From assembly GCA_938743325.2 (NCBI GenBank), contig OW568881.1, positions 620,001 to 684,000 on the forward strand: a stretch of 64,000 nucleotides of DNA, written 5' to 3'. The DNA comes from Pycnococcus provasolii. Lineage: Eukaryota; Chlorophyta; Pseudoscourfieldiophyceae; Pseudoscourfieldiales; Pycnococcaceae. This document shows, piece by piece, positions 1 to 64,000 of this stretch (the stretch's first letter is position 1; the number at the start of each line of letters is the position of its first letter). The notes beneath the pieces were generated by a model that had not been told where the DNA came from, made no database searches, and was given only the letters and a program-made list of their open reading frames with translations. The translations under genes were made by a program, and so were the position numbers.

Positions 1-230
1 CGCAGCACTCGTCGGGCGTGCACGTCATTGCCGCACATGAAATGGTGTCAGCGGCAGGCTTGACCATTTGGCCAGCGGGGCATGAAAAGGTTCCGCACGT
101 CATCGTCGTCGTGGTCGGCATATCGCCAGTGCTAGAGTCGCAGCACTCGTCGGGCGTGCACGTCATTGCCGCACATGAAATGGTGTCAGCGGCGGTCTTG
201 AGCATTTGGCCAGCGGGGCATGTCGTACTA
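1..230 (-). repeat. 138-bp tandem repeat encoding Cys-rich units
   Basis: The motif cgcagcactcgtcggg recurs at 1 and 139, a 138-bp period (46 codons). The copies are nearly identical, and the first runs off the left edge. They encode units with a CTPDECCDS-like end and a CPAGQM motif within the Cys-rich part of the surface protein. Confidence 0.85.
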
Positions 231-2560
231 TCGCACGTCGGGTTCGGTTCACAGCACATTTCCGGTGTGCATTCGTTGCCATCGCAGATTGTATCCGGAT
301 CCTTCGTCATCATGGATTCACCACATGTGCTACCTTCGTCAAGGAAATTTTCACCACATTTTGGTTTTGGTTCACAGCACATTTCCGGTGTGCATTCGTT
401 GCCATCGCAGATTGTATCCGGATCCTTCGTCATCATGGATTCACCACATGTGCTACCTTCGTCAAGGAAATTTTCACCACATTTTGGTTTTTCCACGCAA
501 CATTCCGACTCCGAGCATTTATGAAAGGATTTGTCGGCAACACTCCACATCCGTTGACAATAGTGACTGTCGCCCTTGCTGTAATGAGTATCAGGGCAAA
601 GATCTTCATTAGCTTTGTCACCGCATGTTGGTTTCTTAACACAACACTCTTCCTGCTGACAAACACGTCCTTCGCACACGGGCAGATCTATTGCATTCAA
701 AGACTTTAGCTTCCCATAAACAGAGTAGAGATCAGATAAGTAGCCCTCGAATTCATAATGTTCAGGTTCAGGCAGAGGAATTTCATCGTCATTGCAACTA
801 ATGCAATTGCACATTCCCTTCGGACCATTGGAATTCGAGGAGATTCCAAAAGTAGCTGAACAGAAGTCAGTTTTTGTATCATATTCAGTCCATTCATCGA
901 ATGTCGCTTCCCGTAAGTCGCTATTCGGAAATTTTGTTCCAGTCAGTTGAGTATCATGAAAAGATGCTCCTTGGAAACTAGAGCCAACAGGTTCTCCATT
1001 CTTCATCTCTTCATCATATTCATATCTATACCCAAATACCACGCCTCTCAGGTCCACACGAGTGAATCGGGCTTCAGAGAAATTAGATTCATCCTCGAAT
1101 TTAGAACCTCGGAAATCACTCTCTCCGATGTCAGCTTGTTTAAATGAACACTGCACAAACATAACACCACGAAGATCACTGATAGAGAATTGTGCTCCGT
1201 CAAAATTGACATTTCTAAACAACGAACCAAACCCATCAGAATCAATCGGACCTATCCGAGCATCTATGAATTTCGCGTTCGCAAAGTTTGCACCATCAAC
1301 CTCAAACTTCCTCATAATGACACCTTGTAGATTAGCTTCTGACAAATCTGCGTGGTCAAAGCTGGAACGCCCGGTTCGTCCTCTAGCGTCCGGTTTGCTT
1401 AATATCGCAAATCTGAAGTCAGCTCCCTTGAGATTGGCCCCAGTGAAATCGTGATTCGTAAGGTCTCGAAAAGAAAAGTCCTTACCAGCCAAGTCCATAT
1501 CCTTGCAGTCCTCTGTCTCGATACACATCTCAAACGGAGTCTTCGCATTTGGGCACATAGACGCCTCAGTAGCGCACGTCCCGTCGCTGCACATGATCTC
1601 ATCCTTGCCGCATTTCTCATCTTCGCCGTCAGCGTTGGATCGCTCCTGCTGGAATTCGTCGTAAGCGTCGTTAAAACTAGAGAGGCGACGCCGGCGTGCG
1701 CTTTCCTCCTTGGTTGAAGTCGCGATCACCTTGCCAGCCACGTCGAGAATCTCAAACTTGTCTTTCGTCACGTACACGCTGCGTCCTGACGCGGTATTGA
1801 ATGTCACGGAGCCCGGTATAGACGTATAGCCCGTTACCGTGAAGTGACGCGTCGCCTCCCCCGTTTTGAGCGTGAGGGTCTTGATGCTCCCAAGGCTCTT
1901 CGGTGACAAGGCAACGGCGTCAAAGATGGTGCTGGTCTTCACGGCTGAGCCGACGGCGATAGGCTTATCCGTTCCCTTCACCGTCGTGATGCCGCTTCCG
2001 TCCGTCTTCGTCTCCTTGCTCGCCTCGACGACCACCGCGACGAGGCCGACGATGACGCCCACGAGGGCGCACAGGATTACCAAGAGAATTCCGCTGAAGA
2101 TCGTGAGTCGCTTGGTTGTCTTCTTGGATTCTTTATAGAGCTCCGCACCACGAGCAAGCTCCATGGGCGCGACCGTTCCGTCACCGTCGACGTCGAACAC
2201 CTTGAGCGTTGGCTGGATTTCCTTCGGAAGTGTCTTGATGGCGATGGAGCCTTCCTTGTTCGCCTTCTTCAAGTCCACGTACACGGTGAGGATATCCGTG
2301 AGCTCGTCCATCTCGATCTTTCCATTTTTCTCGTCGTCAATATCGTTCAGGAGCGGTTGCACCTTCTTGGGAAACGAAGAGACTTTGAGATAGTTCATCT
2401 CCGCGGACATGGGGTCAGGCAGTTCGTCCGGGTCGATGGTGCCGTTTCCGTTGGTATCATATTGCGCGAGTTTCTCACGCAGTTCCGGCGGGCAGTCGGC
2501 GATACGAACGCCGTGCAGCACCTTGCGCACCTCGCCGAGTGCGTGGACAGGAGTAGACAT
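1..2560 (-). CDS. EF-hand / single-span protein with pentapeptide and Cys-rich repeats (3' end off window)
   Basis: The frame opens at the ATG complementary to 2558-2560 and stays open to base 1, about 853 codons, so the C-terminus is missing. Order of parts: three EF-hand loops (DTNGNGTIDPDE near residue 36, then near 75 and 123), one membrane span near 152-177, the linker VVVEASKETKTD, a small beta-rich stretch, and a polybasic ARRRRLSS. Then come about 220 residues of pentapeptide repeats (A-D/N-F/L pattern, + strand about 1490-815) and a Cys-rich region with CGE...CCEPKPK units up to the edge. No signal peptide is seen, so the EF-hands are probably cytosolic and the repeats outside. The first 190 codons almost match the gene at 37198, also at silent sites, while the rest does not. 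The repeat part is visibly more AT-rich than the N-terminal module. Function unknown; calcium sensing is inferred from the EF-hands. Confidence 0.8.
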   Translation of the reverse strand, partial: MSTPVHALGEVRKVLHGVRIADCPPELREKLAQYDTNGNGTIDPDELPDPMSAEMNYLKVSSFPKKVQPLLNDIDDEKNGKIEMDELTDILTVYVDLKKANKEGSIAIKTLPKEIQPTLKVFDVDGDGTVAPMELARGAELYKESKKTTKRLTIFSGILLVILCALVGVIVGLVAVVVEASKETKTDGSGITTVKGTDKPIAVGSAVKTSTIFDAVALSPKSLGSIKTLTLKTGEATRHFTVTGYTSIPGSVTFNTASGRSVYVTKDKFEILDVAGKVIATSTKEESARRRRLSSFNDAYDEFQQERSNADGEDEKCGKDEIMCSDGTCATEASMCPNAKTPFEMCIETEDCKDMDLAGKDFSFRDLTNHDFTGANLKGADFRFAILSKPDARGRTGRSSFDHADLSEANLQGVIMRKFEVDGANFANAKFIDARIGPIDSDGFGSLFRNVNFDGAQFSISDLRGVMFVQCSFKQADIGESDFRGSKFEDESNFSEARFTRVDLRGVVFGYRYEYDEEMKNGEPVGSSFQGASFHDTQLTGTKFPNSDLREATFDEWTEYDTKTDFCSATFGISSNSNGPKGMCNCISCNDDEIPLPEPEHYEFEGYLSDLYSVYGKLKSLNAIDLPVCEGRVCQQEECCVKKPTCGDKANEDLCPDTHYSKGDSHYCQRMWSVADKSFHKCSESECCVEKPKCGENFLDEGSTCGESMMTKDPDTICDGNECTPEMCCEPKPKCGENFLDEGSTCGESMMTKDPDTICDGNECTPEMCCEPNPTCDSTTCPAGQMLKTAADTISCAAMTCTPDECCDSSTGDMPTTTTMTCGTFSCPAGQMVKPAADTISCAAMTCTPDECC
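246..491 (-). repeat. Two identical 123-bp tandem repeats (Cys-rich units)
   Basis: The blocks at 246-368 and 369-491 appear identical base for base (41 codons each). Each encodes a six-Cys unit starting CGENFLDEGSTCGE and ending CCEPKPK. Perfect identity suggests a very recent unit duplication or ongoing homogenisation. Confidence 0.9.
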
Positions 2561-3114
2561 AGCTGAAGTGGTGTATTCTTCTTCTGATGAAGTAACACGG
2601 TGGCTAGCAATGCCAGTGAACTCCGCCGACTCCAAGGGCATGCACCAGTTCACTACTACTCCCTGGTGCACGGCCGGGACCCGTGTCGTGCTGCCGTGCG
2701 TTGGGAAGAATGAGAACAACCCCCTCGAGGGTTTCCCGAGGGAGGGCATAACGTGGAACTGCACGATAAGGTTACGTTAGGGAGAATCCGCAGGCCGCAG
2801 CATGACCAGTGCATGGGACCCTACGGCCTTCGACGTCGTTTCGGGACGCAAAACGACACTAGGGTCGACGGACTTCGTTTCTTTTCTGGCCTTGCCTTGC
2901 AAGACAATAACCTTAGAGGATGGCTTTGGGCTGCCACGCCAGACACCAGACACGATTCTCAGAGACCTTGCATAGACTATCGTACCTTTCACTGTGTGTG
3001 TGTTGCCCTCAGCCTGCTACAGCATGCTAGGGTATGGGGATGTTTTAGGTTTACCGTACCTCGTACAAATAATATCTGTCCTCGGAGTTTCGTCCCTCAA
3101 TAATAGAGTAGGGT
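2561..3114. other. Intergenic, upstream of the minus-strand EF-hand gene
   Basis: No gene seen. The part next to the start (2561-2660) is related to the region just before the paralogue at 37198. Both carry the motif ggtgcatgcccttggag and a tattgctag/cattgctag stretch, so the duplication included the promoter or 5' UTR. Confidence 0.6.
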
Positions 3115-3350
3115 GTACTTGCACAGCGCAATTCCCTTAGCAAATAGCGCTAGCGGGGCCGGTAGGGTAGCGTTAGGGGCCCCAAAATGGGACTTAACGA
3201 CATTGGGGCTAACGTTACCGGGGAGGGATGGAAAACCAGTTCTCCGACCTAATCGCTCGACCATTCGAATTTCCGGGGGGGGGGATGGGAAACAGTTTTG
3301 CCGATGACGCGCTAACGCTATTTGCTAAGGGAATTGCCTTGTGCAAGTAC
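3115..3350. mobile_element. Small MITE-like element with about 40-bp terminal inverted repeats
   Basis: The left end reads gtacttgcacagcgcaattc and continues through 3155. The reverse complement of the right end (about 3310-3350) reads gtacttgcacaaggcaattc and continues the same way, with only a few mismatches over about 40 bases. The element is 236 bp and has no coding capacity. No clear target-site duplication was seen. Family unknown. Confidence 0.7.
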
Positions 3351-3834
3351 TGTACAGTAAACTCTAATCTCAGGTTGTAAAGTACCTTTGTACGGCTTTA
3401 TTAGGGCGATCCCTTGCTCTTTTGATCCCTTTTGATCCCTTTTGATCAGCAAGTGATCAATTTTGATCACTTGCTCTCACAGGAAGCCCGGTCCGATTGG
3501 GGAGACACCAAGCGTGAATCCCCATCGTGGTCGGAGGCTTGCCGACCAAAAACAATCTCTGGTGCAAACTCTGAATGGTGCATAACCCTAACCCTATCCC
3601 TTCAACGCCGACCTATGGCCCCGTTGTTCTCCGCCGACCTGACGCCCCGTTGTGGAGAGGTCCTCCTGGAGATAGGTAGCGAAAAAACGTCTCCCGAGGG
3701 CCAGGCCTATACATACTGTTGTACTTCACCATTGTGTGATGGTGCTCAAGGGGGGCGCATCGAGAGCATTAACATTTGGGTGACCCCTTGTCGGAATGAG
3801 AAAGAGAATCCAGGGAGGATCTGGTTTTGACGTA
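3351..3834. other. Intergenic sequence between two inverted-repeat elements
   Basis: No supported gene. It contains short direct repeats of the type ttttgatccc (3419-3446) and a telomere-like patch aaccctaaccctatccc around 3583-3600. Confidence 0.5.
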
Positions 3835-4097
3835 CAGTCATTTGTTCTCAGTTGGCCAGACTTTTTATTTTTTGGGAACTCAACTCGTCGAACTTTTGGC
3901 CGAACTTTTGGTCGGTGGGCTCGAACTCGATTAGAACTATTGGCAAACTTTTCAGCTTGTTGAACGGAAGATTTTGGTCGCAAAAATGCGGCATTGAGGA
4001 CCCCGACCAAATCTGCCGACCAAAAGTTCGAGGAATAGTTCGAAAGTTACTTGAATGAAATGCCTCAAAAGTCAGGCCAACTGAGAACAAATGACTG
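3835..4097. mobile_element. Small MITE-like element with CAGT...ACTG inverted ends
   Basis: The left end cagtcatttgttctcagttg (continuing gcc) is matched exactly by the reverse complement of the right end at 4075-4097, a perfect terminal inverted repeat of about 23 bp. The interior has further inverted pieces (gaccaaaagttcg against cgaacttttggtc). It is 263 bp with no coding capacity. The flanks show no clear duplication. CAG ends resemble some DNA transposon superfamilies but do not decide the family. Confidence 0.75.
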
Positions 4098-4697
4098 GTT
4101 TGCCTGACGTGGCTTTTTTCAATTTATCTTACGTGCTTTCAAGCTGAGCAAGGCTGCAAGGTGCGAGTATTCAGTTACCCTCCCTAGGTTCCTACCCTCA
4201 TGCCCTACGCACTACTGACTGTACCTTATTACCCGTGCCGGGTAGGGAGTGTTCGTCGAAAGAAAGAAGAACGAATCGCACGAGATCTTGCACCGTGATT
4301 CTTTTCGAGATCCTTTTCCCATCATGCATGCTGCCAGGTAAGAGGTAGTTGGTAGGGAGTACATACACGGTGCATTTGTTCTCGAGTCCTAGCTAGGCAA
4401 AGTTCTCCCATGCACGGTGCACCTAACCGGGCGTGCATGCTTGGCAATCACGACGAGGCAATCAGCGACTCACTTGGCCCCAAAAAGGAAGGGTACCCTA
4501 GTGATAAGAAGGCACCGCTGGCAAAATTTGCCACTTTCCCCACCTACGGCAAGCTGTGCAAGCTGTGCAAGCGCGTCGACATTTCAACTCCTTACCCTTT
4601 CTGCCTTTCATTCTTGCACGGCCACTTACTTCATTCATAGTAGCTTTCTTTTGTCTTATTTCAGTGAGTTAGCTTATTTGATATTTCACTGACTATT
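4098..4697. other. Intergenic / probable promoter and 5' UTR
   Basis: No gene is supported. Short ORFs at 4410-4692 run into the following start without domain signal and are best read as leader sequence. Confidence 0.5.
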
Positions 4698-7190
4698 ATG
4701 GCTGACCCCACTTCCGTCAAACCCGTCGGTGGTTCGGCGGCCGGCGACGATGATAGCGCCTTCTGGTCCAACAACCCGCGTGGCATTCCGCTCCAGGCTC
4801 TCTTTGGTGCCAACAAAGGGTCCGGTGAGATTGGAATGCGCCTCAAGGCACACGACGTGTCAGGTGACGGGTACCTCGACAAGACGGAGTTTCGCAACGC
4901 CATCTCCAACGAGATCGCCGCCGTGAAGAGCACCAAGCAGTTGAAGATGGTTGTCCTTGTTCTCGCAGCGCTTGTCGTTGCCATCTGCGGTGTGATGACA
5001 GGACTCACATACGCCGTCGTGGAAATGAGCAAGGAGACGGGAATTGCCTCGAACGGCGTCATGACCAAGAAAGGCACGAACGAGGCGGTGCAGGTGGCGC
5101 ACGCAACGTCACACAGCAAGCTCACGTCCAAGCTGCCAGACGAGGCGTTCGAGCAGATGGAAAAGCTCGAGGTCATTTCACCAACGGGTTCTCGACTCGT
5201 AATGAATGTGCTTGGCTGGGCGCGCGTCATGGACAAGGATGCCTGTGACGGCAACTACGTGCGTCTTGTGACCGCTGAGGGCAAGGTGAAGCTCGACGGC
5301 TCGGCAATGACCTTCGACGCCGCAGTCGACTCCTTCTTCGCGGAGGTTGGCTTCGCCACAAACCCGTCGGCTGGTGGGATGCGCAGGTTGGCTTCCGTGT
5401 TCAAGATAATCGCCATCCTCAACGCCGTCAAGGACTACGCTAATCTCGACGAGGAATGCGAACGCAAGCCTGGTTTTAACTATGCAAGTTTCACCATGGA
5501 GATGGACGTCAGCTATCCGTGCCCAAAGAAACCTTCTTCCAACATATCCGAGTACACCATGTGCGTCAAAGACAACCCTCTTCGGAAAGATGGCTCGTAT
5601 AAAATCGGGTCCTTGCTTGCTGGCACGACACCCGATGGTAAGCGTATAGTCCACAAGCAGCGTCTCGAATACGACGAGCCTTCCAAGGTTTTCGCACTTG
5701 TTAGCCAGTATGCGGAGTTTCCGGGCTTTGCACACGTGAACGTCAGAAACGCGCAGGGAGCCATGGATTCTGGATACGAGTACCAAACTGAATTGGGTGG
5801 CAATCGCGGTCTTAACCCTTCGGACGTTGAAGTTTATAAGTGCAGGCAATCTGGGGATGCTTCAGACCCGACCAAAGCGCCAGCCTTTTCCACCAAGCTC
5901 GGCGAGAAGCTTGTCGACGGACGGACGCTGCGGGAATTCGAATTTCTGAATCCCATCGATCCCATTGCCTTGGCCATGATGACGGGGAAGAGCAATCGCA
6001 GTGATGGAGGACTTGATCAACTCAACATCTACTCTCCGGACGATACGATGGATACCCTTGTTGAACGCGATGGCAAGATGTACATACGTACACTTTACTA
6101 CGATTGGAAGAATACCGGTGCGCCACATTCTTTCATGGTTCCACAGCCTGGTGGAACTTACATAATTTTCAACGTGACGTACTTTGCATGGGGATCTCAA
6201 AACGCCGAAAGGTGGGCACTTACCGGCGGTGCATCGAGCTTGAAGTGCAAAGCTGATCCCCAGAAAACCACGCCGGCTTCGCCAGCTTGGTTGGTTGATT
6301 TGTCTCATGGAGCATACCGCCAAAATCCTGGCTTGGTTGTTTCGAATGAACAACGCGATGCATTGAAACAAATTAGCGCGAGTGACTTCCGGAGCGCTGG
6401 ACCTCCTATGTCCCGGCGCGTGCGTCGACTGATTGAATCGCCACATGAGCTTACTGTGGAAGAGCGCCTGTTTGGAGGAAGAGCGTCTGATGACTATGAA
6501 GAATTCATGGAGCGTGCCCGTGTCATGCATGAAGCGGAAATGCAGACAGATCACTACAATATTTCCAGTCGCCGAGAACTTTATAATACTGGAAGTCTTG
6601 AGTTTGGCTTTAAATCAAAGAAGCTTGAATTTGGAATTGAAGGTTCAAGCAAAGATGGTGAAGAGTATACGATTAAGTTGAGTGCCAAAGCTGAGTGTAC
6701 AGATCCAAAGCCTAAAGATGGATTTTTGTGGCACAAGTGGTGCGCAAAAGGAGGCGGAATGCAAATTGGTTGGCAAATGTGGGGCCTTACAGAGATTTCA
6801 GGATGGCAGACCACTACCGGTACACTGGGCGACGAGAAATGTGTTAAAAAAGGGCCCGTAAATTTAGGATGTGCCGGACTAGAGTCAACTATTGAGTTTA
6901 ACCTTGGAGGTGGTTATGTCAATTCTGATTTTTGTGGCAGTAGTGAAGGTTTTGCCAACATCTATGCTGCAGTTGATTGGACGGGAAGAGCATGTATAGG
7001 TGGTTGCGTTACTGCAAAAGGGTCTGGAAAGTTGGCTCTACTGATTGATCCTGGTAATAGGCAGCTTGGTGGAGGATGTGGAAAAATATTCCCAGGAATA
7101 ACAATCAGCGGAGAACTTTCTATCGGAGTAAGCGCCGGGCCTCTCACTGTTGATTGGTGTCTTGAGGGTGAATTGAAGAGGGAGTTTTAG
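4698..7190 (+). CDS. EF-hand / single-span surface protein with large unknown ectodomain
   Basis: An 830-residue protein. It has one EF-hand loop (DVSGDGYLDKTE, residues 53-64), a membrane span at about 83-108 and the linker AVVEMSKET. The same linker position in the two other family members reads VVVEASKET. About 120 residues later comes GMRRLAS, at the place where the paralogues have RRRRL. The outer part of about 590 residues contains many Cys and Gly and the motif YPCPKKP. Its last 200 residues are glycine-rich and look beta-structured (for example GWQMWGLTEISGWQTTTG). No known ectodomain was recognised. Codon use shifts from GC-rich in the first part to AT-richer after about base 6000. 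Likely a type II surface or internal membrane protein; role unknown. Confidence 0.8.
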   Translation: MADPTSVKPVGGSAAGDDDSAFWSNNPRGIPLQALFGANKGSGEIGMRLKAHDVSGDGYLDKTEFRNAISNEIAAVKSTKQLKMVVLVLAALVVAICGVMTGLTYAVVEMSKETGIASNGVMTKKGTNEAVQVAHATSHSKLTSKLPDEAFEQMEKLEVISPTGSRLVMNVLGWARVMDKDACDGNYVRLVTAEGKVKLDGSAMTFDAAVDSFFAEVGFATNPSAGGMRRLASVFKIIAILNAVKDYANLDEECERKPGFNYASFTMEMDVSYPCPKKPSSNISEYTMCVKDNPLRKDGSYKIGSLLAGTTPDGKRIVHKQRLEYDEPSKVFALVSQYAEFPGFAHVNVRNAQGAMDSGYEYQTELGGNRGLNPSDVEVYKCRQSGDASDPTKAPAFSTKLGEKLVDGRTLREFEFLNPIDPIALAMMTGKSNRSDGGLDQLNIYSPDDTMDTLVERDGKMYIRTLYYDWKNTGAPHSFMVPQPGGTYIIFNVTYFAWGSQNAERWALTGGASSLKCKADPQKTTPASPAWLVDLSHGAYRQNPGLVVSNEQRDALKQISASDFRSAGPPMSRRVRRLIESPHELTVEERLFGGRASDDYEEFMERARVMHEAEMQTDHYNISSRRELYNTGSLEFGFKSKKLEFGIEGSSKDGEEYTIKLSAKAECTDPKPKDGFLWHKWCAKGGGMQIGWQMWGLTEISGWQTTTGTLGDEKCVKKGPVNLGCAGLESTIEFNLGGGYVNSDFCGSSEGFANIYAAVDWTGRACIGGCVTAKGSGKLALLIDPGNRQLGGGCGKIFPGITISGELSIGVSAGPLTVDWCLEGELKREF

Positions 7191-7685
7191 AACGACGAGG
7201 TGGGGCGATTCGACAATACCATTCGATGAAAGGAGGATCAGCATTTCATATGTTCCGAGGTGCGACTGCCTTCAACAAGAATTAGAATAATCATGTCATT
7301 GTGCATGTCGAAAGGCGTAAACGGGTTTGACGCGGGGGAGGGGGGGATGTGTGCACGTAAAAAAACATCTTAGCGGGGCTATCGGATATGGTTGACACGT
7401 GTTACTCTTTTTTTGTGTGTGGTTACAAGGTAGGTACAGGGTAACAGGGGTCTACCTAGACCTACATCGCCGCCCGTCCAAACATACATACCATCCTTTC
7501 CCCTCTACAGTTTGTCTGCTCCGAGCCGAGTCCACATCTTTGAAACACTGACGAGTACTCGTACACGCGAACATGGCCGACTGAAGAGCTATTCTCGTTC
7601 CATTCACCTCCAATCGCAACACGTGTGCCCCCGTTTGTTGGCATAACTTGAAGCGTAAAAGTACAGATCAAATAATCACCTCGCG
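7191..7685. other. Intergenic, convergent 3' regions
   Basis: Lies between the ends of the EF-hand gene (+) and the hydrolase gene (-). Short ORFs here (7462-7689) lack any family signal. Nothing else recognised. Confidence 0.5.
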
Positions 7686-7773
7686 CCATGTAAAATCGCG
7701 CCGGGAATGGCGCCAGGGAATGGACAACCGTTGGACAAAGTAAACCCAGTTCCGTTACTGAATGAGGGATCTC
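7686..7773 (-). repeat. 3'-flank repeat element, copy 1
   Basis: On the minus strand this reads cattcagtaacgga, then tttgtccaacggttgtccatt, then gcgccattcccggcgcg. It matches the copies at 28655, 47171, 50577 and 60349. It lies just downstream of, and in the same direction as, the hydrolase gene that ends at 7816. Confidence 0.65.
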
Positions 7774-7815
7774 AGCCTGAGCGTTCCTCGGGAATATAAC
7801 TAAGCAGCACCTTTT

Positions 7816-9213
7816 TTAAAACGAAGTGAACGGCTTGTCAATGATGTGCTTGTGCGCACCCATCTTGCCGTGGCTCACCATCGCGCCCAGCGCGTCGACG
7901 ACAATGCGAAGCGCCATCAGACTCGTGATGTCCGCGTGGTCGTACGGAGGACTCACCTCCACAATCTCCATGCCGCACAGACCCTCCTTCGCCACGAGAC
8001 CGACGAGCTTAAGCGCCTCGCGCGGCAGAAGGCCGCCAGGCTCCGGCCAGCCAGTTCCGGGAACGAACGCCGCCTCGATCGAGTCGATGTCGTACGACAT
8101 GTACACGGCATCGCAGCCGTCCCAAGCACGGTCGAGCGCCATCTCCACGACGCGGTCGATGCCAAGCCGCTCGACGTCGTTCATTGTGAAAATGTTCGTC
8201 TCGCGGTCCACCATGACGGGAACCGCGGGACGAGGAACCTGCCAGCCGCCGATTCCAATTTGAACGAGATTCTCAGGTCGCACGTTAGGCAGGTTCGTCG
8301 CGTGGAACCACGGCGTCGTGTGCATGCGCTCGTCTAGGTCCTTCTCCTGAATATCCGCGTGGCGGTCGACGTGAATGATGCCAATTCGCTTCGACGTCAC
8401 GCTCGCGAGTCCGCGAACGGTGGGATATCCAATCGAGTGGTCGCCGCCGAGGATGATTGGAAAGGAGCCGGTGGACGCGACGTGCGCGACGGCGTTGGAG
8501 ATCTGGTCGAAGCTCTTCTCCAGGTTTGCGGGGATGGTGAACACGTCCCCGGCGTCGCATAGCGTCATCTGCTCGCGCAGGTCAATGCCTCGCTCGTAGT
8601 TGTACGGCGTGTACAGTGCGGAAATGCGCCGTATGCCCTGCGGTCCAAACCGCGTTCCCGACCGGTACGTGGTTCCTCCGTCGAACGGCACGCCGAGCAC
8701 CGTCGCGTCGAAGTCTCCGACGGTGCGAACGTCCTCGACGTACGGCGCCTTCATGAAGGTGTTGATTCCCGCGTAGTGCGGCAGTTCTCCTCGGCTGAAG
8801 GTGGGAATGGTCTTATCTTCGATGGACGACGCGCCAGGCAGTCCAAATTCGAGTCCGCGCGCGAGTTCCTCCTCCCACTTGGTGGTTGGTATTTTGGCCT
8901 CGGCGAGTGCCGCCTTCCACCCGTCCGTGTCTTTCATCGCCTCCTTGAAGTTTGCGGATGCACTGCTTGACGCTTGTTTCTTTGCAGCCTCGAATTCCTC
9001 TTTATGTTTTTTAGCGGCTGGCGTGAGCCACCTCTTCGTGTCCGGCAGGTTGGGGTCTGGGTGGTGGTGGCGGACGTGCGTCAACAAAGCTGAGACAACG
9101 CCAAAGCCAGTATGGCCGGAAGTATTAACAAGGTAAGGTCTCTTGAGAAGAGGAAGGGTGAGGGCCGCAGATGCCTTCAGTGACGCCATGGATGCCGAGG
9201 CCATGGCTGACAT
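7816..9213 (-). CDS. gdmH: Arginase-superfamily hydrolase, probable guanidine hydrolase
   Basis: A 465-residue ureohydrolase-fold enzyme. Metal-binding motifs are intact: GGDHS, HVDRHAD (D-x-H-x-D) and SYDIDS. The residues after the last motif, FVPGTGWPEPGGLLP, and the stretch LVQIGIGGWQVPR match what I recall of nickel-dependent guanidine hydrolases such as cyanobacterial Sll1077. Classical agmatinases and arginases have DP-A-APGTGTP at that place. The family reaction would be guanidine + water to urea + ammonia. The N-terminus (MSAMASASMASLKASAAL...RPYLVN) is rich in Ala, Ser and Arg/Lys and looks like a mitochondrial or plastid presequence, followed by an Ala/Lys-rich extension typical of the long members. 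It is divergent with the urease gene and shares a 1.4-kb upstream region. The family is clear; the substrate call is inference from motif and neighbourhood, with agmatinase the main alternative. Confidence 0.75.
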   Translation of the reverse strand: MSAMASASMASLKASAALTLPLLKRPYLVNTSGHTGFGVVSALLTHVRHHHPDPNLPDTKRWLTPAAKKHKEEFEAAKKQASSSASANFKEAMKDTDGWKAALAEAKIPTTKWEEELARGLEFGLPGASSIEDKTIPTFSRGELPHYAGINTFMKAPYVEDVRTVGDFDATVLGVPFDGGTTYRSGTRFGPQGIRRISALYTPYNYERGIDLREQMTLCDAGDVFTIPANLEKSFDQISNAVAHVASTGSFPIILGGDHSIGYPTVRGLASVTSKRIGIIHVDRHADIQEKDLDERMHTTPWFHATNLPNVRPENLVQIGIGGWQVPRPAVPVMVDRETNIFTMNDVERLGIDRVVEMALDRAWDGCDAVYMSYDIDSIEAAFVPGTGWPEPGGLLPREALKLVGLVAKEGLCGMEIVEVSPPYDHADITSLMALRIVVDALGAMVSHGKMGAHKHIIDKPFTSF

Positions 9214-10623
9214 GTCTGTCTGGTGTTGCGAATGAATGAAGAAAAAAGTGGATAAAAAAACAGAGGGGGGTGGGAAAGGCCGAAAGGGAAGGGGCCCACC
9301 AATAAAGTAACTAGTCTAGGAAATACAAATATCCGAATTACTGTATTATTAGACATTCAGAACCAGAGCAAGAGCAAGGTGTGGCTTGAATGGACTGTAC
9401 ATACTCGGAAAAGGAATGGGAGGAAAACGTGTAACAGGAGTTTGGCCGCACAATACAATTTAATTTTTAAGTTAATACAACACACTTGCACACTTGCACA
9501 TGCCCACAGGTCCTGCCCACTACTTGCCCATTTGGATTTCACCACAACACACATGCCCACTTGGTTGGTTGACCCATTTGGATTTCCTATTTGTAATTTC
9601 TTTTTGCCACTAATTATTGCCAGAATTTGCGCAGAATGCCACGCGTCTGGTTCTTTCCGCCTTCCTTTTCAGCCTTTGCTTTTTTGGGTCTTTGGGAGCT
9701 GGTTGGTAAAAAGTTCTTTTTAGTTCTTACCAGTGGGATGTTGTCGACATCACGCCTTCCTTCCAGCCTTCCTTCCTTCCAGCCTGAAGTTCCTTCCAGC
9801 CTGAAGTTCCTGGCAACTAACCTTACCTTAGTACTGTAATTGCCCCTCTGCTCTTCGTTTTCCCCCCGCGGGGTGTTTCCCCCAGAGGTTTCCCCCAGAG
9901 GTTTCCCCCTCCCTCCCTTTTGGTCCTACGATAGGGTGGGGTGGGGCGGTTGGTAGGTCCAAGCTCGGGTTGGTGGGTCCCTCCCACTCGGGTTCGTCCC
10001 TCTCCTTCGAGAACTCGCCTTGGAACACCTCCTTGGAACTGTGTGCAACATTGCAAGGTTATTAAAATGCGCGATTATTAGGCGATTGGGTCCCGGGAGG
10101 CACCATTACCAACCGCATTGGGTTGGGTTCCCATGATATGCCCTTGATGGGACCTTCGGAACGGGGCCATGAAAGAATTAATTGGCCAATCGTACCCTTG
10201 AATGATGAATTAATTGGTCCAGTACCATGATGAATTAGTGGTAATTGTTCCAATCGCAGTTCTAGAACCCTCAGGGGGTGGGCATTGGGCATGGATTGGG
10301 CAACTCCAACCTTCTTTGAGTCTTTGAGAGAGTTGTTTTGCTTTTCTCTTCTTTTCTGACAACATGTTGAGAGTTCGTTCTCGCCCTCTTCTCTCCTCTT
10401 CTCGGAGGGGCCGTTTTGCCATCCCCCACGCTTGCTTCATCGATCGTTTTTGTTTAGTTTGTGTTTGTGTCAGTGTCAGTGTCAGTGTCGGTGGTGTTGG
10501 CCTTAAGTTGCTTGTTTTCTTGGCCTTAACTCTGGTGGTGGTTGTTTTCTTCTTTGTTTTCTTGGTGAGCTTTTTTTGATAAAGGTTTTATTGCTTTTTT
10601 CTACCTTGGCCTTTGGATCAATC
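9214..10623. promoter_or_regulatory. Shared divergent upstream region of hydrolase and urease
   Basis: 1.4 kb with no supported gene. It contains direct repeats of ccttccagcctgaagttcct near 9760-9810, an AT-rich aattaattgg pair near 10170-10220, and ggggtttcccccagag-type repeats near 9880-9905. A promoter role is inferred only from the divergent arrangement. Confidence 0.45.
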
Positions 10624-13143
10624 ATGTCGCGCCTGAACCCGCACGAGGTGGACAAGCTCGCGCACACGACGGCCGCTGGTGTTTTGGCGCAGAGACGCCT
10701 CGCTCGTGGCACGAAACTGAACCACCCGGAATCTGTCTCGCTGATTGCGTACGTCCTGCTCGAACTAGCAAGAGACGGAAAACACACCGTCGCTCAGCTC
10801 ATGGACGTTGGAAGGTCGCTGCTCGGAAAGAGACAGGTCATGACGCACGTGCCTAGTCTCGTTGACATGGTGCAGGTGGAGGCAACCTTCCCCGACGGAA
10901 CCAAACTTGTCTCAGTGCACTCGCCCATCTCCAACGACGACGGGAACCTGCAGCTCGCGCTGCACGGATCGTTCCTGCCCGTGCCGGAAGTCGCCCTTTT
11001 TGGTGACGTCGTCGAGGAGTCTGGACCAAGCCCAGGCGCGCTCGCGTTTGACGACACCAGCGAAGGCATCGTCATCAACGAAGGACGCGACGCCGTGCGC
11101 ATCACCGTCACCAACTGCGGCGACAGACCCGTGCAGGTGGGCTCGCACTTCAACTTCGCCGAGGCGAACTCGTGGCTTGAGTTTGACAGGATGCAGGCGA
11201 TCGGCCGGCGACTTCACATCGCGTCCGGAACCGCAGTGCGCTTCGAGCCGGGAGAGTCGAAGCAGGTGGTGCTTTGCGGCATTGGAGGCCTTCGCGTCGT
11301 GCGAGGTGGAAACAACCTGGGCATGGACCCGCAGGCTGCTATGGCGGCAATGCAGGAGCAGGGCTTTCGGCACAAAGATGAGCCAGCCGCGGCCACTGGA
11401 ACAACGGCAGATGAGGCGTTCCTCAAGACTGTCACGCGCGCGCAGTACGCGGCGATGTACGGACCGACCACGGGCGATCGCGTGCGTCTAGCGGACACGG
11501 ACCTCTGGGTGCGCGTCGAGCGCGATCTCACCGTGTACGGCGACGAGTGCAAGTTCGGTGGTGGCAAGACGATCCGCGATGGCATGGGGCAGCGCACGGG
11601 CGCAACGGCTACGGAGGTGCTGGACCTCGTTCTGACGAACGCGCTGATTATCGACCACACGGGCATTTACAAGGCTGACATCGGAATCCGCGCCGGGCGC
11701 ATTGCCGCCATTGGCAAGGCTGGCAATCCAGACACGATGGATGGCGTGACACCTGGCATGGTTGTTGGCGTCAACACCGAGGTGATTGGTGCGGAGGGCA
11801 AGATTGTCACCGCCGGCGCATTAGACGTGCACGTGCACTACATTTGCCCGCAGCTGCTCACAGAGGCGATCGCCAGCGGCATCACGACGCTGCTTGGTGG
11901 CGGAACGGGCCCCGCGACGGGCTCGAATGCTACGACTTGCACGCCGCACCCGTCGCAGATGAAGATGATGCTCCAGGCTACGGATTCGTTCCCGATGAAC
12001 ATCGCGTTTACCGGAAAGGGCAATTCATCCGCGCCGGAGGGACTGATTGACATAATCAACGCCGGTGCATGTGGCCTCAAGCTGCACGAGGACTGGGGGA
12101 CGACGCCCGCGGCGATCGACGCGTGCCTGAGTGTCGCCGACGAGCACGACATTGCGGTTACGATTCACACCGACACGTTGAATGAGAGCTGCTGCGTGGA
12201 GAAGTCCATCGAGTCATTCAAGGGGCGAGCCATCCACACGTATCACAGCGAGGGTGCTGGCGGAGGCCACGCACCGGACATTCTTCGCGTATGCGGGGAG
12301 GAGAACGTTTTGCCATCTTCGACCAATCCCACGAGGCCGTTTACGAAAAACACCGTCGAAGAGCACCTCGACATGCTCATGGTGTGCCACCACCTTTCAC
12401 CGAACCTGCCAGAGGACCTGGCATTTGCCGAGAGCCGCATCCGTCACGAGACGATCGCAGCCGAGGACATTCTGCACGACGTCGGGGCCATCTCGATGAT
12501 AGCAAGCGACAGCCAGGCGATGGGTCGCATCGGCGAGGTTGTTTGCCGAACGTGGCAGACGGCGCACAAGAACAAGCTTCAGCGCGGATACCTTCCCGAG
12601 GATGAGGGAACGAATGCCGACAATTTCCGCGTCAGGCGCTACATCGCCAAATACACGATCAACCCATCAATCGCGCACGGATTCTCCGAGCAGGTTGGAA
12701 GCGTCGAGGTTGGAAAGTTGGCCGACCTTTGCCTCTGGTCACCGGCATTCTTCGGCCTAAAGCCTGAGATGGTTATCAAGGGAGGCGCTATTGCGTTCGC
12801 GCAGATGGGTGACGCAAATGCGTCCATTCCCACACCCGAGCCCGTGTTGATGCGACCACAGTTTGGTGCGAATGCACCACCGAGCCGTGACATTGCCGTG
12901 AGCCTTGCATTTGTCAGCCGAGCGTGTATCGAGAGTGGTACCGCGGCGAGCTACGATTTGAAGAAGGTTCCCGTCGCGGTTCGATCTTGCCGCGGTGTCG
13001 GCAAGAAGGACATGGTGCTGAACAGCTACGTGCCCAAGCTGACGGTTGATCCAGAGACGTACGTGGTGACAATGGACGGCGTTCGGCTGACGTGCGAGCC
13101 TCTCGAGGTGGCGCCACTCGCGCAGCTTTACAGCCTGTTCTGA
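10624..13143 (+). CDS. URE: Urease, single-chain eukaryotic type (gamma-beta-alpha fusion)
   Basis: 839 residues from the ATG at 10624, which gives [12 protein letters not shown], the usual eukaryotic urease N-terminus. An upstream in-frame ATG at 10576 adds 16 residues not expected in the family. Gamma (about 1-100), beta (about 130-240) and alpha (about 270-839) parts follow in order. Active-site elements are present: the HVHYICPQ nickel ligands, GLKLHEDWG with the lysine that is carbamylated, [22 protein letters not shown], the flap MVCHHL, and [11 protein letters not shown]. It hydrolyses urea to ammonia and carbamate in the cytosol. The next gene, ureG, converges on it with 85 bases between stops. 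No missing catalytic residue was noticed. Confidence 0.97.
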
Positions 13144-13228
13144 TGTTCAGTCGGATTCAATCGATTTTCAATCATCTGTTCATATTTACTCAATGGTAAC
13201 GGCCGTTTTCTTTACAAAGACGAACTTC

Positions 13229-14154
13229 TCAGTTCTTCTGGCCGCCCGTCGCAGCGCGCCATGACTCGAGGATGTGGTTCGCGATGTCTTCCACTCCCAC
13301 GCCGTGCTTGACTTGTGCAAACACAATCTGTTTATTTAGTGTGTGAGGTTGTTAGTGAAATATGTTTATCCGCCACGGTTGGTCAGAGGTAAACTTACCG
13401 GTCCATCTGCACTCCCATTGCGCCCGACGCGCTGCTTCGTCCCGTCGCGGCGCATCACCTCGAGATCTGCGCCAACCGCCTCCGCGAGGTCCGTCTTGTT
13501 GATGACGAGTAGGTCGCTCTGCGTGATGCCCGGTCCACCCTTGCGCGGGATTTTGTCTCCTCCGCTGACGTCAATGACGTAGATTGTGAAGTCGGCGAGT
13601 TCACGGCTGAAGGAGGCTGCGAGGTTGTCGCCCCCCGCCTCGCACAGGCACACGTCGCACTGAAACTTCCTCGTCAGGTCCTCGAGCGCCGCGAGGTTCT
13701 CAGCCACGTCCTCGCGGATGGCTGCGTGTGGGCACCCTCCTGTTTCGACGGCGGCCACGCGCCCGGGTGCGAGTGCCTCGTGCCTCTGGAGGAATTCGGC
13801 ATCTTCTCGCGTGAAGATGTCGTTTGTCACGCACCCGAGCGAGTAGTCGTCTCTCAAGTGTTTGCAGAGTGCGAGGCAGAGTGCCGTTTTTCCAGACCCG
13901 ACGGGCCCTCCAATCCCGACAGTGAAGGCGCGTGCTCGCGGCGCGTCGCCGCTGTAGACCCTCCCCGGCTGAGCCGCGCTGAAGCTCTCCCCTGGCGCTC
14001 CAAACTGGCCTGGTCCGTCGAGCGGCTCGTGCTTGTGCGGCTTGAGTCCGTCGTGGCTGTGGAAGCCGCCGCCGAGGTCGACGACGTCGTGCGCGTGTCC
14101 GTGTCCGTGTCCTTGGTCGTGGTCATGCGCGTGGTCGTGGTCGTGCGCAGACAT
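13229..14154 (-). CDS. ureG: Urease accessory GTPase UreG (two exons)
   Basis: Exon 1 is 14154-13399 and exon 2 is 13327-13229, giving 284 residues. The N-terminus is a His/Asp tract ([20 protein letters not shown]), as in plant UreG, where it is thought to hold nickel and replace the missing UreE. The GTPase part has P-loop [25 protein letters not shown], and NKTDLA as the base-recognition motif. Exon 2 supplies the family C-terminus [19 protein letters not shown]. The upstream ATG at 14286 would add 44 residues without family support, so 14154 is chosen. UreG uses GTP hydrolysis to load nickel into urease together with UreF and UreD. Confidence 0.95.
13328..13398 (-). other. Spliceosomal intron in ureG (71 bp)
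   Basis: On the minus strand the donor is CCG|GTAAGT and the acceptor AACAG|ATTGTG, phase 0, with a CACTAAC branch-like motif about 30 bases before the acceptor. Joining restores the conserved C-terminus of UreG exactly. Confidence 0.93.
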
Positions 14155-14295
14155 GACAAGAGCTGCAGCAGAACGGGAAAAATGCGCGGAGATGTTTTCC
14201 CAATTCCAACAGTCCGAGGGAATCGCAATCGGCGAAACAGAAAGAAGAAGAAAGAAGGCGCGTGTCGAACGCTTACTGTAAAACAAGTACTAGTC

Positions 14296-14528
14296 TATAC
14301 CATGTCGTTTAACGTGTGCTTAACTCCACATGAACTTAACAGGTGACAGGTGACATCTAAAGGTATACCATGCCGTTTAACGTGTGGTTAAGTCCACATG
14401 AACTTAACAGGTGACATCTAAAGGTATACCATGCCGTTTAACGTGTAGTTAAGTCCACATGAACTTAACAGGTGACATCTGTAAAGGTATACCATATCGT
14501 TTAACGTGTGGTTAAGTCCACATCATGA
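14296..14528. repeat. Four tandem 61-68-bp repeats with a palindromic core, between ureG and ureF
   Basis: Copies begin with tatacc at 14296, 14364, 14425 and 14488. Each holds tttaacgtgtggttaagtcc followed by acatgaacttaac. Inside, gttaagt and acttaac form perfect 7-bp arms around ccacatga in the better-preserved copies. The first copy carries an extra ggtgacag and the last breaks off after the palindrome's first half. The block sits in the 530-bp divergent region of ureG and ureF, where it could bind a dimeric regulator. That role is inference. Confidence 0.85.
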
Positions 14529-14684
14529 ACCTACTTCCTTCCCCAACCATTCGCCGGCCGATCTTTAATCTTTCTCCCCAGCAAGGTCTGGGAGTTACCT
14601 TAAAAACCGCAAACGCACCTCGCCCTCGCACGCCATCTCCCGAGGCCTCGATTAATTGTCTCGTGCAGAAAAGCAGCAAGGAAC

Positions 14685-15440
14685 ATGGCCGCCGCTGAGA
14701 TTGTTGGTACCGGTGGTAGTGCCTCCTCCTTCATTTCGCGTGTTGACCGCCTCGCGCTCTGGAGACTCACGGACGCGTCCCTGCCTGCCGGCGCCTTCGC
14801 ACACTCCCTCGGCGTCGAGGCGGCCGTCAGACACGCGCTCGTGCCTGCCGGGGAATACGCGCGGCTCGTCGAGATGATCGTCGAGAACGCCGCGGCGACG
14901 TTCATGCCCACGGTGCTCAAGGCACACGCAAACCCAACCATGAAGACGGTCAGGGAACTTAGTGACGTGCTCCACGCAAAGCTTGCGCCAAACGAAGTGG
15001 CAAGGAAGGCATCCGTGAGCAACGCTAGAGGACTCGCCAGGGCAGCCGAGGCGGCTTTCGCGACGCAAATCAAACAGAGACTTCGAAAGGAGGATGTCGA
15101 AGAGCTCATGCGAGCGACGGACGACGTGCACCACGCAGCTGTTTTCGGACTCGTCGCACGAGCGTGTGGAGCAACACTGCACGATGCTGCCATGGCGTTC
15201 CTGCACAGTGCTGCACGTGACGCCACGTCCGCACTCACCAGGCTGGGCGCCATAGGACCAACCGCGGCGGCGTCCATACTCGCCGACGTCGCGGCGGTTG
15301 TCGTGCAAACTTCCGACGAATCCGTCGACGCGTTTCACAGAGGCGACCTGCAGCCAATGGACGCCTACTGCGCGACGCCAATGATCGAGCTCGCGCAAGC
15401 AGCGCACGGCGCACTCCAGCCGCGCCTCTTTCGATCGTGA
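14685..15440 (+). CDS. ureF: Urease accessory protein UreF
   Basis: 251 residues, the usual UreF size. Family hallmarks are LWRLTDASLPAGAFAHSLGVE near residue 26 and the C-terminal RLGAIGPTAAASIL stretch. UreF sits between UreD and UreG in the nickel-loading complex and acts as a checkpoint for the GTPase. The start at 14685 (MAAAEIVGTG) is the only suitable ATG. It is divergent from ureG across the four-copy repeat and convergent with the symporter gene. Confidence 0.93.
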   Translation: MAAAEIVGTGGSASSFISRVDRLALWRLTDASLPAGAFAHSLGVEAAVRHALVPAGEYARLVEMIVENAAATFMPTVLKAHANPTMKTVRELSDVLHAKLAPNEVARKASVSNARGLARAAEAAFATQIKQRLRKEDVEELMRATDDVHHAAVFGLVARACGATLHDAAMAFLHSAARDATSALTRLGAIGPTAAASILADVAAVVVQTSDESVDAFHRGDLQPMDAYCATPMIELAQAAHGALQPRLFRS

Positions 15441-15666
15441 CAAGTTTCATGTGATGTGTGTGTAACTCTTATGTCAATAATGTCAATTCTAAATCAGCTG
15501 AAACGGTTTTTGATTACTTAATAGACTACGAATAAACTAAACCCATTTCCCTCTGTAACATTCAACGAAACGTCATTGCACCAATGGCGCATGCGCACAT
15601 CACATATATACACATATCAAAAAAAAAAGAAGAGGAAAAAAGAAACGTACGCGCAACGCGTTTTCC

Positions 15667-18276
15667 TCACACCACGGTGCCCTTCACCATCTCCGTCTCC
15701 GCCTCACCCTTAGGCTCAGCGTCGTCGATTTGCACGTGGCCTGTGTCGTCAAACTTCTTGTATGGCTGCATCCAAGCACCGCCGATGCGAACGCCGGCGT
15801 AGTTATCGAGAGCGTGGAAGATCACGTACAGAAGCAAGCCGAACACAGGGCTCACAAGGCTGTCCAGGCCCGTCCAATCTTCATACCGTTCCGCCTTGCA
15901 CTGGCTCTCGCCGTCCTTGTCGATGCCGAACGCAATGCCCGCAGATTCCGCGTCTCCGACGTGCGTGCCATTCCACCTCAACAGCTCCGGCATGTCAGTG
16001 AATCCGGGCACGTAGCTATTCACGCCGCCGGGGCCGGCAAGGTTCAGGAACTCGTCGCCCTTCCAAGGTGCGATCAGGTAGCCGTCCTTCTTCAGAGCAA
16101 ACTCGAGAATGAGTCGGAGCAGGGCGCCTCCGATGATGGACATAGTTGCCGCCGTGGCGCTGGGTTTGGACGTGTAAAACGCAGCGAAGAGCGACACGAC
16201 GCAGCTCGCCAGAGCAATATCAAACGCGACGATCAGAAGGTACCCCGTGCCAGCGCTGTGATTAATCTTGGCATAAGCAGCGATGATCGCCCCGATGAAG
16301 GCGAAGGGGACGGTCGCGGCGCGCGAAACATTCAAGAGCTGCGCATCTGTCATCGGCGAGAAGTGGCGAGCGATGTTGTGGCTGAGCACCGTGCCCATGG
16401 CCAAAATAGCTCCATCGGATGTCGACATACTCGCCGCCACGATTCCGATGAGAGCCCATCCTCCAATGAATTGCGGAACGTCGTGAGTAAGCAACTTGAT
16501 CGTTGCCAAGTTGTCGGGGACCCAGAGCGCGCATGTGGGGAGCATGAGCAGCTTGTTGCAGCTGTCCGGTTCGAATTCAGCGAAGATGCTGTCCGGGCCA
16601 TACATGTATCGGGTGACACCACCCACGTACGCCCACGGGATGCCGACGACGAACGTGAGGAGGCCGGCAATGATGCAACCAATCACAGCCACATTAGGCG
16701 TCTTTGCCGCCATGCAGCGCGCCTGGAAGTCGAGCGCGGCGAGATTTCCAAATCCAAGGACGAATATGGTCGCCCAGTTGAACAGGATGGCGTTGGGGAA
16801 CGGGGAGTAGGCGTCGGGCTTCGTCATGTAGTCCTTCACCGGGTGTGCGTCTCCCACCGGGTACGCGCCGTTGTCGATACGCACGGTGCCCGAGAAGTTG
16901 GCGGAACCCTCATTCAGCCACTTGTCTGCGTTGTAGCAGCAAGTGTCGTTTTGCCAGTTTTGGCACGGCACACCGTCGTACAGGTCGCACGCGCCACCAT
17001 CTCCCTTCTTGTCGGGGTACGCGTACCCGAACGGAGGCCCAAATCCAATGGAGAGCGGCGGCGCGCCGTCAGTCATCGTCGGCTGAACGGACACCTGGTA
17101 GTCGTCGTTGCGCATGTTGTGGATGATCCAGAACGCCGTCACAAGGCATCCCGTCCACCCGATGACGCTCTGGATGCAATCCGTGTACGCGACGGAGTAC
17201 AGTCCGCCGCACGCCGTGTAGACGAGCGTGATGAGCGCGGCGACCCACACGCCCTGGCTCGCGTCGATGTCCGGGCTGATGTACTGCAGGATGGCGCCCA
17301 TGCCGACGAGGTTTCCCGCAAGCAGCATGAGGAACGACGTGATGAGGCAAACGGATGCGGCGATCTCCGGCACCTTGCCGAATCGCTGCGCGAAGACGTC
17401 GGGGAGCGTCATAACGTTTTCCTCGTTGATTTTCCTCGCGAGGAAGATGCCGTTGAGAATGAGCGACAGGCCAAGCCCAATAGGGAGCACGGCGCCGTCC
17501 CAGAAGTTGTAGTAGTGCGCGAGGTCCGCGTTGCCGAGCAGCGCGTTGGAGTCGATCGACTGGCTGGCGAGGGTCATCGTGACCACCCAGAGAGGCAGAG
17601 ATCGCCCGGCGACAAAGAAGTTTTGGGCGTCTCCCTTGATGAAGTAGATGGTGCCAATTCCGATGAGGCAGAAGATGACCATGAACACTACAATTGTTGC
17701 GAGGAAGCCCTTGTGCGGCTCCTTGAGCTTCTCTGGACACGGCAGCACGCAAGCGTCATACATGCAGCACGACTCCTTGCCCGTGGCGGGGTAGCCAGGC
17801 TTGTCCCAGTCCACCTCGTACTTGCCGAACGACTCGTGCGCGCGTTTGCACTTCGCCGGGTCGATGGTGCCGATGGGTACTCCTTCTTCGACGAGGCATC
17901 CGGCTGGCCCACCACCAGCGACTGGGTCGCCGTCAGGGTCGAGATACAGTCCGAGGAACTCCTCCTCGAGCATCGGCTCCGCGAAGCACGTCGTGTCCTT
18001 CCATCCCATGGTGGCTGACTTCACCGCCTTAAGTTCCCTGCGCTTGACCATTTCGTCGTGTTTCGACTTTCCCGTTCCAGGTTTGAACGGCGACTTGCTC
18101 TGCGGCTTGTAGTCCACCCCAAGTTTCTCGTGGTGTTTTTGAATTGCGAGCACGGACCGACGTCGAATGACATCTTCGCGCCACGACGTGGTTCTTCCTC
18201 GCGTCGCTTCGGCGACGAGCGCGAGTGCTGCGAGCACCACAAGGAAAGTTGCGAGGCGGGACAAGGCGGCCAGCAT
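15667..18276 (-). CDS. Na+/solute symporter (SSS/SLC5 family), substrate uncertain
   Basis: 869 residues. It has a signal-like hydrophobic N-terminus (MLAALSRLATFLVVLAALAL), a Cys-containing extension to about residue 195, then about 13 membrane spans. SSS landmarks are FFVAGRSLPLW, the LASQSID helix, and GGLYSVAYTDCIQSVIGW, which resembles the choline-transporter branch (SLC5A7) more than DUR3 urea symporters. A Cys-rich loop (CDLYDG...CCYNADKW) lies mid-protein. The neighbours urease, UreF and UreD point to import of urea, guanidine or another small nitrogen compound, but the sequence does not prove it. It converges with ureF (226 bases between stops) and diverges from ureD. Confidence 0.85.
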   Translation of the reverse strand: MLAALSRLATFLVVLAALALVAEATRGRTTSWREDVIRRRSVLAIQKHHEKLGVDYKPQSKSPFKPGTGKSKHDEMVKRRELKAVKSATMGWKDTTCFAEPMLEEEFLGLYLDPDGDPVAGGGPAGCLVEEGVPIGTIDPAKCKRAHESFGKYEVDWDKPGYPATGKESCCMYDACVLPCPEKLKEPHKGFLATIVVFMVIFCLIGIGTIYFIKGDAQNFFVAGRSLPLWVVTMTLASQSIDSNALLGNADLAHYYNFWDGAVLPIGLGLSLILNGIFLARKINEENVMTLPDVFAQRFGKVPEIAASVCLITSFLMLLAGNLVGMGAILQYISPDIDASQGVWVAALITLVYTACGGLYSVAYTDCIQSVIGWTGCLVTAFWIIHNMRNDDYQVSVQPTMTDGAPPLSIGFGPPFGYAYPDKKGDGGACDLYDGVPCQNWQNDTCCYNADKWLNEGSANFSGTVRIDNGAYPVGDAHPVKDYMTKPDAYSPFPNAILFNWATIFVLGFGNLAALDFQARCMAAKTPNVAVIGCIIAGLLTFVVGIPWAYVGGVTRYMYGPDSIFAEFEPDSCNKLLMLPTCALWVPDNLATIKLLTHDVPQFIGGWALIGIVAASMSTSDGAILAMGTVLSHNIARHFSPMTDAQLLNVSRAATVPFAFIGAIIAAYAKINHSAGTGYLLIVAFDIALASCVVSLFAAFYTSKPSATAATMSIIGGALLRLILEFALKKDGYLIAPWKGDEFLNLAGPGGVNSYVPGFTDMPELLRWNGTHVGDAESAGIAFGIDKDGESQCKAERYEDWTGLDSLVSPVFGLLLYVIFHALDNYAGVRIGGAWMQPYKKFDDTGHVQIDDAEPKGEAETEMVKGTVV

Positions 18277-19192
18277 GGTGCCGAGTCAAGCAGCGAGTCT
18301 AAGCTCGAGGAGAATGACAAAGGAGTGAGTCAGGACAGGGTTGGCCACACGGCGAGCTGCTGTGCGAGGGAGTGGCCGGACGTTAGCAGTTGACGTTGTT
18401 CAGGTGCTTGCGAGGACTGGCTTGCGTTTATTTATTTGTACGCGTTTCGGATTGTGGTACTCCGGGTACGTGGTCGTTTCAAGGTGGTGGAACGCGTTTC
18501 CAAGGCGTCCGGGGAGACGATTCGCGGCGCCGAAAAGACGCTTTTAGGCGAGCAATTCACGCATGTAGGAGGAGAGTGCCCTCTTGTAGGAGGTGCCCAC
18601 ATTTTTAAAGGTATGCAATCGCACCATCATTAAGCCTACCATAAAGTTTAGTCTTACCTTTTGCTTGTATGAGGATGTGATGTCAACGGTCAACCGAGTA
18701 AACCGACCGATGAGAGTCCGATGAGATCGATGGTCTGTAATATAGTAGTCTAATGTTGGTTTTGTTGTCGACATCGCACGAAATCCATAGTTATGTAGCT
18801 GCACGAAATAACCTTAGGTGCGACGACCCGTGTGGATTCGCAGGTACAGTAGTACTACCGGGTACCCGGTAGGTATCGCGACATGATGATTGGCGCTTGG
18901 CGATTGTGCTGTTTCTTGCATTCGCCATAGGGCCTTTTCGGTGCCCTTAAAAAGGTACCCTTTAGGTACGTTTTCCGGGTGCATCAGACGTTTATTAATA
19001 TCAGGTTAGGTCGGAGAACCTGGTCGTCGGAGACTTTTGCAAGAGAGCCCATCGCCCGATGCATCTCAAACCCGAATCATAGCGCCCTCATCTCAAAACC
19101 CGAATCAACACCCCCTCCCCCTGGCCTTGCACTACTGGCCTTGCCCCTCCCCGCCCCACCTGCTGTGTCGTATCGTAGTGCTCTCGAGGATC
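18277..19192. promoter_or_regulatory. Divergent upstream region of symporter and ureD
   Basis: No supported gene. It contains an 18-bp perfect palindrome ctaccgggtacccggtag at 18855-18872. A 77-codon AT-rich ORF on the minus strand (ATG at 18774) has no family signal. The four-copy ureG/ureF repeat was not found here. Confidence 0.45.
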
Positions 19193-20155
19193 ATGACGGC
19201 TGCGGCGCACGAGACCATAGCAGCACACAAATCTCCTGCCGCAGTCTCTGCACATACCGAAAACGGCAGGGGGCTGCTGTGCGTGTCTCGGCCACACCTC
19301 AAGGCAACCACAGCCACGCGCGTCTCGTTCGCGTACCCGCTGCGCCTGTTCGTGCCGAAACTGCCGCAGGACCCAAACACGGAAGCGGCGTGCACGGCGT
19401 TCATTTCCACGTACGGAGGCGGGCTCGTCTCAGGGGACTGCGTCGCGCTTGACGTCGACGTGCGGGAAAATGCCAAGCTCACCGTCGCAAGCCTTGCGGA
19501 GGGTAAGGTGTACCGCCGACGTGGCAAGAGAGAGAGGGACGAAGGGACGGACGTCGTGCCAGCGCGCATGGACGTCGTGTGCGACGTCGCGCCTGGAGCA
19601 AGTCTGCTGTGGGTGCCCGAGCCAACAAGCCTCTTCCAGGACAGCGCTCTCGCGTCGAGCCTGCGCGTGTCTCTCGCGGATGACAGCGCATCTTGCATGC
19701 TCGTCGACTGCGTGACGGCAGGTCGAACGGAACGTGAAAGGGGGACTTTAGGCGAGGAGTGGGCCGCCGCCTCACTTGACACGCGCGTGGACGTTTCCGT
19801 GGGTGGTAAGCTCGTGCTCTCTGACCACGTGCGTGCGTCTGCGCCGCACCTGCGCCCTCGCCTCGGCGGCGCTGGCGCGCGCACGGCTTGCCTTTTGGTG
19901 TTCCTCGGCACGCCGTTCTCCGAGATCGCGTCGCACGCGGAGGCTGAGGCGCGCCGGCTTTCTCAGGACTCGTTCCAATCTCTTGCGCCAGGAAGCCGCG
20001 CCGTGTTCGCATCGAGCAGTCGATTTCATGGTGGACGAGGCGTGTGCATTCGCGCTGCGAGCACGGACGTCGCGAGCCTGCGATCGTTCGTGCGCCATTG
20101 CCTGCTCCCGCTCGTGAAGGTGCATGGCCACGGCGTGCTGGACCTGTGGCCGTGA
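19193..20155 (+). CDS. ureD: Urease accessory protein UreD
   Basis: 320 residues from the ATG at 19193 (MTAAAHETI). A longer frame from 19037 adds 52 residues with no conserved content. UreD features are VSFAYPLRLFVPKL, the STYGGGLVSGDCVALDVDV stretch, WVPEPTSLFQD and the C-terminal FVRHCLLPLV. Several basic inserts (YRRRGKRERD) look lineage-specific. UreD binds urease directly and forms the tunnel through which nickel is delivered. Its presence completes the eukaryotic set UreD, UreF and UreG. Confidence 0.92.
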   Translation: MTAAAHETIAAHKSPAAVSAHTENGRGLLCVSRPHLKATTATRVSFAYPLRLFVPKLPQDPNTEAACTAFISTYGGGLVSGDCVALDVDVRENAKLTVASLAEGKVYRRRGKRERDEGTDVVPARMDVVCDVAPGASLLWVPEPTSLFQDSALASSLRVSLADDSASCMLVDCVTAGRTERERGTLGEEWAAASLDTRVDVSVGGKLVLSDHVRASAPHLRPRLGGAGARTACLLVFLGTPFSEIASHAEAEARRLSQDSFQSLAPGSRAVFASSSRFHGGRGVCIRAASTDVASLRSFVRHCLLPLVKVHGHGVLDLWP

Positions 20156-20858
20156 TTGAATCTGAATGGCATGTGTATGGTTGTATTTATAACAAAGTCT
20201 ATCTTGTAACGTAACACTTGTTGTGGCTCACAGGACGTACCCTCAGTCACCACGTGCCCTTTTTCGTCGTCGGCGGTAAGAATAGTGGCGTATGACGACG
20301 ACGACAACAGCTCGGATGACGACCGAGCTGTTTGTTACACTATCTATTGCCATGTTGCCACCGTTCAAGTACATACAGTAATAAGAACGATAAGTAGTTT
20401 CTGTACCACCGTTGCTGGAAGATGGAAAGTGCTGGAGCAAGGCGGACGAATGAGACGAATAATGCGCGTGCCTTACCCTTCAACGCGCTTGCCTGGCATG
20501 GGAAGGAGGATGGGAATCATGGGGTGGTAAAAACTTCACCAGGGACGTGTACCTTTAAGTAGTTCTAAAAGGTGCTCTTTAAAGTTTACGGAGGATTTTG
20601 CTAATTTTTTTTAAAATTGGATGGCCTTGTTGTGTAGTGGTATGAACTAAAAAGTAGGTGGTAAGGGGTGGTATGAATTGTCCTTTTCTGTCCTTTTTTA
20701 TGTACACGTGCGCCCCTTTTTTTGGCTTGCTCTTCTCTTTCTTTCTGCCCAAAGAACCTCCTCCCCCCCCCCCCCTTTGCCCGTCGGCCTGTCCACGTGT
20801 GTGTTGCCACCTGTTGGACGCCTCATTTATTGACGCCGCACTTATTTGTCCTTTTGTC
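20156..20858. other. Intergenic with a 10-bp-stem hairpin
   Basis: No gene. A perfect hairpin aacagctcgg / ccgagctgtt with a 7-base loop lies at 20306-20332. A C-tract is found near 20765. The longer frame into the carrier gene (from 20658) is judged to be leader. Confidence 0.5.
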
Positions 20859-21827
20859 ATGTCATCCTCGGCGTCGGACGACAGCTCACCTTCGTCTTCC
20901 TCCTCGTCTTCGTCTTCGTCTTTGTTGTACTCGTCTTTGATAACGCGCGCGTTCGCCGTCGACCTCACGGCCGGATGGCTCGCAGGAGCCGCCTCCGTCG
21001 CTGTCACGCAGCCGCTCGATACCGCGCTCGTTAGACTGCAGGCGTCTAACGCACGCACGACGTCGTCCGTCGTCAAACTCGCGAGCAGAACGCCATGGGC
21101 GGGGTCCGTGCCCATGGTCGCGCTCGTGCCCGTGCAGAACGCTATGCTCTTCGCGGGATACGGCGTCGGGGCGAGGATGGTCGACAGAGACGCGGGAGAC
21201 GATAGCACCGCGGCGCTCGCCATATTAACGGGAGGGTGCGTGGGAGGCGTGGCGCAGAGCTTCGCCGCGAGTCCTGCAGAACTGGTCAAGGTGCGTATGC
21301 AGCTTGGAGCTGGGGTAGGTGCGCCGGGCAACCTCAACCTGAACGTCAACGCCGCCGCCGCCGCCGCCGCTACCGCCGCGCCAGCCGCGCGTGTCAGCAT
21401 CGTGCCAACTGCGGCACTTCAAGGTGCGATGCGAAACCCGTTCAAGGGACTAGGTGCGACCGTGCTCCGCGACGGCTTGCCGCATGGCGTGTGGTTCCTC
21501 AGCTACGACGTCGCGAAGAAACGGCTTAAGGAGGGCGGCGCGTCCGACGACGCGTCGGCTTGCATCGGCGGAGGAATTGCCGCCGCCGTCGCGTGGATCG
21601 TCGGCTATCCCGCGGACGTCATCAAAACGCGCGTGCAGATCGCGCGGCCAGCCGGAACACCGAGCGTCGGCGTCATTGCCGCGGCACGCGAGCTTCTCGC
21701 GGAGGCGAACGGGAACGTTGCCGCGGCGTTCTACCGCGGCCTGGGCCTAAAGCTCAGCCGCGCCGTGCCCGCAAGCTTCGTGGGATTTGGGGTGTACGAG
21801 TGGGCGCGCGCAAAGCTCGAGTCGTGA
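20859..21827 (+). CDS. Mitochondrial carrier family (SLC25) protein
   Basis: 322 residues from MSSSASDDSS, after which a Ser tract precedes the carrier fold. The three carrier signatures are visible: QPLDTALVRLQ, SPAELVKVRMQ and YPADVIKTRVQ, one per repeat, with GLGATVLRDGLPHGVWFLSYD and FYRGLGLKLSRAVPASFVGF between or after them. The pattern fits the basic-amino-acid/carnitine-acylcarnitine branch loosely. Next to a nitrogen-scavenging cluster an arginine or ornithine carrier would make sense, but that is a guess. Converges with the next gene (66 bases between stops). Confidence 0.85.
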   Translation: MSSSASDDSSPSSSSSSSSSSLLYSSLITRAFAVDLTAGWLAGAASVAVTQPLDTALVRLQASNARTTSSVVKLASRTPWAGSVPMVALVPVQNAMLFAGYGVGARMVDRDAGDDSTAALAILTGGCVGGVAQSFAASPAELVKVRMQLGAGVGAPGNLNLNVNAAAAAAATAAPAARVSIVPTAALQGAMRNPFKGLGATVLRDGLPHGVWFLSYDVAKKRLKEGGASDDASACIGGGIAAAVAWIVGYPADVIKTRVQIARPAGTPSVGVIAAARELLAEANGNVAAAFYRGLGLKLSRAVPASFVGFGVYEWARAKLES

Positions 21828-21892
21828 GCATCGCTGGCGAATGACATGGAACGTAATTACAAGAACAGAAATCATTTATCTCGTTTCAGGTC

Positions 21893-22555
21893 TCACGACC
21901 TTCGGAAGCTTCCAGCGCGCACGAGCACGCGCGCCTTTGCCAGGAAGGATGGGAGGAGATGCGTCGCCTGCCGCACGACGTCGGAGTCCTGGAGCATGGC
22001 TGGCGACGCGGGCGGCGCGAGCGCGCAGCTGAGTCGACCTCGCGAGAGCAGAACGGCTATGCCCGCGGCGTGGCACATGACGGCTGGCGCGACGTCTACT
22101 CCCGTCGCCGCGTCCCAAAGCACCCACGTTCCTCGCCATACCGCGACGCAGGCTAGCGCGTACGCGTACATGAGCCCGTGCCTCATGTGTGCGGGCATGG
22201 TCCACCCTCGTGCCGCGGCTGTGCACGCGGCGGAACCTGCCGCTCTCTGCACCGCCGCGAACAGGCCCACACCCGCGGCGAGCGTCGCCGACCCGCTCTT
22301 CAGCGCGTCTCCCGGAAAGACCTTGTCGTCCATGATGTACCACGCGCCTCTCCAGAAGGATGCGCACGCCATGCCGCACGCAATCTGCGTGGGCAGGTCT
22401 CCGACGGCGATGGGAACGTACACGTTCCCGCCAAAGGGTGCGGAGGTTCCCGCCGCAGCGGTGGACTGCGCCTTCTTTTCCAAGGCTGAGGCTGCGAACG
22501 ACCTGCCACACCTGAAGAGTGCAGGCACTCTTGAGGTAGAGCCACTGTTAAACAT
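21893..22555 (-). CDS. Predicted membrane protein with a repeated WRGxW motif
   Basis: 220 residues from the ATG at 22555; a start at 22624 would add 23 residues with basic, presequence-like character. Two related halves carry FWRGAWYIMDD and VWRGTWVLWD, each followed by a hydrophobic stretch, which suggests an internal duplication of a small membrane unit with about four to six spans. WRG motifs recall the animal Fuseless family, but the match is too thin to assign. Base composition and codon use match its neighbours. Function unknown; nothing links it to nickel or urea transport except position. Confidence 0.65.
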   Translation of the reverse strand: MFNSGSTSRVPALFRCGRSFAASALEKKAQSTAAAGTSAPFGGNVYVPIAVGDLPTQIACGMACASFWRGAWYIMDDKVFPGDALKSGSATLAAGVGLFAAVQRAAGSAACTAAARGWTMPAHMRHGLMYAYALACVAVWRGTWVLWDAATGVDVAPAVMCHAAGIAVLLSRGRLSCALAPPASPAMLQDSDVVRQATHLLPSFLAKARVLVRAGSFRRS

Positions 22556-22918
22556 GGATGCGGCCTCGAAGGCTGCTCTTGAGGTTGTTGTTAAGGTGCT
22601 TGTGCGTGTGCGCGCGACGTACATGGCAACTTACTGTACGTGAGAAGGAAGTGTACAAGGACCGAGACGAGGGAAGCAATCTCGGCCGCAGAAAAAAAAG
22701 GAAAGGGCTTAGGACTCGAGGTAACCCTAACCCTACTTTTCGGGTTTTTTCCCGGTTCTGAGGAACGGCCATTCTTTCCTCCAAGCCATGGCGTTCCCCA
22801 TGTTCGTCGTCGTGGTTTCTTCAAAGCAGTACAGGCCGTAGTGTATTTTATTCTTCACCTCTGGACAAATAAATGAAAACTTAGTTCGTCTTGTTTCTTT
22901 CTGTTTCGTCGGATCTTC

Positions 22919-25900
22919 ATGATAAGTCGCCGACAGCATCAGCATCGTCGTCGTCGGCGGCGGCGTCGGAGTAGTACGCTCACTCTTCTGGCTCATTCTT
23001 GGGCCTGGTTGATCATGTTAATGTTCTGCGCTCCTTCAGCATCAGGCCTGTCGTACCCGTTCCGGGAAGAGAGCCACTGGACGACGTGGGTGCAAACGCA
23101 GCTGGACAAGGCGGCCCAGGCGACGGACATGCAAGCGTGGGAGTGCTCGGCTGTGCCGCTCGCGCACGTTGTCACCGTCGCTGGAACGGGGCACGAGGGG
23201 TACCACAACGGCGAAGCGCACGACGCGAGGTTCGCCAAGCCAGCGGACGCGGCGTACGACGCCAGAAACGGATTCGTGTACGTCGCCGACGCGGCCAACC
23301 ACCGCGTGCGTGCCATCTCGCCCAGCGGGGTCGTCACCACGCTCGCAGGCACAGGCGAAACCGGAAGTGACGATGGACAGGCGCCTTTTGCAACGTTTAG
23401 CGCGCCAACCGGCGTCGCGGTGCTCGCGGACGGTTCGCTCGTCGTCGTCGACAGGGGCAATCACAAGCTGCGCGTCGTCAAAGTCGACAGCCAGGACGCC
23501 GCCGTCGTTTCGACGCTAGCGGGCGTCGGCATCGCCGGGTACTCAGACGGACATCCCACGGAGCGCGCGCAGTTCGACCAGCCCACCGCAGTGGCATACG
23601 ACGCGGCGAGCGACACGCTGTACATTACAGACACGAACAGCCACCTCGTGCGAAAGGTGGCAAGTGCCGAGAAGGGGCGCGACGTGTCGACGCTCGCGGG
23701 AGTCACGAACGTGCGTCAGACGACGTGCTGCTTCCCCGGATTCGTGGACGGCGCATTCAAAGACGCGCGATTCGATGAGCCTACAAACATCCACCTTGAC
23801 GACGGCGGCGGCGCCCTGTACGTGACCGATGTGCGCAATCGCGCCGTGCGTGTACTGCATCTTTCTAGCCAACGGGTGACATCGTTCATGCTCGACGCGC
23901 CTCTCAGCCCTCCTTCGAGGCTGATCGTGCCTCACGACGTCATACCCTTCGGAACGCCGGTGTCGCACCTCGTCGTGGCTGACGTCGCGGGTAGAAGGCT
24001 GTGGAATGCCAGCGTAGCCACGGCGGTACCGAGTACAGTGCACGCGTATGTGCAGGTGCTCACGGCACACTCTATCGCTGGCTCGTGGGAAGCGGAAGCG
24101 TCGCACCGCGACGGCACAGGAGACGAGGCGGCATTTCGCAACCCTTCGCGCCTTGTGCGCCTTCCTGACGCGGATGCGCTCAGCTTCGCCAAGGCGGCTG
24201 TCGTTGACGCGGATCCAAGTGCACTGCAATGGCGACTTCTTGTGCTGGACGACGCGTCGCATGCCATTCGCATGGTGTACGCGGCAAATCGGCCGAGTCT
24301 TCTCCGCCTGACTGTCGAGGGCCAGGGGACATTTGACGGCGCGGCGGATGGCGACGGCGTCTTCTACAAGTCCACGTCGACGCGTCATCTCGACCTCGAC
24401 GAGACGGGATTCTACTCGCTGGACGGCCCGCCTCTGAACACGAGCGACTCCTTTCACGGGCACATTCGATATCACAAGGAAAGCCACTCGGTAACATTCT
24501 GCGCGATGCCTGCGACGTCGTACTTCCTTACCCTCGCGGGACCAATTGTGGCCAGCCTTGTGGGAGTCGACGACGGGCACACGTATTTGCTCTGGAGTGG
24601 CCGCACGAGATGGGATCGCCGCGATTTCGCTTTCATGCTGCGTGGACCGGGATGCACAAGTGCCGCCGCGGCCAATTACAATCCGCACGCCACGTCGGAC
24701 GACGGGAGCTGCATTCACCCCACCACGCTGCGACTGCTGGTGCGGCAAAGAGGATTGCACTGCGCTTATTCCGTCGACGGTCCAGACTTGTTCCTCTCCG
24801 ACGAGATGTCTTCGCTCGCCGACCACGTGGATCCTGCCTCGGGTATCCGCCTGCTCAATCTCGACGGGACAACCACGCAGTATTGATTTTTTCTTTCTCC
24901 CTTTCTAACCCATCTGCGACTCAACCAGCAACACGCATGCTAACCTAACCTCACACACAATTTAATAAAACAGACACTTCGACGATATCCACGACTACGT
25001 GCTACCTCTGTTTCCCGCCGCTCGATACGCATTCACCTTTGTCGGCACATGCGAGGCTCGTCTGGAGATGGCAGACGGCTCGACTGCCCCCGGCGGGCGT
25101 GGTAAGGTGTTCTGGGATGTCAACGCCGATGGCAGCGCAGCGGTCGACGATCGAACGCACAAGGTCTTCCGAACACCTGGCCCGGGATGCACCGACAGGC
25201 AGTCTGAAAATTTTGATCCTGCCGCCACATCAGATGACGGTAGCTGTCAAGACAAAACTGTCATTGTCGTGTCGCTCACCGCACGCAATTGGACTGACCA
25301 CCGCAACGCAGCGCCGTCGGCATGGTATGGCCTCGGCGCATTCGTAGTGGCTCAAAGCATCGCTGATGGCGCCCTATACGTTGCCTCGCCTGTGCGAATC
25401 AAATCCACGGAAACGGCGACGAAGCTCGCGCTCAGACTTCTACCCGGCAGCTATGAGCTTCAGTACTACGGCAATCTTACCGGAAATCTTCGCATTGGTG
25501 AGGGTGCGGCGGAGAAGCGTGTTGATATTACGCCATCGCTTGACGGAGTTCTACCCGCGGAGGCTATGCGCTCCGTGCATTTCGAAGTGGCGGGCCGATA
25601 CGACGCGCCGACGAATGTCGGCAGCGAGGGTGGCACTGTGGGCGCACCAGGCCCACAACGAGCATCTATTGAAGTGCCTCCCGGTTCTATGCACGTTTCC
25701 GATGACGGAAATGTGCAATTTCGTATTTCACTCTGGAACGACACCACGGCAGATGCACGTGTCGCCAGACAGCGTCTGCGACGCCTTCATATCACGCCAC
25801 ACAGCGCCCTCTTCAGCTTCGCACCTCACCACTTTGCATTTGCCGAGCCTGTGCTTCTGAAGGTACCTTACGATGCGAGTTACGGGCGAGTATCAACGGG

Positions 25901-28508
25901 GAAGGACTTTGTTTTCATGCGTGCATCGAATCCAACTCTTCAGGATCTGCAGGCGATTCCGGGGGGAGTATTCGCTGAAAGCAGTGGAATAGCATATTTG
26001 ATGACAGATCGGCTCGGAATTTTCTTCGTTGCCGCGAAGCCTGAACTTTGGGCTGCCGAGTTCGCTTTCGATGCCAGTAGCATCGACGGCTCTATGCATA
26101 CCATGAGCCTGCGCGTGATTGGTTCGAGCCTGGCCTCGTTTGACAACGCGTACTGTGCTTTTGGCAACGCCTTTTCTCGAGCAACCTTCCGCGACGACCT
26201 TGCACAGGGTGGGCACGTAAGCTGCGAAATGCCGGCGGGTCAAGCTGGCTTTGTGGAGCTTAGTTTGGTGAACACGGATCTCCTCATGCTGAGCGTGGGT
26301 TCCAACCCAGCGTCGCGTGCACCATCCGCCGCAGAGCAAATCTTAATTGAATTTGCGTCACCCATTGTGCTCGCCGACGTGAATCCACGCGAGGTGTACG
26401 CAACGGGAGGTGCGATCATTGACATTCAAGGCCGCCACTTGCACGCGTCCCGCAATGTGGGAGGAGGAGCGAATGTGGCGTGTCGCTTTGACGGACTGGG
26501 CTCTTCGACGTTGTATCTACTGAGCTCCACCGTGGGTCGGTGCGTTGTGCCCGCGGCGGACGCAGGGCTCTCTACCAACGAACGAATGGCACGTTTGCGA
26601 TTGGTCAAGCCATATGCACCTTCATCTCTGACAAGCGCGGCACTGCTTCTCCTCGACGCGTCGAGTCCCACAACGACGTCCTCGAATGTGACCGGTATGG
26701 CTGATGGTGGTCGTATCGTGCGCATCTCATACGAACATGGGTTAGCACCGCATGCCCCGCGCTGTCAGTTTGGGCCTATCTCTGTTGAGGTTACTCCCGA
26801 GGGACTTACAGAAGAGCCCGCGGCATTCACATGCAGAAGCCCCGCACTTGCCATCACAAGCATCGCGGTGCCCATTTTGCTTACGAGTGCCAACGGTGAG
26901 GCTGCGTCGGTAGTTGGCACATTCGTTCCAATCCAAACAGGCAGACAAGGTGTGCACGTTGAGCTTACGCGAGACGATGGCGTGGCTTCCGTTGCGCTTT
27001 CATTTGCTCCCTTCATGCCACAAGGCTGGAGTACACTCAAGGATCTGCGTCTGAGTAGCGAGCTATTTGTGGCTGGACGCACCGAACATGCAGCCATTGT
27101 CGGATTTGCAGGAGTGCACACGACAGCGGCGCTAACAGGTGCCGTGCATGTGCGCTTCACGTTCGTGGATGACGACGTGCAAACGCTGCTATCTCGCGAT
27201 GATGCGCTACTGGAAATGCCACAAGTATTCGGCGGATATCCCGCCACTTTGCCGAGCGATGGCATTGTCTACATTTGGGGGAGCAATTTGCATGCTATTC
27301 GTGAATGTACAATGCGAGGCGCGCGGCGTAAGACGAACGTGGGGACAGTGATTTCTATGTCGTCGTCACTGTCCGCGTGCGAGCTAAGGGGTGACGGCGA
27401 TGACGGCGGTGTGGTATCCATTGGTGTGGGTGATGAGCTGACTGTTCGCGTGGTGACGAACAGCTTTGCCGCGTCGCTTCTGCCAGGCATGTCGCAGCAA
27501 TCATGGGCCACGCACGGCGGAGAAGTAGTTCATGCGACGCTGACGAGAGCCGTTGCGGTTTTGGAGGATTTGCCCTTTTTGAGCTTTGGCTCCGTGTCTG
27601 TGATAGGAATGTTCTCATCCGCGCAGGACTCGCTTATCATGCACACGCCTGCACGTGCACCAGGGTGGGCCATGGTTCATTCTTCGCAGACTCTTGATGG
27701 TGTCGTTGGAACGCCCGTGCTAAGATTCATTGAAGGTGCAAGTGTTGCGCCACGCCTTCTCACGTCACAAGCCGTGCCGGGCCAGTTGCCCGAGGGCATG
27801 CTTCGTGTTGCCATACGTTCCACAAGTTTTCCTACTAGAGCAATGCTGGCGCACCATTTTGCGGTGAACATTCCGCCCATGAAAGGAGGAGATGGTGACA
27901 ATGCGCCCGACATCATCTTCGCCGTGCCTGCACCGCACCTTTCTGTCGGTTTTGCCACAATTGCCATGCATCAGGCTCAGGATGATCAGCTGCTATACGT
28001 GCCCGCGCCTGTGCTGCACAACGTGCTTCCCTCTGGCGTTCCAAGGGCATTCTCGGTGGCGATGCACGTCGTCGGGTCCAATCTTTACGATGGATCAGGG
28101 TGCATCTTTGAGGGTGTAGTTGGGAAGCCGAGTCCGTCTCGTTTCGTCTCGAGTGCTCTCGTAACTTGCGATAGCCCGAGCCTGGAGCCTAGCTTGAATG
28201 AATTTTCCTACTCCATCACCTTCGGTTTGGGAGATGCGGCAAGCAGTAGCAGTAGCAAGCTCGTGCTTTATACATTTCAGGATGTCGGCAACGCTTTGGC
28301 CGACGTTCCCGCGGCTGTGCCGGCACTTGACACGAACACGATTCTGCCCTTCCGCGACGAGGGATACGTGTCCGACGTGCAGAACCATGGTGGGTTGACG
28401 TGCCACTTCGGAACGCGCCTTGTTCGCGCGAACGCGTTGAATGGTACACACATGATATGTCCAGTTCCTCTGCACCACGAAGCACCATTTCGGGTTAGTG
28501 TTTTCTGA
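22919..28508 (+). CDS. Large secreted NHL-repeat / TIG-domain protein (two exons)
   Basis: Exons 22919-24879 and 24974-28508 give about 1831 residues. The N-terminus has an Arg-rich start and a hydrophobic signal segment (LLAHSWAWLIMLMFC). Next come about four NHL repeats (VVTVAGTGHEGYHNG, VVTTLAGTGETGSDDG, VSTLAGVGIAGYSDG and a fourth near residue 260) forming a probable propeller. Two lectin-like or beta units follow, each closed by the motif GCT...NYNPHATSDDGSC / GCTDRQSENFDPAATSDDGSC. The long C-terminal part has at least three TIG/IPT folds (SPIVLADVNPREVYATGG, PQVFGGYPATLPSDG, PAPVLHNVLPSGVPRA). No membrane anchor was seen at the end. Probably an extracellular or wall protein. Joining the two frames is inferred from the intron and the matching repeat on both sides. 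Confidence 0.8.
24880..24973 (+). other. Probable 94-bp intron in the NHL/TIG gene
   Basis: Donor CA|GTATTG and acceptor AAACAG|ACAC, phase 2, joining to CAA-CAC-TTC. The intron holds gctaacctaacc, a branch-like motif. Without splicing the frame stops at 24884-24886, and the next frame would lack a normal ATG. Confidence 0.75.
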
Positions 28509-28654
28509 AGCGTGGGCGGTTGATCATGCCATTGTACTCTTTGTACATTAGACTATGTAATAATACTGTATAGTACCTGTTGTAACAACACACATGTAAA
28601 CTGAACTTCGTTTTTTTTTAAAAAGCACAGTCTATGATTAGAGCCCCAGCGCCA

Positions 28655-28752
28655 CGTATTTTGCAAACGCGCTGCTGAATGGTGCCATTGAATGGGTCGG
28701 ATGGCAAACATCGCATGGTGTAAATCACGTTCCATTACTGAATGGGCAATCT
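28655..28752 (-). repeat. 3'-flank repeat element, copy 2
   Basis: On the minus strand gattgcccattcagtaatgg, then accattcagcagcgcgtttgc. It begins within a few bases of the TAA stop of the GT29 gene at 28757 and runs in the same direction. Confidence 0.7.
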
Positions 28753-28756
28753 TACT

Positions 28757-29878
28757 TTAGCAGTGAATGCCGCTCGTGCAGTCGCCTCGTTCCAGCAGAC
28801 GCTCGTTAATCAGAACGTTCGTTCGCAATGGATTGTGCCACCGCACGATGCCGAATAGTGCGCCGAGCCGTGTACCCCAGACGCGGCTTGCGAGCACGCG
28901 CAGCAGCGTACGTTCCGCCTCGGCGTTATGCCGCTGGTCCCACCCTTGGAAGTGCGGATCCTTGAAGTACTCGAGATCTTGAAGATTTTGCTTCGCGATG
29001 GTTCCCGCTCCGATGCCGTACACATCCACGAAGTTGCATTCCGTGAGTGCAAGCACGAGGCAGTACAGTCCCGTCGTCGGCACGCCCTCCTCCTCGCCCA
29101 CGCCCGCCTGCATGGTCATCAGCAGTTCCTCCGTGAGTCGCTGCACCGTGGCGTCCATATTCAAGGCGCGCTCGTTATCTGAACGTCGCACGCAAAGTCC
29201 ACCCGGGCTGCTTTCTATGCACGGCTTGTCGTTGGCGACACCCTGGCTGACGTCCTGCCCAGCGACGTCACCGACGACAAGAACTCGCTGCGGCAATTCA
29301 CCCGTGTCGGTGATTAGTTTTGGATTTTCCTTGAGAGCTTGTCTTAACTTTTTCGGGTTGAGGCACTGCGTGTGTGTTGTGCTTCCGACGTCTGCGGCAT
29401 AAGCCTTGAGCGGAGCAAAGTTCATGCGGTAGACGTGTTTCGAGCTGTCAATTTTCGGTCCCAGGTTTGCTGAGCGCATGGATGAGTCGTTGCCGACTAC
29501 GCTGCAGTTTGGGCGTAGGTTTCTTTCTTGGTTGGCTTGAATGTTGCTGAGAAGAGCTTGTATCTGTTGTTCCGTGAGCTGCCTCGGCTCCGTTTCGTGT
29601 GAGCGCTGTTGCTGTTGTTTGTAAATGTTCGTTTGCTGTGTCTCCGTCGCCGTCGGCGTACCTCGCCGCCGCAGTCTTTGTCTGAGCGCGTCGAGCGCAT
29701 TGCCAGGCTTTTGTGCGTTGTAGTTAGCGTCCGTTGAGGGTGCTGAGAGGGAGATGCTAACTCCATAGGACGTCCCCAGGAGGAGCAGGAGGGGGACGGT
29801 GAGTACAAGCACCATGAGCAGGCGAAGAAAGGTAACCACACGGCCTTTCGCATTGATATTGTTGCGAGACGCTGACAT
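28757..29878 (-). CDS. Sialyltransferase-like protein (GT29 family), copy A
   Basis: 373 residues, type II Golgi topology: short basic tail, span RLLMVLVLTVPLLLLLGTSY, Gln-rich stem. Sialylmotif L is seen in NCSVVGNDSSMRSANLGPKID and YRMNFAPLKAYAADVGSTT. Motif S is seen in PTTGLYCLVLALTECNFVDV, followed by YGIG. The motif VS His/Glu pair is in HNAEAERTLLRVL. In plants and algae this family often transfers sugars other than sialic acid (for example Kdo-like), so the donor is open. The 3' end carries one of the repeated flank elements. Confidence 0.85.
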   Translation of the reverse strand: MSASRNNINAKGRVVTFLRLLMVLVLTVPLLLLLGTSYGVSISLSAPSTDANYNAQKPGNALDALRQRLRRRGTPTATETQQTNIYKQQQQRSHETEPRQLTEQQIQALLSNIQANQERNLRPNCSVVGNDSSMRSANLGPKIDSSKHVYRMNFAPLKAYAADVGSTTHTQCLNPKKLRQALKENPKLITDTGELPQRVLVVGDVAGQDVSQGVANDKPCIESSPGGLCVRRSDNERALNMDATVQRLTEELLMTMQAGVGEEEGVPTTGLYCLVLALTECNFVDVYGIGAGTIAKQNLQDLEYFKDPHFQGWDQRHNAEAERTLLRVLASRVWGTRLGALFGIVRWHNPLRTNVLINERLLERGDCTSGIHC

Positions 29879-30200
29879 GAACGGCGACTGCTATTAAGAT
29901 GGTGGTGACCAGTGACCGGTGACCAGTGCGAGTTAGACGAGTTAGACGGACATGAAGGAAGAAAGCTTGGGACGCACACGTGGACTTGGACTTTTCCTAA
30001 CCTTAACCTTAAGGGAGACAACAACAGAGGGCCCAGGCACCCCCTGGAGGTGGGGGGGAATCCTACATACTCGGAGGAAGTGGTTACCATATACCATGTA
30101 TAAAGCATGACATCACGTGTTTACGTCACGTTACTTGACTTGACTGCGGAAGGAAGGCAATGGGTCAATGGGAAGGGTTCAGGGGCCCCTGCTCGTTCCC
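29879..30200. other. Intergenic upstream of GT29 copy A
   Basis: No gene seen. Contains cctaaccttaaccttaaggg near 29997-30013. Confidence 0.5.
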
Positions 30201-30239
30201 ATCAGCTGTGCACTATCTTATAGGTAGTGCACAGCTGAT
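30201..30239. repeat. Perfect 15-bp-stem hairpin
   Basis: atcagctgtgcacta (30201-30215) and tagtgcacagctgat (30225-30239) are exact reverse complements around a 9-base loop. It sits immediately before the 13-bp minisatellite. Confidence 0.9.
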
Positions 30240-30270
30240 CCCTCATCAGGAGGGTGGTCGTGCAAGGGTG

Positions 30271-30487
30271 ATGCAAGGTGGGGATGCAAGGTGGGGATGC
30301 AAGGTGGGGATGCAAGGTGGGGATGCAAGGTGGGGATGCAAGGTGGGGATGCAAGGTGGGGATGCAAGGTGGGGATGCAAGGTGGGGATGCAAGGTGGGG
30401 ATGCAAGGTGGGGATGCAAGGTGGGCATGCAAGGTGGGGATGCAAGGTGGGGATGCAAGGTGGGGATGCAAGGTGGTCATGCAAGGC
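30271..30487. repeat. 13-bp minisatellite (atgcaaggtgggg), 16 full units
   Basis: Units begin every 13 bases from 30271 to 30466, with a truncated unit at 30479; two units differ (gggc, ggtc). The strand is G-rich. Because 13 is not divisible by 3, all frames stay open and give meaningless repeat ORFs. Confidence 0.95.
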
Positions 30488-30629
30488 CAGTGCTTGTCTT
30501 TGCCCACCCTAGGGGTAAACAGAACTATTATGCGAGGGGCAACGTCTGAACGTCGTCGTCGTCGTGAGGCCAGGTGTGTGTGTGCGGGCAGAGGAGGCCA
30601 GGTGGGGATAGACTAAGGTTACCTTTATC

Positions 30630-30678
30630 GGAACCCGAACCCTAACCCTAACCCTAACCCTAACCGGAACCCTAACCG
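30630..30678. repeat. Interstitial telomere-like repeats (CCCTAA)n
   Basis: gaaccctaaccctaacccta continues for about four perfect CCCTAA units and two variants (ccggaaccctaaccg). About 130 bases before the ALG11 start. Confidence 0.9.
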
Positions 30679-30806
30679 TTTCCCTGGTGGGACCCCCCTG
30701 GTTCTTCTTTGAGGTTTTTTCGTTTCCGTTCCCGGTGTGTTTGGTTGGGTTTTGGGTTTGGGATCGCAGCTATCAAATCAACTATCCGTCTGCGCCGTCT
30801 TTTATC

Positions 30807-32315
30807 ATGTCCGACATGATATCCGGAGCACGTGCGCTGCCATTGATGTCCGTGCTCGTCTTCGTCGTGCACTTGGTACAGCTTGCACGTACCTACCTCC
30901 TCCTCCTCTTCCGGCGGGGTGGGAGAGCGCCAGCACACCGCCAGGCACCGCCACAGCTGCTTGCTTTCTTCCACCCCGCCATCGACGGCGGAGGGGGTGG
31001 AGAAAAAGTCTTCTACGCAGCTCTCGCACACGCCCTGGGGTCGTCATCCGTAAAGTCAAACGCCAACAGCGGAGTCGTCGTCTTCGCATCAACCAAACGA
31101 TCCGACTTCACGGCGAACGATATCAAACTTTCGTGCGAAAACACATTCGGAATCACGTGGCCCGAGAATGCGCCGCCAGTCACGCTCGTTAACGCGAACC
31201 AAACGTGCCGCACGTGGACGCTGCCTGAGACGTACCCCGTCGCCACCATGATTGGACAGGCGCTCGGATTCGCGAGGCTCGTCGACGAACTCGTCTTGTC
31301 TACGCGCAAACGATGCGCAGTCACAACGACCGGAGGATCAAGTGGAGCGCTGCGCGCCTGGGACGACGCGCGATACGCACGAACGCTCGTCGACACCGCG
31401 GGGAATGCATTTGCTTGTGCGCGCGCGCGAACTCTGCTCCAAGGATGCCGCGTTGTGACGTACACGCACTATCCGCTCGTGAACTCGGACATGGAGGCGG
31501 CGGTGCGTGACGGAGATACAAGCGCCGTGCACAATAGGCAAGGCGCAGGTAAGGGTTCATGGCGCACGCGACTCAAGCTGCTGTACTACGGAGCGCTCGC
31601 ACGCACGTACGGCGCGGCTCTGAGGAGGACGGCGGCAGGAGGTGGAAGTGTGCTGTGCAACTCGACGTGGACGCTTGGACACGTGCGAAGTCTGATGGGC
31701 GGCAGCGTGGAGCCCGCGGTCGTCTTCCCGCCGTGTAGCCTGGAACAACTGCTTGCCATTCCGATCGAGAGGAAGAAGGCACCTCTCACGTTCCTCTGCG
31801 TCGGTCAGTACAGGCCTGAAAAGCAACAGCGGTTGCTGCTGGATGCATGGCGGGATGCCGGTCTAAGCGACGCACGACTCGTATTCGCCGGCGGCGCGCG
31901 CGGCGAAGAGGATCTGCAGCGCGCGGAGGAGCTGCGGGCGGCGGCGATGGACGATCCAGCCATCGAAGTGCTCGTGAACGTCTCGCACGCGGAACTCCTT
32001 CGCCTCCTCGCGAGCGCGCACGTCGGACTGCACGCGATGCGCATGGAGCATTTTGGTATATGTGTCGTCGAATACATGGCGGCTGGCTGCGTGACTATCG
32101 CGCACGACAGTGGGGGGCCTCGCGAGGATATCCTCGCCCCGCGTGGTGTCGGTTACCTCGCATCTGACCGCGCATCTTACTCGGCGGCAATCGCCGAGGC
32201 GGCAGCCATGTCCACACGCGAGCGTCATGCAATGGTGTCGCGCGCACGTGAGCACGTGCGCAGTCGCTTTGGCGATGCACACTTTCGTTTGCTGTGGGAA
32301 CGACATGTTGTATAA
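30807..32315 (+). CDS. ALG11: ALG11-type alpha-1,2-mannosyltransferase
   Basis: 502 residues from the ATG at 30807 (MSDMISGARALP); the frame extends upstream but only to a GTG. It has an N-terminal membrane span (LPLMSVLVFVVHLVQLARTY). Next comes the family opening FFHPAIDGGGGGEKVFY, then TYTHYPLVNSDM and LCNSTWTLGHV. The GT4 catalytic C-terminus has LCVGQYRPEKQ and the E-x7-E motif in EHFGICVVEYMAAGC. In other eukaryotes ALG11 adds the fourth and fifth mannose to the dolichol-linked glycan on the cytosolic face of the ER, using GDP-mannose. Length matches the human enzyme. Converges with the next gene with 20 bases between stops. Confidence 0.93.
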   Translation: MSDMISGARALPLMSVLVFVVHLVQLARTYLLLLFRRGGRAPAHRQAPPQLLAFFHPAIDGGGGGEKVFYAALAHALGSSSVKSNANSGVVVFASTKRSDFTANDIKLSCENTFGITWPENAPPVTLVNANQTCRTWTLPETYPVATMIGQALGFARLVDELVLSTRKRCAVTTTGGSSGALRAWDDARYARTLVDTAGNAFACARARTLLQGCRVVTYTHYPLVNSDMEAAVRDGDTSAVHNRQGAGKGSWRTRLKLLYYGALARTYGAALRRTAAGGGSVLCNSTWTLGHVRSLMGGSVEPAVVFPPCSLEQLLAIPIERKKAPLTFLCVGQYRPEKQQRLLLDAWRDAGLSDARLVFAGGARGEEDLQRAEELRAAAMDDPAIEVLVNVSHAELLRLLASAHVGLHAMRMEHFGICVVEYMAAGCVTIAHDSGGPREDILAPRGVGYLASDRASYSAAIAEAAAMSTRERHAMVSRAREHVRSRFGDAHFRLLWERHVV

Positions 32316-32335
32316 TTCATGTAATTTTACTTTCC

Positions 32336-33196
32336 TTACGGTTTCTTTACACTTATAGGTTCAACCGTAAGATTCCTTTTACTACTGGATAGCGTCGGAA
32401 GGCGAAGCCCATAATTCATGCTTGCGTACCGCAAAGCAAAAGCGGCTCCCATGCCAACAAAAATATTCAACGCCGTAGGCAAACCAGCTCCTCGACTCGC
32501 CAAATACGACGTCGCGCCAACAAGAGCGCACGTCGCGTACAGTTCTTGGTGGCTGTGAAGGATGCGCACCGGACGCTTGCATAGCGTGTCCCTGATGACG
32601 CCCCCGAACGTTGCGGTGGCCATGCCGCAAATCGCAGCCGCCACGAGCGGGACTCCTGCACGCACGCCGTTGTGCGCGCCAATGACACAGAACGCGCCCA
32701 ACCCAAGAAAGTCGCCCGTCTCGATCACAGCCTCAGCCATTGGATTCATCTGGCTCTGGCTGATGTTTGGCCACAGGAAGAACGTCGCTGCGGTGGTGGC
32801 GATGCACATGTACAGGTACTCCGCCTCCGCCATCCAGAAGCACGGCCCTCTGACGCCGAGAAGAAAGTCGCGCACCGTACCCCCTCCCACGGCGGTGATT
32901 GTGCCAACAATTCCGCACCCCAGAGCGTCCATGCCTGCGGCACTTGCGGTGAGCGCACCGCTGCTGGCGAAAGCGACAGTTCCGACGTAGTCAAGGAATC
33001 TCAGCAGTCCCCCCGCGTTCGGCTCAGGGAACCGGGGTAGCAGGCCAGGCACCGGCGTAGGTATTTCAGCGCCCGCCGCTGCTGCCTTGGTGGCAAATCT
33101 GGCTGTTGCATTTGCAGCAGCAGCAGCAGCAGCTTTGCTGTTGTTGTTGTTGCTGTTGTGTGTATTATTGGCGAACGTGCGTGCGACTCCCCACAT
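32336..33196 (-). CDS. UPF0126 family membrane protein, bacterial-type
   Basis: 286 residues from the ATG at 33196 (MWGVARTFANNTHN). The frame also has an ATG at 33484, but a TATA-like ttttaaatac lies directly before it, so the inner start is preferred. The N-terminus (Ala, Asn, Arg rich, no acids) looks like a mitochondrial or plastid presequence. The core carries the two UPF0126 halves: FLDYVGTVAFASSGALTASAAGMD / GGGTVRDFLLG and FCVIGAHNGVRAG / FGGVIRDTL. Six to seven spans are predicted. Bacterial relatives have been linked to glycine transport, and the fold is shared with TRIC cation channels. Function in this organism unknown. Confidence 0.8.
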   Translation of the reverse strand: MWGVARTFANNTHNSNNNNSKAAAAAAANATARFATKAAAAGAEIPTPVPGLLPRFPEPNAGGLLRFLDYVGTVAFASSGALTASAAGMDALGCGIVGTITAVGGGTVRDFLLGVRGPCFWMAEAEYLYMCIATTAATFFLWPNISQSQMNPMAEAVIETGDFLGLGAFCVIGAHNGVRAGVPLVAAAICGMATATFGGVIRDTLCKRPVRILHSHQELYATCALVGATSYLASRGAGLPTALNIFVGMGAAFALRYASMNYGLRLPTLSSSKRNLTVEPISVKKP

Positions 33197-33936
33197 TGTC
33201 GCTGAGGAAGGAGAGGAAGGCGGTGGTGTTGTTGTTGGATTCGCGTGAAGTTGAAATCGCACTCCTCGGTGTCCCAGAAGTGTATGTTTGTACCCTCCCG
33301 ATGCGTATCCCGTGATGAGACGCACACCGTGATGAGGAGGCACACATGCATGAACAGGCACACACTGTGATGAGCGTATATCCCGGATACTTCTAAAAGT
33401 AAAAGAAACAGGCACTTCTTTATAGAAGAGAGAAAGAGAACGCCGAAAAGAACTTGTAAAAGCGAAGAGAGAGTGAGACGCCATAGTATTTAAAATAGGG
33501 ACGACCAGACGAAAACTGATTTACACACCTATTTGCGTGCGTTGCGTTGCGTTGGGGGTGGACAGGGAGTAAGGGAGTTCTGCGGTGGAGAAGAGAAGTG
33601 AAGAGACGGAGCAAATCTTAGACTAAAAAGTACACCAGGAGGGAGGGACTGACGAGAACTGGGGGGGGACCCAAGGTGGGGACCCACTCAATCACGCAAT
33701 CCCCCTCCCTCCCACCAGGCTGCCAGGGGAACTGGGGGAAGGAAGGAGGGGTTCTCAAAAAGGTTCCTCAAAAGGCCAGTGCAGCGGGTATTGCCCCCTC
33801 AGGTGTCAGGTTGAAACAGACTACTTTTTAGTCTAATAAGGTAGGTTCCTAGGGGCCAGGCAGACAGTTAATTAAATTAGGGTTTAAGGCCATTTTCCCC
33901 TTCTTGCTTGTACAATCGCAAAGTGGTTGCGCCACC
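33197..33936. other. Intergenic
   Basis: No gene supported apart from the possible extended N-terminus of the UPF0126 gene. It contains a CAG/Ala-type tract inside that gene's start and G-rich short repeats around 33650-33740 (ggaggg, ggtggggaccc). Confidence 0.5.
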
Positions 33937-34074
33937 ATGACACGTCGCCAGCAACGGGAGCGCAGCTCGCGAGCAAGACACTTGTTCCGAATCTACTCGC
34001 GCGTCGCCTTTGCGAGTCACTACTTTCAGCTGGCCAGAGAGCGCAGCAAAGCAATCCAGTGTCGTCTGGCATAG
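33937..34074 (+). CDS. Possible 45-residue small basic protein
   Basis: An ATG in the context gccaccATGa opens 45 codons (MTRRQQRERSSRARHLFRIY...QCRLA) ending in TAG at 34072. Fourteen bases after the stop begins a copy of the repeat element that elsewhere follows real stop codons in the same direction, which supports a plus-strand transcript. Against it, a 72-codon frame overlaps on the other strand (34095-33877, MSELRQDLCQTTLD...). No family recognised; only one of the two can be real. Confidence 0.35.
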   Translation: MTRRQQRERSSRARHLFRIYSRVAFASHYFQLARERSKAIQCRLA

Positions 34075-34087
34075 ATCCTGCCTAAGT

Positions 34088-34130
34088 TCGCTCATTCAGT
34101 AATTTAATGGAATGTACTTTACTTTGTCTT
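34088..34130 (+). repeat. 3'-flank repeat element, partial copy
   Basis: ttcgctcattcagtaatttaatggaatgtac matches only the first third of the copies at 47171 and 50577. Confidence 0.5.
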
Positions 34131-35549
34131 AATATGCCAATAAAATAAAGGGGGGAAATCAGGTTGACAAGAGATCAGGGAAACGGGTCATGGGGGGGGG
34201 GGGGGGGGGGGGCGATGGAGACGACCCGGGTCAAGTTGGTGACCTAGCACAAATGCGAGGTCAACAACTTGACCCCAGGGGGTCAAGTCCCCCGCCGTTC
34301 GCCAGTCATCTGGGTGTGCCTTCTTCGCCCAATCTTCACCAAACCACCTGGTTATATTTTATGGTTATATGTGGCAAAGCATGGATTTCCCATGCATGTC
34401 GACATTCTCCATTCGACCGTTCCTCTTTGGACCCCACTCTTTTGAATGGCTCATGTTGCAAAGCACGATGCCTCATGCTTTGCTCCCTAGTCTTCTTGGA
34501 GGCCTCCTGTGAGACCTCCGGGGTTTGGGGCACTCCGCCTTGATGGAGGGTGTTTCCTAACCCCCACATCCCCCTCACTCTCCGGTTCGAGGAAGGCCAT
34601 GGCGACCCTTACGCCACACCCTCCCCGTACGCGTCTGCAGAAGCACCAGGCCGCGGTGCTTAAAGCGGACGACGACCTGGCGGCCGCGAAAGCGGACCTG
34701 CAGACGCGGTGTGCGGTCCCATGTAATCTACTACCTACAACAGTTGGGGATCCCTCACATTTCCTCCGGTCAGCGCCTGGGTTTCGGGGACGACGTCTTG
34801 CGCCGCGTTTGCGGCGACGGGTGCGACAGTAGGCAGCGACGAGGGAGGCGACAAGTAGTCCGATCCGTCACCTGGCGATAGTGACTGCGAACGGAAGAAC
34901 GTTTGCGCGTGTGGCATGTCACTTGGTGCGGCCCGTGCGAGCCGAGACGCCTCGCGATCGGCCGCCTCAGCAAGGCGCCTGGCGTGCTGCGCGAGTTGCT
35001 GTGGCGTCGCAGTTCGCGAGGGTGCTGGGTTGCGCAAGCCCATATGCAAGTGAAATGGCCGCAACGTCAACAGTCAAGGGATGTATTTCGAAAATTTGAA
35101 AAGCACGGGGCACCTTTGTTGAACCAGGAAATAGGACTACGCGAGATTTAGCCCCCCCCCCCCTAAACTTTAGCCCTCGATCCTAAATTTCGTGGATTTC
35201 GCCCCGGCCCGGGGCGAAATCCTATTTTTTTTTAGCCTTTCGCGACTCTCTTGATAGAAAATTGCTTTTTTTTTTGCACTGGTTTCAACGGCCTTGCAGG
35301 TCGCAGTTGGGGGCTCGTCCCAACCACGGCCAAGGCGGGGTCGACTTTGGTCGCAGGCGCAAGGCGGACCCGGGTGCTCGGCCTGGTCGCAAGCGCACAA
35401 CGGCCGACTTTAAAGGTAGTCGCAGGCGAAATGCGGACCCGGGGGCTCCGCCTGGTCGCAGCCGCAAGGCGGGCGACTTTGGTCGCAGGAGAAAGGCGGA
35501 CCCGGGGGCTCCGCCTGGTCGCAGGCGCAAGGCGCATGGCGTCATCGTA
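34131..35549. other. Repeat-rich intergenic stretch
   Basis: Holds a run of more than 20 G at about 34191-34212. Two compositionally biased short frames (plus 34599-34830, minus 35070-34735) show no family signal. No confident gene. Confidence 0.45.
35338..35540 (+). repeat. About 62-70-bp tandem repeats (ggtcgcaggcgcaaggcgga)
   Basis: Three to four diverged units centred on ggtcgcaggcgcaaggcgga followed by cccgggggctccgcc, at about 35349, 35418 and 35481. One frame reads an Arg/Gly/Pro repeat, but no start or domain supports a protein. Confidence 0.75.
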
Positions 35550-35872
35550 GGAGGTGGTGGCGCGCGTAGCGGCGCAGCAAGAGGTGTTCAGCTGGTGAGC
35601 TGGGTGACTGGTGAGGCGTAAGTATACCTCATGTAAGTTAATGTTGTAACAACTTCCTGAACATCAAACCAACATGGAGGGGAAAGACTAAAGAAGGCGA
35701 CCTTAAGGGAGAGTGGGCTGACCTTAAGGTTGTATACAACGAGATGTTGTTCACAATGTTACAAGATTAACTTACATGAGGCACACTCACACCCACTAGT
35801 CACCCAGTAAGCCAGTCTTCAAGCCCAACACCTCATGCTGCGCCGCTACGCGCGCCACCACCGCCTGTGCAC
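35550..35872. mobile_element. Foldback element with arms of about 110 bp
   Basis: The left arm (35550-35665) has ggtggtggcgcgcgtagcgg, then gctgggtgactggtg, then cctcatgtaagttaat. The reverse complement of 35758-35872 carries the same blocks in the same order with scattered differences. About 90 bases lie between the arms. No coding capacity. Likely a non-autonomous transposon or a palindromic duplication. Confidence 0.75.
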
Positions 35873-36048
35873 GAGTCTGCTGGGATGGAGGAGCACAGGG
35901 GGAGGGATAGACTTTTTAGTATGGAAAACCGTGCTAGCTTCTATATTTCAACGGTAGTATGTTCTAGGGTTACGCTTTTAGGGTTCGACTCTTGTTGAAT
36001 ATTTTTTCCAAGGTTTTTTTTCAACCAATGGAGGCTCCCCAGACCTAA

Positions 36049-36225
36049 GACCCCACTATCGGCGAGCCCCAAGCCTCGACCTTTGCTCCCGTTGCAAGAA
36101 GTCAGTCTTTGCTCCCCACTATCGGTGAGCCCCAGCCTCGACCTTTGCTCCCGTTGCAAGAAGAGGCCGCTTTGCTCCCTGTTGGGAAGAGCCCCCAGCT
36201 ACGACCTTTTGCTCCGTTGGGGACC
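36049..36225. repeat. Two to three tandem copies of a ~58-70-bp unit
   Basis: ccccactatcggcgagcccc ... cctcgacctttgctcccgtt is repeated almost exactly from about 36116, and a third, weaker version begins near 36177 (gagcccccagctacgacctt). Confidence 0.75.
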
Positions 36226-36277
36226 TGGGCAGAAAAAGAAACACAACTCTCCACTCCCCAAAAGAAAAATCCCATTT

Positions 36278-36535
36278 GGTCGTTCTTAACTAAGCTTACA
36301 GTAGTGCTTATCGTAGTGCCATGATGAAAATGACGTGTGTTTTTCTTTTGGGGACCAAACGCCCGCTTGAAACCCGCGCCCTTAGGGGGCCCCCTTACCT
36401 TTACCAAAGTTTAGCCCGCTTCGATCTACGGTAGCGCTCTGCGGCCTTTCATTCATCGACGGGCAAGTTAGGTCGTTCTTAACTAGTGCTTATCGTAGTG
36501 CCATGATGAAAATGACGTGTGTTTTTCTTTTGGGG
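36278..36535. repeat. Direct repeat pair (65-76 bp), 193-bp spacing
   Basis: ggtcgttcttaacta ... gtgcttatcgtagtgccatg ... gtttttcttttgggga occurs at 36278-36353 and 36471-36535; the first copy has an 11-base insertion. The purpose of the segment between is unknown. Confidence 0.75.
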
Positions 36536-37197
36536 ATTGTAGGCACTGCAGGTCTATAAAAATCCGGGGGCAAAACTTGCAATTTCCTGGTTTCACCCCC
36601 GGGTTTCGCGACTTTAGACACCCGCCTTAGTACTACGGTAGTCCATCCAGATGGATGATGAGGATCGCTGCCGTGTTGATCGTCATTCGTCACGAGCGAG
36701 GCGTGCAATAAACGAATCTCTTATCTCTGCGAATCTCTGCGAATCCATCCGCGCTGTACTTTTTAGTGTAATTCGCTCAGTGGCTGACGACAATTGGAGC
36801 GCAGCACGGTCACGTGATCGCTTGATTGGGCAATTTGGACCAAATCACGAGATCGTGGATGATGGATGGATGAGGATGGATTGGTCGGGACACGTGCCTC
36901 GTCAGACTGTTGCACGGCGCGTTGCACAGGGTGAGTTGCACAGGCGGTGTCGAGTACTCGAGGTGACGTCTGTGTTCTGTAGTGTTCTTCGTCATTCTTT
37001 TCTTCATCGCACTACTTAAGGTTAACTTACAAGTTTGCGAATCTTGCGCCAGCTGGTGCATGCCCTTGGAGACCTCCTTTTTTAGTATTGCTAGTCACAA
37101 CCTTGGTGTCTCCTCAGAAGATACGTCAGCAACGCTCGAAGAAGAATAAGTACTTCATCAGCTCTCCATCGACCCTGTCCCTTCAGCTCATAACCTT
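36536..37197. other. Intergenic / upstream of the EF-hand paralogue
   Basis: No supported gene; a 122-codon frame at 36651-37019 lacks family signal. From about 37058 the sequence resembles the upstream region of the minus-strand EF-hand gene near 2560-2660. Confidence 0.5.
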
Positions 37198-38625
37198 ATG
37201 TCTACTCCGGCTGGGAACCAAGCACTCGGCGAGGTGCGCAAGGTGCTGCACGGCGTTCGTATCGCCGACTGCCCGCCGGAACTGCGTGAGAAACTCGCGC
37301 AATATGATACCAACGGAAACGGCATCATCGACCCGGACGAACTGCCTGACCCCATGTCCGCGGAGATGAACTATCTCAAAGTCTCTTCGTTTCCCAAGAA
37401 GGTGCAACCGCTCCTGAACGACATTGACGACGAGAAAAATGGAAAGATCGAGATGGACGAGCTCACGGATATCCTCACCGTATACGCGGACTTGAAGAAG
37501 GCGAACAAGGAAGGCTCCATCGCCATCAAGACACTTCCGAAGGAAATCCAGCCAACGCTCAAGGTGTTCGATGTCGACGGTGACGGAACGGTCGCGCCCA
37601 TGGAGCTTGCTCGTGGAGCGGAGCTCTATAAAGAATCCAAGAAGACAACCAAGCGACTCACGATCTTCAGCGGAGTTCTCTTGGTAATCCTGTGCGCCCT
37701 CGTGGGCGTCATCGTCGCACTCACCGCGGTGGTCGTCGAGGCGAGCAAGGAGACGAAGACGGACAGCAAGACCGGCATCACGTTCGCGAAGGGGTCCAGC
37801 AAGCCTTCGGCGACAGCAAAGGTGACGAAGACGGATTCCATCTACAACGCGGTGAAGAAGTCAGCGTCGGCTCTCCGCGCGATCGGCTCGCTGACGCTCA
37901 GTAAGCCGGACGGCTCCTCCCTGATCTACAGCATTACCGGCGCAGAGACACACGGTGGTGCGCCAGGCAAGGCAAACGCCGTCGCGTTTTACTCGGCGCG
38001 TGGCGATGTCATCAACGTTACGGCAACGTCGCTGAAAGTGACCAAGGAGGATGGAACGATCGTGATGACTGACACCATCGTGGCTGAGAAGTCTCGCCGC
38101 CGGCGCCTTCTCGACAGTGGCAGTGACGGTAAGGCATCAATCACGTCTGATTCTGATTCTGGGGAGGACAAGGACGAGGACAAGGACAAGGACGAGGACT
38201 ATGACGACGACGACGAGGACGAGGACGAGGAGGATGATTGCTATGAAGTAATGCCTTATACAGGCGGACAGAAACGGAAGTGTACGGAGGATTGCGAGGA
38301 TGGCTATTACGAGGAAACGGACAGCTCTACAGGTTTACCTACGTGCAAGTTCATTAAGCTGAAGTGCCCGGATACTGAACACGAGATTGCCGCGCCAACC
38401 AAGACAACTGACCGCCAGTGTTCCTATAACGGCAATTGCAAGGACGCAAAATTGGACGATTTTGGAACAATGACGAAAGCATGGTGCATGAGCACGTGGC
38501 AGGCCCCCAACTACTGCGAAGGCGTCCAGAACGGATGCGCGAACTGCGACGATGATGCAAAAGGCAGTTGGTGCATGCCCATGGGCGGCGGCGAGTCCTG
38601 CTACTGCGAAGGTGGTGTGGAATAA
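37198..38625 (+). CDS. EF-hand / single-span protein with acidic and Cys-rich ectodomain
   Basis: 475 residues. EF-hand loops lie at 37-48 (DTNGNGIIDPDE), about 76-89 and 125-136 (DVDGDGTVAPME), with a membrane span at about 154-179 and linker VVVEASKETKTD. A beta-rich stretch follows, then polybasic SRRRRLLDSG, a long Asp/Glu run (DEDKDKDEDYDDDDEDEDEE) and a C-terminal Cys-rich part with about 20 Cys (CYEVMPYTGGQKRKC and on). About the first 190 codons are nearly base-identical to the gene at 2560. Up to the span I count roughly eight isolated base differences plus a small N-terminal indel, then similarity stops abruptly. No signal peptide; probably the N-terminus is cytosolic. Role unknown; a calcium-sensing surface protein is inferred. 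Confidence 0.85.
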   Translation: MSTPAGNQALGEVRKVLHGVRIADCPPELREKLAQYDTNGNGIIDPDELPDPMSAEMNYLKVSSFPKKVQPLLNDIDDEKNGKIEMDELTDILTVYADLKKANKEGSIAIKTLPKEIQPTLKVFDVDGDGTVAPMELARGAELYKESKKTTKRLTIFSGVLLVILCALVGVIVALTAVVVEASKETKTDSKTGITFAKGSSKPSATAKVTKTDSIYNAVKKSASALRAIGSLTLSKPDGSSLIYSITGAETHGGAPGKANAVAFYSARGDVINVTATSLKVTKEDGTIVMTDTIVAEKSRRRRLLDSGSDGKASITSDSDSGEDKDEDKDKDEDYDDDDEDEDEEDDCYEVMPYTGGQKRKCTEDCEDGYYEETDSSTGLPTCKFIKLKCPDTEHEIAAPTKTTDRQCSYNGNCKDAKLDDFGTMTKAWCMSTWQAPNYCEGVQNGCANCDDDAKGSWCMPMGGGESCYCEGGVE

Positions 38626-38767
38626 GAAGGTGGGGGGTATTTGGGAGGGACACTACTAAAAAAAAAAAAAAATGAATAAATATGAAATGAAAAAAAAATG
38701 GAAGGAATAAATTTAAAAAAAATGAACGTTAATCAACAAAGTACAAAATATACACCTATGGGTAAAA

Positions 38768-40636
38768 TCAAGCAAGTCGCTCCAGGAAGCCGTCGAGCCA
38801 CATGCGCAAGAGCACGTCGCTCTCGAGCGCGAAGCTGTGATGTGCGAATGGACGTAGCTTCGTCGCGTCCTGCACACCGCCGCCGTGGAAGTAGTGGTAT
38901 CGCGTGCCTCCTGACCCTCCTCGTCGGCTGTAGCGAGGTGTGCCGTGGAACAGGCACATCGAAGGAGATCGCGGCGACGGCTCAACATCTCTGATTGGAC
39001 AGCGCCACTGGCCAATGCCGTAGATGCTCACACTCGAGCAGTGACGAAGGCTCATCACTGCAGCGAGAAAGCCCGTGGATGGCGAGGTTCCCGCACCCCA
39101 CCTCATCGTCTCAGGTTCTGGAGCTCCAAGTTGTGACGCACGACGGCGCGCGCAAAGCAGCAGCGTGTGTGCATGAGCCACGAAAACACTCGAAATCAAA
39201 GACATATACACGTTGTTTTTGTGCGAGAAGCGTTTGGCAAAAGCGAGAAATTCCTGAGCCGAGACGCGGCTAAGCACGACGTGTACGGACATCCGCTGTT
39301 TATCGCCCGTGTCGCCCGTGCCTCCATCTCCATCCACGCCTCCCGTGCCAAGCCGAAGCCTCTTCGTCAATCGATATTCTTTGCTCCACTTGTGGTTCAG
39401 CATGCGAACCGATGTTCGCGATCCCGCAAGTGTTTCGTAACCACTCGTGGGACCTTGATTCACGCGAATCACGATATCGTGCTCGTCGATTTCCTTCCCA
39501 AGGGTCGCATTTGACAGCGAGCCGCCATTGCCAACCACAGCACATCGATTTGCGCGAAGCTTTGGCAGCGAAGCTGCTGCAATGGAATCTTTTTCGCTGA
39601 CAGCGCTATTGTGAATGATGGCCGGCAGCGGAACGTGAACCTGCGGCGTGCGAAGTCGCTTGAGCACCTCGGCCATACCGCGAGAACGTAGCTTACGTAC
39701 AAGAGCTGACACTCGAGCATCTTCCGAGCCGGAAGTGAGCGCCAACTCCATCGTCTGCAAATCTGGCAAGAGAACGGCGCCGCCGAGAAGCCTCTGGTAT
39801 TTCTCAGGATATCCGATAGAAGCCAGAAGTTGCCTCGCCTCGTCGAGCGTACCACCGCGAAACGAAGCGACGCGGTCTATGCCACCTTCCAGCTCCGCAG
39901 CTAGCTCAAGTTCTCGCGGGGTGCGCGGTCTCGCCTGCGCGCCCGGCACGCGCGCCCAAGTTGACGCGGATACGAAGACGTCCGGCGTCGTCGGAACGTC
40001 AAAATTCAGCACGGGTGGCGACTCTGCGTTCATCCCTTCTTTGTCCGCGCCGCGTCGACGAGCTCGCCAGTACGCGAGAAAGCTTCCTCTACCTCTCTGG
40101 GGCATTGCACACGCTTGCTGTGCAAGTTGCGAAGCTATTTGATAAACTTCCTCTTCGCCGTCGTCCTCGTCGTTGCTCGTGTGGTTGACGAGAAGAGAAG
40201 ATGCCGGCGGCATTGGCCGAGGTGGAAGAGGCGGTGGATGTTTTGGTGCCTCAGAACGCGTTCCTGTAAGGCTGAGAACGTCCGAGCGATTGAGAAGAAA
40301 CTCGCGCGTAAACGGTATTGTCAGGTCATCGCAAAGTCCGCGCACTCGCGACGAGGTTGCAAGCCAAGGCAGTGTAGCAGCAGGTGTCGTTGTTGACGGT
40401 GTGAACGTGTGTGTGATTGTAATGGTTGTGGTTGTGGTTGTGGTTGTGGTTGTGGTTGTGGCAGCCTTATTAGGCGCTAGTCGGCGCGCCGTAGCTGGTT
40501 TTGGCAACGAGATCGGGTAGACGTCGTCCGACTTGGCATCTTCCCTCTTGTGCTCGTACGGCGTCGGGATGAGTGCGAGCAGGGCACACGTGACGAGCGC
40601 GCCTGCGATCTGCGTTTGGCGTGCGCGCACCTTCAT
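38768..40636 (-). CDS. Sialyltransferase-like protein (GT29 family), copy B
   Basis: 622 residues from the ATG at 40636 (MKVRARQTQIAGAL); the longer frame begins at a non-ATG codon. A short tail and one span (IAGALVTCALLALIP) are followed by a very long stem, with a Thr run encoded by (gtggtt)n at about 40415-40460. Motif L is CAVVGNGGSLSNATLGKEID and VIRVNQGPTSGYE, motif S is SPSTGFLAAVMSLRHCSSVS followed by YGIG, and the VS pair is in HHSFALESDVLL. It resembles plant and algal GT29 proteins. It is not a tandem duplicate of copy A; the two differ strongly outside the motifs. Confidence 0.85.
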   Translation of the reverse strand: MKVRARQTQIAGALVTCALLALIPTPYEHKREDAKSDDVYPISLPKPATARRLAPNKAATTTTTTTTTTTTITITHTFTPSTTTPAATLPWLATSSRVRGLCDDLTIPFTREFLLNRSDVLSLTGTRSEAPKHPPPLPPRPMPPASSLLVNHTSNDEDDGEEEVYQIASQLAQQACAMPQRGRGSFLAYWRARRRGADKEGMNAESPPVLNFDVPTTPDVFVSASTWARVPGAQARPRTPRELELAAELEGGIDRVASFRGGTLDEARQLLASIGYPEKYQRLLGGAVLLPDLQTMELALTSGSEDARVSALVRKLRSRGMAEVLKRLRTPQVHVPLPAIIHNSAVSEKDSIAAASLPKLRANRCAVVGNGGSLSNATLGKEIDEHDIVIRVNQGPTSGYETLAGSRTSVRMLNHKWSKEYRLTKRLRLGTGGVDGDGGTGDTGDKQRMSVHVVLSRVSAQEFLAFAKRFSHKNNVYMSLISSVFVAHAHTLLLCARRRASQLGAPEPETMRWGAGTSPSTGFLAAVMSLRHCSSVSIYGIGQWRCPIRDVEPSPRSPSMCLFHGTPRYSRRGGSGGTRYHYFHGGGVQDATKLRPFAHHSFALESDVLLRMWLDGFLERLA

Positions 40637-41222
40637 GCTCTGCGCCTTGCCGGCATATCTGTTCGCGCAGAATAAGGGCGACGACAAATGTCGTTGGCAG
40701 TTGTGACGTTATTCGAATGGCTTGAAGCCGTGCGGCCGTTCCGAAAGAGGACAAAAAGAGCTTAAGAGCCTCCCTCCGCAGTCCGGGCGTTTGCGTGCGT
40801 GTTGGGACTTGGGAGCCTGGGACCCGGACGCCCCTTCCTCGACCTGGTAAAGGTAGGAAGGGAAGGGAAGGGGCCTGGGAAGAGAGAGAGACGGATGATT
40901 GGCACAAGGTGACACGAGACAAGTGACCTGTAGTATAGGATAGGTACGACAGAACTATCATAAGGGGCCCACCCACCACGTGATGTCACTGTCACTCCCT
41001 CAAACTACTAAGGTTAGTTCTAGTTCGTCAACATGGATTGATGTGACCCATATTTTATATGCCGTTTCTTTCAATTCCAGGCAGTGTTCTTTTCTTAATT
41101 TCTTTTCTCTCTCAACTGTTTCTTTCTCGTCCCGTTCCCGCCTCTGTTCTCTTTCTTCTTTTGGCGTCCCCTCCCCTCCCCTCCCCTCCACCCCAGCACT
41201 CCCGGAAGCCAGTCGCTTCAGC
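40637..41222. other. Intergenic, divergent between GT29 copy B and the M23 gene
   Basis: No gene. Pyrimidine-rich tract cccctcccctcccctcc near 41168-41190 just before the M23 start. Confidence 0.5.
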
Positions 41223-42377
41223 ATGGCGACCAACTACGGCGTACAAGGCGTGCAACCGCCAGCTGGAAACCGGCGTGCGAAGAGGCGGGCGTGCACGCTT
41301 GCACGACGCGGGGGGAGTGCCGCCGCAAAACTTACGCCGCTGTTCGACGTCGCCTCGAACCAGCTCGCGATCCATCACGTCGCGGCCGTCTGGCAGGACC
41401 TGCTGAGCGGCATGAACGGAAGGCTGCAGTGGGGGAGCCACCAGCCTTGCCCAGACTTTCGCGTCTCCACAACAGATCCTGGGCAGGGCGACACAATCGC
41501 GGTCATGGTTCGCGTGCCTCCACCGGATAACGTTCTCGCGGCCGCTCTGCGCGCGGGCGCGAGGTTGCACGCAGGCGGCGATCTCGTATCCGTGACGTGG
41601 GAGGGAACACGCGTGCCTTGCTTCCCGTGCACGCCAGCAGGAAGCGGCAGAGCGGATGGAAAAAGACGCGCCGTCGTTTGGCGCGCTTTCGTCGCAACCA
41701 CGCCTCTGGACAGCTCGCGCGACTACACTCTTGAGGTGCGCGTCAACGACGGCCTGCACCGGCCCGCGCAGGCTCACGCGTTCCTGCGCGAGCGCGTCTT
41801 TCCCACCGAACATATTTGGCTTCCCGAGGGTCGACGAGGTGCCGTGTCTGATCCGGCCGCGTCTCGCCGCGTCGATGTGGCCCTGACACACGAGGCGCCC
41901 GAGCAGCACTGGAGTGGGCGGTTTCGCGACCCAGTGGACCCGAAGTTGACGGTTGTGACGACGCCGTACGGATCACGGAGGTACTACAACGGCACGTTCC
42001 GCGAAGGCTACTACCACGGTGGCGTGGACCTTGCCGCGGATACGGGCACACCCGTCACCGCTTCTGAGGCTGGCCGCGTCGTGCTGGCAGCCCGCGAGGA
42101 GGAGGGCTTTGCGGTGGAGGGCAACTGCGTCGTCATCGACCACGGGCACGGCGTGACGAGCCTGTACGCGCACCTCGACAGCTTGAATGTCGATGAAGGC
42201 GATGTCGTCAAGGCGGGTGACCTTGTTGGCGCGATGGGAAACACCGGCGCGAGCACCGGACCGCACCTGCACTATAGCCTGTTCGTGCACGGCAGATCTG
42301 TGGACCCCGCACCATGGATGGCGAGCCTGCACGACGACGAGCACGTGTCCAACTCCAGGCCGCCGTGGGCATGCTAA
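41223..42377 (+). CDS. M23/LytM-type metallopeptidase
   Basis: 384 residues from the ATG at 41223 (MATNYGVQGVQPP); the upstream frame is pyrimidine-rich leader. The N-terminus is basic (RRAKRRACTLARRG). The C-terminal 130 residues are a LytM fold with zinc ligands in YYHGGVDLAAD (H, D) and GPHLHYS (H-x-H), and the glycine-rich GNTGASTGPHLHY signature. Bacterial relatives cut peptidoglycan cross-bridges. The middle domain (about 40-230) is unrecognised. In a eukaryote this could act in a plastid, on food bacteria, or on another substrate. Bacterial origin is likely but old: GC and codon use match the neighbours. Confidence 0.85.
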   Translation: MATNYGVQGVQPPAGNRRAKRRACTLARRGGSAAAKLTPLFDVASNQLAIHHVAAVWQDLLSGMNGRLQWGSHQPCPDFRVSTTDPGQGDTIAVMVRVPPPDNVLAAALRAGARLHAGGDLVSVTWEGTRVPCFPCTPAGSGRADGKRRAVVWRAFVATTPLDSSRDYTLEVRVNDGLHRPAQAHAFLRERVFPTEHIWLPEGRRGAVSDPAASRRVDVALTHEAPEQHWSGRFRDPVDPKLTVVTTPYGSRRYYNGTFREGYYHGGVDLAADTGTPVTASEAGRVVLAAREEEGFAVEGNCVVIDHGHGVTSLYAHLDSLNVDEGDVVKAGDLVGAMGNTGASTGPHLHYSLFVHGRSVDPAPWMASLHDDEHVSNSRPPWAC

Positions 42378-42444
42378 ATGTTTTTTATTTTACGAGTTAC
42401 GTTATACTATTACTAGATATTAGTTCCTGCGAACGGCGGTGTCT

Positions 42445-44793
42445 TTAAGCCTTTGGCGGCTTCTCGGCATACGCCATCGAGCCGTTCATGCTTCTCCTGT
42501 GCCCTTGCGTCGTGCGACCCTTGAGCAGCCCGAGCGCCTTCTGCTTGATGCTTGCGCGCCCGCTTAGCCGATCTACGCTCCGTGACGGTGTGCGCGGCTC
42601 TTTTGAGCCTTTTTCTTCGGCAGCGCCGCTGCCGCCAGCCGCCAGCTTCGCCTTGAGCCTTTCCACCTCAACCTTAAGGCTTTGGTTCTCTTCGTACAGA
42701 GCCGCCGAACCTCTCGCGTGCGCGGTAGATACCTCGCCGCCAACTCTTGCCGAGTATGCACGTGCGCGCGGTGCCGTCGACGGGGTGGCGACGATCTTCT
42801 CCATCTCGTGGCGCTCCTGTGCGCCGGCGCCTGTGCTGCTGCTTTCTGCACCCGTGCCCGCGTCGTACGAGCGCCAAAAATCGTATCTATATCTTGCGCG
42901 CGCACCCGTGAGAGACTTCTGATGCAAAAGCCCAATATCAGTCTGCGCAAGCGACGCGCCTGTGCCTGTGCCACTAGCATCTGGATCGCCCATGAGTATG
43001 CCCTCCTTTTTCGCCAGGGCTAGAATCTCGTCTCTGGTCATTCCCGTAGCCTCGAGAAGGCGCCAGATGTTGCTCACCACCTCGCGCTGGTCGGACACAA
43101 TCTCGTCGCGCACCGCAATTTGAAAGCGCAGCTCTTGATTCGTCACGCTCATCAACCGGTACTGACTCAAAATCTTCAGGAATGCCGTTCCCTTTTTCTC
43201 TTGTATCGCAGCGTCAATTTTCGCTTGCAGCGCCTTTCGAGAAGTCTCGTTGTACTCGATATCCGCGCGAATGCGCACTCCCGTCTGCTCGTTCTCACGT
43301 ATGCTGTCAACAATCGACGCGCGGTGCTCCTCGAGAGTCGCAGCATCCACATCGCCGCGCCCGGAGGCTGCCGTCTCCTCAATGCTCTGCAGCTCGCACC
43401 TGTTCGTGACGTTCGCATCCTCAAGCTCGTACAGCGCCTTCTGCAAATTAATGCGCTCTTCGACATTCGCGCTAATCTCCGTGCTCAGATCGTGCAGCCA
43501 ACTGAGCGCATCGTCGCTCGCGCCCGTATCCACAGGTCGCGCAGGCCCGCGTTCTGCCAGCTGCTGGCGAAGAATGGTAACCTCTCCCTGAAGCTCGTCA
43601 ATCATGCGCTGATACTCGCTGACGTGTCGCTCCACCGTTCCAACGTTCGTTGAAATGTGCGTTTTGATTTCCTTCGCACGGTCGGCGTACTTGAGCGTGT
43701 TGATCGTATGCGCATACTGCGCGGCGCCGCAGCTCACAGTTGCGACCATAGCGGTTCTCGAGTTCCCGCTGAGGCCATCTTTTAGCATGCGCGTGAGCTT
43801 GGAGTTGCGGTACGGGACGTACGACATGCCCCTCTTGCCCTCTTGCCGCTTGCCGAGCGCGTTGATGCAGTTTGCAAGGGCGAGAAGGCTTCGGTTGATG
43901 TTCGCGCCGTCGCGCAGCTTCTGCCCCGCATTGTTCGTCTCCGCCGCGCGCTCCGAGCCGGCTAGATCTACCATGGCGAGCTTGCCGCGCATCACCTTGC
44001 CCAGGTACCGGTTGCGCTCGCTTCTTCGCACAACCACCTCGAGCACGGCGTGGCTTCGCGACGACGTCTGGTTCGCGTTCGTCGCCTCGGTTTTCCTGCG
44101 CGCGTTTCCGTCGGACAGAAGCGCCATGATTTCGTTGGCGTCGTGCACCTGCACGCGGCGCAGTCCAGCGACCATAATTCCTTGGTCTGGGTCTTCTCTG
44201 AGCTCGAGCGGCCCAGATACGGGCACGAGGAGGTCGACGATGACCTCGTTGTACACCTCAAGGTACGAGCAGCTGACGTCGAAGTCGTCGGCGCTATTCG
44301 ACTCGACGGCAACGCGTTCGAAGATGGCCTCCAGGCTTCGCACCATGAGCCCCGGGTCTCGCTGCGAGCCGACCATGGTGTACGTCTTTCCCGACCCCGT
44401 CGCTCCGTACGCAAAGACGGTGGCGTTGAGTCCCCGCAGCACGCCGCTGACGAGGTCCGTGCATACGGTATCAAAGATGTGTTTGTTCGTATCCTTCGTG
44501 TCGAACGCGGTGTCGAAGACGAACTTCCTTTCCTTGGAGCGTCCCTGCACTTTGTCGAGGTAATCTTTTGACAGGTCCGGGTCCATGACGACGACCATTT
44601 TACCGTCGAGCACTCTGACGATGGACCTGTCCTGTTGCTTCCCCGACGCCTCGTGCTTGACGAGCGGCCTGACGCGCAGCGCGACGATGAGCGAGGCGGC
44701 GGTGGCCTTGCCTTCTCCAGCAGCCTTGGTTGGCGCCCCGAGCGACGCGGCGGAGGTGCGCACGCCGGAGGAGTCGTGCGCGTCGGCCGTCAT
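42445..44793 (-). CDS. Kinesin-8 family motor (KIF18/19-like)
   Basis: 782 residues from the ATG at 44793 (MTADAHDSSG). The motor domain spans about 30-385, with P-loop GATGSGKTYT, NQTSSRSHAV (switch I), VDLAGSERA (switch II), GANINRSLLALANCINAL and VPYRNSKLTRMLKDGL. The kinesin-8-typical neck TLKYADRAKEIK follows, then coiled coils to about 640 and a Ser/Arg-rich tail. Kinesin-8 motors walk to microtubule plus ends and limit their length in spindles and cilia. The neighbouring DNAAF1 gene fits a ciliary setting, though that is only context. Confidence 0.92.
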   Translation of the reverse strand: MTADAHDSSGVRTSAASLGAPTKAAGEGKATAASLIVALRVRPLVKHEASGKQQDRSIVRVLDGKMVVVMDPDLSKDYLDKVQGRSKERKFVFDTAFDTKDTNKHIFDTVCTDLVSGVLRGLNATVFAYGATGSGKTYTMVGSQRDPGLMVRSLEAIFERVAVESNSADDFDVSCSYLEVYNEVIVDLLVPVSGPLELREDPDQGIMVAGLRRVQVHDANEIMALLSDGNARRKTEATNANQTSSRSHAVLEVVVRRSERNRYLGKVMRGKLAMVDLAGSERAAETNNAGQKLRDGANINRSLLALANCINALGKRQEGKRGMSYVPYRNSKLTRMLKDGLSGNSRTAMVATVSCGAAQYAHTINTLKYADRAKEIKTHISTNVGTVERHVSEYQRMIDELQGEVTILRQQLAERGPARPVDTGASDDALSWLHDLSTEISANVEERINLQKALYELEDANVTNRCELQSIEETAASGRGDVDAATLEEHRASIVDSIRENEQTGVRIRADIEYNETSRKALQAKIDAAIQEKKGTAFLKILSQYRLMSVTNQELRFQIAVRDEIVSDQREVVSNIWRLLEATGMTRDEILALAKKEGILMGDPDASGTGTGASLAQTDIGLLHQKSLTGARARYRYDFWRSYDAGTGAESSSTGAGAQERHEMEKIVATPSTAPRARAYSARVGGEVSTAHARGSAALYEENQSLKVEVERLKAKLAAGGSGAAEEKGSKEPRTPSRSVDRLSGRASIKQKALGLLKGRTTQGHRRSMNGSMAYAEKPPKA

Positions 44794-45940
44794 GGCTGAG
44801 GTGCGGTGAGGTTGAAGTTTGGGAGGGAAGGGGGAGGGAAAGGAAAGGGGCACCTTCGAAGGGCGGTCGTTTGAACTTCAAGGGGGACAAGGGGGACACG
44901 CAACGGGGCAATACTAGTATATTTTATATCCCCTATCACCCCCTCCCCTGGCACTGGAGGTTTGGGGGTGTCATCTTGACTGGGCGTATGCTTTAAAAAA
45001 AAATTACAATTCTGTATGAAAAAAGATGATTGGCGAGTTCTACGTACAGTAGTTTCGGCCGGACTTTTCATGTGGTGGGCACTGGGCAAGAATTCAATGA
45101 GCACAATTTGTACTGTAACTTCTGTTATGGTTACTGGTTAGGGTTGTCTAGGCAACAACCCCTTTCTTGCGTGTGTTTGACACAGGTGGACCCGAACCCC
45201 GACTGCCTGGAAAGGTAAAGTCGTACGGTACACCTGCGTAAGGTTAACCATAGTCCTATCCTACCTATATACTAACCTAATAAAATCAGGTGCCGAGCAG
45301 TGATGACACGCCCAAGTCCATAACCTTACAGTACACAAAGTCCGTCTCCAGTTCTCCTTTTCCTTTTCCAGTGCGCCAGTGCGGTAGTCCCATGAGTGCC
45401 TTGAGTGGTCGCATGATCCTAGGACTATGGAGTGGAGTGGCGACGTCTCGTGGGCTAAAAATTGAGGCTCTGTTATGTACTGCACCCGTGCTTAAGCCGA
45501 CTCTCTCCAGACTCTCTCTCTCTCTCTGACAGTCTGATCAGGACTTCGAGAAGAGAAGAGAAGAAGAAGACCCGCGGCCTCGAGACGAGACGAGACGAGA
45601 CGAAACGAAACGAGAGGAGGGTCGTTTTTAGTCTATGGCAACTTCTCCTCGACCAGACCTTTACAGAGACTTGAGAGTGCTCTGAGCCTGAGTGAGACCT
45701 TGCACCTAATTATTAGTCTAAGCACCTTGCCCGCGCCTTTACTAGTACGACAGGTGTTTCCGGATGGTTTTCCCTCCCCTCCAGTTCTCCCCGTTCTCCC
45801 CTCCCCGTTCTCCCGTTCTCCCAGTTCTCGGGCCATTGCTCGGGGGACCTGACCTGCTCGCCCGGGGGGAACGAGACGGCCTTCTTCTCGGGCCTTGTGC
45901 GTGATCTCCCTCCTCCCATTCTCGTAAGTTAGGAGCTATC
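44794..45940. other. Intergenic, divergent between kinesin-8 and DNAAF1 genes
   Basis: No supported gene. Contains gagacgagacgagacgagac around 45583-45602, a ctctctctct run near 45505-45525 and CCCGTTCTCC repeats near 45785-45830. Confidence 0.5.
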
Positions 45941-47161
45941 ATGGAGATCTCGAAGGAGTACGTGCGCGTGCACTGCCAGCAGAACGGCGGGTACCGCCAA
46001 CCAGCACTCAACGATAAGCTGTACCTGCACTACAAGGGAATCACCGACATCGGAGACGCGCTCGAGGAATACACAAACCTCAAGGCGCTCTTTCTCGAAA
46101 GCAACGGAATTGACACCTTCGACGGAATCAGGCACCTCGCGAACCTCAAGTGCCTCTTCCTGCAGCAGAACGCGTTCACGGACATGGACGGGTGCGAGGG
46201 ACTCGAACAGCTCACGACGCTGAACCTAACCAGCAACCAAATATGCGAGGTTGACGGAATCGCGGGAAACTGCCCGCAGCTCGAAACGCTGCAGCTCGCA
46301 AAGAATAAACTCACGACGCTCAAGAGCATAGAACACCTCGCGGAGTGCGCAAGCTTAAACACGCTCGACCTATCCGACAACCAGCTCGAGAACGGGGAGG
46401 AGGTGATCGCACTGCTCTCCAAGTTGCCTGAACTGCGCGTGCTCTATCTCAAGGGAAACCCGCTCGTGCGCGTCACAAGACACTACCGCAAGACGGTCAT
46501 CGCATCGATACCCACGCTGACGTACCTCGACGAAAGGCCAGTCTTTCCGAACGAAAGGCGCACGTCCGAGGCGTGGATGGCCGCGGGCGGAGTCGCGGGG
46601 GGAGAGGTGGCACTCGAGGCGGAGCGCGAGATGCGACGCACCATACAGGAGGAGAAGCGCATCGAGGAGCAGCGCAACTTCGAGCACCTCAAGGAATGGC
46701 GTGCAAAGGCATTTGCAGGACGCGAGCGCATGGAGTCGACGCGTGCTGCGCTGGAGCGCATGGAGAAGCGTCGAGCTGCCATTGAGGCGGAGGAGGAGGT
46801 GTTCGAGGATGACGACCTCGACGAATACCTAAGCGGTTCTGACGACGAGGAGTGGAAGCCTCTCGAGGAGCCGCCGGAGCTCATCCGCGCGCGAGAGAAG
46901 CTTGCACGCTACTCCGCAAGGCCAGGCGAGGAGGAGCCTGAGGAGCTCACCGAGGCTCGCCGGCGACTCGCAAAGCAGGGACTCGGCGTGCAGCAGGCGC
47001 ACTGGCCAGCCGCGGATCCTGGAGAGGTTGTGCAGGCTGCTCGCGCGTCCACGGGCGTGAATGACGGCGACGACGACGACGACGACGACTACATGCCGCC
47101 ACTCGAAGTCGTGACACCGGGAGACACGCCGAGGGACACGCCGACGCCTTCGCTACAGTAA
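45941..47161 (+). CDS. DNAAF1: Dynein axonemal assembly factor 1 (LRRC50/ODA7-like)
   Basis: 406 residues. About six leucine-rich repeats of the SDS22 type span about 25-175 (LYLHYKGITDIG, LKALFLESNGIDTF, LKCLFLQQNAFTDM, LTTLNLTSNQICEV). They are closed by the LRR cap LRVLYLKGNPLVRVTRHYRK and TYLDERPVFPNERRTSEAW, which is diagnostic for this family. A coiled coil (about 225-290) and acidic tail follow. The protein works in the cytosol on pre-assembly of outer and inner dynein arms, so the organism builds, or recently built, motile cilia. The human protein is much longer; the short form is normal for protists. The stop at 47159 is followed within 10 bases by a 3'-flank element. Confidence 0.92.
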   Translation: MEISKEYVRVHCQQNGGYRQPALNDKLYLHYKGITDIGDALEEYTNLKALFLESNGIDTFDGIRHLANLKCLFLQQNAFTDMDGCEGLEQLTTLNLTSNQICEVDGIAGNCPQLETLQLAKNKLTTLKSIEHLAECASLNTLDLSDNQLENGEEVIALLSKLPELRVLYLKGNPLVRVTRHYRKTVIASIPTLTYLDERPVFPNERRTSEAWMAAGGVAGGEVALEAEREMRRTIQEEKRIEEQRNFEHLKEWRAKAFAGRERMESTRAALERMEKRRAAIEAEEEVFEDDDLDEYLSGSDDEEWKPLEEPPELIRAREKLARYSARPGEEEPEELTEARRRLAKQGLGVQQAHWPAADPGEVVQAARASTGVNDGDDDDDDDYMPPLEVVTPGDTPRDTPTPSLQ

Positions 47162-47170
47162 AATAATCTA

Positions 47171-47282
47171 CGATCGCCCATTCAGTAAAGTAATGGAGTT
47201 TATGCTTCATGGAGTGGTCGTCCGTTGTTCGCACCACTCAACACCCTTTTAGCGGCGCCTTTCAGCAGCGCGCGTTTTCGTA
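47171..47282 (+). repeat. 3'-flank repeat element, copy 3
   Basis: gatcgcccattcagtaaagt, then ggtcgtccgttgttcgcacc, then tttcagcagcgcgcg. Further on, tgaatgggcgattcc at 47345-47359 is an inverted match of the first 13 bases, so this copy may be bounded by short inverted repeats. A telomere-like gttagggttagggg lies between at about 47303-47316. Confidence 0.75.
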
Positions 47283-47394
47283 CTTGACGCGGTGCAAGGT
47301 GGCGTTAGGGTTAGGGGTACGACGCGAACGCATCATTCCATGTTGAATGGGCGATTCCAAGAAAATAATCTTAATAACGTCGTAACGTTCATAA

Positions 47395-47559
47395 CTATAC
47401 AAATTCAACAGTTAGCAGCGCCGCGGTAAAGGCGACGTAAACGTCGTAGAGCGGAACGAGCTGCGTTCCCGCGACGCCGAGCGTGCATAGTTTGCGAACT
47501 TCATCGCAGCTGTGCGCGCGCACTGCGCGCAGGCACGCGTCGTCGTTGTCGTTCGCCAT
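47395..47559 (-). CDS. Possible 54-residue small protein
   Basis: ATG at 47559 to TAG at 47395: MANDNDDACLRAVRAHSCDE ... VYVAFTAALLTVEFV. Base composition is GC-rich like real genes nearby, with a hydrophobic C-terminus. No family recognised; a longer overlapping frame exists (47621-47412). Weak call. Confidence 0.3.
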   Translation of the reverse strand: MANDNDDACLRAVRAHSCDEVRKLCTLGVAGTQLVPLYDVYVAFTAALLTVEFV

Positions 47560-48493
47560 TGGCGCACTGGAGCTGCGTCGCAGTAAGTACTCGGCGAGGC
47601 TAAGTCAGCCAAGTCAGCCAAGAGGCCGAGTCAGCCAAGAAACCAGATAGGACCTTTTTGGGGGATTCATCCTTGTATCGAAGTGGAAAACTTGTTACAC
47701 AAGCTCGACAGTCGACACCAACTGCTCCAGTTAGACTACAGTACATCGAAGTCTAATGGGTCTAAGTAGCCGTTGGAAAAGAGGAGGAGAGTGAGAAAAG
47801 GAAACCTTGCCCACCCCCCTTGACCACCCCCCTTCGGCCATTCCCCGAAGACCGAGGTTGTGTGAGGACTGTGTGAGGAGGTTGTATCATACGGGTACAG
47901 TAGTCTAAGGTAAGAGCCTTATGCGACAAGCCGACAAAGAGGGGGGGAACGAAGAGGAAGGCCACAATGACACAAGCAAGGGGACAGAAGATGTACAGTA
48001 GATTCGACAAAAGAGCCGTTGCCAAATTCCAAGTAAAAAAGCTTGTTGGTGCTCCTCCCAAGAACCAGCGGAAAGAAAGAACAAGAACAAGAACAAGAAC
48101 AAGAACAGCGGCAACCCTCCAGAAACGGGTAGTAGGGTACCCTTACCCGTATTAGGGAAAGGAAACGAAAGGCCGGGAACGAGGATTCCGCTTTGGTTGC
48201 GTGAGAGTTGAATTCTGTTGAAGTTGACCACCCCTTCCCTTCCCCAGTCTAGGAAGGAGACCCGGGGGGACATGCATATCTGTCAATTTATTTAGGTAAG
48301 GCAAGGGAAGGGAAGTGTCCGTTGTGCTGTGCTGTGTTGTGTTGCCCCCCCTTTTCCTTCCCTTCTGCCCTTTTGGTTTGCACGTTGCCCTCCAAGGGGA
48401 AAGACTTGCAATCCCCGTCTTATTACAAGGGTTGCCCAAGGGCGCACGTCCCCCTCCCTCCCCTCCCCTCCCTCTTCATTATTCGCACCCGTC
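47560..48493. other. Intergenic
   Basis: No confident gene; frames at 47762-48273 are compositionally biased and overlap in several frames. Contains (acaaga)n / agaacaagaacaagaacaag near 48079-48106. Confidence 0.45.
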
Positions 48494-50579
48494 ATGTCCT
48501 CCACCTCAGAAGACGGCGGCAACGTCATCTCGGGAGGCGCGGAAGAGGAGGAGGAGGACGAAGAAGTGACTGCTGACGACGAATTACTGAGCGACACCTC
48601 ACCCTTATATAACACCTTCTATGCACTCAAGGCGGAGAACGACGCGCTGCGAGCCAACTTCGACGCGCTCAAAGATGTGCACGTCACGCTCGCTAATAAG
48701 TGTCGCGCCTTGGACGGTGACAAGGCGCAGAAGGATACGCAACTCAGAAACCTACAGCAGCTCCTCGAACAGGTATGTGCGGAAGGCCGAAAATGTGCAC
48801 TCAACAACAGGTGTTGTGTGTCTCGGGGAAACGCAACGTACGCTAACCAACACGTATCACAACACACGCACACACGCACACGCACACGCACACGCACACG
48901 CACACACACAGTGGCGGCTTGAGCTCGAGCAAAAGCAGGTGGCTCTCGACGAGGCCAAGTCACAGGCGCTCACGCAGGGACAGGTCGAGTCGCTACGCCA
49001 GAGAATCATCGCGGAAATCGAGGGGCCGCACCGCGAGCAGTGTGCCGCACTCGAGCGAGAGGCGGAGGGCGTTCAGGAACAGCTCAACATTCTAAGGCGA
49101 GAACACGACCGGATGCGAGGGGAGCACGAGTACTCAGGAGCCAAGCACGCCAAGGAACTCGCGGAAAGCCGCACAGAGCACGACGCCGAGCGCGACGCGC
49201 TGAACCGCGAGGCGGAGGCTCTGAAGGCGCGCGTCGCCAAGCTAGCATCCGCGTCGACGCGAGCGACGGCACTCGAGCAGGAGCTTGCAGCCAAGTCCAG
49301 GGCGCTGTCCGACCTCAAGTCCGAGGTGGAGGCGGTGCGCAGGGAGAAGGAGGCGGCGGCGAATGCCGCCGCGGCGGAGGTGTTCAACGCCTCGAACGGC
49401 GCGTCGAGGCACGCCGAGCGCCTGCTGGAAATGAAGCGTGCGACCGAGGTTGCGGAACGCCGTGCAAGGCACGCGTCGGCCGAACTTGCGGCTGTGCAGA
49501 GCGCGAACGAGATGCTGAACCAGCAGCTCATGCAGGCGGAAACGCAGCTCGCTGCAGCCCGCGCGAGCCTCGACGAACGTGCGCGAAAGCACGAGGAGGA
49601 GGTGGCGGCGGAGAGGCGAAAGGCTGCAAACGCCGAACGCGCGTGGGAGGCTGAGCGCGCCAGCCTCGCGGAGGCGAATGCGCAGCGCGAGTCACGGCTG
49701 ACGGAACTCGCGCGCGAGTACAAGGCGGACGTGGCGCGCGTTCGCGCGGAGGGCGAGGCGGCGACGGAGGCTGCTGGCGACCGCTTTTCGGCAGAGCGAA
49801 GGCGCCTCGAAAGCATGCTGGCGGAGGCGAAGGCTCGCGTCGAAAGTCTGGAGGCGAGCCGAGTTACTGACGGGAAGGAGGCGGATCGAAGGCACGAGAC
49901 ACTTAAGGGCGAAGTGCTGGCAGCGCAGAGAGACGCCGTGGACGCGCGCGCGGAGGCGAGAGCTTCGCAGCGAGCGGCGGAGAAGCTGACCGCTGAGCTC
50001 GAGGAGTCGCGCGCGACGACGACGCGCGTGAGAGACGAGGCGGACCGCATTGCGGAGGAGAATCGGCGAAATGTTGGGCGCCTGGGCGAGCTTGCGCAGC
50101 AGCTTGAGGAGGCGCGTACTGCCGTTCGTCGTCTTGAGGCGAACGTCGCCGCGGCGAATGCTGAGTCGGCGGAGTCCGCGAGGAAGATGGAGGTGGCACG
50201 TGCGGAAAACGATCTCAACATCCAGGCGGCGAAGCGGCAGGCGGAGTTCCAGAGCCAAACGATTATCGCGCGCGCAACTGAGTTCGTTGGCGACCTGGAG
50301 ACGAGGTACATGTCGAGCATTGGAAAGGCGCGGCGAAAGCTGCGACGGGCGGGTGCACGCCTGCGCGGCGCCGCGAAGGACCGTGCGCAAATGCTCATCC
50401 GCCAGGGTGAGCTTGATGCGCGCAACAGTGCACTTCGTCGCGCACATCGTGGTTTGCTCAACACGGATGCAGCCGCGGCATCGACTATGCCGACGAAGAA
50501 TGCGACTGGCGAGATTGCCGCGCAGCTCGCAGCGATGAAAGCGGCAGCGGAAGTGAGACTAAAAGCGTTAAATGCCTGA
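48494..50579 (+). CDS. Long coiled-coil protein (two exons)
   Basis: Exons 48494-48772 and 48912-50579, 648 residues. An acidic N-terminus (SGGAEEEEEDEEVTADDE) is followed by almost unbroken heptad repeats rich in Ala, Glu and Arg from about 60 to 535. A basic segment (MSSIGKARRKLRRAGARLRG) and a short tail follow. Composition fits centrosomal or ciliary coiled-coil proteins, and it lies next to DNAAF1, but no specific family can be claimed from heptads. The TGA stop (50577-50579) is the first part of a 3'-flank element. Confidence 0.8.
48773..48911 (+). other. 139-bp intron in the coiled-coil gene
   Basis: Donor CAG|GTATGT, acceptor CACACACAG|TGG, phase 0. The last 50 bases are a (CA)n/(CACACG)n microsatellite instead of a normal pyrimidine tract. 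Joining keeps the heptad pattern. Confidence 0.88.
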
Positions 50580-50675
50580 TTCAGTAAAGTGATAGAGTTC
50601 ACTTCGTCCAACGGTCGTCCATTCACACCACTCACCATTCAGCCCATTCAGCAGCGCGTCTTTGTAACATGGCGC
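50577..50675 (+). repeat. 3'-flank repeat element, copy 4
   Basis: tgattcagtaaagtgataga, then ttcgtccaacggtcgtccatt, then cccattcagcagcgcgtctt. It overlaps the stop codon of the coiled-coil gene and runs in the same direction. Confidence 0.75.
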
Positions 50676-50896
50676 TGATGCTTTCGAAGCAACTACATGC
50701 CGCTTTTTGCTGGCGTCCGGCGTGAGAGCTCCACTTGCGCTTGTTTGTCGCTGTTGTCGACAATCACAATCTCAACAAGAACAACGACGCGAAAAAAAAG
50801 AAGAGAACAAATCAAGGGTTATTTATTTTCAATAGATAATACTATCCATAATCATCTTAAAGTACATTAAATGGTATTTTATGGTTCGTCACGATG
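50676..50896. other. Intergenic between convergent genes
   Basis: Nothing recognised beyond AT-rich 3' sequence. Confidence 0.4.
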
Positions 50897-52390
50897 TCAC
50901 CATTGTTTCACCTCGTGGCCTCCGAGGCTCTTCGAGCGCTTAATCCTTTCGCGGCTCTCCTCCTCCTGCTCCTCCTCTTTCTTTTCAGCCTCCGTAATTG
51001 AGGTTGGCTGCCATGGCGCGCGCATGTACTCTTGTGTCTGCATCTCAGTAAGACGTGACACAGTCCGATCCCACGCGAACGACTCGTCGCGGTTCTCCAG
51101 TCCCGTGGAGTCGAACAGCTCAAGCACAGGTGCGGCTGCAAGAATAATGAGCTTTGCTTTCCGCTCGTAGAATACGTCAATGCCCGTGATGAAGCGCCGC
51201 AGTTTGTCTAGATTATCCGCATTCAAACGCGGAACGTCCTCAATCATGATGGTGTGATGCTGACCCGATAGACGACCATAGTCGCTCGCGCCGAGAGGCT
51301 GCCCAAACAATTCGTCGAACGTGAAGCGCACGGACCCGCCATCTTTCGAAACGCGTGGAAGATTCATACGCCGGCCAAGGGCGATCAGCGCACTGCTCGT
51401 CTCTCCCTGGTCCTTGCACAACTTCTTTTCCCAAAACCGGTCAAATGTGTTTCCCACATCGCCGCCGTCGGCGTCTACGAACCACGGCCCACTTCCACCC
51501 GCGCTGTTGCCTAGCGTTCCCGTCAACCTGTAGTCAATTGCGCTCGCGTCGAAGCAGAAGACGTCGTTTGTCTGCTCGATGAGGTCGATAGCCGGGACGA
51601 ACGATGCTCTATTGAGACCATTTTTGTACAACTCTCGTGGCACGCGGTTCGAGGTGAACACGCAAACACAGCCGCATGAACGCAGTGCCTCGAGAAGACG
51701 GCGCAAAATCATCGCGTCAGCCACATCAGTCACTTGAAACTCGTCGAAGCACAGCAGCTTAGCCTTGGACTTCATGTCACGCGCCACGTCCGGGAGCGGA
51801 TCAGGAAGGTGCTTGCGTGCGTGCAGCTCGAGGTGCACTTTTGCCATAAAGTCGTGAAAGTGCACTCGCGTCTTCTTCAGCTCGGCAGGTTGTACGTTGA
51901 AGAAGAGGTCCATGCAAAACGACTTGCCCGTGCCCACACCACCTTGCAAGTACACGCCACGAGGCGTGTTCGTGCTGGTCGGCCCTGAACTCGCGCCTTT
52001 GGAAGCACCGCCGAACATGCTGCCGAGTTTCCCGAAGAGCCCGCCGCCGCCGCCGCCGCCTTCGTCTCCCGTCGTCGTCGCGCCGCTCGCTTTGCCCTCC
52101 AAGTACTCTGCCAGATCTTGGTGCAGACGCTGCAGTGGCTGAAGAGCGAGTCTTTGGTTCTCGTCCGGCGAGATTTTCCCCGACTCAACAAGCGACTCGT
52201 ACGCCTGCACGGGCGGCGTGCCCGGTGGCAGGTTTGCGAAGAGCAGCGCGGCGGCGCCGGACGTGACGCCCGGCTTATCTGCCGCCGCGGGCGAAGTGGT
52301 GGTCGCCGCCGCCGCGTGCGAGCGTCTGGCGAAGTGTCGCGCGAGTCGCGAGAGGTGGGCGAGGGGCATGGCGCCAGGTGGCCATGCCAT
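50897..52390 (-). CDS. AFG1: AFG1/LACE1-type mitochondrial AAA ATPase
   Basis: 497 residues from the ATG at 52390 (MAWPPGAMPLAHLSRLARHF), a good mitochondrial presequence; frames upstream of it lack family content. Walker A GGVGTGKS, Walker B LLCFDEFQVTDVADAMIL, sensor region VFTSNRVPRELYKNGLNR and the C-terminal ..GSVRFTFDELFGQPLGASDY are all AFG1/ZapE hallmarks. In yeast and animals it helps degrade or extract unassembled respiratory-chain subunits in mitochondria. Length is typical. A Gly-rich insert (GGGGGGLFGKLGSMFGG) precedes the Walker A region. Confidence 0.93.
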   Translation of the reverse strand: MAWPPGAMPLAHLSRLARHFARRSHAAAATTTSPAAADKPGVTSGAAALLFANLPPGTPPVQAYESLVESGKISPDENQRLALQPLQRLHQDLAEYLEGKASGATTTGDEGGGGGGGLFGKLGSMFGGASKGASSGPTSTNTPRGVYLQGGVGTGKSFCMDLFFNVQPAELKKTRVHFHDFMAKVHLELHARKHLPDPLPDVARDMKSKAKLLCFDEFQVTDVADAMILRRLLEALRSCGCVCVFTSNRVPRELYKNGLNRASFVPAIDLIEQTNDVFCFDASAIDYRLTGTLGNSAGGSGPWFVDADGGDVGNTFDRFWEKKLCKDQGETSSALIALGRRMNLPRVSKDGGSVRFTFDELFGQPLGASDYGRLSGQHHTIMIEDVPRLNADNLDKLRRFITGIDVFYERKAKLIILAAAPVLELFDSTGLENRDESFAWDRTVSRLTEMQTQEYMRAPWQPTSITEAEKKEEEQEEESRERIKRSKSLGGHEVKQW

Positions 52391-52555
52391 GCTGGTCGTC
52401 GGCGGAGGGATGGTGGGTGGTGAGGGGGGAACCTGAGGGCCGAGGGGGGAGGGGGAGGGAGTCAGGGAGGGACCTTTTTTATCGGACGGACCGTTATGAT
52501 TCCAAAGTCTGATTAGGGGTTTGGGATCACATGCTACTTTATCTTTACACACAAC

Positions 52556-53194
52556 TCACGGCGGCTGCTGACTGGCCAGAAACGTGCTCACGCGCTCAGC
52601 CACCTCCGCCTCCGCCTCCGCCTCGAGCAAAATGTCCGCGCCGTAACGGGCACCGCCCAACCCGCTCGGGTTGGCGGATGGGGCACTACCACCCGACGGA
52701 GGGCGCACGTGGCGTGGCGCGAAGCGATCGTGCGAAGGGAGCACGCCTAGCTTGCTTGCAGATACGGGCAAAGGCGCGAGCGACGCGCTGGGAATCTGCG
52801 TGCGCGCGGCGGCATCCGACGTCTTCGCAGCGGTCGCCGCCGTTGACGGCGACGACGTTCCCGACACCGCAACGCTTGGCGCGACTTTGACCGTTTCCGC
52901 ATCATGTCCGCCAAACAGCGCGCCAGCCGCCGCCCCGCGTCCCGCGCGACGCACCTCACCTCGTATTCGTGACAGCTCTTCAAGGCTCTGCTGCAGCTCT
53001 CCTCGCAGCGTTCCCACCTCCGCATTCTCGCGCGCCAGACGGTCCGCCGCCTGCGCTGCTTGTCTGACGTACGCTGTGGCGCGCCCGAGAGCAAAACCTG
53101 CGGTGCGTGCCGCCTGCGGCAGTCCCTTGGGCCCAAGTACGAGTGCTGCCGCCCCAAGGCAAGCGAGCGTTGGCAGCAGGTCGACGCCAATCAT
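52556..53194 (-). CDS. TatA/TatB-like single-span protein
   Basis: 212 residues from the ATG at 53194. The start MIGVDLLPTLACLGAAALVL then GPKGLPQAARTAG matches the TatA/TatB pattern: short N-terminal helix, Gly-Pro hinge, amphipathic helix. A coiled coil (about 50-95) follows as in TatB, then a disordered tail. Tat proteins help move folded proteins across plastid or bacterial-type membranes. No targeting peptide precedes the helix unless the frame is extended to 53257 (MCCRACRQGARRKTWRENTF), which would add a basic leader. The match is short, so this is a suggestion. Confidence 0.5.
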   Translation of the reverse strand: MIGVDLLPTLACLGAAALVLGPKGLPQAARTAGFALGRATAYVRQAAQAADRLARENAEVGTLRGELQQSLEELSRIRGEVRRAGRGAAAGALFGGHDAETVKVAPSVAVSGTSSPSTAATAAKTSDAAARTQIPSASLAPLPVSASKLGVLPSHDRFAPRHVRPPSGGSAPSANPSGLGGARYGADILLEAEAEAEVAERVSTFLASQQPP

Positions 53195-53207
53195 TAAAAA
53201 AGTATTT

Positions 53208-53414
53208 TCACGCCACGTTTTCCGCCGTGCGCCCTGACGGCAGGCTCGACAGCACAAGGAGTGGCGTGTTTGAGAGCAGCTTCACGCACGTTTCCAGCAG
53301 TGCACCCCACGCTCCCAGTACGCACACGACGAGGCAGGCAGTGCCGAGCAGGATGCGCGCCTCGCGGTACAGCCCAGTGCCCCCGTGTCTCGTGACGTTG
53401 GGCGCGCCGTCCAT
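53208..53414 (-). CDS. Possible 68-residue small membrane protein
   Basis: MDGAPNVTRHGGTGLYREAR, then a hydrophobic hairpin (ILLGTACLVVCVLGAWGALL and NTPLLVLSSL). ATG at 53414. It ends 13 bases before the start of the TatB-like frame on the same strand, so the two may belong to one transcript, or one may be leader for the other. No family recognised. Confidence 0.4.
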   Translation of the reverse strand: MDGAPNVTRHGGTGLYREARILLGTACLVVCVLGAWGALLETCVKLLSNTPLLVLSSLPSGRTAENVA

Positions 53415-53602
53415 GCACGTGGGAATGGACGTCCGAGGGCGCGAGGGGGGGAGGGGGCGAGAGGAGCACTAAAGCCTAAAGCCTAAAGGTCGGGAATGGC
53501 TAAACCATCGAGGGCGTGGGGATCCCTCGCTGCACGGAGTGCCAGGCTTTCCCTCCGCCTTCCGCCCTTATCCATTATTTTTGTCTCGCAAAAAACCACG
53601 CC

Positions 53603-54331
53603 ATGCCCGTGCGCTCAACCACCAAGAACAACGCGCACACACGCAGACAAGGGGTGTCCGCACGAAGGACGCCAATAGTCAACTTGCGGCGTGCCTGCAG
53701 CAGTGTGTCACCCGTATGTCGCGCTCGACGACAGGGCAACACGACGGCGTCAAGAGGGGCGACTGCGCGTGACGCGCAAGGCGAGTGGGACTTGCGTGAC
53801 GCGACGGCGGCTGGTAAGGCACGCGCGCCGTGCCAGAACGAAGCGACGACGAAAATCGCTGTCGTTCTGGTGGAGCCGCAGATACCAGGGAATACGGGAG
53901 CCATTGCAAGAACGTGCGCTTCTCAGAAAGTTGACCTTCACCTCGTTCGACCACTCGGCTTTGAGCTCGACGACACCAAACTGAAGCGGGCTGGCCTAGA
54001 CTACTGGCAGCACGTTTGCGTCGCTGTGCACGACAACTGGGACCAATTCAGGGAGATGTACGACAAATGGCCTGAACCAAAGCGTCTTGTCAGCTTCACT
54101 ACCAAGGCAGACTATCTCCTTTTTGACGAACCCGGTGCTACGTTCCGCGATGGCGACGTGCTGCTCTTTGGTGCCGAGGATGCAGGTTTGCCTGAGCACA
54201 TAAGAGCTCAGAGTGACCTCTGCCTACGAATTCCCATGGAGGAGCAGCCACACGTGCGTTCGCTAAACTTGAGCGTCAGCGTCGCCGTCGGCGTTTTCGA
54301 GGCTGTTCGCCAGTCGAAGCAGAACAACTGA
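53603..54331 (+). CDS. tRNA (cytidine/uridine-34 2'-O)-methyltransferase, TrmL type
   Basis: 242 residues from the ATG at 53603. The first 85 residues are basic and presequence-like (TRRQGVSARRTPIVNLRRA). The SPOUT knot domain has KIAVVLVEPQIPGNTGAIAR, LLFGAEDAGLP and RSLNLSVSVAVGVFEA, the three TrmL/YibK motifs. Bacterial TrmL methylates the ribose of the wobble base of leucine tRNAs. With its leader this copy is likely mitochondrial or plastid. Confidence 0.9.
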   Translation: MPVRSTTKNNAHTRRQGVSARRTPIVNLRRACSSVSPVCRARRQGNTTASRGATARDAQGEWDLRDATAAGKARAPCQNEATTKIAVVLVEPQIPGNTGAIARTCASQKVDLHLVRPLGFELDDTKLKRAGLDYWQHVCVAVHDNWDQFREMYDKWPEPKRLVSFTTKADYLLFDEPGATFRDGDVLLFGAEDAGLPEHIRAQSDLCLRIPMEEQPHVRSLNLSVSVAVGVFEAVRQSKQNN

Positions 54332-54533
54332 CGTGTAACATATTTATGCACTGATAAGAAAAGAAAAGGGTCCCGTTTCCCTTGTCCCGTTTCGAGTCCA
54401 GGCCGTGATCCGTCTCGTGGCTGCACAAATTGTCTTTTTACCTTTCTCTTTCAGTCATATATCGTTACACAAACACAAAACATTATTTCAAAAAATACCT
54501 ATATCCTTGCTATATCCAGAATTTTTTTCATCT

Positions 54534-56516
54534 TCACGCGGCGGCAGTTGAGGCAGACGCCAAAATCAGCGCTTCGTAGTGGCGCGCGCAAAGTGCAAGC
54601 TTCGCCAGTACGGTCGCGTCCGACTTGAGCATCACGTCCAGCGGCTCCTCGCCGCTCAGCAGGTTGGAGAACTGCGGCGCTCCCATGCACGTGCGAAGCA
54701 CCGCGGATCCGTCGGGCATTGCCACAGGCTGTCCAAGCAAAATCTTGCAAGACATGATATCCTTCTCCTCCTTCGTCAAGGTTCCCTCCTCGAGCAGATC
54801 GGAGGCGTCGGAGTACATGAACCCGTACACCTGCTTGAGCTCGTCGGCGTTGAGGAAGCGGCTGTTCGCGTCAGAACGAAGGCGAAGCGCGACGATGGAG
54901 TTGATGCCACCCACCTGGTAGTCGAGGCCCTCGTAGTCCTCCACTGGAAGGCGCACGAGCTCGTCTCCGTGCGACGCATCCACCATCGTGCGCACGGCGT
55001 TCACCCACGAGCACATCGCCTCGCCCGCGGCGGCGGCACCGCCAGCATGCTGGATCGAGTCTGCCATGCGCTCCATCTCGTGAAGGCCGCTCGCCCAGCG
55101 AAGGAGCATGCCGTAGTTGCACGGTCCTGCGGGAAGCATCTTGGTCAGCTGCGGGATCACCGCGCCGACGTCGTGCGGCGTCAGGTACGACGCACTCGCG
55201 TTCGCGTATGCCGCCTGCACAGCCGCCTGCTCGCTCTCAATCATGGCGTTCATCTCGTCCACGCGCTTGCCGCTCATCAGCACTCCACCAGCGAACGACG
55301 GACCGGCATAGAACTTCGAGGCGGTGACGAGCGCGAAGCCGTGCTCGTTCAGCCAGCGCGGAATCAGCGCAGCCTCGTGGCGCATCTGGCAGCAGTCAAG
55401 CACGCAAATCACGCGATCTTTGCCAAATTCCGCGACGAGCTCGTCCACGCATGACTCGCTGGGAACCGTCATGCCCGTCTTGGACCCAGCCACCATGTGC
55501 AGAACCACCACCTTCGCGGGGTCGGAGTGCAGCGCGGCGCGCGCAGCCTCGGCCACCATCGCGTCGTAGTTATTACGCAGCATGCCCACCTTCTCGCATC
55601 GGCACACCATCTCGTGCACGTCGAGGCGCGCGAGCGTGTGAAGCGTGGGGAGCTCGCTGCTCATCTCCACCTGGCTTCCTCCGATGGGAATGCGGCTGGA
55701 AAAGTAGCGTCCTTCACATGCCTGCGCCGTTCCACTTCCCACCTCGCCAGCTGCCACGACGATGGACGTCACGGATCCCCTCGGGTTGTCCGTGAGCTCG
55801 CCCTGCGGGCGATCTTCGCCGCGCTGCACGGCGGTGCGCTCGTTGTTGTGCTTGATGGCAAGTTCGCGGGACTTCATGATGGCGTGAATCAGCGGAAAAT
55901 TCTCGGCATCCGTGCCGCTGGGATGCGCAACCATCATCGCTCCATCCACGTCGGGGGCGAGCAGGGAGACGACACGCTCGCACACCTCGTGCATCAGCTG
56001 CGTGTCGCTCGAGTATCCGGGTGCGCTCCACATGCGCTGCGCCATGGCCACCGCAGCCTCTTGCGCGGATGGCGTGGGCGACGAGCTCGTGCATGACCCG
56101 CGGTGGATCGTCGACGCCGGCTTGGGGATCATGCCCGTGTGGTACTTGTTCACGCGCTCCTCTCCCTTGAAGACGCTGCGATCGTCGCTTCCCTTCTCCA
56201 TAAGGCACTGCACCGTCTCGACGATCGCGGGCTTCTCGACGTTCATGAACAGCGCTTGAATGGACTGCACCATAGCGTCCATCGCGTTGCCGCTCGTTCC
56301 CGACCACGCGTTCACATTGTCAAGAGGAAAGCAGATCTCGCCGACGACGGTTCCGCTGGCGGAGACGCTCACGCGAACGCGCGGGTCGTTCAGCATCTCG
56401 ATGACATTTCCCGTGACGCGGTTCACGTCAGCCGTTGTGTCAAGTCGCGGTCCTCCGAGACGGAACTGGATGCTCTGCGACCGAGTGGAGGAGTCATCAT
56501 CGTCACATCCACACAT
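54534..56516 (-). CDS. PLP-fold type I protein of unknown function
   Basis: 660 residues. The centre looks like an aminotransferase-fold enzyme: MVAHPSGTDAE (cofactor phosphate loop), VICVLDCCQMRHE (Asp/Gln pair near the pyridine ring) and ALVTASKFYAGPSFAGGVLM with a candidate Schiff-base lysine. The first 150 and last 150 residues match nothing I know. The N-terminus (MCGCDDDDSSTRSQS) has no targeting signal. Neither substrate nor reaction can be read from the sequence. It lies between the tRNA methyltransferase and a small gene; no operon logic applies in this eukaryote. Confidence 0.65.
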   Translation of the reverse strand: MCGCDDDDSSTRSQSIQFRLGGPRLDTTADVNRVTGNVIEMLNDPRVRVSVSASGTVVGEICFPLDNVNAWSGTSGNAMDAMVQSIQALFMNVEKPAIVETVQCLMEKGSDDRSVFKGEERVNKYHTGMIPKPASTIHRGSCTSSSPTPSAQEAAVAMAQRMWSAPGYSSDTQLMHEVCERVVSLLAPDVDGAMMVAHPSGTDAENFPLIHAIMKSRELAIKHNNERTAVQRGEDRPQGELTDNPRGSVTSIVVAAGEVGSGTAQACEGRYFSSRIPIGGSQVEMSSELPTLHTLARLDVHEMVCRCEKVGMLRNNYDAMVAEAARAALHSDPAKVVVLHMVAGSKTGMTVPSESCVDELVAEFGKDRVICVLDCCQMRHEAALIPRWLNEHGFALVTASKFYAGPSFAGGVLMSGKRVDEMNAMIESEQAAVQAAYANASASYLTPHDVGAVIPQLTKMLPAGPCNYGMLLRWASGLHEMERMADSIQHAGGAAAAGEAMCSWVNAVRTMVDASHGDELVRLPVEDYEGLDYQVGGINSIVALRLRSDANSRFLNADELKQVYGFMYSDASDLLEEGTLTKEEKDIMSCKILLGQPVAMPDGSAVLRTCMGAPQFSNLLSGEEPLDVMLKSDATVLAKLALCARHYEALILASASTAAA

Positions 56517-56922
56517 CGAGTCCGGAACATCGTACTGTTATTTTTGTTTGCATTTTTTTATTTTTTTCAATTCACGAAAGTAAAGAGAAAGAGAGAGAGA
56601 GATAGTGTGTGTGTGTGTAGTTTTATTTTGGTGTGTGTATTTTGTGTATGGATGTGGAGAGGTGGGTGTGTGGTGGAGGGAAGTCGCAAATGTAGAGCAC
56701 AGTGCGCACCAGTTAGCATATTGAGCGCACACGTGCAATTTGTCATTCCCTCCCTCTCTCTCTCTCTCTCTCAACCACACACACACACACACACACACAC
56801 AAATCGCACCACACCACACCACACCACACAAGCAGAATTGTTTTCGTGTGCATGATTCTGGAACGTGAGCGCACCAGCCAAGGCCCCACACCCACACAAC
56901 AGCCCCAGGCAGAGTATCCCTT
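56517..56922. repeat. Microsatellite-rich intergenic region
   Basis: Contains (ga)n and (gt)n at about 56583-56621, (tc)n at 56751-56772, (ca)n at 56775-56801 and accacaccac repeats to 56828. No gene. Confidence 0.8.
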
Positions 56923-57297
56923 TCACACCTTTTCGCTGGACACGATGTGGATCACCTTCGAGCTCGTGCAGAGCTTTTCGAAGTAGCGTGCTTGCGCCCA
57001 TCCGACGGAAGCCTTGAAAGTGGTCTCCGCCTTCTGCTTCGGCTCGCCCTCACGCACGGCGTCGTGCACGGTGGGCAGAGTTCGCATCTCCTTCTTGAAT
57101 CCCATCTGAGCGAGCGACACCTCGTACGGACATGCGGTTGAGATGTTGTTGGTCGTCTGCTGCTCGGTGGAGGACGCCATGACGCGCGTGTTCGTGTTCT
57201 TCTTGCCGCACCGCAGCACGGAGCGGTTGCTGTGAGTACGACGACACGCCTGTGTCGTCTTTCGCGTCGAGGACGTGGCCACGGTGGTGTTGTTCAT
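56923..57297 (-). CDS. Small protein of unknown function (124 residues)
   Basis: MNNTTVATSSTRKTTQACRR at the start, then a globular-looking end (SLAQMGFKKEMRTLPTVHDA ... ASVGWAQARYFEKLCTSSKV). ATG at 57297; a second ATG (MASSTEQQ, residue 40) at 57180 could be used if the first part is leader. Codon choice is GC-ending like neighbours. No family recognised. Confidence 0.55.
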   Translation of the reverse strand: MNNTTVATSSTRKTTQACRRTHSNRSVLRCGKKNTNTRVMASSTEQQTTNNISTACPYEVSLAQMGFKKEMRTLPTVHDAVREGEPKQKAETTFKASVGWAQARYFEKLCTSSKVIHIVSSEKV

Positions 57298-58527
57298 TAT
57301 TGTTGGTATTTTTTTTTGGTTTTCTTCTTTGTTCTGAGTTGACTAAGGCAAGTTGCTTAGTACGTGACGACTACGAATGCGTAGTGAGTTGCTATGCTCC
57401 AGCGGCGCATTCACGAGCCACGACGAAAGTGTGTTGTCAGCGAGCTGTGTGGAGTCGCAGTGTGTCGTTTGTTGTTCACGTGTGTGTCGTTGTAGAATGA
57501 AGAGGGAGAGAGACGCGGGACGGGACCGGGGGGAGGGGAGGGTGAGGGGAAGGGGGGAGCGGGGGGTGGCGGCGAGGGCCTCCGCTGCCTTCCCTCCAGC
57601 TCAGCTTAGATTCCTTAATTCTCGGTGCGAAAATTCTTTTTTTTCCCTCTCTCTGCTGGCGATTTGCGTCGTCTGCGTGGAATCCAAGCGCAAAGCTTGG
57701 CTGAGGCGTTGATTCTGGCCCCAACCGGAATATCTGAGAAATTAGTTGTCTCACTATCGTCACCGACTCCTTGGCAGCTTGGGGTGACATTGCAGGCAAA
57801 TTCGGAAATAGTCTGTTTTTTTCTGCTCATTTGCGACAACCTCTGTGCACCAAACCTTATTAAGTGGTTGTTGACTTTGCCAAGGCACAAGGCGTCACTG
57901 TCACTTCACTGGCATGGCCCGACGGCCCGTCACGTGTCCGTCCTCTTGGTTTTGGTTTTTCCCGCTTTGTCGAATCACGTTATGACTTCTGAGCGCAGCA
58001 GCGCAAAAGACTCGTTTTCGGGGGAATCGGTTCACGGGGACCCTAGCCGTGGAATTCATGGGTGGGCTATCGTTGAAAACGAGGGAGGATTTCGCCGCAG
58101 GAGGGGTCGAAAGTTAACTCGATGAAAGCTGAAGAATGCTCCTCCCCCGTTGGCCGTCAGCCTTCTGCTCCTCCTGTTGATTCGCCAGACGCGACGCGCA
58201 TTCGCACAAACAATGGAGGAAACACAGAAGGACGCGTCTCGTCTCATCACAGAAGAAGTGAGACGAGAGGGCGGAGGGGGCGGGGCGGCACAGCAAGAAG
58301 GGAATGGCGGCAGACAATGGTGACCGGGGCGGCAAAAGAAGTATCCCCGAAGCGCGGGCCAACGTCCCCGTCCTTCTTTTTTTCCCAGCACTCTCCTTCT
58401 CTGGGGGAAGGAGAGGAGAGTGCCCCCCCCCCCCCCCTCCTCCCCCCCCCCCCCCTTCACCGGTCGGTTGGCTCGCACACAAAACGAACGCGTGCGTGGT
58501 GGGGCACAACCAACCAACCAACCAACC
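57298..58527. other. Intergenic upstream of asparagine synthetase
   Basis: No supported gene; several 160-270-codon frames on both strands lack family signal and overlap. Contains long C runs at 58423-58454 and a caaccaaccaaccaacc repeat directly before the next ATG. Confidence 0.5.
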
Positions 58528-60327
58528 ATGCTCGCCGCCAAGTCACTCGCGACGACGACGACGCGCAATGCACGCGCAAACGTGAGACGACGCACGTCCT
58601 CGACCCCCCGAATCAGCCGTCGCTCGTATCGCAGCAACGGCGGTGCGCTCAATGCGCAGTGCTGCAGCATTCTTGCCATGTTCGACTTCAAGAAGCAACG
58701 CTTCGAGCCTGCGAGCTTCGAGACGACGGTGCGCGAGCACTCCGCTCGCATGCGCACGCGTGGACCGGACGGGTCAGGATACCACGGAGGAGACCACTTC
58801 GCGCTCGCGCACGAACGTCTCGCCATCATGGACCCGGAGGGTGGTAAGCAGCCCATCGTTTACGAGACGACGGGGAACGCCGTCGTCGCGAATGGCGAGA
58901 TGTACAACTTTCGCGCGCTGCAAAAGGAGCACAGCCTGCCTCCCAGCCTGACCGGTTCGGACAGCGAGGTGGTTCTCCAGCTTTACGAGAAGTTTGGACC
59001 GGCCGGTGTTGCGGACAAGCTGAACGGCATCTTCGCGTTCGTCGTCGCGAACAAGGATGGCACCGACTGCCTGGCAGCGCGCGACCACTGCGGCATCAAG
59101 CCGCTTTACATGGGAAAGACGGACGCGGGCGACGTGTGGTTCGCGAGTGAGCTGAAGGCTATCAGCGACATCTGCGACGAGGTGACGGAGTTCCCCGCGG
59201 GCCACTACTGGACGCCCGCCACAGGGCTGGTGAAGTACTACAGCCCGAGCTGGGACAGCGACGACGCTCGGCCGTCCAACGACACGTCGAACGTGCGCGC
59301 AGTTCTGCAGGAGGCGGTTCGCGAGCAGTGCATGTCCGACGTCCCGTTCGGACTTCTGCTGAGCGGCGGACTGGACAGCGCCGTCGTGGGAACTCTGCTA
59401 AAGCCGATCGTCGAGGAGATGGACATGCCCTTCTGGAGCTTCACCGTTGGGCAGGAGGGAAGCCCTGACATCACCGCGGCACGCATCATGTCCGAGCACC
59501 TTGGAACGGTGCACCACGAGTATCAGTTCACTACCGAGGAGGCGTTTGCCGCCATCCCAAAGATCATTTACCACCTCGAGACGTACGAGCCGGAGCTGAT
59601 TCGATCCGCCATCCCCAACTTCTTTCTCGCCAAGCTCACTTCAAGCAAGGTGAAGATGGTGCTCACGGGTGAGGGAAGCGACGAGCTCTTTGGAGGGTAC
59701 CTGTACTTCCGCGACGCGCCAGACACGCAGGCGTTCCACAAGGAGCTTCGCCGCATCTTCCACCACCTGCACAACGTCAACTGCCAGCGCGCGGATCGCA
59801 TGACGATGGCATGGGGACTCGAGGGACGCGTTCCATTCTTGGACCGAAACGTGATTGAGGAGGTGATGAACGTCGACCCGTCGTACAAAATGATCTCCGG
59901 CCTCGGCGTTCCGAACGCAGACGGAACGGGACGGCCCGAGAAGTGCGCGCTGCGCGAGCTGTTTAACGGCGAGATTCCCGAGAGCGTGCTGTGGAGGACC
60001 AAGGCAATGCAGTGCGAGGGTGTGGGCATGGACTGGGTCAGCAATCTGCAGGCGCTATGCGCCGAGCAGGTGAGTGACGAGGAGATGGCTGCGGCGGAGA
60101 CGACGTATCCAATCAACCCGCCGCACAGCAAGGAGGAGCTGTTCTACCGCCGCCTTTTCGAGGAGCACTACCACGGAATGGACAAATTCGTTCACGTCTG
60201 GGAGGGTGGATGCCGCGCGGGAGGAGCACCGTGGGAGAACGAGGCGTACACGCGTGCGGGTCTGAAGAACACCGCACAGCTTGCTAGGGGTCTTGGAATC
60301 CTCGACGAGGATGCGGTTGCCGCCTGA
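58528..60327 (+). CDS. Asparagine synthetase (glutamine-hydrolysing) with N-terminal presequence
   Basis: 599 residues from the ATG at 58528. The first 45 residues (MLAAKSLATTTTRNARANVR and on) have many Arg/Ser/Thr and no acids, as in organelle presequences. Then comes QC-CSILAMFDF where ordinary enzymes begin MCGILA. The glutaminase domain continues with RTRGPDGSGYH, ERLAIMDPEGGKQP and NGEMYNF. The synthetase domain has LLLSGGLDSAVVG (ATP-pyrophosphatase loop) and LTGEGSDELFGGY. It makes asparagine from aspartate, glutamine and ATP. The catalytic Cys must be N-terminal in this family, so the leader must be cut just before a Cys; the Gly that normally follows is Ser. No alternative first exon with MCG was found upstream. 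Confidence 0.9.
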   Translation: MLAAKSLATTTTRNARANVRRRTSSTPRISRRSYRSNGGALNAQCCSILAMFDFKKQRFEPASFETTVREHSARMRTRGPDGSGYHGGDHFALAHERLAIMDPEGGKQPIVYETTGNAVVANGEMYNFRALQKEHSLPPSLTGSDSEVVLQLYEKFGPAGVADKLNGIFAFVVANKDGTDCLAARDHCGIKPLYMGKTDAGDVWFASELKAISDICDEVTEFPAGHYWTPATGLVKYYSPSWDSDDARPSNDTSNVRAVLQEAVREQCMSDVPFGLLLSGGLDSAVVGTLLKPIVEEMDMPFWSFTVGQEGSPDITAARIMSEHLGTVHHEYQFTTEEAFAAIPKIIYHLETYEPELIRSAIPNFFLAKLTSSKVKMVLTGEGSDELFGGYLYFRDAPDTQAFHKELRRIFHHLHNVNCQRADRMTMAWGLEGRVPFLDRNVIEEVMNVDPSYKMISGLGVPNADGTGRPEKCALRELFNGEIPESVLWRTKAMQCEGVGMDWVSNLQALCAEQVSDEEMAAAETTYPINPPHSKEELFYRRLFEEHYHGMDKFVHVWEGGCRAGGAPWENEAYTRAGLKNTAQLARGLGILDEDAVAA

Positions 60328-60348
60328 AATGCAACGACGACCCCGGAA

Positions 60349-60450
60349 GTAGTAAAGGATCGCTCATTCGAAGGTAGGACGACTCATGTAATAGAGTTTT
60401 TAGGGTTAGGGTTAGGGTTAGTTTTTACTTCGTCCGACATGTTGAAAAAT
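60349..60450 (+). repeat. 3'-flank repeat element, copy 5, split by telomere-like repeats
   Basis: ggatcgctcattcgaaggta, then catgtaatagagttttt, then acttcgtccgaca. It starts 22 bases after the asparagine synthetase stop in the same direction. Relative to the copy at 50577, about 20 bases of (ttaggg)n at 60400-60421 sit in the middle. Confidence 0.65.
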
Positions 60451-61555
60451 CGAAACAATGTGGGTCTACCAAACAGAGCACCGTGACGCGTCGATGAGAC
60501 ACGTCGTCGAGCCTTTCGTACAATCAAGCACGTGCAAGCAGGCAAGCACGAGCAGAACGGTCAGGCAGTACGTTTTCGAATAAGTATTTGACCAGGCGCA
60601 ACAACCGGGAAGAATATCACCTTACATAAAATACCACTCCAAAGTCCAAAACAACATGCATATGATCGCGAACAACAACAACATCAGGGTGTTCCGTTAA
60701 AGGTATCGTGCTGTGCTGTGACCAACCACCAGTCAACCACCTCCTTTCAAATGCCGGTCACCAGTCACCACGACTGTCAAGACGTGCATGCAGAGCTGGC
60801 ATTCCTTCCATTCAAGATTCCTTCAAGACCCCTGACATTCAGTGCGCACACTCCGATAAAACAACTTTATACCATGCAGATACAGCTAGATACTTACCGC
60901 ACCGGTATTCCTACCACCGACGTCGTCAACAACTCCTCCCACACGTTCCAGGCGCACGCGAATAGACTACAAACCTGCGCGTATGTACCTTTACTGCATT
61001 ATTATTAGGTTGACAACAGGGTGGTACGAGGTGTACGGCGCCGCTCCTCTCCTCTCCTCTGATCCTCTCGTCTCCGCCTGCTTTGTACAGGTACTTAGCG
61101 TCGTCTGCTTCGTCTCGCACACATCAGCAAAGTGCCGGTTCGCCAAAGCAGCCTACCAACACTGCAGTACAACAGCAATCCCGTATGATATCGTGTGACG
61201 CGACAAAACGTGTATCTGTATCTGCTGCGGTGGATATGCTTCTACTTGTATACGGATGGTGGGGTACTCCCAGTTCCCAGAGTCCTCCTCCTCCTCGCCG
61301 GCTCGCCATCACAAGAAAGAACAAGCGCACGGGAAGACACGCATACGTCGGAGAGAGAAGGAGAGAGTACTTGCAACCCTCGCAGTACTCAGGAGAAGGA
61401 GAGAGAGTGAGTGATTGAGAGATCGCGATAGGCGGTGGCGCGTCTTAAGCCTCTTCAGCAGGAAGGGAGACAGGAGTACCTGCGCCTGAAGAAGCAGGAA
61501 GTCCATCCTTGGGGGAGGCACTGCACTGCACTCGACTCCGTCAACCCCGTGAGTC
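60451..61555. other. Intergenic
   Basis: No supported gene; a 96-codon frame at 60718-61008 lacks family signal. Short purine repeats (gagagag) lie near 61340-61420. Confidence 0.45.
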
Positions 61556-64000
61556 ATGTCGACATCTCCGTCTCCAGAACCGAAGGGAAGTCCGGGAGGA
61601 GACAACGGCGATGTTGAGGCCGGTACGCCGTCGCCCACGTCCATGCGGCGCTCGTCCTCGTTCGCAAGCTCACCGAAGAGACGAACGGTATTCGTGCCGA
61701 AAGAGCAGGAGCTCAGCACGTCGCGTGGAGCGTTCGTCACCGAGATGTTTCGCGTGCAGAAAACTATCCTCACGAAGGTGGCCCTTCAAGTAACTCTCGC
61801 GGCTGTCGTTGGGTTCATCGCACTTGTTGCGATGCAAAACCTGTGCGACTACGAAAGCGTCGTCTCGTCGGACGACTGTTGGGTCACCTTCGAGAACACC
61901 GGGCACGTTGTCGTCGGTATCGTGCTCGGTTTCCTGCTTGTATTTCGCACGGACTTGGCATACCAGCGGTACTACAGCGGGAAGGAGGCGCTGGGACAGG
62001 TGTACTGTGCCCTCCGCAACATTAACGTCGCCGCAACCGCCTTCATGCGTGTTCCCAAGAAGGATGAGATTGGGTACCGCAACATTGGAACGGATGCCGT
62101 CAACGCACTCAGCAAGGACCGCGTGGAGATTCTCAGGCTGACGAACCTCATGTACTGCTTTATCCGCCAGATGATTCGAGAGCAGCGTCACGGATACTCC
62201 GACACGGGTCCCGTGAACGACAGGGAGCTGCTGAGGAACGATCGTGCGGGAAAGCCGAAGCTTATTACCGTCTTCAGGGATGCCGAGGAAGAGGAGTACT
62301 ATTCCAAGATTGACCACAACAACAGGCCAAACGTGGTGGCGTCGCACATCACGCACATCGTCGAGCATCACCGCAGGCTTGGCAATATCTCCGAGCGTGC
62401 TTGTCTGGACATCTTCCACGAGTGCGAGGCTGCGCTCTTTGCTCTCAAGGAATGTGAGCGCATCGTCACCACGCCCATCCCGTATCAATACCTCCACATG
62501 ATGAACTTCATCCTGTTCTTCTACGTCTACACGGTGCCTTTCGTGTTCAGCGTCGGCTTCAAGGAGTTCACGCCGATCGCCGCAGCACTCATCGCGCTGA
62601 GTTTCTACGGTGTGAACGCCATCGGATCGTCCATGGAGGATCCGTTCAACTGGGAGCCTCCATGCCACGACCTGACAAATATCGGGTGGCGCATCTACCG
62701 CGAGAACACCGCGCTGCACGAGAAGATGGACACCATCGAGAAGGAGGAGACGCTCGCGGCATCTGGCGCGAATCGCCTGCAGCGCGCCAAGGCGGCGATG
62801 CAGATGGCGCCGGCGCTCAAGGCTGCGATAGCCGCGAAGAACGACGCCGAGGCGGAAATGGCGCAGTCTGACATGCAGACGGAGCAAATTGAAGAAGACG
62901 CCGACGACATTGACGACATCGAGATTGTGCCACGTGAAAAGGAGTACGGCAAGGGACGATTCGCCTTCATCACGGAGGTGTTCGCTTGGACGAACACCGT
63001 AACTCCGTCCATTGTTCCGCAGCTCCTTCTCGCCGTCACGATCGCGTGCTTTGCGCAGGGCGTAAAGATTGCAGCTTGCGGCGAAGAGGTTTATCTCGCG
63101 ACGGACTGCTGGATCACGTTCGACTCGGACGCTCACAAGATTGTCGGCGTTGCGATGGGTTTTCTCCTCGTCTTCCGCGTCAACTGCGCGTATGAGAGGT
63201 ACTACGATGGCAAGGGGGCAATCGGGCGCATGTACGACTCGATTCGAAACATCAACATCATCGCATCCACGCTCATCAGGCAGAGCCAGGGCAAGGAGAT
63301 TGGCGCACAGACGGCCGTGCTCAAGGCTGGCGAGGCGGACCAGATTGAAACCGACAAGGCTGAGATCCTTCGCCTGAGCAACCTTTACCACGTCTTTATT
63401 CGCCATTCGGTGCGCGAACAGCGTGTGGGAACGTCGCAGCATGGAAAGGTTTCCGACGACGATCTGATGACCTACGACTTCGACGCTTTGCCCGGTTCCT
63501 CCGTGAGTGATTTTGTGACGGAAGAGGAATTGTCGTCGCGCTTCTGGCACAAGTGCAGTGTGATGAACCGAGTGAACGTCGTTGCGTCGATGATCCAGAC
63601 CATCGTCGAACGACAGCGCCGACGCGGAAACGTCGGCGAGCGTGCCGCGTTCGAGATCTACTCGCAGACGGAGCAGGTTCTCGACGCGTGGCAGGGAATG
63701 ATGCGCATTGTCACGACGCCTATCCCGTACACGTACCTTCACATGGTGCAGTACCTCGTCTTCTTCTACGTGTACAGCGCCCCGTTCGTGTTCAGCGCAA
63801 GCTTCGACTACATTACGTTTCTCCCCTCGGTCATTGTGACTCTCGGCTTCTATGGCATCAACCAGATTGGAATCAGCCTCGAGGACCCATTCTCGTGGAT
63901 CGAGCCGCGCCACGACATGAGCTCCGTTGGCAATCGCATCATGAAGGAAAATCTGCAGATTCACGTGCTGATGCAAAAGGAGGCGCACAGTCTGTCGACG
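61556..64000 (+). CDS. Double bestrophin-family anion channel (3' end off window)
   Basis: The frame opens at the ATG at 61556 and is still open at 64000 (815 codons). A disordered Ser/Pro N-terminus is followed by two full-length copies of one unit. Unit 1 (about 70-385) has CWVTFENTGHVVVGIVLGFL, LVFRTDLAYQRYY, TTPIPYQYLHMMNFILFFYV and SMEDPFNWEP. Unit 2 (about 465-815) has CWITFDSDAHKIVGVAMGFL, LVFRVNCAYERYY, TTPIPYTYLHMVQYLVFFYV and SLEDPFSWIE. These are the bestrophin/UPF0187 motifs (FR-x-AY-RY, TPIP-Y-H, GxxLEDPF). Relatives conduct chloride or bicarbonate, in algae often in plastid membranes. An Ala/Met-rich acidic linker separates the units. Confidence 0.88.
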   Translation, partial: MSTSPSPEPKGSPGGDNGDVEAGTPSPTSMRRSSSFASSPKRRTVFVPKEQELSTSRGAFVTEMFRVQKTILTKVALQVTLAAVVGFIALVAMQNLCDYESVVSSDDCWVTFENTGHVVVGIVLGFLLVFRTDLAYQRYYSGKEALGQVYCALRNINVAATAFMRVPKKDEIGYRNIGTDAVNALSKDRVEILRLTNLMYCFIRQMIREQRHGYSDTGPVNDRELLRNDRAGKPKLITVFRDAEEEEYYSKIDHNNRPNVVASHITHIVEHHRRLGNISERACLDIFHECEAALFALKECERIVTTPIPYQYLHMMNFILFFYVYTVPFVFSVGFKEFTPIAAALIALSFYGVNAIGSSMEDPFNWEPPCHDLTNIGWRIYRENTALHEKMDTIEKEETLAASGANRLQRAKAAMQMAPALKAAIAAKNDAEAEMAQSDMQTEQIEEDADDIDDIEIVPREKEYGKGRFAFITEVFAWTNTVTPSIVPQLLLAVTIACFAQGVKIAACGEEVYLATDCWITFDSDAHKIVGVAMGFLLVFRVNCAYERYYDGKGAIGRMYDSIRNINIIASTLIRQSQGKEIGAQTAVLKAGEADQIETDKAEILRLSNLYHVFIRHSVREQRVGTSQHGKVSDDDLMTYDFDALPGSSVSDFVTEEELSSRFWHKCSVMNRVNVVASMIQTIVERQRRRGNVGERAAFEIYSQTEQVLDAWQGMMRIVTTPIPYTYLHMVQYLVFFYVYSAPFVFSASFDYITFLPSVIVTLGFYGINQIGISLEDPFSWIEPRHDMSSVGNRIMKENLQIHVLMQKEAHSLST

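Follow-up and report, generated by a model that had tools for sequence, protein, structure and literature searches.

A candidate gene cluster for the use of guanidine in the nuclear genome of the green alga Pycnococcus provasolii

To our knowledge, guanidine breakdown has been studied almost only in bacteria. What is the role of a locus in P. provasolii in which a hydrolase gene of the arginase family lies next to genes for urease, for urease assembly proteins and for a transporter? A sequence-only reading had proposed that six adjoining genes at positions 7816-20155 form a guanidine-scavenging locus. This proposal was examined in the window, by which we mean the whole 64-kb stretch of DNA analysed (64,000 nucleotides of contig OW568881.1). 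Profile searches against curated families found all six genes where that reading had placed them, and in the families it had named: arginase-family hydrolase, fused urease, UreG, UreF, SSS symporter and UreD. The features of the locus are as follows.

9213-7816, minus strand: gdmH-like gene (predicted guanidine hydrolase), 465 aa, intronless, N-terminal extension of about 95 aa; PF00491, 6e-78
9214..10623: divergent intergenic region gdmH/ureABC, 1410 bp
10624-13143, plus strand: ureABC (urease, gamma-beta-alpha fused), 839 aa; PF00449/00547/00699/01979 and NCBIfam alpha, beta and gamma
14154-13229, minus strand: ureG, whole gene, 284 aa, one intron; TIGR00101, 254 bits vs cut-off 204
13399..14154, minus strand: ureG exon 1, His-rich N-terminus
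13328..13398, minus strand: ureG intron, 71 bp, GTAAGT...CACTAAC...AACAG
13229..13327, minus strand: ureG exon 2
14155..14684: divergent intergenic region ureG/ureF, 530 bp
14685-15440, plus strand: ureF, 251 aa; PF01730, 6e-20
18276-15667, minus strand: SSS symporter (probable guanidine importer), 869 aa; SSF, PF00474
18277..19192: divergent intergenic region SSS/ureD, 916 bp
19193-20155, plus strand: ureD, 320 aa; PF01774, 4e-36

The genes are arranged as three divergent pairs (gdmH/ureABC, ureG/ureF and SSS/ureD) joined tail to tail at two convergent junctions (about 90 bp and 226 bp), which agrees with the divergent and convergent pairing described earlier. If about 10,000 genes in random order are assumed, the probability of finding five named genes inside one six-gene stretch is of the order of 1e-13, and chance is not a serious option as the cause of the clustering. 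The three divergent regions share no promoter word beyond chance. Short tandem repeats (about 60 bp, TTAACGTGTGGTTAAGTCCACATGAACTTAACAGGTGACAT) lie between ureG and ureF, at about 14300-14510. Among the larger ORFs in the rest of the 64-kb window no further pathway genes were found, and the window holds no tRNA or rRNA. A mitochondrial carrier gene (20859-21827) lies directly downstream of ureD on the same strand. Elsewhere in the window there are two sialyltransferase-like GT29 genes (28757-29890 and 38768-40708) and two genes for EF-hand membrane proteins (2-2776 and 37150-38625), which are in opposite orientation about 35 kb apart and near-identical in their N-terminal halves.

The fused urease and the ureG intron mark the sequence as eukaryotic. 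The intron has a canonical donor and acceptor and a branch-point-like CACTAAC, and its removal restores the conserved C-terminus of UreG. Since the codon usage of all six genes matches that of other genes in the window (r = 0.86-0.97), they appear to be nuclear genes of the host rather than a bacterial contaminant insert. With the intron and the codon usage as the basis, the cluster looks resident in the nuclear genome.

Which substrate does the hydrolase act on? Its best matches in the PDB are the guanidinase of Nitrospira inopinata (9fek) and GdmH of Synechocystis (7esr/7oi1), at 540 bits each, and it is 63% identical to each of these two structurally solved guanidinases; the next PDB family, proclavaminate amidinohydrolase, follows at 167 bits. 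The six metal ligands are kept (H259, D283, H285, D287, D375 and D377). By a published definition (PMC11410670), guanidinases have Thr105 and Trp313 in the N. inopinata numbering, and His222 and Glu344 are mentioned besides; the window hydrolase carries this Thr/His/Trp/Glu signature as T182, H298, W389 and E419. Bit scores in the PDB and the tree both place it with the characterised guanidinases and not with other ureohydrolases, and generic agmatinase models match it below their cut-offs (PRK02190, 206 vs 302 bits; TIGR01230, 150 vs 174). Its AlphaFold model, with a mean pLDDT of 61, was too weak to use.

The 80 closest bacterial proteins come from SAR324, Alphaproteobacteria and Gammaproteobacteria and are 71-80% identical to the algal protein, and every one of them keeps all the signature and ligand residues. 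A guanidine-I riboswitch scored above the Rfam cut-off in eight of the ten loci tested for these relatives, and was also present at Limimaricola and Rubrobacter loci. Genes for an ABC importer (substrate-binding protein, permease and ATPase) precede gdmH in most of the 80 loci, and the riboswitch-gdmH operon of two gammaproteobacterial MAGs has urease genes upstream of it. Because of this riboswitch, importer and urease context of its relatives, the function assigned to GdmH rests on more than the residues alone. By every sequence test applied, the reading of the window hydrolase as a guanidine hydrolase (GdmH) is supported; the identity to known guanidinases, the score of 540 vs 167 bits, the residues kept and the riboswitch-linked relatives all bear out the earlier suggestion that it is probably such an enzyme. 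Many of the bacterial riboswitch operons have a small ORF of about 150 aa, with no Pfam match, after gdmH (for example L041:11164-11616, with about 40 similar loci). Its N-terminus is often His-rich, as it is in the alphaproteobacterial cases, and we consider it a candidate nickel chaperone of the guanidinase. A search for this ORF in the 64-kb window gave no match.

In a maximum-likelihood tree, GdmH groups with two SAR324 sequences (support 100/99) inside a proteobacterial group. The simplest reading of this placement is that a bacterial lineage close to SAR324/Proteobacteria passed gdmH on by horizontal transfer. The gene is patchy within SAR324, being found in 2 of 52 genomes. In one of these two, a contig end carries a guanidine-I riboswitch followed by the same substrate-binding-protein gene as in the relatives; the gdmH operon of this genome lacks its upstream part, which this piece probably represents. 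A cyanobacterial origin is disfavoured, the Synechocystis protein being 63% identical as against 71-80% for SAR324/Proteobacteria. Viral contigs were also searched for GdmH relatives, and the 265 pattern matches included no relative.

By inspection, a hydrophobic, signal-peptide-like stretch and a soluble stretch of about 165 aa precede the SSF core of the symporter; its AlphaFold model (mean pLDDT 37.5) was too weak to use. In a tree it groups with a ureohydrolase-linked SSS subfamily with support of 100/100, at an identity of only about 35% to the bacterial members. For the Rubrobacter member, identity is about 57% to those of Nonomuraea, Haloarcula and Halalkalicoccus, 68% over a truncated copy from Natronorubrum, and less than 28% to the other SSS proteins among the matches listed. 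In Rubrobacter indicoceani (NZ_CP031116) a guanidine-I riboswitch is followed by a guanidinase gene (66% identical) and then by the SSS gene; behind these lie genes for a formamidase, urease gamma, beta and alpha and UreF, with UreD across the origin of the record and part of a UreG-like frame at its edge. Nonomuraea has its guanidinase and SSS genes next to each other in divergent orientation. An agmatinase-family gene lies near the SSS gene in all seven plasmid records that carry a subfamily member; a second H. marismortui record (NC_006395) was treated as a duplicate of the plasmid analysed. Among the seven is the record with the truncated Natronorubrum copy, which has an insertion element adjoining it.

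The partner ureohydrolases of the haloarchaea have Glu where guanidinases have the signature Trp, and their substrate probably differs from guanidine. These haloarchaeal pairs may form a pathway for some guanidino compound. On three haloarchaeal plasmids (L081, L082 and L083) the pair lies near a PhoU-type or AbrB-type regulator, and a formamidase gene (fmdA) is found near the SSS/ureohydrolase pair in both Rubrobacter (L096:3601-4845) and Haloarcula (L082:11192-11323).

The guanidine importers named in the sources consulted are of the ABC and APC types (PMC11410670, PMC12186494), and our literature search found no description of one of the SSS type. Guanidine import is our best guess for the window SSS protein, and a probable one, because it belongs to the ureohydrolase-linked clade and because its nearest solved structure is CHT1, a carrier of an organic cation. 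Given the identity of about 35% and the Glu-type ureohydrolase that accompanies the haloarchaeal members, its substrate could also be another guanidino compound.

If the locus is read as a whole, the following pathway may be proposed. The SSS symporter would import the guanidinium cation. A GdmH-type enzyme, as its sequence and the context of its relatives suggest, would convert guanidine to urea and one ammonia, and the neighbouring fused urease would be expected, from what is known of its family, to release CO2 and a further two ammonia from urea. UreD, UreF and the His-rich UreG would, likewise by family knowledge, load nickel into urease. The tree supports a horizontal origin of gdmH in a bacterial lineage near SAR324/Proteobacteria, and the urease is of the fused eukaryotic form. 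Selection may have favoured the clustering because the enzymes act in a single pathway and share a demand for nickel. We consider it probable that the clustered nuclear genes serve to obtain nitrogen from free guanidine, with import, transfer and selected clustering all included in the explanation. The scavenging locus proposed from sequence is thereby favoured, with an SSS gene of the same type directly behind a riboswitch-controlled guanidinase elsewhere.

Another explanation would do without scavenging: the hydrolase may detoxify or recycle guanidine made in the cell, for example by homoarginine-6-hydroxylase, an enzyme known in plants and green algae, while the symporter carries something else. 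Endogenous guanidine production has been described in plants and algae (PMC11018352), and a cyanobacterium without GdmH is poisoned by guanidine (PMC8390497); we nevertheless find this possibility unlikely, since the cluster contains the type of importer that is encoded directly behind a riboswitch-controlled guanidinase elsewhere, and since the bacterial relatives carry import systems. It seems quite unlikely that only the hydrolase concerns guanidine and that the symporter is a DUR3-type importer of urea. Such an importer would be logical beside a urease, and DUR3 is likewise an SSS protein, but the solved DUR3 proteins gave no match to the window protein even at E 10, the Rubrobacter relative reaches 85.8 bits against the choline transporter CHT1 and 19.6 bits against DUR3, and the nearest SSS relatives pair with ureohydrolases. 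On these grounds we rejected the DUR3 reading. The symporter, which the sequence-only reading had left as a generic SSS protein, is now read as a probable guanidine importer.

Could gdmH instead have landed by chance, after its transfer, beside an ordinary eukaryotic urease cluster? In green algae the neighbourhood of urease genes is conserved (PMC7826186), which would provide the setting, but the same chance placement would be needed for two unrelated families, gdmH and its SSS partner, and in Rubrobacter, too, these functions are linked; we judge this very unlikely. Least probable of all is that the hydrolase has as its substrate a larger guanidino compound (agmatine, guanidinobutyrate or methylguanidine) in a cluster for arginine/agmatine catabolism that feeds urease, a reading to which the generic family models, albeit below cut-off, and the agmatinase-family annotation of plasmid relatives lend something, and against which stand the identity to two experimentally characterised guanidinases, the Thr/Trp signature and the riboswitch control of the relatives.

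Both enzymes of the proposed guanidine pathway raise the matter of nickel. The urease matches single-chain ureases of 840 aa over its full length (1106-1115 bits), and the features that define eukaryotic ureases are present, namely gamma, beta and alpha in one chain and the partners UreD, UreF and UreG. The scan of the larger ORFs of the 64-kb window revealed no HypA/HypB-type nickel chaperone. Such dedicated chaperones characterise the cyanobacterial operon and are not universal for guanidinases, being absent in comammox (PMC11410670). It is tempting to speculate that the urease chaperones UreD, UreF and UreG may also serve GdmH, with UreG, a relative of HypB by profile search, as a candidate. 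The boldest version of our proposal, in which a eukaryote has a self-contained guanidine locus obtained partly by horizontal transfer, with a new class of SSS guanidinium importer and with UreD, UreF and UreG also serving the guanidinase, is tentative and somewhat doubtful as a whole. The search of the window for structured RNAs and riboswitches returned no genuine one; the sole Rfam match, RF02514 (5' ureB antisense RNA, 11573-11866, antisense to urease), is likely a by-product of conserved urease coding sequence, because it also appears over unrelated ureC genes in loci L047 and L096.

How much of this is new? Urease gene clustering in green algae has already been described (PMC7826186). Our literature search found no paper on an algal guanidinase, and no description of a linkage of guanidinase, importer and urease genes in a nuclear genome. 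The abstract of the paper in which Funck et al. described the discovery of GdmH in 2022 reportedly lists heterokont algae among the probable carriers of guanidine hydrolases. Since algal guanidinases are said to have been predicted already, and green-algal urease clustering is known, the novelty lies in the combined locus and in the SSS prediction. Taken singly, each component is of a known kind or has bacterial relatives that are known; what appears to be new is the full set, side by side in a eukaryote, together with a guanidine importer that is likely of a new type. If the reading is true, a complete nuclear locus from uptake to ammonia would show that eukaryotes compete for the guanidine nitrogen pool. 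The window symporter offers a candidate eukaryotic importer of guanidine that can be put to the test, a prediction that extends to Actinobacteria and, for a related substrate, to haloarchaea, and the locus allows one to ask how a guanidinase obtains nickel without the bacterial chaperones.

Several known systems resemble parts of this locus. Urease assembly genes are also clustered in green-algal urease neighbourhoods and in the cited case of Galdieria phlegrea, whereas no guanidinase or SSS partner is named there in the accessible part of the text. The choline transporter SLC5A7/CHT1 is the closest solved structure to the window SSS protein and carries an organic cation, but it comes from different organisms and its overall similarity is low. 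Synechocystis GdmH (Sll1077) is a Ni-dependent guanidine hydrolase, 63% identical and with the same signature and ligands, whose urea is passed to urease; unlike the algal locus, its operon is bacterial and has a guanidine-I riboswitch, an ABC importer and HypA/HypB-type chaperones, with the urease elsewhere in the genome. The locus of the comammox bacterium Nitrospira inopinata shares a GdmH-type enzyme (63%), a secondary transporter, a urease in the genome and the lack of a detected dedicated nickel chaperone, and differs in being bacterial, in its riboswitch, in having an APC-superfamily permease in place of the SSS protein and in having its urease outside the locus. In Rubrobacter indicoceani (NZ_CP031116), too, a single stretch carries genes for a guanidinase, a symporter of this SSS subfamily, urease ABC, UreF and UreD, but this stretch is bacterial and riboswitch-controlled, with separate urease subunits and a formamidase gene in between.
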